Below, one piece after another: positions 1-25,640 of a stretch of DNA of 25,640 nucleotides (its first letter is position 1; every line of letters begins with the position of its first letter). The notes below the pieces were generated by a model. It had not been told where the DNA came from. It made no database searches and saw nothing but the letters and a program-made list of their open reading frames with translations. The position numbers were made by a program, and so were the translations under genes. Source of the stretch: a virus; the IMG/VR virus record IMGVR_UViG_3300031963_000850, positions 1 to 25,640 of that record. One strand, given 5' to 3'.

Positions 1-2
1 TC

Positions 3-62
3 CCAATGGATCGTCGAATCCTCCAAATGATGGGCCGCGTCTGGCGCATTCACACTCTCTAG
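3..62 (+). CDS. 3' end of an unknown gene (partial)
   Basis: An open frame runs in from the left edge and ends at TAG 60-62, three bases before the next start codon. It gives about 19 residues ending VWRIHTL. That tight spacing matches the packing of the genes that follow. A second frame is open to a TAA near 80 and would overlap the next gene, so the choice of frame is uncertain. No function can be read from so short a piece. Confidence 0.35.
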   Translation, partial: PMDRRILQMMGRVWRIHTL

Positions 63-65
63 CCG

Positions 66-242
66 ATGAATACTAACGACATCAGAGACGGCATTATCGC
101 CACCAGCGCAACCTCGGGATCCGTCGCAATCTCTTTCATCGACGCCATCAGTCCGTACATCCGGTTCGCCTCTCTGCTGGTCGGCCTCGTCATCGGCATC
201 GTCATTCTCATCAAACACATCAGGAACTGGGACAAATCATGA
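66..242 (+). CDS. Small membrane protein, holin candidate
   Basis: This 58-residue protein starts at ATG 66 and ends in an ATGA overlap with the next gene. Residues about 33-50 form a strongly hydrophobic segment (FASLLVGLVIGIVILI), followed by a basic tail (KHIRNWDK). A weaker, Ala/Ser/Ile-rich stretch lies before it at residues 10-28. One or two membrane spans with a charged C-terminus is the usual build of small phage holins, which form lesions in the inner membrane at the end of infection. Its place at the head of a cassette of small membrane and lipoprotein genes supports a lysis role. The family itself is not recognised, so holin is an inference from size, topology and neighbours. Confidence 0.6.
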   Translation: MNTNDIRDGIIATSATSGSVAISFIDAISPYIRFASLLVGLVIGIVILIKHIRNWDKS

Positions 243-418
243 AGAACACAAAGACCACCATCGCCGGTATCGGAGCCATCCTCGTCGCAGTCGGCGGAGC
301 ACTCCGCGCACTCTTCGACAACGATCCCTCCACCAACGTCGATATTGCCGCCGTCATCGCCGCCGTCACCGCGGGCATCGGCCTCATCGCCGCCAAGGAC
401 GCCACGCCCGAGAAGTGA
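239..418 (+). CDS. Small two-span membrane protein, lysis cassette
   Basis: A 59-residue protein whose ATG overlaps the preceding stop (ATGA, 239-242). It has two hydrophobic segments, residues about 7-25 (TIAGIGAILVAVGGALRAL) and about 35-52 (VDIAAVIAAVTAGIGLIAA), joined by an acidic, polar loop (DNDPSTN), and ends in a charged tail. This hairpin topology fits a second holin, an antiholin or another membrane component of a phage lysis cassette. It could equally be a small membrane protein of unrelated role, since no family signature is visible. The stop overlaps the GTG of the next gene (GTGA), so the first genes of the cassette are probably translationally coupled. Confidence 0.6.
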   Translation: MKNTKTTIAGIGAILVAVGGALRALFDNDPSTNVDIAAVIAAVTAGIGLIAAKDATPEK

Positions 419-588
419 ACGTCATCGGTCAAATCGTTACCGCAATCCTCAAGTGGCTTGAGGAACTCGCCGGAAAGGATACCCATGGCCAATTCGCAGA
501 GCCCCAAGACGATCTCCGCCGCAATCTGCGGGATCGCATTGATCGCCATGAGCAGCGGTTGCGCCAGCCGCGTGATCCTCGTTCCTGA
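415..588 (+). CDS. Small charged protein overlapping the lipoprotein gene
   Basis: A GTG at 415 overlaps the previous stop (GTGA) and opens a 57-residue protein: a short amphipathic start (NVIGQIVTAILKWLEELAGK) and then a very charged, probably helical tail rich in Arg, Asp and Glu. Short proteins of this shape often sit between holin-like genes and the spanin lipoprotein in phages. The 3' half overlaps the lipoprotein gene (from 485) in another frame, reminiscent of nested Rz/Rz1 spanin pairs. However, the N-terminus is only weakly hydrophobic, so a true i-spanin call is not justified. The tight overlap on both sides is the main evidence that it is a gene. Confidence 0.5.
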   Translation: MNVIGQIVTAILKWLEELAGKDTHGQFAEPQDDLRRNLRDRIDRHEQRLRQPRDPRS

Positions 589-718
589 AGGCGAACCCGT
601 CCTCCTGGCTGACCCCGTCAAAGCCCACGTCTTCGTCATGGCTCCAGACGGCAAACTCGTTCGCAGCCAAAACCGCGTGACCATCCCCGCCGGATGGTAT
701 GCACTTCCAAAAGACTGA
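485..718 (+). CDS. Small lipoprotein, possible outer-membrane spanin
   Basis: A 77-residue protein starting MANSQSPK. The signal peptide has a hydrophobic core (AAICGIALIAMSSG) followed by a lipobox ending at Cys about residue 26 (SSGC-ASRV), so the mature protein should be lipid-anchored. The mature part is short (about 52 residues) and ends WYALPKD. The start at 485 is preferred over the in-frame ATG at 458 because a GGAAAGGA at 472-479 stands five bases upstream and because the signal peptide then begins correctly. Its position at the end of a holin-like cassette, nested with another small gene, suggests an Rz1-like o-spanin that helps to fuse or break the outer membrane. The usual Pro-rich Rz1 sequence is absent, so this role is tentative. 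Confidence 0.7.
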   Translation: MANSQSPKTISAAICGIALIAMSSGCASRVILVPEGEPVLLADPVKAHVFVMAPDGKLVRSQNRVTIPAGWYALPKD

Positions 719-719
719 T

Positions 720-2018
720 ATGGGAACGCCGCTTACAGGATCCTCGGTAGCCTCGACGTACAGCAGCCTGCTGAAGACGACGGACTCCACCACGTTCAGC
801 ACGACCCTCAAGACCATCTGCGACGGCGCTGGCAACAACTCGTCCTTCCAGTTGGCCAGCACCTCCGCCGCGTTCCTCGCAACGCTGGACATCGCTGGCA
901 ACACGACGCTAGCCGGCAACTTCACGGTCGCCACCAACAAGTTCATCGTGGCCTCCGCCACCGGAAACACGACCGTCGGCGGAACACTGGCTGTCGCAGC
1001 CGCAACCACGCTGTCCACGACGCTCGCCGTCACCGGGGCAGTGACCATGTCCTCGACGCTCGCCGTCTCCAGCAACATCAGCACGTCCGGCGGGAACATC
1101 TCAGTCTATGGCAACATCGTCCAAAGCAACGCAGGCGCGTCGAGTTCGATTGCCGGGGCGTTCACCGTCGGAGGCGCGACAGTCTTCAACGGTGGTGTCA
1201 CGTTCAACTCCTCGACCTCGTTCACCTCGGCGCTCACCGTCAACGGCATCACGAACAACGGCACGCTCACGAACACCGGAGCCGCCATTATTGGAACCGT
1301 TGGAGGTGTTACCCTCGGACAAACCGCTATCAACAGTAGCGTCACGGTCTCGGGGCCAAGCACTTTCAACGGAAACACTGTTATTGGTGACGCTGCTGTC
1401 GATACTGTGACCGTTGGGGCTGCAACGGTGACGTTCACAAATCTGGCAGCGAAGTCTTCCACCGTTGCAGCGGACACGTTCCTCGTTCGCGACTCGGCAG
1501 ACTCCAACAAGCTCAAGACCGTTGTGGCCTCCGCCGTTGGTGCGGCGAAGTTCATCTACTCGGAGACGATTTCGAGGGCGCAAGGATCCGAGCAATCAGC
1601 ATCCATTGCAGCGGGTGGATACGCAGTGTTGCAGCAAAGCGGATCCGCTTCGGATTGGTCCTACACTTGGACCCCAAAGACCATCGGGAACAAGGCTCTA
1701 CTGAAAGTGTCGCTCCCGGTCACAGCTTCAAACGACGTGACGGTTTACGCTGCCATCGTCAAAGACTCGGGTGCCGTTGGGGACGTTGTTGCGGTGTGCG
1801 GACAGTATGTTTCAAGTGGATTCCCAGCAGTGATGATCATCCAGGGCGCATTCACTTCAACGGCTGCAACGCACACCTTCAAGGTGTGGTTCGGACCAAG
1901 CGGATCCACAACGTCAATGACCATCGCGCAGAACACCAACGGTGGAAACGCTGACTGGTTCAACAACGACTCTTCCTCGCAGAACGCCAAGGTCCAATTT
2001 GAACTGATCGAGTTCTGA
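720..2018 (+). CDS. Repetitive tail fibre / receptor-binding protein
   Basis: A 432-residue protein. I place the start at ATG 720 (MGTPLTGSSVASTYSSLLK), one base after the lipoprotein stop, because this opening is typical of phage fibres beginning with a TGxxVASTY-type segment; an ATG at 699 would add seven residues. Residues about 55-250 are low-complexity Thr/Ser/Ala/Gly/Val repeats of the TLxVTGAVTMSSTLAV kind, which in phage fibres form extended trimeric beta shafts. From about residue 272 the sequence changes to an ordered, aromatic-containing C-terminal domain of about 160 residues (SDWSYTWTP, FKVWFGPSGS, WFNNDSSS), likely the beta-sandwich tip that meets the host surface. It precedes the adaptor and tail tube genes. 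The family is recognised by composition and organisation, not by a catalytic motif. Confidence 0.75.
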   Translation: MGTPLTGSSVASTYSSLLKTTDSTTFSTTLKTICDGAGNNSSFQLASTSAAFLATLDIAGNTTLAGNFTVATNKFIVASATGNTTVGGTLAVAAATTLSTTLAVTGAVTMSSTLAVSSNISTSGGNISVYGNIVQSNAGASSSIAGAFTVGGATVFNGGVTFNSSTSFTSALTVNGITNNGTLTNTGAAIIGTVGGVTLGQTAINSSVTVSGPSTFNGNTVIGDAAVDTVTVGAATVTFTNLAAKSSTVAADTFLVRDSADSNKLKTVVASAVGAAKFIYSETISRAQGSEQSASIAAGGYAVLQQSGSASDWSYTWTPKTIGNKALLKVSLPVTASNDVTVYAAIVKDSGAVGDVVAVCGQYVSSGFPAVMIIQGAFTSTAATHTFKVWFGPSGSTTSMTIAQNTNGGNADWFNNDSSSQNAKVQFELIEF

Positions 2019-2022
2019 TCTG

Positions 2023-2793
2023 ATGAACATCTCTGAAATCGCCCAGGCTGCCTGCGACAAGCTGTCGTTCACCGACTCAGCCACACTCGCGCTCGCCAAG
2101 AAGTTCGCAGCCCGCAGGTACGCCATGCTCTGGGATGGCGCTCTCTGGAACGATACCCTCGGCGTCGTCTCCATCTCCATCACCGACGGCCAAGAGATCG
2201 TCAACATCAGCCCGTTCGTCACCTCCTCCTACGCCTCGTTCTCCGGCGAGGAATCCTACCTAGATCTCCCCGTCGCCATCCGCTTCACCGGCAGCGGTGA
2301 CACCGACGGCATCGAGATCCCAGCCGCAGAATGGCAGTCGTTCTTCCAACTCGATCCCAACATCTGGAACAACGTGGACTCCCGGAAGTCCACACCCAAC
2401 AACTTCGTCAACCTCTCGCGCCTCATGACCGACGGCGCGACCACCTACGGTCAGTCCGGCATCCCGCGCATCAAGCTCGTACCGACTCCCAACACCGCCG
2501 GCACCCTGTTCATCCTCGGCAAGAAACAGTCCTGCGTCCGGCAACTCGGCGAGACCGCAGCCATCACGCTCAACCGATCCATCGACCTCCGGGGCGCCGA
2601 CAACGCTCTCATGGCTTACGTCGAAGGTGACCTGCTCGAGTACTCCCGCCAGTACTCCAAGGCCCAAGCCAAGTTCGCCGAAGGCACTGCTCACGTCTCC
2701 ACCATGAAGGACATGGAACGTGGCCAACAGCAGCAGATCAGCAGGATCATCCCGGATTCCGATTACTCCTACGACTTCAACGACATCGTCTGA
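2023..2793 (+). CDS. Head-to-tail adaptor / tail tubular protein A-like
   Basis: A 256-residue protein. The N-terminal 60 residues are helical (ISEIAQAACDKLSFTDSATLALAKKFAARRYAMLWDGALW), followed by a beta-rich middle and a C-terminal helical part (NALMAYVEGDLLEYSRQYSKAQAKFAEG). This helix-sheet-helix plan and size match the adaptor or tail-tubular-A proteins that form a dodecameric ring under the portal of short-tailed phages. Identification also rests on position: its stop shares a base with the start of the beta-propeller tail gene (2793), and adaptor and nozzle genes are neighbours in podoviruses. No Shine-Dalgarno is visible before ATG 2023. A plain hypothetical tail protein is the alternative. 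Confidence 0.6.
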   Translation: MNISEIAQAACDKLSFTDSATLALAKKFAARRYAMLWDGALWNDTLGVVSISITDGQEIVNISPFVTSSYASFSGEESYLDLPVAIRFTGSGDTDGIEIPAAEWQSFFQLDPNIWNNVDSRKSTPNNFVNLSRLMTDGATTYGQSGIPRIKLVPTPNTAGTLFILGKKQSCVRQLGETAAITLNRSIDLRGADNALMAYVEGDLLEYSRQYSKAQAKFAEGTAHVSTMKDMERGQQQQISRIIPDSDYSYDFNDIV

Positions 2794-4769
2794 TGCCATT
2801 CCAATCGTCAGAGTCCCTCGATGACCAGATCGTCCTGGACGGATCCAACGGATTCCCCAACGGCGTCATCTCCGCCACTCGACCTGACGGCATCCCGGCC
2901 ACATCCCTCTCGGATGCGGTCAACATGGACTACGACGACTTCGGAAACCTGATCACCCGCTACGGCTCGATCTCGTTCATCGGAAACGGTCTCGCCGCCA
3001 ACTGGGAAAGCATCGTCTCCAACTGGGAGGCACTCACCACCACCTACTGGGGATCTGGCCTACCCACCGACATCGAGATCCTCGCCGGGTTCTACTTCGA
3101 CACCGCGGCGTCCGAGCGGTTGATCATCGCCGGGTACTCGCCCAGTGGCGCAACCCGCCAACTGTACGTCGGCAACCCCACGACCGCTTGGGGAGCGATC
3201 TCCGGTTCGTCCTTCAGTTCGTCGGCCACCTACATCTACTTCGCCCAACTCAACGAGAAGCTCTACTACTCGGATGGGGTGGGCACGCTCAAGTACATTG
3301 ACGCAACCAACACCAACGCTTCAATCACCGTTGGAAAGGTGAGCAGGGTTGATGTCATCAACGAGAGCAGCAACCACTCGACGATTCCGACAATCACCTT
3401 CTCTGCTCCTCCAGTAACAGTTCCTCCATCAGTTACAGCAACTGGCGTGGCGGTTGTTTCCGGTGACGGCAGCTTGGTTGCCGTCACAATCACCAATCCG
3501 GGATCCGGGTACACGACAGCACCAACCATCACGATCAGTCCGGCCAACGGTTCCCATGCCGTAGCCTACGTTTCGCTCAATCCCCCCAACAAGCCGATCT
3601 ACCTCGTATCGCACACGCAACGCCTGTTCTGTGCGTCTGCGGACACCACGATCACTCCAGACACGCTTCACTTCTCCGACATCCTCGACGGCGAAACGTG
3701 GGACCCCGCCGGAAGCATCCGCGTCGGCGGCGACGGCGATCCCATCACCGGCCTATTCTCTTGGTTCGGCAGCCGCATCCTCGTCTTCAAGGAACGCTCC
3801 ATCTGGTACGTCGATGCTGACCCAACCCAAGACGCCGCAGACTGGATCGTAGGACTCGTCTCCGGGAACATCGGCTGCGTCTCCCACCGCTCCATCGTGG
3901 GCATCGGCGCTGACATCCTGTTCCTCTCCCGCGATGGCGTCCGGTCAATCGCCCAGATCCAAGCGGGCACCCAGACCGACGTTGGCCTCCCGATCTCCGC
4001 ACCGATCAAGGACATCGTCTCCAAGATCAACCGATCCAAGTACCACCTCTGCGAGGCAGTCGCTTGGAACAACCGCTACCTCCTCGCCGTTCCACTCCTC
4101 GACTTCGAGTCCCTCCTCACCGAGGACATGCAGGACATCCTCACCGAGAGTGACCAAGAAATCCTCACCGGCTCCGAGGACGCCAACAACTGCGTGCTCG
4201 TCTATCACCTGTTGGCCAAGGCATGGATCGGCTACTGGACCAACTGGTCCGTCTCAGACTTCATCCCCACCCAGTTCTCGAGCAACGGTCCCATCCTCAT
4301 GTGGGGTGGCCAACTCTTGTCCGCGAACTCCGGTGCCAGCCAAGTCTGGGCGTTCAGCGATTACCTGCCCAACACGCGCACCGATCCCGCGCCGATCACT
4401 GCCTTCTTCGATTCCGGCTACCCCTACGAAAGCCGGATCACCACCAAGGCATTCAACTTCAACGAACCGATCCCACAGAAGACCGGCTACAATGCTCAGT
4501 TCGCGCTGGAGAACCCTAACCCAGACTGGACCGGATCTTTCGACATGGAGTTCTCCACCGACATGGGCAAGACGTGGACAACTCTCGAAACCAACGTCGA
4601 TGTTCAGCCACAGGACTTCAAGTTCCTCAAGTCGTTCAACCTCATTTCACGCGGCAGATGGAACAACATCCAGTTCAGGGTCAAAACCTCGCAGGACATC
4701 GGTGGGCGGATGATGCCGCAGAGTATTACGACGACCGGATTCCTCGATTCGATCAGGCCCGAGCAATGA
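2793..4769 (+). CDS. Tail tube / nozzle protein (beta-propeller type) with inserted domain
   Basis: A 658-residue structural protein. Residues 1-180 and 264-530 contain repeated beta strands with aromatic and Gly-rich turns (RLIIAGYSPSGATRQLYVG, ILVFKERSIWYVDADP, DILFLSRDGVRSI, WNNRYLLAVPL), the pattern of the propeller-forming tail nozzle of T7 gp12/P22 gp10-like phages. The C-terminal about 120 residues (ESRITTKAFNFNEP to RVKTSQDIGGRMMPQ) form a further beta domain typical of these proteins. Residues about 182-263 are different: a Thr/Val/Pro-rich segment with a GSGYTTAPTITI motif, looking like an inserted small beta module between two blades. The start overlaps the adaptor stop and the end overlaps the next gene by ATGA. 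It probably forms the distal tube through which DNA leaves. Confidence 0.7.
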   Translation: MPFQSSESLDDQIVLDGSNGFPNGVISATRPDGIPATSLSDAVNMDYDDFGNLITRYGSISFIGNGLAANWESIVSNWEALTTTYWGSGLPTDIEILAGFYFDTAASERLIIAGYSPSGATRQLYVGNPTTAWGAISGSSFSSSATYIYFAQLNEKLYYSDGVGTLKYIDATNTNASITVGKVSRVDVINESSNHSTIPTITFSAPPVTVPPSVTATGVAVVSGDGSLVAVTITNPGSGYTTAPTITISPANGSHAVAYVSLNPPNKPIYLVSHTQRLFCASADTTITPDTLHFSDILDGETWDPAGSIRVGGDGDPITGLFSWFGSRILVFKERSIWYVDADPTQDAADWIVGLVSGNIGCVSHRSIVGIGADILFLSRDGVRSIAQIQAGTQTDVGLPISAPIKDIVSKINRSKYHLCEAVAWNNRYLLAVPLLDFESLLTEDMQDILTESDQEILTGSEDANNCVLVYHLLAKAWIGYWTNWSVSDFIPTQFSSNGPILMWGGQLLSANSGASQVWAFSDYLPNTRTDPAPITAFFDSGYPYESRITTKAFNFNEPIPQKTGYNAQFALENPNPDWTGSFDMEFSTDMGKTWTTLETNVDVQPQDFKFLKSFNLISRGRWNNIQFRVKTSQDIGGRMMPQSITTTGFLDSIRPEQ

Positions 4770-5188
4770 CAGACGGCGCGATCAGGCTGCTCCGGGAAAA
4801 GTGGGACACCTGCCGCAACTGGTCAGACGACCAGATCCTCGCGTGGATCAGCTACTTCCACGGACGCATCGGGTTCATCGCTGACGAAAGCGGCGAATGC
4901 TGCGGCGTCGGCGCAGTGCGGTTCATCAACGACCTCTCGCAGTCCAGCGACTGGAGGATCAACGAACCCAACGGCACCATCGCCTGGGTCGAGATCGTCG
5001 TGGCCAACAAGGAGCAAGCCGTCGCCTCGCTCATGGCCGCGCTCGTTGGCCGGTGCAAGCCGTGCGTCACCAAGATCGGCGGACGCAATCTCGCCACGGG
5101 TAAGGTCCGCTTGTTCGATTTCAACCGTTACTGCACCCTGCTCTCCAACAACAGGATTACATATGGGCGGAAGTTACAAAGCACCTGA
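4766..5188 (+). CDS. Small virion-cluster protein, GNAT-like pattern (weak)
   Basis: A 140-residue protein, start fixed by ATGA overlap with the tail tube gene. The order of elements is a helix (GAIRLLREKWDTCRNWSDDQILAWISYFHGRI), strands with a Cys pair (GFIADESGECCGVGAVRFI), a strand (AWVEIVVANKEQ), then a helix (AVASLMAALVGRC) and more strands. A strand resembling VEIVVA before a helix recalls the core of acetyltransferase (GNAT) folds, and proteins of this size often stand between tail and internal-protein genes in podoviruses. The acetyl-CoA P-loop signature (Q/RxxGxG/A) is not clearly present, so enzymatic activity is not claimed. Its last 26 bases overlap the next gene in another frame. 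Confidence 0.55.
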   Translation: MTDGAIRLLREKWDTCRNWSDDQILAWISYFHGRIGFIADESGECCGVGAVRFINDLSQSSDWRINEPNGTIAWVEIVVANKEQAVASLMAALVGRCKPCVTKIGGRNLATGKVRLFDFNRYCTLLSNNRITYGRKLQST

Positions 5189-6299
5189 CATGGCGGCGGC
5201 AAACCGAGAAGCGGTGTACGCTCAAACCGAGACGTTCCCGCTGCTTCGCCAGATGGAAGCCGCCTCACGCTTGGGTCGCAAAGGCACCTACGTTGATCCT
5301 GCCACAGGCCAAACGAGGTCCTACGACTTCACCGGCATGTCGGACATCGACCTCACCCGCGAGACCGCGAGGGAGATGGCCAAGCTGGCACCGGAACTCA
5401 CCAAGGCCCAACTCGACCTGTCAAAGGAGTACGGCACCCAGTTCGCCGAGCAACGTCGCCGGGAACTTGAGACCGCGGATCCCGAGCGGTACAAGCTGTA
5501 CGACCAGTTCCTGTCGGACCTGCGCTCCGGTGCCCGCAACGTCGAGGAGGGATCACCCGCCGGACCTGAGTACGAGCGGGTGGCCACTCCGCAGGAGATG
5601 CGCGACACCGGCATGTCGGCGTCGATGCGGGCAGACCTCGAACGCCAGATCAGCGGCGAACTCGCACAGGCCGGCAACTTGCCTCCCGGCCTACAGCGGG
5701 CAGCCGAGCAGGCCCTCCGCGCTCGCGGCGCAGCCACCGGCAACATCTTGGGCAACGCTTCCGCGCTGCGCGAGGCACTCGGCGTTTCGCAGGCCATCCA
5801 GCAGTCCGACGCACAACGACGCGCCCAGGCGCTTGGGCTGCTCCAGTCCGGTCAGACGACCTCGGACACGGCGAACCGCAACGCGCAGCAGTCCTTCCAG
5901 AACATCATGGCGGCTACTGGCCAGCGCAACACGGCAGCCCAGCAGACGTTCGCCGGTCAGATGGCCGCGCAGCAGCAGCGCCAAGCCGGACGCCAGCAGA
6001 ACATCGCCAACGTGCAGTCTGCCCTCGGACTCGCGCCCATCGTCTCGCAGGCCGCGCAGTTGGGTGGATTGCAGCAGGGGTCCTCGCCGTTCGCGCAGCC
6101 GCAGTACATGCAGGGGATGCAGCAGGCGGGACCCGGCCAGCTTCTTGGTGCGGGTTCGCAGTTCGCGTTGTCGAACGCCCAGGGTGAGTTCCAAGCGTCG
6201 CAGGCTGGCAATCCTTTGGCGATTGCCGGTGGGATTATCGGTGGAATCTCTGGGTTGGCCAGTTCCGCTGCCAATACTCGTGCCGCTTTCAAACCATAA
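5163..6299 (+). CDS. Internal virion / ejection protein, Gln-Ala-rich
   Basis: A 378-residue protein. The start chosen is ATG 5163 (MGGSYKAPDMAAANREAVYAQ), which follows genome packing better than the upstream ATG 5046 buried in the previous gene. The first half is charged and helical (LTRETAREMAKLAPELTKAQLDLSKEYGTQFAEQRRREL); the second half is very rich in Gln, Ala and Gly, with many QQ and AQ pairs, and the last 30 residues are a hydrophobic Gly/Ala stretch (NPLAIAGGIIGGISGLASSAAN) that could insert into a membrane. Long helical, Gln-rich proteins with a membrane-seeking tail, placed between the tail tube and a giant polyvalent gene, are characteristic of podovirus internal core proteins ejected with DNA. 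Exact counterpart in T7 or P22 cannot be told. Confidence 0.65.
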   Translation: MGGSYKAPDMAAANREAVYAQTETFPLLRQMEAASRLGRKGTYVDPATGQTRSYDFTGMSDIDLTRETAREMAKLAPELTKAQLDLSKEYGTQFAEQRRRELETADPERYKLYDQFLSDLRSGARNVEEGSPAGPEYERVATPQEMRDTGMSASMRADLERQISGELAQAGNLPPGLQRAAEQALRARGAATGNILGNASALREALGVSQAIQQSDAQRRAQALGLLQSGQTTSDTANRNAQQSFQNIMAATGQRNTAAQQTFAGQMAAQQQRQAGRQQNIANVQSALGLAPIVSQAAQLGGLQQGSSPFAQPQYMQGMQQAGPGQLLGAGSQFALSNAQGEFQASQAGNPLAIAGGIIGGISGLASSAANTRAAFKP

Positions 6300-6311
6300 C
6301 CCGATCACATC

Positions 6312-7121
6312 ATGGCTGAACAAGACCTTCAGGATTTGGAGCAGGCCGCGAAATACCGGCCCGGTGCTGTTTCGCAGATCGCAAACCTGCTGACTGGCGG
6401 GTTGTACGGGATGGCGTCCGGTACGACGCAGAAGAGTGCGGATGCCAGTACGGCACGGCAGTTCCTGTTGCAGAACCGGATGCAGGAACTCCAGCAGCAA
6501 CGGATGCTTGATCGGATTGAGCGCGGAAGACAGGAGTCGTTGACCAACGAGATCCAGCGCATCGCCCAGCAGGAGGAGGCTACCGCCAAACGCCAGCGTG
6601 AAGCAGACGAGCGCCAGAGGATGAAGAAGGCTCCCGAGATGAAGGGGTTCCTGATGGCGCAACCAAACACGTCCGTTGGGGATCCTGATATCGACACGCT
6701 TGAGTCGATGTACGCTCAGGCAAAAGCCGAGTCTGAACAACGCCAAGAGGACGCGAAGAAGAAGTCCGGGTATATTCAGGTCAATGTTGAAGGCTTGGGT
6801 ACGTTCGGTGGAACTCGCGAGCAACTCATGGAAATGGGGAAGACTATTCCCTCGCTCGCAAGAGTCCTCGCCAGCGAACCAAGTGTATCAAATGATGAGT
6901 ACTCCGAGTCCGTATCAGAGGACTCATTGACTGGGGAAATCAAACGGGCGATCAAATTCAATAAGAACGTAACCCCTGAACGCCGCGAAGAAATCATCTC
7001 TAAAGTGTTTTCTGGCAGGGGATCGAAAGCACCTGCGCCTGCGCCTGCACCTGCGCCAGTTGACCCAAACAAGCGAAAGAAGATTTCGATTGAAGGGTTT
7101 GATATTGAGGAAATTCAGTAA
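6312..7121 (+). CDS. Coiled-coil internal virion protein
   Basis: A 269-residue protein. After a short N-terminal helix and a Gly/Met-rich segment (IANLLTGGLYGMASG), residues about 48-105 form a highly charged, Gln-rich coiled coil (NRMQELQQQRMLDRIERGRQESLTNEIQRIAQQEEATAKRQ region). A compact domain follows, then a tail with an (AP)n linker (residues about 238-248, from a GCRCCT repeat at 7029-7057) and a basic/acidic end. Such linkers separate folded parts in virion proteins. It lies between two likely ejection proteins and is probably packaged in the head core or acts as a chaperone for them. No Shine-Dalgarno is seen before ATG 6312. The family is not recognised. Confidence 0.6.
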   Translation: MAEQDLQDLEQAAKYRPGAVSQIANLLTGGLYGMASGTTQKSADASTARQFLLQNRMQELQQQRMLDRIERGRQESLTNEIQRIAQQEEATAKRQREADERQRMKKAPEMKGFLMAQPNTSVGDPDIDTLESMYAQAKAESEQRQEDAKKKSGYIQVNVEGLGTFGGTREQLMEMGKTIPSLARVLASEPSVSNDEYSESVSEDSLTGEIKRAIKFNKNVTPERREEIISKVFSGRGSKAPAPAPAPAPVDPNKRKKISIEGFDIEEIQ

Positions 7122-7139
7122 GCGGGTTGAGTAGATGTT

Positions 7140-10100
7140 ATGCCAATCTACAAGGTAACTCAGAAATCAACCGGGATGGCAATCAAGATGGAGGGAGAGA
7201 ATCCTCCGTCTCAAGATGACGTTTCAAAAGCATTCGCTGCCATCGGAAGATCCAAGCATCCTGAAGCTCCAACGATTGGCGCTGCTCCTACGCTCGTTGA
7301 ACGCGCAATGGATGTGTTGCCATCCTTCGCAAGGGTGGCCACCCCACTTGTAGGTGCGCCTTCTGTTTCAGACATCCAGACCGTAACCCGGTCAGTTCGT
7401 CAGGCCCTCGAACCGGAGCCGAAGCCGCAGATGCTGCCAGAGGCTTCTCGCTTGGATCGCGAGGGACTCATGGCGCTGCTTACCGCTTCGCCTGAAGATC
7501 GCGAGACCGGCAAGCAAATCGGCGAGTCAATCGGTGGTGTAGTTGGTCCGAAGACGGCGGCTGCCGGTGGAGTGGTTGGCCAAGTTGCCGCTGACCTTCT
7601 CACCCCGCTGAACGTCGCAACGCTTGGAACTCTCGGTGCCGGTCGCCAAGCCGCGAGGCTTCCAGCAACACTGGCCCGCATTGGTGAAGCCGTAACGGCA
7701 GCGGATGTCGCCGCAGCAGCAAACGCAGCGCGGTTGAGTAGGGGTGCAGAACTAGGAATCGCAGCGGCATTCACTCCGCAAGCGGTCTCCGGTGTAGCTC
7801 AGTCTACAGCCCGAGCAACCGACGTGTTCCTCGACAAGGACTCGACTCCAGAAGACAAGACCCGCGCTGCTACCGAGGCTGCTGTGTCGGTACTGATGGC
7901 TTCACTCGTTGGAGCCGGACTCAAAGAGGGCGGATCGAAGGGAGCCTCCGAGTACATCAAGTCCATCGAAGCACTGGCCGACAAGAAGGTTGGAATCGAG
8001 AAAGGGTTGGAGAATCTGGAGCGGGCCAGGGTCGAGCTTGACGCTCTTGAAGCGACGCTTCCGAAAGAGAAGACCGCGCCGATCTCCGACCAGCAGTTGC
8101 GATTCGAGGAGTCGCTGGCGGAAACCAGGGCGCTTGTGGACACGGCGCTCAAGGAAGCGCAGCAGAAGATCCAGACCGGAGAGCAACCCGCGATTGAGAA
8201 GCTGAAGGCTCAAGAGCGCGAGATCATCACTCCCGAGCAGATTGGAGAAGGCCCGCGGGAAACAACCCCTTCGAGAATCCCAACGGAGGAGGCCCCATCT
8301 ACTCTCAAGACAGCAGAGCAAATGCTCGCTCAACGAGTGGAGCCTGTCTTCGAGGAACCCGTCGTTGAAGCACCGAGGGAATCCACTCCGCTCAGATCCA
8401 TCGACGACATCCTCGCGCAGCAGATGCGTCAGAGGACCGCTTCGCGCATCGCAGAGCAGCTTGAATCTGGAACCGAGGTTCTGGATCCGGCGACCGTCAG
8501 CAGGCGGATGATCGAGAAGTCGCTTGGTGTTGGCCGCGAACCTGTCGGCCAAGCTGCTGGCGAAAGCCTCATCATCCGGGAAGCGGCAGAACTCGCGAAG
8601 GAGAGGGCGCTGCAAGGTGGAGGAGAACCCGCACCAGAGGCTCCTCCAGTTCAGCCAGAACCCGCACCAGAGGCTCCGGTGCAACCAGAGGCTGCGCCCA
8701 CCAAGAAGCGGTTCTCAAAGAGGGCGAAGGAGATCGCTGAGTCGCTTGAGTCTGCTCGCGTGAAAGTCGAAGCGGGCCTCGGCGCAAACCCGTTCCCGCA
8801 ACTCATGGGCACCGCTTGGAACGGAGCCATCGTTGTCGCGCAGAACCTGATCAGGGCAGGCGGATCTGTGGCCGACGCCATCGAGGCAGGACTCCGGTAC
8901 GCCAAGGAGAACTTCAAGGACAAGTTCGACGAGACCGAGTTCACGCGGCAACTCGGATCCACGATCCTCAAACCCTCGACCATCAAGCCGGAACCCGGCA
9001 TGGAGCCTCGCAGGTTCGCCGCAAGGACTGCTGCCGCTCCCGGAGTTCCACCCGTGATCCGGGAAGCCGTCGCAGTCTCACCAGAGGCCCAGTACAAGCC
9101 GCAGAACGTGGAGTCTGTGGTGCGTCAGGCTTCCACCATGACGGACGCCCAGATCGAATCCGACATCGCGAACGCGAAGTCGAACACCCGCGTCGCTTCG
9201 TCGATGGAGAAGTTCAATCGGCAGATCTCCGCAGGCGACATGGGAGGAGCCACACAAACCGCTCTTGCAATGGCGAAGAGCGGAACGACCTGGGGCCAAC
9301 TCATCAACCAGTTCAAGCTACTCAACTCGTCCACCCCAGAGGGACTCGTTCGCCTCGTTACCCAGTCCCTCGCAGAATCCGGCAAGAAGCCCATGACGCC
9401 GGAACAGGCAACCGAGATTGCGCGGTTGATGGATCGGCTCAACAAGTCCACCGAGATCGTCAACAACGCCGACCGAAGACTCAAAGAGGCGGCTGAGTCA
9501 GGAGATCCGACTCGCATCAAGATCTCCGAAGGGTTGGCCAAGGTTGCGGATGCGCTGAAGAACGAGTCCGAAGTGGAGATGAATCGCGCCATCGCAAGGG
9601 TCAACCCGTCTTCTGCTGCGGACCTGTACCTTGCAACCGTTCAGGGTGCCGTGATGGGTCCGCTTTCCATCGTCAGGAACATCCTCGGCAACACGATCAA
9701 CCTGCCATTGAGGGAAAGCTCTGATATCCTTTCTTCACTGCTGGATGGAGTCCGATCCAGCAACAAGAACAACACATACAACATCCAGTCCAGAACCGTT
9801 GAACGGGTAAAGGCGTTCGGCAATTCGCTGCCAAATGCTGCGAAGATCTTGCTCAAGGGTTCCGAGGCGATGCCGTATGAAATCGGAACAGATGTTGGCA
9901 ATCCGCTAAACTTCCAGAGGGCTTGGAAGAACATCGTTGATGCGCTCGCTGGCGATTACGAAAAGGCGCAAATCCCGCGCAACCTGTACGAGGCAACTGT
10001 GGGTGTCTTGCCGGACATCATCCTTCGGTTGACCCAAGCAACCGATGTTCCGTTCCGCGCTGCCGAGCGGGCCAGGATTGTGTCCGAGCTTGGAAAGCAA

Positions 10101-11561
10101 CGCGGACTGAACGACGCACAGGTGAAGGTGGCCATCCGAAAGCCTGAGCTTTACCTGATCACCGACGAGGCTGCGGCAAGAGGTTCCAAGGGGTTCACCG
10201 AAGACGATCTTGGAGTCATCGAGCGCGAGTCCGCCAGATCTGTGTACCAGCAGGAGAACGTGGCAACTGAAGCTGTTGCTGGGGTAAACCGTTTCATCAG
10301 GGATAAGGCCGGCTCTTACGGGTACATCCCATACCGGCTCTTGTCGCTCTTCCAGAAGACTCCGATCAACGTCGCTGGAGAGGCTCTTTCATTCACTCCT
10401 GCGGGAGTCCTTCGCAACTGGAGGAAGCTGAGTCCACGAGACCAGAACACTGCGGTCGCAAGGCTTGTTGTCGGCGGCATGATGATGGCGGCTTTTGATT
10501 ACCTGACCAACAAGGGTGTCATCGCTCCAAACCTCGATACGCCAGGGGAAACCTCGAAGGCCCGAGAACTCGCCAAGTCAGGTGGAGTTCAGCCTCCGGG
10601 AACTTTCAATGTCTCCGGTTCACTTCGATTGATTTCCGGCAAGGATCCCAAGTTCAAGTCAGGTGACGAAGTGAAGGATCTGACCGCTCTTGGGACTGCT
10701 GGCGCGTTGGCCATCATGGTGTCCTCTGCGAAGCGCATCCAAGAACGAAGCCGGGAAGGAGATCCAGACTATCTCGCGATAGCGAAGGGTGGAGTCTTGA
10801 GCGGCATCAACTTCGTCATGGAGCAGCAGTTCCTGAAGGGCACCAGAGACTTCATCAAGCTGCTGTCCGAAGAGTCCGGCAATGCTGTTGATCGCTGGCT
10901 CAAGAGCCTCACCGTCACCGCCGCATCGCCGCTGGCTCCCAACACGTTTGCCGCACTACGCCGCGCTCAACGCCCAACGGTTCCGGCTATCGACGGAGAA
11001 GGGTTCATCAAGGATGCAATCGCTGAAATGAACCAGCGGTACGCCGCGCTGGGACTCAAGATCCCCGGCACCAAGGATCCCAACAAGATGCCAGCCCGCA
11101 GGGATCTGTGGGGTGATATCGTCGAGCAGACACCCAAGGGCGAGAACCCGTATCTCTGGAACTTCTTCGATGCCTGGAAGAGCCGCTCCATCGAACCCGA
11201 CCAACTCAACACTTCGATCTACGAAGTCTGGCGCAGGACCGCAGAGAACAAGTCGATCCCTTCGCTCCCGAATCCAAAGATGACTTTCGGTGGCGTGACC
11301 TACGAGGACATGACCCCGGAGCAGTACGACCGATTCTCGGAACTCGTCGGGAAGAACCGCCGCACACTCGCAGAGCGGGTCTACATGAGCGGGGCGTACC
11401 AGCAGGGCGGAGACGACCGAAAGATCGACATGCTGGACAAAGCCTACGAAGGCGGACTTCGCATCGGGAAGATGCAGTTCATGCGTGAACTCAGAGCTTC
11501 CGGCCAGTCGCTCACGCCACTCGGAAAACGCCGCGGCCTCAAGGAACCATCCCCAGAATAG
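7140..11561 (+). CDS. Giant internal/polyvalent protein
   Basis: A 1,473-residue protein, the largest gene in the window. The opening (MPIYKVTQKSTGMAIKMEGENPPSQDDVSKAFAAIG) is a short beta-helix module common at the start of large phage virion proteins. Residues about 130-270 are Ala/Gly-rich and partly hydrophobic. Residues about 275-360 are coiled coil. Residues about 385-530 are low-complexity and Pro/Glu-rich (PEAPPVQPEPAPEAP), acting as a linker. The rest is alpha-helical with hydrophobic patches (ARLVVGGMMMAAFDYL, GTAGALAIMVSSA). This organisation fits large polyvalent proteins that enter the cell with the DNA and may span the envelope. I see no lysozyme, transglycosylase, polymerase or protease motif. 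It closes the virion block; only a 51-base gap with an inverted repeat separates it from the next gene. Confidence 0.65.
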   Translation: MPIYKVTQKSTGMAIKMEGENPPSQDDVSKAFAAIGRSKHPEAPTIGAAPTLVERAMDVLPSFARVATPLVGAPSVSDIQTVTRSVRQALEPEPKPQMLPEASRLDREGLMALLTASPEDRETGKQIGESIGGVVGPKTAAAGGVVGQVAADLLTPLNVATLGTLGAGRQAARLPATLARIGEAVTAADVAAAANAARLSRGAELGIAAAFTPQAVSGVAQSTARATDVFLDKDSTPEDKTRAATEAAVSVLMASLVGAGLKEGGSKGASEYIKSIEALADKKVGIEKGLENLERARVELDALEATLPKEKTAPISDQQLRFEESLAETRALVDTALKEAQQKIQTGEQPAIEKLKAQEREIITPEQIGEGPRETTPSRIPTEEAPSTLKTAEQMLAQRVEPVFEEPVVEAPRESTPLRSIDDILAQQMRQRTASRIAEQLESGTEVLDPATVSRRMIEKSLGVGREPVGQAAGESLIIREAAELAKERALQGGGEPAPEAPPVQPEPAPEAPVQPEAAPTKKRFSKRAKEIAESLESARVKVEAGLGANPFPQLMGTAWNGAIVVAQNLIRAGGSVADAIEAGLRYAKENFKDKFDETEFTRQLGSTILKPSTIKPEPGMEPRRFAARTAAAPGVPPVIREAVAVSPEAQYKPQNVESVVRQASTMTDAQIESDIANAKSNTRVASSMEKFNRQISAGDMGGATQTALAMAKSGTTWGQLINQFKLLNSSTPEGLVRLVTQSLAESGKKPMTPEQATEIARLMDRLNKSTEIVNNADRRLKEAAESGDPTRIKISEGLAKVADALKNESEVEMNRAIARVNPSSAADLYLATVQGAVMGPLSIVRNILGNTINLPLRESSDILSSLLDGVRSSNKNNTYNIQSRTVERVKAFGNSLPNAAKILLKGSEAMPYEIGTDVGNPLNFQRAWKNIVDALAGDYEKAQIPRNLYEATVGVLPDIILRLTQATDVPFRAAERARIVSELGKQRGLNDAQVKVAIRKPELYLITDEAAARGSKGFTEDDLGVIERESARSVYQQENVATEAVAGVNRFIRDKAGSYGYIPYRLLSLFQKTPINVAGEALSFTPAGVLRNWRKLSPRDQNTAVARLVVGGMMMAAFDYLTNKGVIAPNLDTPGETSKARELAKSGGVQPPGTFNVSGSLRLISGKDPKFKSGDEVKDLTALGTAGALAIMVSSAKRIQERSREGDPDYLAIAKGGVLSGINFVMEQQFLKGTRDFIKLLSEESGNAVDRWLKSLTVTAASPLAPNTFAALRRAQRPTVPAIDGEGFIKDAIAEMNQRYAALGLKIPGTKDPNKMPARRDLWGDIVEQTPKGENPYLWNFFDAWKSRSIEPDQLNTSIYEVWRRTAENKSIPSLPNPKMTFGGVTYEDMTPEQYDRFSELVGKNRRTLAERVYMSGAYQQGGDDRKIDMLDKAYEGGLRIGKMQFMRELRASGQSLTPLGKRRGLKEPSPE
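8625..8677 (+). repeat. Direct repeat coding the Pro/Glu linker
   Basis: A 20-base sequence beginning GAACCCGCACCAGAG occurs at 8625-8644 and again at 8658-8677, 33 bases (11 codons) apart. It codes EPAPEAP in both copies. Exact nucleotide identity inside an otherwise diverged gene indicates a recent in-frame duplication in the linker. Confidence 0.7.
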
Positions 11562-11581
11562 GGGACAAGAAAACACTAGGC

Positions 11582-11609
11582 GACGAGTGACTCCTCATGT
11601 TCACTCGTC
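11582..11609. promoter_or_regulatory. Inverted repeat just upstream of the HTH gene (operator candidate)
   Basis: GACGAGTGA at 11582-11590 and TCACTCGTC at 11601-11609 are perfect 9-base arms around a 10-base centre. The right arm ends four bases before the GTG start of the helix-turn-helix protein. No U tract follows on the plus strand, so a terminator for the structural genes is unlikely. It could be the operator of the small DNA-binding protein or an mRNA hairpin that hides its start. Confidence 0.55.
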
Positions 11610-11612
11610 CTC

Positions 11613-11780
11613 GTGAAACTTCTCCGTATTCAGGAAGCCGCTGCGGCCATCGGGGTTTGCCCCGAGACCGTGCGGCGATGGGTCCGGCGGGGGTGGATCC
11701 CAGCCGTCAAGGTCAACCCACGGGTGATCCGTGTGCGCCAAGACGACTTGGAAAAACTCATCGCATCAAAACATCAGTAA
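11613..11780 (+). CDS. 55-residue helix-turn-helix protein (excisionase/MerR-like)
   Basis: A GTG at 11613 opens a 55-residue protein. The order is helix (LRIQEAAAAIGV), turn (CPET), recognition helix (VRRWVRRGWIP), a short wing (AVKVNPRVIRVRQ) and a last helix (DDLEKLIASK). This is the excisionase/MerR-type HTH_17 layout: EAA..IGV...TVRRW...G.IPAVK......R...DDLEKLI. It is the only in-frame start after the TAG at 11577. The stop is one base from the RecT-like gene, so both are probably on one transcript. It most likely binds DNA as a small regulator of the recombination/replication block, perhaps at the inverted repeat beside its start. An excisionase role is possible, but no integrase is present in the window. 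Confidence 0.75.
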   Translation: MKLLRIQEAAAAIGVCPETVRRWVRRGWIPAVKVNPRVIRVRQDDLEKLIASKHQ

Positions 11781-11781
11781 C

Positions 11782-12555
11782 ATGAACGAACTCACTACCA
11801 CGTCCGGCAATCCGCCGGTCAACGTCTACGACCGGATCAATGACCCGGTTTCCGCCACCGCCCAACTCGGCGAGTGGATCGCCAGCAGCGGCATGTTCGG
11901 CTGCACCAAGGTCGAGCAGGGCCACATCTTGGCCCTCCAGTGCTTGGCCGAGCGCAAGTCGCCGTTCGACATCAAGCGCACCTATCACCTCATCCAAGGG
12001 CAGATCTCCATGCGAGCCGACGCCATGCTCGCTGGATACCGGCAGCGCGGTGGCAAGGTGATCTGGAAGCAGTTCGACGCGAAGGCTGCCATCGCCACTT
12101 GGAAGTACGACGGCAACGAGGTCGAGATCAGCTACACGCTCGACGACGCCAAGCAGGCAGGTCTCTGGCCCGCCAAGGCCGGCACCGGCTGGAGCAAGGA
12201 TCCCGCTGCCATGCTCCGCGCACGCTGCATCTCGAAAGCGGTAAGGATGCTCGCTCCAGAAGTCGTCATGGGCGTCTACACGCCCGAGGAGGTGTCCGAC
12301 TTCAGCCAACCGGAGAAAGCCCCGCAGCACCCCATGGTGCGCGACTGGGACGCTATTGCGAAGCTGGAGAAGTCCTTCGAGTCTCGCGAAGCCGAGATCA
12401 ACGCACTGCTGGTCGCTGACCGGCGCATCACCGAAGGGCAGACGTTCCGCGATCTGCCCGACGAATCGCTCCGCAGGTTGGCCAGCAAGCCGGACCTGTT
12501 GCTCGCGAAGCTGCCGAAGGTGGTCGTCGCCCAGGAAGCCGAGGTGGTCGAGTGA
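11782..12555 (+). CDS. recT: RecT-family single-strand annealing protein
   Basis: A 257-residue protein. The best evidence is residues 137-171, WSKDPAAMLRARCISKAVRMLAPEVVMGVYTPEEV in outline (W-K-P-ML-AR-S-R-P-G-Y-PEE), the conserved C-terminal signature of the RecT/Redbeta annealing superfamily, preceded by a beta-rich core (AIATWKYDGNEVEISYTLDDAKQAGL) and by helices. RecT-type proteins coat single-stranded DNA made by a partner exonuclease and anneal complementary strands in phage recombination and end repair. The next gene, starting by GTGA overlap, is the expected RecE-like exonuclease, which makes the assignment strong. The start at ATG 11782 directly follows the HTH gene; an upstream frame extension to 11731 would overlap that gene and is not used. 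Confidence 0.82.
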   Translation: MNELTTTSGNPPVNVYDRINDPVSATAQLGEWIASSGMFGCTKVEQGHILALQCLAERKSPFDIKRTYHLIQGQISMRADAMLAGYRQRGGKVIWKQFDAKAAIATWKYDGNEVEISYTLDDAKQAGLWPAKAGTGWSKDPAAMLRARCISKAVRMLAPEVVMGVYTPEEVSDFSQPEKAPQHPMVRDWDAIAKLEKSFESREAEINALLVADRRITEGQTFRDLPDESLRRLASKPDLLLAKLPKVVVAQEAEVVE

Positions 12556-13325
12556 GAATCATCTACGACCTTCCCGCCGACGACTACCACTCGATCTCCG
12601 CACTCTCGAAGTCCGGTCTCGATCAGTTGGCCAAGTCGCCCATGCACTTCAAGCACTGGACCGAGAACCGCGACAAGGAGGCTCCCACCGAGGCCATGCT
12701 CTTCGGGACCGCCGTCCACATGGCCGTTCTCGAACCCCAGAAGTTCGCACTCCAGTACGCCAAGTTCACCGGTGACCGGCGCACCAAGGAAGGCAAGGCT
12801 GCCTTCGCTGACATCGAGGAAAGCGGTCGCATCCCACTCAACGAGGAACAGTGGAACTCCATCCAAGGCGTCGCTCAGTCCGTCGAGGCCAACCTCTGGT
12901 GGCAGCAGAACACCAAGACGCTCCGCACCGAGGTCTCCTGCTTCCATCGACTCAACGATGGCATCGACCTCAAGGCCCGCATGGACGGTGTCACCGACGA
13001 GTTCATCGTCGACATCAAGACCACGCAGGACGCCTCACCCGCCGGGTTCGCCCGGTCCATCGCATCCTTCCGGTACCACTGGCAGGCTGCCTTCTACCGC
13101 AGGTTCATCGACCTGCCGTTCGTGTTCATCGCTGTCGAGAAGACCGCGCCCTACGCAACCGGCGTGTACACCATCGACACCGAGGCCCTCGTTGCTGCCG
13201 ACGCAGACATCGACAACCTCATCAACATCTTCAGGGACTGCCGCGCATTCGGGTCGATGCCGGGGTACAAGTCCGAGATCGTGACCCTGTCCCTTCCGAA
13301 ATACGTCAAACCAATCGAAGCATGA
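12552..13325 (+). CDS. RecE-like PDDEXK exonuclease
   Basis: A 257-residue protein starting at a GTG that overlaps the RecT stop. It matches the exodeoxyribonuclease-8-like PDDEXK family found beside phage RecT genes: N-terminal YH.ISALSKSGLDQLAKSP.HFK (residues 12-34), GTAVHMAVLEP (52-62, with the conserved His and Glu), ARMDGV...FIVDIKTT (142-158, Asp145, Asp154, Lys156 as the likely metal-binding/catalytic set) and W/Q...YRR (177-184, Gln178, Tyr182). These enzymes chew duplex ends 5' to 3' and hand single strands to the annealing partner. Length is about that of the nuclease domain alone, far shorter than full E. coli RecE. The stop overlaps the next gene (ATGA), so annealing protein, nuclease and SSB-like protein form one coupled unit. 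Confidence 0.82.
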   Translation: MRIIYDLPADDYHSISALSKSGLDQLAKSPMHFKHWTENRDKEAPTEAMLFGTAVHMAVLEPQKFALQYAKFTGDRRTKEGKAAFADIEESGRIPLNEEQWNSIQGVAQSVEANLWWQQNTKTLRTEVSCFHRLNDGIDLKARMDGVTDEFIVDIKTTQDASPAGFARSIASFRYHWQAAFYRRFIDLPFVFIAVEKTAPYATGVYTIDTEALVAADADIDNLINIFRDCRAFGSMPGYKSEIVTLSLPKYVKPIEA

Positions 13326-13744
13326 AGTTCATCGTCAATCGCGCCGAGGCCGAAACCAAGTCGTTCACCCAGCCCGGCACCTACACCGTAACCATCGCAG
13401 CGGTCAAGGAAGCCGCACTCGACCGCAACGGGGATCCCGTCACCACGGTCACGTTCCGCGGGGACCAGGGCGAAGTCATCAGTGACCGCTACCAAGCCAA
13501 GCCCAACCAGATCTGGAAGCTCCAGAAGCTGGTGGCTGTCACTGCCCTGCCCATCGAGGACGGCGAGGAGTTCGACTTCTCGCGCTCCGGCGCCCTGACC
13601 GCGTTCCTCACACGGTTCGTCAACCAACGCCTCACCGTCACGCTGGAGACCGAGGCGTACACGAAGAAAGACGGCACCGAAGGATCGGCCATGCGGATCC
13701 GCGGGATGGCCAAGGCTGCCGCCCAAGTCGACGAAGCCTACTAG
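13322..13744 (+). CDS. DUF669/SSB-like protein
   Basis: A 140-residue protein with start set by the ATGA overlap at 13322. It has the pattern ...QPGTYTVTIAAVKEAALDRNGDPVTTVTFRGDQGEVISDRY...IWKLQKLVAVTALP, that is, a beta-barrel-like opening, a ligand strand pair and a helix, as in the DUF669 and related phage proteins found between recombination nucleases and helicases. Those are thought to bind single-stranded DNA. Residues 90-125 add a further beta unit (NQRLTVTLETEAYTKKDGTEGSAMRIRGMA). An OB-fold SSB role fits the neighbours (RecT, exonuclease, helicase), but the classical acidic SSB tip is missing: the protein ends AAAQVDEAY. Followed by a strong hairpin. Confidence 0.65.
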   Translation: MKFIVNRAEAETKSFTQPGTYTVTIAAVKEAALDRNGDPVTTVTFRGDQGEVISDRYQAKPNQIWKLQKLVAVTALPIEDGEEFDFSRSGALTAFLTRFVNQRLTVTLETEAYTKKDGTEGSAMRIRGMAKAAAQVDEAY

Positions 13745-13754
13745 GCAAACAAAA

Positions 13755-13785
13755 GCCGGGAGGGGCTACCACACCTCCTCCCGGC
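13755..13785. terminator. Strong GC hairpin between SSB-like and helicase genes
   Basis: GCCGGGAGG at 13755-13763 pairs perfectly with CCTCCCGGC at 13777-13785. On the plus strand no T run follows, but an A-rich run (AAACAAAA) precedes it, so on the minus strand it would read as hairpin plus TTTTGTTT. It therefore resembles a terminator for antisense transcription more than for the plus-strand operon. It may also separate transcript parts by stabilising 3' ends. Confidence 0.55.
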
Positions 13786-13815
13786 CAACCAAACATCACA
13801 ATAGCACCACCTGCT

Positions 13816-15309
13816 ATGCGCCTCAGAACGTATCAGTCCGACTGCATCGGTCAAGTCAACGCGAAGTGGCTTGAGCATAAGCGGTTGCTCGTTGTGATCC
13901 CAACTGGGGGCGGCAAGACCATCATCTTCGCCAATCTTGCCGCCTCCCTTCCCGGTCGCACCCTCATCCTCGCCCACCGCGAGGAACTCCTTCAGCAGGC
14001 CATCGACAAGATCCGCCGCGCCACCGGGGTCAACGCAGAACTCGAACGCGCCGATCAACGCGCCTCACCTGACGCCAAGGTCGTCGTCGGATCCATCCAG
14101 ACTCTCGTCCGTCGCACCGGCAACTTCGCCCCGGACGACTTCGGCCACATCATCATCGACGAGGCGCACCACGTTGCCGCAGACACCTACCAGTCGATCC
14201 TCAACCACTTTCAGCAGGCCAAGGTGCTGGGTGTAACCGCGACACCAGACCGCGCCGACAAGCGGGCACTCGGCGAACACTTCGACACCGTGGCCTTCGA
14301 GGTAACGCTGCTCGACCTCATCCACCAAGGGTTCCTCGTTCCCATCAAGGCCCGCGTCTGCGACGTGTCCATCGACCTCACCAAGGTCAACTTCTCCAAG
14401 GGCGACTTCGATGCCGGTGACGCAGGCGACTCCATCGAACCCTACCTCGAACGCATCGCCGCGGAGATCGCCAAGTACGGAGGCAAGAAGACCATGATCT
14501 TCCTGCCACTCATCCGCACCTCCCAGCGGATGACAGAGATCTGCAATCGACTGGGGCTGGATGCAGAACACGTCGATGGCAACTCACCCGACCGAGCCGA
14601 GATCCTCCAGAGGTTCGCCGCCAAGGACCGCGGCGTGATCTGCAACGCCATGCTCCTCACCGAGGGGTACGACGAACCATCCATCGACACCATCGTCGTC
14701 CTGCGCCCCACCAAGTCCCGTGCCCTCTACACGCAGATGGTGGGACGAGGCACACGGCTTCACCCAGGCAAGACCCAACTCACGATCCTCGACTTCCTGT
14801 GGCTCACCGGACGCCACCGGCTTGTCCGCCCCACGTCACTCATCTCCGAGGGCGAAGTCGCCGACATGGCCGACCGCATGACCTCGGAGCAGGGCGAGTT
14901 CGATCTCGAAGACGCAGTCAAGGAAGCCACCCACGAACGCGAGCAGACCCTCCTGCGTGAGTTGGCCCGCAAGAAGCGCAACGCCGGCAACTTCATCGAC
15001 CCGGTCGAGTTCTCCGTCTCGATCCACAGTGCCGCAGTCCAGGACTACGAACCCATGTTCCCGTGGCAGGGCGAACCCGCTTCCGACAAACAGATTGCAA
15101 TGCTCCTCAAATACGGATTCAACCAAGAGGACATCCGCAACAAGGGACACGCATCCGTGATCCTCGACGCCATCATGTCCCGCCAGAAGCTCAACCTCGC
15201 CACACCCAAGCAGGTCCGCCTGCTGACGAAGTTCGGCATCCCAAACGCACAAACCATTTCCTTCAAGCAGGCCAGTGAGATCATCAACCAACGCTTCAAC
15301 AGAAAATGA
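13816..15309 (+). CDS. SF2 DEAD/DEAH-box helicase
   Basis: A 497-residue helicase. Motif I is PTGGGKT (29-35), motif II DEAH (115-118), motif III TATP (141-144), and the second RecA-like domain ends with motif VI QMVGRGTRLHPGK (307-319). The phage-type SF2 layout (short N-terminus, both RecA domains by residue about 330) matches UvsW/RadD-like helicases that remodel forks or recombination intermediates. The C-terminal 70 residues hold two related units, ASDKQIAMLLKYGF (422-435) and ATPKQVRLLTKFGI (462-475), known from phage and RadD-like helicases as a small repeated helical module. It follows the recombination trio after a hairpin and 70-base gap, without a visible Shine-Dalgarno. The stop overlaps the next small gene (ATGA). 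Confidence 0.88.
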   Translation: MRLRTYQSDCIGQVNAKWLEHKRLLVVIPTGGGKTIIFANLAASLPGRTLILAHREELLQQAIDKIRRATGVNAELERADQRASPDAKVVVGSIQTLVRRTGNFAPDDFGHIIIDEAHHVAADTYQSILNHFQQAKVLGVTATPDRADKRALGEHFDTVAFEVTLLDLIHQGFLVPIKARVCDVSIDLTKVNFSKGDFDAGDAGDSIEPYLERIAAEIAKYGGKKTMIFLPLIRTSQRMTEICNRLGLDAEHVDGNSPDRAEILQRFAAKDRGVICNAMLLTEGYDEPSIDTIVVLRPTKSRALYTQMVGRGTRLHPGKTQLTILDFLWLTGRHRLVRPTSLISEGEVADMADRMTSEQGEFDLEDAVKEATHEREQTLLRELARKKRNAGNFIDPVEFSVSIHSAAVQDYEPMFPWQGEPASDKQIAMLLKYGFNQEDIRNKGHASVILDAIMSRQKLNLATPKQVRLLTKFGIPNAQTISFKQASEIINQRFNRK

Positions 15310-15509
15310 GAACACCGTTCAAGGAATCCAACTGGTACAAGGCTCGCCTTGTGCAGAACCGCAAGATAGGCGACCTCGAACCCGAGATCGCGAAGCACCT
15401 CAAGTTCGACTACAACGAGATCAAGGACGAGGCGCAGAGCATCGTGGCAGTGGCAATCAAACGCGGATGGGTAAAGCACTCCACCAATGAGATCCATCCA
15501 GCAAATTGA
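15306..15509 (+). CDS. Small protein of unknown function
   Basis: A 67-residue protein coupled to the helicase by an ATGA overlap. It is rich in Lys, Glu and aromatic residues (NWYKARLVQNRKIGDLEPEIAKHLKFDYNEIKDEAQSIVAVAIKRGWVKH) and probably a small helical bundle. The end (AIKRGWVKHST) resembles a final helix and strand of small DNA-binding winged helices, but no safe assignment is possible. Its 3' end overlaps the next ORF by 23 bases. Position among replication genes suggests an accessory role there. Confidence 0.55.
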   Translation: MRTPFKESNWYKARLVQNRKIGDLEPEIAKHLKFDYNEIKDEAQSIVAVAIKRGWVKHSTNEIHPAN

Positions 15510-15657
15510 CGTGCCCGACGCCGGGGACACCGGAGACTCCAAGTCATGGGACATTGCCTACCGGCGCTGGCTCCGCAGAAGAGGATTCACCGAGGAACTC
15601 GGTCGCATCGAGAAGTTCGCCAACAACCGCAAAGAGAACAAGAAGGCCAAGAAATGA
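15487..15657 (+). CDS. 56-residue basic protein
   Basis: This ORF begins at ATG 15487 inside the end of the previous gene and ends in an ATGA overlap with the next one. The protein has an acidic start (DVPDAGDTGDSKSWD), then a helix (IAYRRWLRRRGFTEELGRIEKFANNRK) and a Lys-rich tail (ENKKAKK). The acidic-then-basic build would suit a nucleic-acid-associated peptide. No family is recognised. Overlaps at both ends and codon use similar to its neighbours are the evidence for a real gene. Confidence 0.5.
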   Translation: MRSIQQIDVPDAGDTGDSKSWDIAYRRWLRRRGFTEELGRIEKFANNRKENKKAKK

Positions 15658-15854
15658 AGCTCTCTGTTTGGGTAGAGGCTCCAGACGGACTCATGGTCGA
15701 GGCCGGTGTCGCCGACGTGGAAGGCGAAGACCAGTCGCAGGACCATCACCAGTTCGTGGCCGACGACGTGAGCAAGAACATGAACAACGTCTACGTCCAA
15801 CTCTGGTACGGACTGGAGTGCGTGGCATCGTCCGGGCAGATCAAGAATCACTGA
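15654..15854 (+). CDS. 66-residue protein of unknown function
   Basis: Start set by the ATGA overlap at 15654. Sequence begins MKLSVWVEAPDGLMVEAGVADVEGED and continues with an acidic, His-containing loop (DDQSQDHHQF-like) and a helix/strand end (NNVYVQLWYGLECVASSG). A small, acidic alpha/beta protein; no signature. The stop is directly followed by the methyltransferase ATG (TGA then ATG, no gap), so it is the last of three small coupled genes upstream of the modification gene. Confidence 0.5.
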   Translation: MKLSVWVEAPDGLMVEAGVADVEGEDQSQDHHQFVADDVSKNMNNVYVQLWYGLECVASSGQIKNH

Positions 15855-16874
15855 ATGTATGCACACATGGATACTACCACGCCAGTTACACACGTTGGCC
15901 TTTGCGCTGGATACGGAGGCATTGAACTTGGGTTGCGAAGAGTCATCCCGCATCTGCGCTCAGTCGCTCTTTGTGAGATCGAAGCCTTCGCCGTTGCCAA
16001 CCTGGTATCGAAAATGGAAGCGGGACTCCTGGACCCAGCACCTGTTTGGCCGGATCTTAAGACCTTCCCTTGGGCAGCGTTTCACAACCGAGTGGACATC
16101 CTCACTGGCGGTTATCCCTGCCAGCCATTCAGCGCAGCCGGGAAGCGGGCAGGGACGGAAGACCCTCGCCACCTGTGGCCATGGATCGCAGATGGAATTG
16201 CTGCCATGCGACCCAGAACCTGCTTCTTCGAGAACGTCGACGGGCACGTCTCGATTGGACTCTCCACAGTCATCAGCGATCTGGAAGAGCTTGGTTACGC
16301 AGCGACGTGGGGAGTATTTAGCGCGGCTGAATGCGGTGCTACACACCAGCGAAAGCGTGTCTTCATCCTGGCCAACCGCATCGGCGCGGGACTGGAAGGG
16401 TTGTTATCAAACGCTGGAGAGAAAGGATGGGAAGATGCGAGGGGATCTACTTCCAGATGCAGTCAGGATTGTGGAGAATGGAAAAAGGTCTCGTTCTCAG
16501 CAGACTGCGATGAATACGGAAACTGCTCAGTCTGTGGAGATTACTACGCAGACTGCGGGTGTCCAGGGCCAACCCAAGATGGGATTGAGTACAAAGAGAA
16601 TGAAGGAGAGTTGCTTGGGAGAAGAGTGTCAGCGTGGGCAGCAGGACCAAGCCAAGCGCAGCATAGCTGGGAGCCGCCAAGAGTTTTTGGCGATAGAAAA
16701 CCAACTCAACCCGCGCTGGGTGGAGACCCTGATGGGTCTGCCAGTGGGATGGACTATGCCAAGCTGTGCGTCTCCGGTGATAATCGAACCGACGAACTCC
16801 GCCTCCTCGGCAACGGAGTAGTACCCGCCACCGCCGCGCTCGCGTTCCGCACACTCTCAGCACAACTCACCTGA
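15855..16874 (+). CDS. C5 cytosine-specific DNA methyltransferase
   Basis: A 339-residue DNA C5-cytosine methyltransferase; it transfers a methyl group from S-adenosylmethionine to cytosine. Motif I is LCAGYGGIELGL (16-27, cofactor site), motif IV GGYPCQPFSAAGKR (85-98, catalytic Cys89), motif VI FFENVDGH (124-131), motif VIII QRKRVFILA (165-173) and motif X LRLLGNGVVPATA (315-327). The target-recognition region includes a Cys cluster (C218, C224, C227, C234, C236; CSVCGDYYADCGCPGP), probably a zinc knuckle. A start at M5 (15867) is also possible. In the middle (about residues 185-300) codon use changes: over residues 185-211 only 10 of 27 codons end in G or C, while flanking genes are strongly C/G-ending. 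A second long frame overlaps almost the whole gene (see next feature). The likely role is protection of phage DNA from host restriction. Confidence 0.9.
   Translation: MYAHMDTTTPVTHVGLCAGYGGIELGLRRVIPHLRSVALCEIEAFAVANLVSKMEAGLLDPAPVWPDLKTFPWAAFHNRVDILTGGYPCQPFSAAGKRAGTEDPRHLWPWIADGIAAMRPRTCFFENVDGHVSIGLSTVISDLEELGYAATWGVFSAAECGATHQRKRVFILANRIGAGLEGLLSNAGEKGWEDARGSTSRCSQDCGEWKKVSFSADCDEYGNCSVCGDYYADCGCPGPTQDGIEYKENEGELLGRRVSAWAAGPSQAQHSWEPPRVFGDRKPTQPALGGDPDGSASGMDYAKLCVSGDNRTDELRLLGNGVVPATAALAFRTLSAQLT
15859..16821 (+). CDS. Second, +1 reading frame inside the methyltransferase gene (possible dual-coding product)
   Basis: A 320-codon frame beginning at ATG 15859 covers about 94 percent of the methyltransferase gene in the +1 frame with no stop. 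Its second half is not random: residues 168-181 read SSSWPTASARDWKG, residues 197-206 LLPDAVRIVE, and residues 283-299 LNPRWVETLMGLPVGWT. These WPT..., LLPDAV and LNPxWVExLMGxPxGWT motifs are, from memory, the hallmark of a set of phage DNA-methyltransferase-like proteins. The enzyme frame over the same DNA also keeps its motifs VIII and X. So the region may code two conserved products, or a frameshifted fusion. No own ribosome-binding site is seen. I cannot test conservation here, so translation is unproven. Confidence 0.4.
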   Translation: MHTWILPRQLHTLAFALDTEALNLGCEESSRICAQSLFVRSKPSPLPTWYRKWKRDSWTQHLFGRILRPSLGQRFTTEWTSSLAVIPASHSAQPGSGQGRKTLATCGHGSQMELLPCDPEPASSRTSTGTSRLDSPQSSAIWKSLVTQRRGEYLARLNAVLHTSESVSSSWPTASARDWKGCYQTLERKDGKMRGDLLPDAVRIVENGKRSRSQQTAMNTETAQSVEITTQTAGVQGQPKMGLSTKRMKESCLGEECQRGQQDQAKRSIAGSRQEFLAIENQLNPRWVETLMGLPVGWTMPSCASPVIIEPTNSASSATE

Positions 16875-16878
16875 CCAC

Positions 16879-18699
16879 ATGGCTACCACCATCGACCGAG
16901 CCAAGGCTTGGCTCTCTTCCATCCCTCCCGCCATCTCTGGATCCGGCGGTCACAACGCCACGTTCACCGCTGTCACCGGCCTCCTCAACGGGTTCTGCCT
17001 CGACGAGTCCACCACCATGGATCTCCTGCGCGATTGGAACCGCTCCTGCCAACCGCCATGGAGCGACCGAGAACTCTACCACAAGATCAAGTCCTCCATC
17101 TCCACTCCCCACTCCAAACCCAGAGGCTTCCTGCTGAACGCTTCCACGGCACCCTCCCAAGTCGATATCACACGGGTGCGTTTCAACAGACCACCGGAAC
17201 CAGAACCACTCCCCATCGAACACTCCGATACCGCTCCACACATTGAGTTCGCCGAGTTCCTCCGCGCTGCCTTCGCCGAGGGCGAGATCATCTCCATCTG
17301 CAACGACCTCACACCCGAGGGCAAACCCAACTCCACTGGGTCATTCATGACCCGCGAAGCATGGCTCGACCGATTCGCCAACGAAGGCTCAACCCTGTTG
17401 GCCAACGACAGCCACGGCGTGTTCGTCCGCATCAATCCGTTTCAACCAAATGAGTTCTCCGGTGCCGACAAGTCCGTATCCATCTACCGCCATGTCCTCG
17501 TCGAGATGGACGACATGCCCAAGGACAAACAGAACGCCATCCTGCGCCAGTCCGGCCTACCCATCTCCGTACTCATCGACTCCGGTGGCAAGTCCATCCA
17601 CGCATGGGTCCGCGTAGACGCAGCCGACCGCGCCCAATGGGACGAACGCCGCGACATCGTCTACAACCACTTGGCAGGCCAAGGAATCGACCCCAAGAAC
17701 AAGAACCCGTCCCGCTACTCGAGACTCCCCGGTGCCCACCGCGCCGGCACCCGGCAACGTCTGCTCGCCACCAAACTCGGCAGCGACACATTCGAGAACT
17801 GGATCATCGAACGCGAGCAGTCCGAGGACGAGGCCACCGTCATCACCATCCGGGACCTGATGACGTTCGTCCCAGCCAACGATCCCGACAACCTCGTCGG
17901 TAACCGCTGGCTCACCCGCGGGTCATCCATCGTCCTGTCCGGCGGATCAGGCATCGGCAAGTCCAGCCTGATCATGCAGCTCATCATCCTGTGGTCCGCT
18001 GGCCAACCGTTCTTCGGCATCGCCCCGGTACGACCACTCCGCATCGGAGTCATCCAAGCAGAGAACGACACCGGGGACTTGGCAGAAGCCTTCCAGGGCG
18101 TTGTCAGGGGAATCAACATGCCCAAGGACAAGAGCGACTTGGTCAAAGCCAACCTGCACTTCCGCACCGAGACCGTCCGCACCGGACCAGCGTTCCTCGA
18201 CTACGCCCGCCGCTTCGTCACCAAGTCCAAGCTCGACCTCGTCATCTGCGACCCACTCCTGTCCTACTTCGGTGGCGACCTGTCGAACCAGGAATCCGTG
18301 TCGCGTTTCCTACGGAACCAGCTTCAACCGATACTCAAGGAAACCAAGGTCTGCTGGATGTGGATCCACCACATTGCCAAACCAGCGAAGGACCGCGACG
18401 GCGAGCCACCCTCCATGATGGAACTGGCCTACGCTGGCTTCGGATCAAGCGAACTCACCAACTGGGCGCGTGAGATCGCAGTCATCCAGGAGGTGGGCCA
18501 CCAAACGCCACGCAAGTTCAGGCTCAACTTCTGCAAGCGTGGCGGACGACTCGAACGGAACGTGATCCCGCTCTCGCACGGCGAACGAGGTTCCATCGTG
18601 TGGACCGAGTGGAATCCCATGGCAATCACTGGTGCTGCTCTAAAGCAGGAACCTCCACAGCCGCGTAGAGATCGAGCAAGGGCACAGAGACGCCCTTAG
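16879..18699 (+). CDS. AEP primase / RecA-like helicase fusion
   Basis: A 606-residue replication protein. Residues 1-75 resemble a primase C-terminal-type helical domain (RAKAWLSSIPPAISGSGGHNATFTAVTGLLNGF...WSDRELYHKIKS), here at the N-terminus. Residues about 120-310 look like an archaeo-eukaryotic primase core: VEMDD (E209, D211, metal site), SGGKSIHAW (235-243, His241) and SRYSRLPG (278-285). Residues about 325-580 are a RecA/RepA-like ATPase with Walker A GGSGIGKSS (355-363, Lys361) and Walker B LDLVICDPL (452-460, Asp458), then WIHHIAKP (495-502). Together they would make primers and unwind the fork. ATG 16879 is four bases after the methyltransferase stop, without an obvious Shine-Dalgarno. 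The last 74 bases overlap the gene on the opposite strand; the Arg/Pro-rich tail (PRRDRARAQRRP) is therefore shared DNA. Confidence 0.82.
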   Translation: MATTIDRAKAWLSSIPPAISGSGGHNATFTAVTGLLNGFCLDESTTMDLLRDWNRSCQPPWSDRELYHKIKSSISTPHSKPRGFLLNASTAPSQVDITRVRFNRPPEPEPLPIEHSDTAPHIEFAEFLRAAFAEGEIISICNDLTPEGKPNSTGSFMTREAWLDRFANEGSTLLANDSHGVFVRINPFQPNEFSGADKSVSIYRHVLVEMDDMPKDKQNAILRQSGLPISVLIDSGGKSIHAWVRVDAADRAQWDERRDIVYNHLAGQGIDPKNKNPSRYSRLPGAHRAGTRQRLLATKLGSDTFENWIIEREQSEDEATVITIRDLMTFVPANDPDNLVGNRWLTRGSSIVLSGGSGIGKSSLIMQLIILWSAGQPFFGIAPVRPLRIGVIQAENDTGDLAEAFQGVVRGINMPKDKSDLVKANLHFRTETVRTGPAFLDYARRFVTKSKLDLVICDPLLSYFGGDLSNQESVSRFLRNQLQPILKETKVCWMWIHHIAKPAKDRDGEPPSMMELAYAGFGSSELTNWAREIAVIQEVGHQTPRKFRLNFCKRGGRLERNVIPLSHGERGSIVWTEWNPMAITGAALKQEPPQPRRDRARAQRRP

Positions 18700-19246
18700 A
18701 CAGGTGCTGGATCTGCGCCTCGGACTCCCCGACGCGCCCGTAGACCGTCGTCAGGTCACCGTCAATCGACTTCACCTTGTCCGCCAACGCGGACAGGGTT
18801 TTCTGCATTTCTGCCAGCGCAGCCCGCGATGCATCGAGGTCATTCCGCAGGCCATCCAACTCTTCATCGAGTGCGTCGTCACCCTCCTTTGCTGCGCGGC
18901 CTCCGCCCTTGGGTATTTTGCGCTGCGCGGACTCCAGCTTCATCAACCGCTTGTCGATGACTCCGAAGTGGCGGGCCACCTCCAGCTTCGATTCCTCTTC
19001 GTCGTCCGATACCCACTCGCACCCGTGCCAAGCAGCCTGGGCGCGATTGAACCTCAACACACCCACCTTCCCCTGCCGCATCGAGTTGAAGTGCCGCTGC
19101 GCCTCCTGAAGGTCGCAGTCCAGCGTCTCCCGGATGTGGGCCAGCACCAGACTCTGTTGAGGCTCGAAGTGGTGAGCGAGTGGAGCCATGCGTTGGAACA
19201 AGGCCCGCAGAGTGGACGTTTTGCCGTCCCGCGTTTTGATGTACAT
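18626..19246 (-). CDS. Coiled-coil protein with possible winged-helix N-terminus
   Basis: A 206-residue protein on the minus strand. The N-terminal about 80 residues may form a winged helix: helix SLVLAHIRETL (32-42), helix DLQEAQRHFNSMRQ (45-58), then a strand-rich wing KVGVLRFNRAQAAWHGCEWV (60-79). Residues about 85-110 and 123-183 are charged coiled coil (LDEELDGLRNDLDASRAALAEMQKTLSALADKVKSI region), followed by a short hydrophobic end. This fits a dimeric DNA-binding protein. It faces the repeat-rich region at 19247-20524 with its start and overlaps the primase end with its 3' end by 74 bases. A regulator or replication initiator acting on those repeats is an attractive idea but only inferred; a structural coiled-coil protein is an alternative. 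No clear promoter or Shine-Dalgarno. Confidence 0.55.
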   Translation of the reverse strand: MYIKTRDGKTSTLRALFQRMAPLAHHFEPQQSLVLAHIRETLDCDLQEAQRHFNSMRQGKVGVLRFNRAQAAWHGCEWVSDDEEESKLEVARHFGVIDKRLMKLESAQRKIPKGGGRAAKEGDDALDEELDGLRNDLDASRAALAEMQKTLSALADKVKSIDGDLTTVYGRVGESEAQIQHLSKGVSVPLLDLYAAVEVPALEQHQ

Positions 19247-19419
19247 GAGGCCGAAACGATGGCCAGAACACCCCCCATGAAGGCAAGAGCCAAAAGATAA
19301 AAAGTGAACCCGCTGTCAATAGCTGGTGAACAAAATTCAGGTTCTGATAACTTCACTAGCCATATCAAAGGGTAATAAGAGTGGCGTTGATTCAATCTAC
19401 CTACGTGAATTTCGCTATA

Positions 19420-19457
19420 CCCCCTATGAGGGTGTTCATACACCCCTTAAATAGGGG
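19420..19457. repeat. Nested inverted repeat in AT-rich stretch
   Basis: CCCCTAT (19421-19427) pairs with ATAGGGG (19451-19457), and inside it GGGTGT (19430-19435) pairs with ACACCC (19440-19445) around the loop TCAT. It lies at the end of an AT-rich stretch (about 19290-19450) in an otherwise GC-rich region. It could be a regulator site for the gene starting at 19246 or an origin element. Confidence 0.6.
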
Positions 19458-19541
19458 TTGTCCATTGCTGGACGCTGCAACTCTCGGGGAGTGGCTCCTT
19501 CGGGCCACCCGAGTCGCAGCGCCGCAACGGACGGGGACCCC
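19454..19541. other. Long compound hairpin, structured element or ncRNA candidate
   Basis: Five pairs of complementary blocks nest in order: GTCC 19460-19463 with GGAC 19529-19532; TTGC 19465-19468 with GCAA 19524-19527; CGCTGC 19473-19478 with GCAGCG 19516-19521; CTCGG 19483-19487 with CCGAG 19509-19513; GTGGC 19491-19495 with GCCAC 19504-19508. The loop is 19496-19503. A further GGGGT 19454-19458 can pair with ACCCC 19537-19541. That is 24-29 base pairs in a single imperfect stem, with no coding frame of note across it. It might be a structured RNA, an origin hairpin or a conserved protein site. Confidence 0.6.
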
Positions 19542-19577
19542 CGGTTGAACCAGTGGCGCTGCGAACCGTGAAGCAGG

Positions 19578-19656
19578 CAGCGAGGCGGCAAGGCAGCAAG
19601 GCTTGGTAGGTCAGCGGGCAGCACGGCAACGAGGCGACCTGGGTCAGCGAGGCTTG
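19578..19656. repeat. Iteron-like direct repeats (CAGCRAGGC)
   Basis: Degenerate copies of CAGCRAGGC(TTG) start at 19578, 19594, 19612 (weak), 19627 and 19645, i.e. spaced 16, 18, 15 and 18 bases; a further partial copy lies at 19671. The copies at 19594-19605 and 19645-19656 extend to CAGCRAGGCTTG. Regular spacing of one to two helical turns is typical of initiator-binding iterons. Confidence 0.5.
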
Positions 19657-19964
19657 TGGTCGCCCCCAGCCAGCAAGCTCAACACTGGCCCACCCAGAGG
19701 AATGGACGGCAGATGGATTCGGTGGGTCTGGTTCGGTAGTAGGATGCCTCGACGGCGCGCCGGAAAGGGGTCGCCAATGCGTTTTGTTTGCTGGGGAGTA
19801 TGATGACAGCGGATGGGGGGGGTTCAGATGGCAGAGAGGCAAGCGCAGGATTGGCCCACCCTTGGCCCACCACCAGCACCACAACCACACACCACAACCG
19901 CACCACACAAATGCCCCACTTGGGGTATCGACCAACCCAACCGCACCATGCCATCCTCATCCCC

Positions 19965-20061
19965 GGTCACTCGCTCTCAACATGGTGCCCAAGGGAGATC
20001 CTCGGGACAGGGGTTTTCGGACAGTGTTTCACCCATAGGAAACAAGCGAGCGCGAGTGACC
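19965..20061. repeat. 10-base inverted repeat around a 77-base centre
   Basis: GGTCACTCGC (19965-19974) and GCGAGTGACC (20052-20061) are perfect complements. The centre has no coding frame worth calling. It may mark a structured RNA stem or paired protein sites. Confidence 0.5.
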
Positions 20062-20102
20062 ACTCCCTCCCAACCGCACCACAAACCCACCCACCCTACC
20101 CA

Positions 20103-20130
20103 ATTTGAAATTCAAATACCCGAATTTCGG
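20103..20130. repeat. Two adjacent AT-rich palindromes
   Basis: ATTTGAA-A-TTCAAAT (20103-20117) and CCGAA-T-TTCGG (20120-20130) are perfect palindromes with a one-base centre, three bases apart. They form an AT-rich island in the GC-rich non-coding block, as expected for a protein-binding or DNA-unwinding site. Confidence 0.55.
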
Positions 20131-20214
20131 TAGTTCAACAGTACCGCACCACAAGGGTACCTACTGGGGGATCGTGGACACGGGGGCCAGCGCCTAGCCA
20201 GCGCCCCGCCGCCA

Positions 20215-20304
20215 GCGTTCAGTTTGTACTGAACGTTCTGTACGTTCTGAAATGACTGTACGTTCTGACATTTCTGTAACGACAGAAATCACAGAAACTG
20301 GAAT
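20215..20304. repeat. 9-bp-period repeat array with internal palindromes
   Basis: From 20215 the sequence can be cut into nine- or ten-fold nonamers of the form NNGTTCTGA/T: ACGTTCTGT, ACGTTCTGA, AATGACTGT, ACGTTCTGA, CATTTCTGT, then AACGACAGA, AATCACAGA. ACGTTCTG itself begins at 20233, 20242 and 20260. Two perfect inverted repeats overlap the array: TTCAGT/ACTGAA at 20218-20233 and ATTTCTGT/ACAGAAAT near 20269-20288. The second half is thus the complement of the first half's CTGT unit. Probable protein-binding array. Confidence 0.6.
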
Positions 20305-20328
20305 GGGGCGGGTGGTACCGGGGGCGTG

Positions 20329-20350
20329 ATCCCGAAAGCCGTTTCGGGAT
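20329..20350. repeat. Perfect 9-base inverted repeat with 4-base loop
   Basis: ATCCCGAAA (20329-20337) and TTTCGGGAT (20342-20350) with loop GCCG. No T run follows on either side, so it is not a standard terminator. It is followed on the plus strand by a very G-rich tract to about 20420. Between 20351 and 20524 I see no gene. Confidence 0.5.
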
Positions 20351-20524
20351 GAGGCGCGGGGGGGCGGGGAGGGGGGGAGGCGGGTGCCGGCGGGGGGCGA
20401 TGCCTGGGTGCGAGGGGCGCAGGGGCGAGGAGCGAGGAGCGCGGCCTTCACCTGGTCAACGGGGAGTACCGGCAGGGGGCGCCGGACGCGTGCCTGGAAT
20501 CAGAACGCGGGGGGAGTAGGCACG

Positions 20525-20555
20525 AAAAAGCCCCCCAACCTTTCGGCAGGGGGGC
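20525..20555 (-). terminator. Rho-independent terminator of the minus-strand operon
   Basis: On the minus strand GCCCCCC (20555-20549) pairs with GGGGGGC (20536-20530) and is followed by TTTTT (20529-20525). It lies 18 bases after the stop of the last small membrane-protein gene and ends the minus-strand operon. Confidence 0.85.
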
Positions 20556-20573
20556 GAGGGTCAAGGGGGGGGA

Positions 20574-20669
20574 TTAAACCGCGTCAGCCAACATCGCCAG
20601 CCCCATGATTGCCCACAGGGCTACCAGTAGGGCAAGGCGCAGGGCGATCGACGCTATTGCGCGACGCAT
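20574..20669 (-). CDS. 31-residue single-span membrane peptide
   Basis: Minus-strand ORF starting at ATG 20669 and ending at TAA 20574-20576. The peptide is MRRAIASIALRLALLVALWA followed by IMGLAMLADAV: two Arg at the front, then about 22 hydrophobic residues. Positive-inside rules predict one membrane span with a cytoplasmic N-terminus. Its start lies in the end of the previous gene (16-base overlap), and the operon terminator follows directly. Its size puts it below usual gene-calling limits, but the overlap, hydrophobic bias and terminator make it credible. Function unknown; a second peptide of the same build stands at 21813-21905. Confidence 0.6.
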   Translation of the reverse strand: MRRAIASIALRLALLVALWAIMGLAMLADAV

Positions 20670-20839
20670 AGGCGCAAGGCGTGGGCAGTGGCGAGCACGC
20701 GCTTGGCTCGCTCGACTACCTGCTTGGTATCGTCGTCGCGGACCTCGCCTATGTCCGCATGCTCAAGCATCGCACCGAGGGACTCGCAGAGGGACATGAT
20801 GGCCGAATCTACCTCCGCGGGGACATGGTGAATTTTCAT
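20654..20839 (-). CDS. 61-residue helical protein of unknown function
   Basis: Start at ATG 20839, overlapping the stop of the previous gene (ATGA). The protein is acidic to neutral and entirely helical in appearance (AEVDSAIMSLCESLGAMLEHADIGEVRDDDTKQVVERAKRVLATAHALRLCV). No family is recognised. It is translated between the 92-residue protein and the tiny membrane peptide, with overlaps on both sides, so the three are probably one coupled unit between the two terminators. Confidence 0.55.
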   Translation of the reverse strand: MKIHHVPAEVDSAIMSLCESLGAMLEHADIGEVRDDDTKQVVERAKRVLATAHALRLCVAQ

Positions 20840-21114
20840 CGGATACCCCCCGTGAGGACATGGGCAAATCTACCGTCCGGCAGTGTGCCCGTCGAAAATT
20901 CCCCCCAATGGTGGACCTTCGATTCCCCCCCGTACTTCGCGGAATCCTCCTGGGCAAACTTGGCCAGCAACCGGGCCGCCGCGGCGCGATGGTTTTCCTC
21001 GATTCCCATCCCGTAATCCCATTGCACGGTCAGACTCCCACGCTCACAGGACGCTTTAATTCGACTTCCCAACGTATTTGTTGGGCCGAAATATCTAGTT
21101 TCGATGGCTTGCAT
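20836..21114 (-). CDS. Conserved-type phage protein of unknown function (MQAI..YxGPTNT)
   Basis: A 92-residue protein beginning MQAIETRYFGPTNTLGSRIKASCERGSLTVQWDYG, continuing with a helix (ENHRAAAARLLAKFAQ) and ending GTLPDGRFAHVLTG. The opening (MQAIxTxYxGPTNTxGSRIKA) is a pattern I recall from many environmental phage and plasmid proteins of unknown role. Its ATG stands only eight bases after the T run of a terminator (21123-21151), leaving no room for a normal ribosome-binding site, so expression may depend on read-through of the terminator. Its stop overlaps the next gene (ATGA). Confidence 0.65.
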   Translation of the reverse strand: MQAIETRYFGPTNTLGSRIKASCERGSLTVQWDYGMGIEENHRAAAARLLAKFAQEDSAKYGGESKVHHWGEFSTGTLPDGRFAHVLTGGIR

Positions 21115-21122
21115 TTTGGCTC

Positions 21123-21151
21123 AAAAAAACCCCATCCCTCGCGAGATGGGG
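21123..21151 (-). terminator. Rho-independent terminator after the clamp-like gene
   Basis: On the minus strand CCCCATC (21151-21145) pairs with GATGGGG (21136-21130) around a loop of eight bases and is followed by seven T (21129-21123). It lies 21 bases after the clamp-like gene stop and eight bases before the next ATG (21114), so it could act as an attenuator between clamp and the downstream genes. Confidence 0.85.
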
Positions 21152-21172
21152 CGGGTTCAGGTTCTCAGGGGT

Positions 21173-21733
21173 TCAGTCAATTCGCGCAGGCATTACCAAC
21201 CCAAACGCTCCGGCCACCGCGCAATTTTCACGCGGACGCACAACGATGGCGCCGAGGACCTGCCCCTTGTACCTGCCCTGGGTTTCAATCGGTATTTCAA
21301 GATTCACGAGATCTCCGGCGCCGATTGCCTCCGCGACGCGGGAAAGGAACTCCGGGTTGATTCCAACACGCAGGATTTCAGTGCGGTCCTTTTCGGGGGA
21401 CGGGATGACGTTTCGCCAGTTGGGGAATTTACCCATATCCAACGGCCGCTTCCACTGGTAGTCACCTACTGAAACCGCGCTCTCCCCGACAGCCAACGTA
21501 TTTAGCGTGAGCTTCCCCCAGACTTTCCGCGCAGTTTTGAGACTCTCCGCAGGGACATGGCCAGCAACGTCGTTCGCGTCTACGTCAACAGGGACTACCG
21601 CCATGCATTTCCCATCCGTTGCAATCATGCGGCCTTCGCCATCCTGAATGTCGAGATAGGGTTGGGTGAGCACGTGCCGGGTTTCGTCCGTAGACACGCA
21701 CCGTTCGATCTTGGCTAGTTTGTGAATTTGCAT
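21173..21733 (-). CDS. Sliding-clamp (DnaN)-like protein
   Basis: A 186-residue protein. Recognisable clamp features are the strand-turn RMIATDGKCMAVVPV (35-49, compare the A-TDG-R-A/L motif of beta clamps), a helix PAESLKTARKV (61-71), and FPNWRNVIP (103-111), the FPDY..VIP-type segment that joins clamp subdomains, followed by NPEFLSRVAEAIG (126-138). Beta clamps tether polymerase to DNA. This protein is half the length of DnaN (about 366 residues), so it would have one and a half to two subdomains and need more subunits to close a ring; reduced clamps occur in phages. It follows an 80-base leader with a small hairpin (GGAGC/GCTCC) and no Shine-Dalgarno, and is ended by a strong terminator. 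A non-clamp protein of the same fold remains possible. Confidence 0.7.
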   Translation of the reverse strand: MQIHKLAKIERCVSTDETRHVLTQPYLDIQDGEGRMIATDGKCMAVVPVDVDANDVAGHVPAESLKTARKVWGKLTLNTLAVGESAVSVGDYQWKRPLDMGKFPNWRNVIPSPEKDRTEILRVGINPEFLSRVAEAIGAGDLVNLEIPIETQGRYKGQVLGAIVVRPRENCAVAGAFGLVMPARID

Positions 21734-21812
21734 TGTGTGTTTCTGTTAGTGTTTCCGGAGCCGTAGAAGCTCCCTTTCCCCTCCTGCCGGAGCAAGGGGG
21801 GAATAGGAACCG

Positions 21813-21905
21813 CTACAACAGCATCATGCCGATCACGATTACGGCTATTGAGGCCATGACGACTAGGCCTCCGAGGATTTCGAGGAGCATTTCGCGTTTA
21901 TTCAT
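21813..21905 (-). CDS. 30-residue single-span membrane peptide
   Basis: Minus-strand ORF from ATG 21905 to TAG 21813-21815: MNKREMLLEILGGLVVMASI then AVIVIGMMLL. A charged N-terminus (KRE) is followed by about 22 hydrophobic residues, so one membrane span is predicted. The start overlaps the previous stop (ATGAATAA, 8 bases), which strongly suggests real translation. It precedes the clamp-like gene by 80 bases. The function is unknown; possible roles are regulation of a host membrane protein or superinfection effects, but the sequence gives no evidence for either. Confidence 0.6.
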   Translation of the reverse strand: MNKREMLLEILGGLVVMASIAVIVIGMMLL

Positions 21906-22089
21906 TTTCATGGGGGTTGGCAACGGTTGAGTTTTCCCAGTCGATTTTATAGCCCTTTATTTCAGCGGAACTGACCAATTGCTGCAGAGCAACAGGGTTG
22001 CAGTACCGGCTGCGTTTCGCGATTACGTTTCCACTGGAATCCAGCGCGACAATCTCGCGCCTGGAATTGGTTTCAATGGTTGCAGTCAT
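21898..22089 (-). CDS. 63-residue protein of unknown function
   Basis: Starts at ATG 22089. The sequence MTATIETNSRREIVALDSSGNVIAKRSRYCNP has a beta-hairpin look (REIVALDSSGNVIAKRSRY), followed by a helix (ALQQLVSSAEIKGYKIDWE) and a short acidic end. Its leader contains four AACCCCC units and no Shine-Dalgarno. The stop overlaps the start of a tiny membrane peptide. No family is recognised. Confidence 0.55.
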   Translation of the reverse strand: MTATIETNSRREIVALDSSGNVIAKRSRYCNPVALQQLVSSAEIKGYKIDWENSTVANPHENE

Positions 22090-22102
22090 GGTTGTTTTGG
22101 TT

Positions 22103-22128
22103 GGGGGTTGGGGGTTGGGGGTTGGGGG
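22103..22128 (+). repeat. (GGGGGTT)n tract, four G5 runs
   Basis: GGGGG occurs at 22103-22107, 22110-22114, 22117-22121 and 22124-22128, separated by TT, a perfect 7-base period. The plus strand can form a G-quadruplex; the minus strand, the transcript sense here, is (AACCCCC)n and forms the leader between the 103- and 63-residue genes. Confidence 0.85.
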
Positions 22129-22130
22129 TG

Positions 22131-22442
22131 TTAGTTCGTTATTTCTGCGATGAATTTAGGGAGGTGCGCAACGGTAGTCAGCACGTCCTCGCCGTTGCCG
22201 CTCAGCCAAACGTTTTTACGGTCCTCACCCGTCACGCGGTATCCAATCTGGGAGAGGGAACGAATCTGGTCAGGGGTGATAGCTGACAGGGTCAACCTCT
22301 CCGGCGCGTAGCGGGCACCGTTTGAAAGCGTGCAACCATGCAGGTCACAAGAGACGACGGTCTCGCGATCAGCAATGGGGGTGACTACTGCGTCGCCGGG
22401 GGCGAATCGGATAACTCCGTTTCGGATGTTGTAGGTGGTCAT
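22131..22442 (-). CDS. 103-residue protein of unknown function
   Basis: I use ATG 22442 (MTTYNIRNGVIRFAPGDAVVTPIADRE) rather than the upstream start at 22505, which would overlap the previous gene and translate the C-rich leader as PNPQPP. The protein is beta-rich at first (GVIRFAPGDAVVTP, ETVVSCDLHGCTLSNGARY), then RLTLSAITPDQIRSLSQIGYRV and a final helix. Two Cys flank DLHG (CDLHGC), perhaps a small metal or disulfide site. No known family. It lies second in the minus-strand operon, with C-rich repeat tracts both before and after it. Confidence 0.55.
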   Translation of the reverse strand: MTTYNIRNGVIRFAPGDAVVTPIADRETVVSCDLHGCTLSNGARYAPERLTLSAITPDQIRSLSQIGYRVTGEDRKNVWLSGNGEDVLTTVAHLPKFIAEITN

Positions 22443-22449
22443 GGTGGTA

Positions 22450-22468
22450 GGGGGTTGGGGGTTGGGGG
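22450..22468 (+). repeat. (GGGGGTT)n tract, three G5 runs
   Basis: GGGGG at 22450-22454, 22457-22461 and 22464-22468 with TT spacers, the same unit as at 22103-22128, again placed immediately upstream of a minus-strand start codon (22442). On the transcript it reads AACCCCC repeated. Confidence 0.8.
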
Positions 22469-22750
22469 TTAGTAGGTCAAACCGCGGGATGTGAACCACT
22501 GGCAAATCTCCTCAGGTTCGGAGTAACAGCAATTTGAACGGATTGAATCCAGCGCCAACTGGCACCATTCCGCGTGCTGGGGATTGGATGCAATGGACGC
22601 ATCCCAACCGACAGTGTCATCCGCGTTCTGGATGCCAGCATAAACCGCTGAAAACGGCGTGCGTTCCTTACGGCTGTCCATGGTCGGATCCGCTTCGCTC
22701 CTGAGGAAGTTCAGGAAGGACACTGCTTCTTTTTCGTTGGGAATTTTCAT
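22469..22750 (-). CDS. First gene of the minus operon, unknown function
   Basis: A 93-residue protein starting MKIPNEKEAVSFLNFLRSEADPTMDSRKERTPF and ending EEICQWFTSRGLTY. It looks helical, with a likely N-terminal helix and a C-terminal one, and contains a Cys pair (NCCYSEPEEIC). No family is recognised. Its leader is A-rich (AAAAAGAAAACAGCAA before ATG), with no Shine-Dalgarno. It is the promoter-proximal gene, divergent from the terminase-like gene, with the CRACA repeat region between them. Confidence 0.55.
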   Translation of the reverse strand: MKIPNEKEAVSFLNFLRSEADPTMDSRKERTPFSAVYAGIQNADDTVGWDASIASNPQHAEWCQLALDSIRSNCCYSEPEEICQWFTSRGLTY

Positions 22751-22791
22751 TTGCTGTTTTCTTTTTGTTGAACCGAACCGACCGACCGAGT

Positions 22792-22851
22792 CGACAGGAT
22801 GCGACAGAAGACGACAAGGGACAACAAAAGATTTTAGGATGGGGGTTGTCC
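22792..22851. promoter_or_regulatory. 10-bp-phased CRACA repeats and inverted repeat in divergent control region
   Basis: CGACA begins at 22792, 22802 and 22812 and CAACA at 22822, exactly 10 bases apart, so all four lie on one helix face. The last one is part of an inverted repeat GGACAAC (22819-22825) / GTTGTCC (22845-22851). ACCGACCG repeats precede at about 22772-22790. The location between the divergent starts at 22750 and 22885 suggests an operator controlling one or both. Confidence 0.55.
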
Positions 22852-22884
22852 TAGTTCACAAGCGGTTGGGATTGTTGGGGTAAT

Positions 22885-23397
22885 ATGCGAAAGAAAGTTT
22901 TGGCGAAGGCTGGGAAGGAGACGCTGGAAGGGGGAAACGAGGGGGGGAAGTTGGTGGCTAGCGGTGGGGATGGGAAGGCTTGTGACAAGGTTAAGGGGAA
23001 GGCTGGTAACGAAATCGAATCCCGGTTCGGAAGGGTCCCTAAATCACTATCGGAGGACATGCGAAAAAAAGCATGTCACGCAGCTAAGTTGGGTATCCCC
23101 GAAGAACGCATCGCCATCCTGTGCGGATTCCATGGCAATGCCGGAGGCTGGCAGAGGCTGTTGCAGCGCAATCCGTCGTTCGCAGCCGAACTGCAACGGA
23201 TCCGGGTTGAGGGTGAGGTTGGGCTAATCGATACGGTTGGGCAGGCCTCAGATGGTTGGCAAGGGTCCGCCTGGATCCTTGAACGCACCCGAGGTTACAC
23301 CGTCAAAGCGCAACTCGAGCACTCCGGCCCCGGCGGAAAGTCGTTGACCATTGCACACCAGGTACTTGCGGTGGTAAACCCCGCAGAGAGGGCTTGA
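22885..23397 (+). CDS. Terminase small subunit-like DNA-binding protein
   Basis: A 170-residue protein. Residues 1-45 are low-complexity and rich in Gly, Lys and Ala. Residues about 52-110 look like a helix-turn-helix: EDMRKKACHAAKLGIPEERIAILCGFHGNAGGWQRLLQRNPSFAAELQRIRVE, where a small resolvase/terminase-type HTH precedes a helix. Residues 124-151 read GWQGSAWILERTRGYTVKAQLEHSGPGG, resembling the W..SAWLLER motif of phage small terminase or HTH proteins of the same family, which bind the packaging site. The large terminase is not next to it: 282 bases without a gene follow. A regulator of the divergent operon is an alternative. No strong Shine-Dalgarno (GGGGTAAT before ATG). Confidence 0.6.
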   Translation: MRKKVLAKAGKETLEGGNEGGKLVASGGDGKACDKVKGKAGNEIESRFGRVPKSLSEDMRKKACHAAKLGIPEERIAILCGFHGNAGGWQRLLQRNPSFAAELQRIRVEGEVGLIDTVGQASDGWQGSAWILERTRGYTVKAQLEHSGPGGKSLTIAHQVLAVVNPAERA

Positions 23398-23520
23398 ACA
23401 ATAATGATTATATTCAGTTCCAGTACAAACGCCCCTCCTTCATTTGCAACAGGTTACGCAAAACGGGATTACAAGCGGGGGGAGTTTGTAGGGGCTAGCT
23501 TGTAGTGGTGAGGCTAGTGG

Positions 23521-23617
23521 GGCAGGCGCCACGCGGTCGCCCAGGGGGATCCTGCCGAAAGACCACGGGGGAGGGGGGGACCCCCACGGGGGGGGTGGGT
23601 TGTACCTGTACCCCCCC
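23521..23617. repeat. Non-coding GC-rich hairpins after the terminase-like gene
   Basis: Between the genes ending at 23397 and starting at 23680 I see no ORF of note. The stretch holds GGCAGG (23521-23526) / CCTGCC (23551-23556), and GGGGGGGT (23589-23596) / ACCCCCCC (23610-23617) around a 13-base loop. A further G6/C5 pair lies just before 23586. Without a T run the last hairpin is only terminator-like. The rest (23400-23520) is mixed sequence with TTTGC/GCAAA near 23443. Confidence 0.45.
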
Positions 23618-23679
23618 TCTTCCATCGCCCCTCGATTTCCACTTGTCCTTGTGGCCTACCCTTGTACCGTTCGCTCTTC

Positions 23680-23925
23680 ATGAGTTACGAGATCAAGACT
23701 GGTGTTGTGATGCCGAAGCGTCGTCGTGTTGTGGTGTCCGAGAACTTGGAGTTGTTGAGGAGGATGGTGGTGGGGGATATGTTTGAGTGGACGGGTAAGA
23801 ATCCGACTGGTTGGTATGCGACTGCGCGGAAGGCCGGTGTGAGTGTGTCGATTCGTGTGGTGGGTGATGGAGTGGTGGAGGGTGAGCGTGTGTGGGGGGT
23901 GTGGCGTGTTGCTGGTGCTGAGTAG
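23680..23925 (+). CDS. 81-residue basic protein of unknown function
   Basis: I take ATG 23680 (MSYEIKTGVVMPKRRRVVVSENLELLRRM) in preference to an upstream ATG at 23662. The protein is basic, with PKRRR, then a helix and WTGKNPTGWYATARKAGVSVSIRVVGD.VVEGERVWGVWRV at the end. The pattern ATARKxG(V)S(V)SIRVV...RVWRV is familiar from small phage proteins, seemingly a compact helix plus beta-sheet, maybe nucleic-acid-binding. Codon use here is G/T-rich (GTG, GGT), unlike the C-ending codons of the left block. It is followed by its own terminator, so it is probably a single-gene transcript. Confidence 0.6.
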   Translation: MSYEIKTGVVMPKRRRVVVSENLELLRRMVVGDMFEWTGKNPTGWYATARKAGVSVSIRVVGDGVVEGERVWGVWRVAGAE

Positions 23926-23947
23926 GGTGGTGATGGTATTGAGATTG

Positions 23948-23987
23948 GCCCACTGTGGCACTTTGTGCTGCGGTGGGCTTTTGTTTT
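23948..23987 (+). terminator. Rho-independent terminator
   Basis: GCCCAC (23948-23953) pairs with GTGGGC (23973-23978); GCAC/GTGC can pair further inside. TTTTGTTTT follows at 23979-23987. It ends the small gene upstream. The remaining 23988-24163 is G/T-rich with no gene seen; a small CCAAC/GTTGG hairpin occurs near 24055-24071. Confidence 0.85.
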
Positions 23988-24163
23988 GAGAATGCTCTGA
24001 ATGGGGGATGGTGTGGGTGGGAGTGGTTGTGTAGTGTGTGGTTGTTGATTTTACCAACCGTGTGGTTGGGACCCGCTGAGTCTACGGTAAGGGTGTGTTC
24101 AAGGGTGGACGAGGCGGGGTTATTTGGTTGTGGTTGTGAACACAGTGTGAGAGTTGGAAGGCT

Positions 24164-24757
24164 ATGAAGAAACTTGTGTATGTGGGTATGGTGTTGGCCA
24201 GCGCGGTGAGTGCTGGAACGGTGGTGCATACGGTGACGGTGAACCCAACACTGACGGACTGGTCGGTGACGAATCGTGTGCCGCAGTTCGATGCGAGGCT
24301 GGGGACGCTGCGCTCAGTACAGGTGACCATCAACGCAAACGCAGCGGGTCGCTCGGAGTACGTGTCGCTCGATCGTGGCTGGCTATTGCCGGTGTCGCTG
24401 GCGGTGACCAACGCGGTTTCTGCGCGGGTTGGGACGCTGACTGCGAACAACTCGATCACGGTGTCTGGCTCGGCCAGCGTGACATTTGGAGTGACCAACG
24501 TGGACACGTTCGCGGTGGTTCTGGGCAGGGCGGTATCGACCAACCGGAACCTTGGCGTGTTCGTTGGGACCAACACGTTGCCGGTGGTGACGCAGGCCAC
24601 GGCCCGCACCTGGTACAGTGGTCCCGGAGACTTCAGTCTGCGCTGGGACACGCGGGCGTCCGCAGTGGCAACGGTGGCCTACACGTTCGACGGTCGCTGC
24701 GACGACAAGGACAAGGACGACGACAAGGACGGGGACAAGGATGGAGGTGGCAGGTGA
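24164..24757 (+). CDS. Secreted beta-rich protein, choice-of-anchor E-like
   Basis: A 197-residue protein with a clear signal peptide: MKKLVYVGMVLASAVSAGTVV, cleavage probably after SAVSA. The mature part is beta-rich with PQFDARLGTLRSVQVTINANAAG (40-62), and later WYSGPGDFSLRWDT and VATVAYTFD. This LxxFDxxLGTLxxVxVxI ... GxxxxxxxxYT arrangement is that of choice-of-anchor E domains, which bacteria carry on secreted proteins often with a PEP-CTERM or LPXTG end. Here the usual anchor is missing and the C-terminus is instead DDKDKDDDKDGDKDGGG, an Asp/Lys-rich tail. It is probably exported by the host and could coat the cell or act as a conversion factor. The final overlap (GTGA) links it to the next gene. 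Confidence 0.65.
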   Translation: MKKLVYVGMVLASAVSAGTVVHTVTVNPTLTDWSVTNRVPQFDARLGTLRSVQVTINANAAGRSEYVSLDRGWLLPVSLAVTNAVSARVGTLTANNSITVSGSASVTFGVTNVDTFAVVLGRAVSTNRNLGVFVGTNTLPVVTQATARTWYSGPGDFSLRWDTRASAVATVAYTFDGRCDDKDKDDDKDGDKDGGGR

Positions 24758-25008
24758 ACAAGACCTGTCCAAAGTGCGGGGCTGACCATTCTGGTGACGC
24801 CAACAAAATGGTGGAGGATCATTTTCGTGGCGTCACGGAAATGACCAAGCTGGAGCGACAGAACGCACAACTCCTGTCTCTGCTCAGGCAGGCCGAGCTT
24901 GCCATCGCATTCGCCAATCGTGAGCCCAACGTCATCCGAATGCTTGGAGATGACTACACAGAGGTGCTTCAGCTTGTCCGCGCTGCGCTGAAGGAGGAAA
25001 AGCCATGA
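24754..25008 (+). CDS. Zinc-ribbon/coiled-coil small protein
   Basis: GTG 24754 overlaps the previous stop and has a canonical GGAGG at 24743-24747. The 84-residue protein begins NKTCPKCGADHSGD (CPKCG knuckle; the second metal-ligand pair is not obvious, so metal binding is uncertain). It then forms a long amphipathic coiled coil (TEMTKLERQNAQLLSLLRQAELAIAFANRE) and a further helix (DDYTEVLQLVRAALKEEKP). No family function known. In the same frame the DNA is open upstream to 24154, but that part is a shadow of the secreted protein gene. The stop overlaps the next ATG (ATGA). Confidence 0.65.
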   Translation: MNKTCPKCGADHSGDANKMVEDHFRGVTEMTKLERQNAQLLSLLRQAELAIAFANREPNVIRMLGDDYTEVLQLVRAALKEEKP

Positions 25009-25214
25009 GCGACACACCGAGGACGGATTGTGGAATGGAGTTTGATGACTCCGATTTGGATTCGACACGCAACTTCGCCCGCCAACTGGAACACGAACTC
25101 AACGCAGCAAACGAGCGCGTCAAGAGGCTGGAGGAGGCAGGAGATGCGATGTACCACTACTGCGACGCCGCCTCTAGGTTTGGATGGAAGCAAGCCAAGG
25201 AGGCCAAGCCATGA
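25005..25214 (+). CDS. Small coiled-coil phage protein (MSDTPRTD family)
   Basis: A 69-residue protein with a strong AAGGAGG at 24991-24997, seven bases before ATG. The sequence MSDTPRTDCGMEFDDSDLDSTRNFARQLEHELNAANERVKRLEEAGDAMYHYC is a well-known type in environmental and gut phages: an MSDTPRTD opening, then FARQLExELNxANERxKRLEEAGD, a coiled coil. Function unknown. Its stop overlaps the next start (ATGA), and the next gene has the same Shine-Dalgarno at the same spacing, so the last three genes are one coupled unit. Confidence 0.75.
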   Translation: MSDTPRTDCGMEFDDSDLDSTRNFARQLEHELNAANERVKRLEEAGDAMYHYCDAASRFGWKQAKEAKP

Positions 25215-25640
25215 GTGTCCTCGAATTTTGCGATCGTCACGATGCCTGCCCGGAAGGCCGCGAGTGGGCGTTGGCCAACTGTCGGGACATGGATCATGCG
25301 TGGCAGACGCTCAAGCCTGAATGGCTGATGTGGGTCGCGATGCAGCGCGGTGTGCTGGATGACCGGACTCTGCGGCTATTTGCGGTTTGGTGTGCGCGTC
25401 AGGTGCAGCATCTGATGACGGATCCGCGCAGCGTTGCGGCTGTTGACGTTGCGGAGAGGTTTGCGAACGGAGATGCGACGGCAGAGGAGTTGAAGGTTGC
25501 TAGGGTTGCTGCTGCTGCTGCTGATGATGCTGCTTGGGCTGCTTTTGTTGCTGCTTTGGCTGCTGCTGATGCTTGGGCTGCTGCTGCCGCTTGGGACGCT
25601 GCTGCTGCCGCTGCTTGGGCCGCTGATGCTTATGCTGCTG
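25211..25640 (+). CDS. Ala/Trp-rich Imm5-like protein (partial, runs off the right edge)
   Basis: At least 143 residues, incomplete at the window end. AAGGAGG at 25197-25203 supports ATG 25211. The N-terminal about 95 residues read ...CPEGREWALANCRDMDHAWQTLKPEWLMWVAMQRGVLDDRTLRLFAVWCARQVQHLMTDPRSVAAVDVAERFANGDATAEELKVAR in outline, the pattern of Imm5-like putative immunity proteins often seen in phages (EWL..., DPRS..AVDVAE..A.G.AT.EEL). After it comes a repetitive (A)nW/D tract, AAAAADDAAWAAFVAALAAADAWAAAAAWDAAA, coded almost only by GCT for alanine although the first part of the gene uses GCG and others. The Ala tract is probably a long helix. Immunity function is by family resemblance only. 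Confidence 0.65.
   Translation, partial: MSVLEFCDRHDACPEGREWALANCRDMDHAWQTLKPEWLMWVAMQRGVLDDRTLRLFAVWCARQVQHLMTDPRSVAAVDVAERFANGDATAEELKVARVAAAAADDAAWAAFVAALAAADAWAAAAAWDAAAAAAWAADAYAA

Follow-up and report, generated by a model that had tools for sequence, protein, structure and literature searches.

Two almost coextensive genes in one phage locus probably encode two subunits of a DNA cytosine-5 methyltransferase

The window, by which we mean the whole stretch of 25,640 nucleotides from IMG/VR virus record IMGVR_UViG_3300031963_000850, contains a cytosine-5 methyltransferase (C5-MTase) gene over which a second reading frame stays open almost from end to end, and the question is whether that frame encodes a protein and what such a protein would do. 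The original prediction described a complete enzyme frame with motifs I, IV, VI, VIII and X, together with an uninterrupted 320-codon ORF in the +1 frame bearing three motifs of its own. Both frames are present (the enzyme at 15855/15867-16874, the +1 ORF at 15859-16821), as are all three motifs in the +1 translation. We propose that the locus very probably consists of almost coextensive same-strand +1 genes for two subunits, here alpha and beta, of one phage DNA C5-MTase (Table 1). On the sequence evidence, dual coding is close to certain, and the subunit model appears to draw strong support from the anatomy, from selection and from precedent. Assembly error is unlikely because the sequence of the locus is found at 100% on two contigs from two metagenomes. 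The neighboring genes, encoding a RecT-like protein (11731-12552), a DEAD/ResIII helicase (13816-15306) and an AAA_25 ATPase (16879-18696), form a replication/recombination module; a 1473-aa ORF (7140-11561) and five more large ORFs (699-7121) have no Pfam match.

Table 1. Features of the alpha/beta locus, with positions in the window and omega by frame.
Feature	Positions	Strand	Remarks
alpha, putative C5-MTase catalytic subunit, 335 aa	15867..16874	+	conserved ATG at 15867; PF00145; AF2 Rossmann domain
beta, putative +1-frame subunit, 320 aa, phrog_1008 family	15859..16821	+	start codon 8 nt 5' of alpha start
shared initiation region (predicted)	15859..15894	+	beta N-terminus MHTWILPRQLHT overlaps alpha start
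alpha motif I (VGLCAGYGGIELGL)	15894..15935	+	
beta conserved block KWKRDSWTQHLFGRIL	16012..16059	+	nearly invariant in 56 betas; omega beta 0.28-0.35
alpha motif IV (GGYPCQPFSAAGK), catalytic Cys	16107..16145	+	omega alpha 0.08, beta 1.10
alpha motif VI (FFENVDGH)	16224..16247	+	omega alpha 0.14, beta 1.06
alpha motif VIII (HQRKRVFILAN)	16344..16376	+	
beta WPTP-type putative recognition cassette (SSSWPTASARDWKG...LLPDAVRIVE)	16360..16476	+	omega beta 0.17-0.49, alpha 0.78-0.95 (alpha residues 176-250)
beta motif IX (LNPRWVETLMGLPVGWT)	16705..16755	+	omega beta 0.14, alpha 1.36
alpha motif X (RLLGNGVVPATAALAF)	16800..16847	+	omega alpha 0.07, beta 0.60

Alpha has the catalytic large domain of a C5-MTase and its motifs I, IV (PCQ), VI (ENV), VIII and X, but motif IX and a recognition domain, which such an enzyme holds in the same chain, are both found in beta instead. 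PF00145 matches alpha at 3e-30 over residues 14-184 only. An AF2 model of alpha, run with 56 relatives, has a confident core at about residues 1-180 and 312-335, leaves most of residues 191-311 disordered and contains no recognition domain; compared with the PDB by Foldseek, it best matches M.HhaI, over the core. A second in-frame ATG lies upstream of the alpha start, at 15855, and its use would add 4 aa. The weakly constrained part of alpha includes a Cys-rich stretch (CDEYGNCSVCGDYYADCGCPGPTQD, 16506-16580), similar to one in a viral relative (locus L056).

The motifs of the +1 frame had been associated beforehand with methyltransferase-like phage proteins; beta matches phrog_1008 (PHROGs, "DNA methyltransferase") at 1.5e-15. 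The same family is matched by 12/12 diverse betas (best 7.9e-53), and on these profile matches phrog_1008 is the beta family; PHROGs lists it as an ordinary MTase family, and the description returned is silent on its +1 position over an MTase. Searches of Pfam and NCBIfam with beta matched no family, a PDB sequence search gave no convincing match, and AF2 models beta poorly on its own (pLDDT 53, pTM 0.23). When beta was compared by profile with single-frame MTases, motif IX alone aligned, weakly. Twelve diverse betas nevertheless have in common an invariant L-N-P-x5-LMG-x-P-x2-W, giving a pattern of LNPRWVETLMGLPVGW in beta versus LTPRECARLMGFPDTF in canonical MTases. In canonical C5-MTases from the same bacterial genomes, motif IX (LTPRECARLMGFPDTF, LTPKECARLQGFPDDF) is read in the catalytic frame at identical spacing, and +1 contains 9-31 stops. 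Since the beta pattern corresponds to this in-frame motif at equal spacing, motif IX lies in beta and not in alpha. Read in this way, the +1 frame supplies both the motif IX and the recognition region missing from the MTase frame, and this layout is frequent among phages and prophages, neither of which the original prediction had anticipated.

The closest precedent is the bacterial enzyme M.EcoHK31I, in which the gene for the small polypeptide is contained, in another frame, within that for the large one. M.EcoHK31I (YGGCCR) is a C5-MTase needing two proteins; the large polypeptide holds motifs I-VIII and X, motif IX is restricted to the small one, and the recognition domain is assigned to the large subunit (PMC3404938, citing Lee, Kam and Shaw 1995). 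The window pair would likewise comprise two polypeptides with motif IX confined to the smaller; unlike in M.EcoHK31I, the region expected to hold recognition is neutral and disordered in alpha and constrained in beta. Beta further differs in covering nearly all of alpha, starting 2-8 nt earlier, and the genes occur in phages and probably prophages. The best explanation is a two-subunit C5-MTase made from overlapping genes, which would work like M.EcoHK31I. As in M.AquI (CYCGRG), a split C5-MTase, the catalytic part and the distal recognition/motif IX part are on separate polypeptides, but M.AquI has motif X in its beta as well, whereas the window family keeps it in alpha. The exception is L056, with motif X in the +1 frame and an alpha ending in a Cys-rich tail, an M.AquI-like division known from one contig in which assembly error is possible.

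The overlap is widespread. It occurs in divergent isolate and metagenome phages (C75C1, ctgrD200, ctNMl277, AeroV_348, Cr-LKS3, phiKX1, two Rhodobacter phages, E. coli Bas72, ev129, cyanophage Yong-M2-251, ABMM1 and Alfacinha3); among them C75C1, Bas72, ev129, the Rhodobacter phages and ABMM1 are isolates, in which both frames are open. Public records of phiKX1, Cr-LKS3 and Alfacinha3 (L085, L088, L098) annotate the beta frame and leave the catalytic MTase frame unannotated; in the remaining phages the annotated CDS is alpha. A search of bacterial and archaeal genomes using the beta alignment yielded at least 593 pattern matches, at least 236 of them confirmed, from which the best 80 were taken, so that the bacterial counts describe best matches and no random sample. 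At 80/80 of these loci an MTase has beta in its +1 frame, and the overlap is >300 nt at 79/80, the remaining locus being decayed. Motifs I-VIII and X in the large chain, with IX only in the small, are found in the window, at nearly all 80 bacterial loci and at 67/79 viral loci. A viral sample of 79 loci was drawn through alpha, blind to beta: a strict motif IX is found in +1 at 67/79, about 8 of the 12 others show a diverged form, and the leftover loci are truncated or rearranged. The overlap is present in about 95% of these viral loci, a figure that holds for that clade and not for all C5-MTases because the alpha query was taken from dual-coded genes. At every dual-coded locus checked, the small chain is in the +1 frame. 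Among Enterobacteriaceae, beta occurs in 13/198 genomes; when an M.EcoHK31I-like restriction-modification locus was sought in the 198, none of the seven loci opened was identified as a restriction-modification locus, and three of the seven were alpha/beta pairs. The plasmid collection gave one clear case of beta, Paenibacillus pAP1. The dual genes are found in phages and, probably, prophages. In the literature covered, open-licence papers, we did not find a wide occurrence of dual-frame MTase genes described.

This distribution bears on the reading that both genes are real but that beta is no enzyme subunit, having instead a separate role, such as MTase regulation or inhibition of host defence, with its likeness to motif IX due to ancestry or coincidence. 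The conserved N-terminal region of beta, which has no counterpart in canonical MTases, and the lack of any detected structural relative in our PDB search would fit a protein of independent function. Standalone betas, however, number 0 among the 80 best-matching bacterial loci, alpha is missing exactly what beta carries, and M.EcoHK31I (PMC3404938) sets a precedent; we regard a separate role as improbable.

Under the two-subunit reading, both proteins would be translated from their own starts, whose layout was compared across viral relatives. Scanning IMG/VR with beta gave 144 relatives; from the best 80 of these, 60 non-identical loci with the 5' end of the gene formed the set for counting open frames and starts. 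Both frames are long ORFs with start codons at fixed spacing in 60/60 viral loci with an intact 5' end, and the beta ATG lies 2, 5 or 8 nt 5' of the alpha start in 59/60. The 2-nt spacing is seen at 28 loci (ATGTG, with alpha starting on GTG), 5 nt at 26, and 8 nt at five, including the window; the 60th locus (L064) has the same layout with GTG/GTG starts, beta beginning on GTG. This geometry suggests that both frames initiate from one region. Shine-Dalgarno-like matches precede 31/60 beta starts, little over the 38% background, and none was seen at the window's beta start. At L077 a single indel near the 3' end displaces both proteins together. Two loci show other changes: at L068 (~4840-5400) an HNH-endonuclease-like ORF has entered beta at its motif IX codons (LNPRWV|...) and interrupts it, alpha being open right through, and at L064 (3998-6109) the beta frame extends ~700 codons, stop-free, into downstream nuclease-like sequence, either as a fusion or because a stop is missing by chance.

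The fixed starts also weigh on a second possibility raised by the original prediction, that a programmed +1 frameshift fuses the N-terminal half of alpha to the C-terminal half of beta, so that one MTase is made alongside an isoform. The pieces would give motifs I-VIII, the recognition region and IX in order, and single-frame versions do exist: in the C5-MTases of the actinophages Tweety, Estave1, Lton, PFR1 and Graduation, the catalytic part is related and a motif-IX-like segment resembles the one in beta. Unlike in the window, this segment and motif X are read in the catalytic frame in all five, whose +1 frame holds part of a beta-like ORF. A frameshift is nevertheless unnecessary because each frame has its own conserved start; the constrained N-terminus of beta would be missing from any frameshift product, and motif X, in frame 0, would need a second shift back. 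Scanning the window's alpha frame for slippery patterns revealed neither a -1 heptamer nor a +1 stop-type site. We therefore consider this mechanism very unlikely and return to two separately started genes.

If both proteins are made, selection should be visible in both frames. Omega was obtained for each frame from pairwise comparisons, using an OLGenie-style count that sorts substitutions by what they change in either frame. For the closer pairs, omega across alpha residues 1-172 is 0.17 in alpha and 0.43 (0.29-0.61) in beta, and across residues 172-318 it is 0.29 in alpha and 0.18 (0.13-0.25) in beta, the intervals being too narrow because the pairs are phylogenetically dependent. More distant pairs give 0.50 and 0.33. 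Across most of beta, omega is 0.13-0.5, indicating purifying selection. The +1 frames of seven control families, ordinary genes on the same contigs, have omega of 0.64-1.30 and 10-14 stops, and the contrast with beta is large despite the dependence of pairs; an eighth control family proved to be an antisense spurious ORF, whose frame-0 omega of 0.58-1.04 is what a non-coding frame should give. Measured motif by motif in 25-codon windows, constraint alternates between the frames along the gene: at alpha motifs IV and VI, omega is 0.08-0.14 in alpha and about 1.1 in beta, and at beta motif IX it is 1.36 in alpha versus 0.14 in beta. Constraint is divided so that the catalytic motifs and motif X are held in alpha, and the cassettes and motif IX in beta. 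The original prediction had ascribed a loss of C/G-ending codon bias in the middle of the gene to limits set by two proteins, and constraint of that kind is seen here in both frames.

A second, independent family of 158 alphas from prophages and viruses (394 pairs, 300 used) serves as a within-gene control. Its +1 omega is 1.03-1.11 ahead of beta and 0.99 past the end of beta; inside beta it is mostly about 0.3-0.6, with 0.92 in one variable stretch. The alpha-synonymous rate falls from 1.3-1.9 outside beta to 0.2-0.8 within it. Constraint on the +1 frame is confined to the beta ORF.

These measurements address the suspicion that the +1 ORF is an untranslated shadow of a conserved MTase gene and that its database entries reflect gene callers picking the wrong frame. 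The annotation of the +1 frame in phiKX1, Cr-LKS3 and Alfacinha3 does resemble such mis-annotation. A shadow, however, would not account for protein-level constraint that control genes lack, for a conserved beta start codon, for a +1 motif IX over a neutral stretch of alpha, or for the confinement of +1 constraint to the beta ORF in the independent family. Nor would it account for the missing stops: none is present where shuffling of synonymous codons expects 3-12, and the window has 0 against a mean of 4.95 after shuffling alpha's synonymous codons (P = 0.001). We give this suspicion hardly any credence. Database matches limited to shadows, stops in homologues and a dN/dS near 1 had been named beforehand as evidence against dual coding, and none of these was found; the open frames and fixed starts at 60/60 loci, with +1 constraint unlike that of control genes, uphold the predicted conserved dual-coding gene. 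An old fusion with compensating shifts, also suggested at the outset, predicts one decaying frame, but here constraint in each frame falls where the other has none, and we reject compensating frameshifts or sequencing error given the recurrence in two metagenomes and a layout common to all relatives.

The middle of beta suggests where specificity may reside. Between motifs VIII and IX, betas contain 0-6 WPTP-type units by a simple pattern count. L037 and L055 differ by 2.5% in their N halves and have the first unit in common; their later units differ, and the two sequences become alike once more at motif IX. In the 91 pairs whose N halves diverge by <10%, median divergence in the middle is 27%. 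This looks like an exchange, between viruses, of WPTP cassettes, each of which may recognise DNA. In the multispecific C5-MTases of SPbeta-group phages, short recognition modules that can be exchanged lie between motifs VIII and IX, within the catalytic frame. The putative modules of the window family have the same location but, unlike those, lie in +1.

Taken as a two-subunit enzyme, alpha would be the catalytic large domain, running through motifs I-VIII and a poorly constrained stretch to motif X, and beta would provide the missing parts, WPTP-type target-recognition cassettes and motif IX, while its conserved N-terminal region may join the subunits. Each protein would start on its own codon, 2-8 nt apart, and alpha and beta would assemble 1:1 into an enzyme methylating phage DNA, which plausibly counters host restriction. 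We infer from sequence that both proteins are translated and associate, that the enzyme methylates DNA with a specificity for certain sequences, and that it counters restriction. More tentatively, and with somewhat less than even confidence, the genes may form an extensive and largely overlooked class of C5-MTases in phages and prophages whose specificity is held in the second frame by swappable WPTP cassettes of beta, each conferring a target, with the overlapped part of alpha kept open as neutral filler.

What is new here is the coextensive genes, their wide spread, the complementary selection and the cassettes in the second frame. Long same-strand overlaps conserved among distant relatives are seldom seen and usually disputed, and this one is open to testing in E. 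coli via the BASEL isolate phages Bas70, 72, 73 and 74. A dual-read gene is usually annotated as one protein, and half of the enzyme would be missed; by implication, many phage and prophage "DNA cytosine methyltransferase" annotations would be half an enzyme, proteins annotated by phrog_1008 would be the other half, and recoding the annotated ORF for expression would destroy the enzyme. Because constraint switches frames motif by motif, the locus offers a natural system for how two proteins share one sequence. If the model is true, this would be among the most widespread fully overlapping gene pairs of tailed phages, and, if the cassettes do act from the +1 frame, their exchange would alter methylation specificity while leaving the catalytic subunit untouched.
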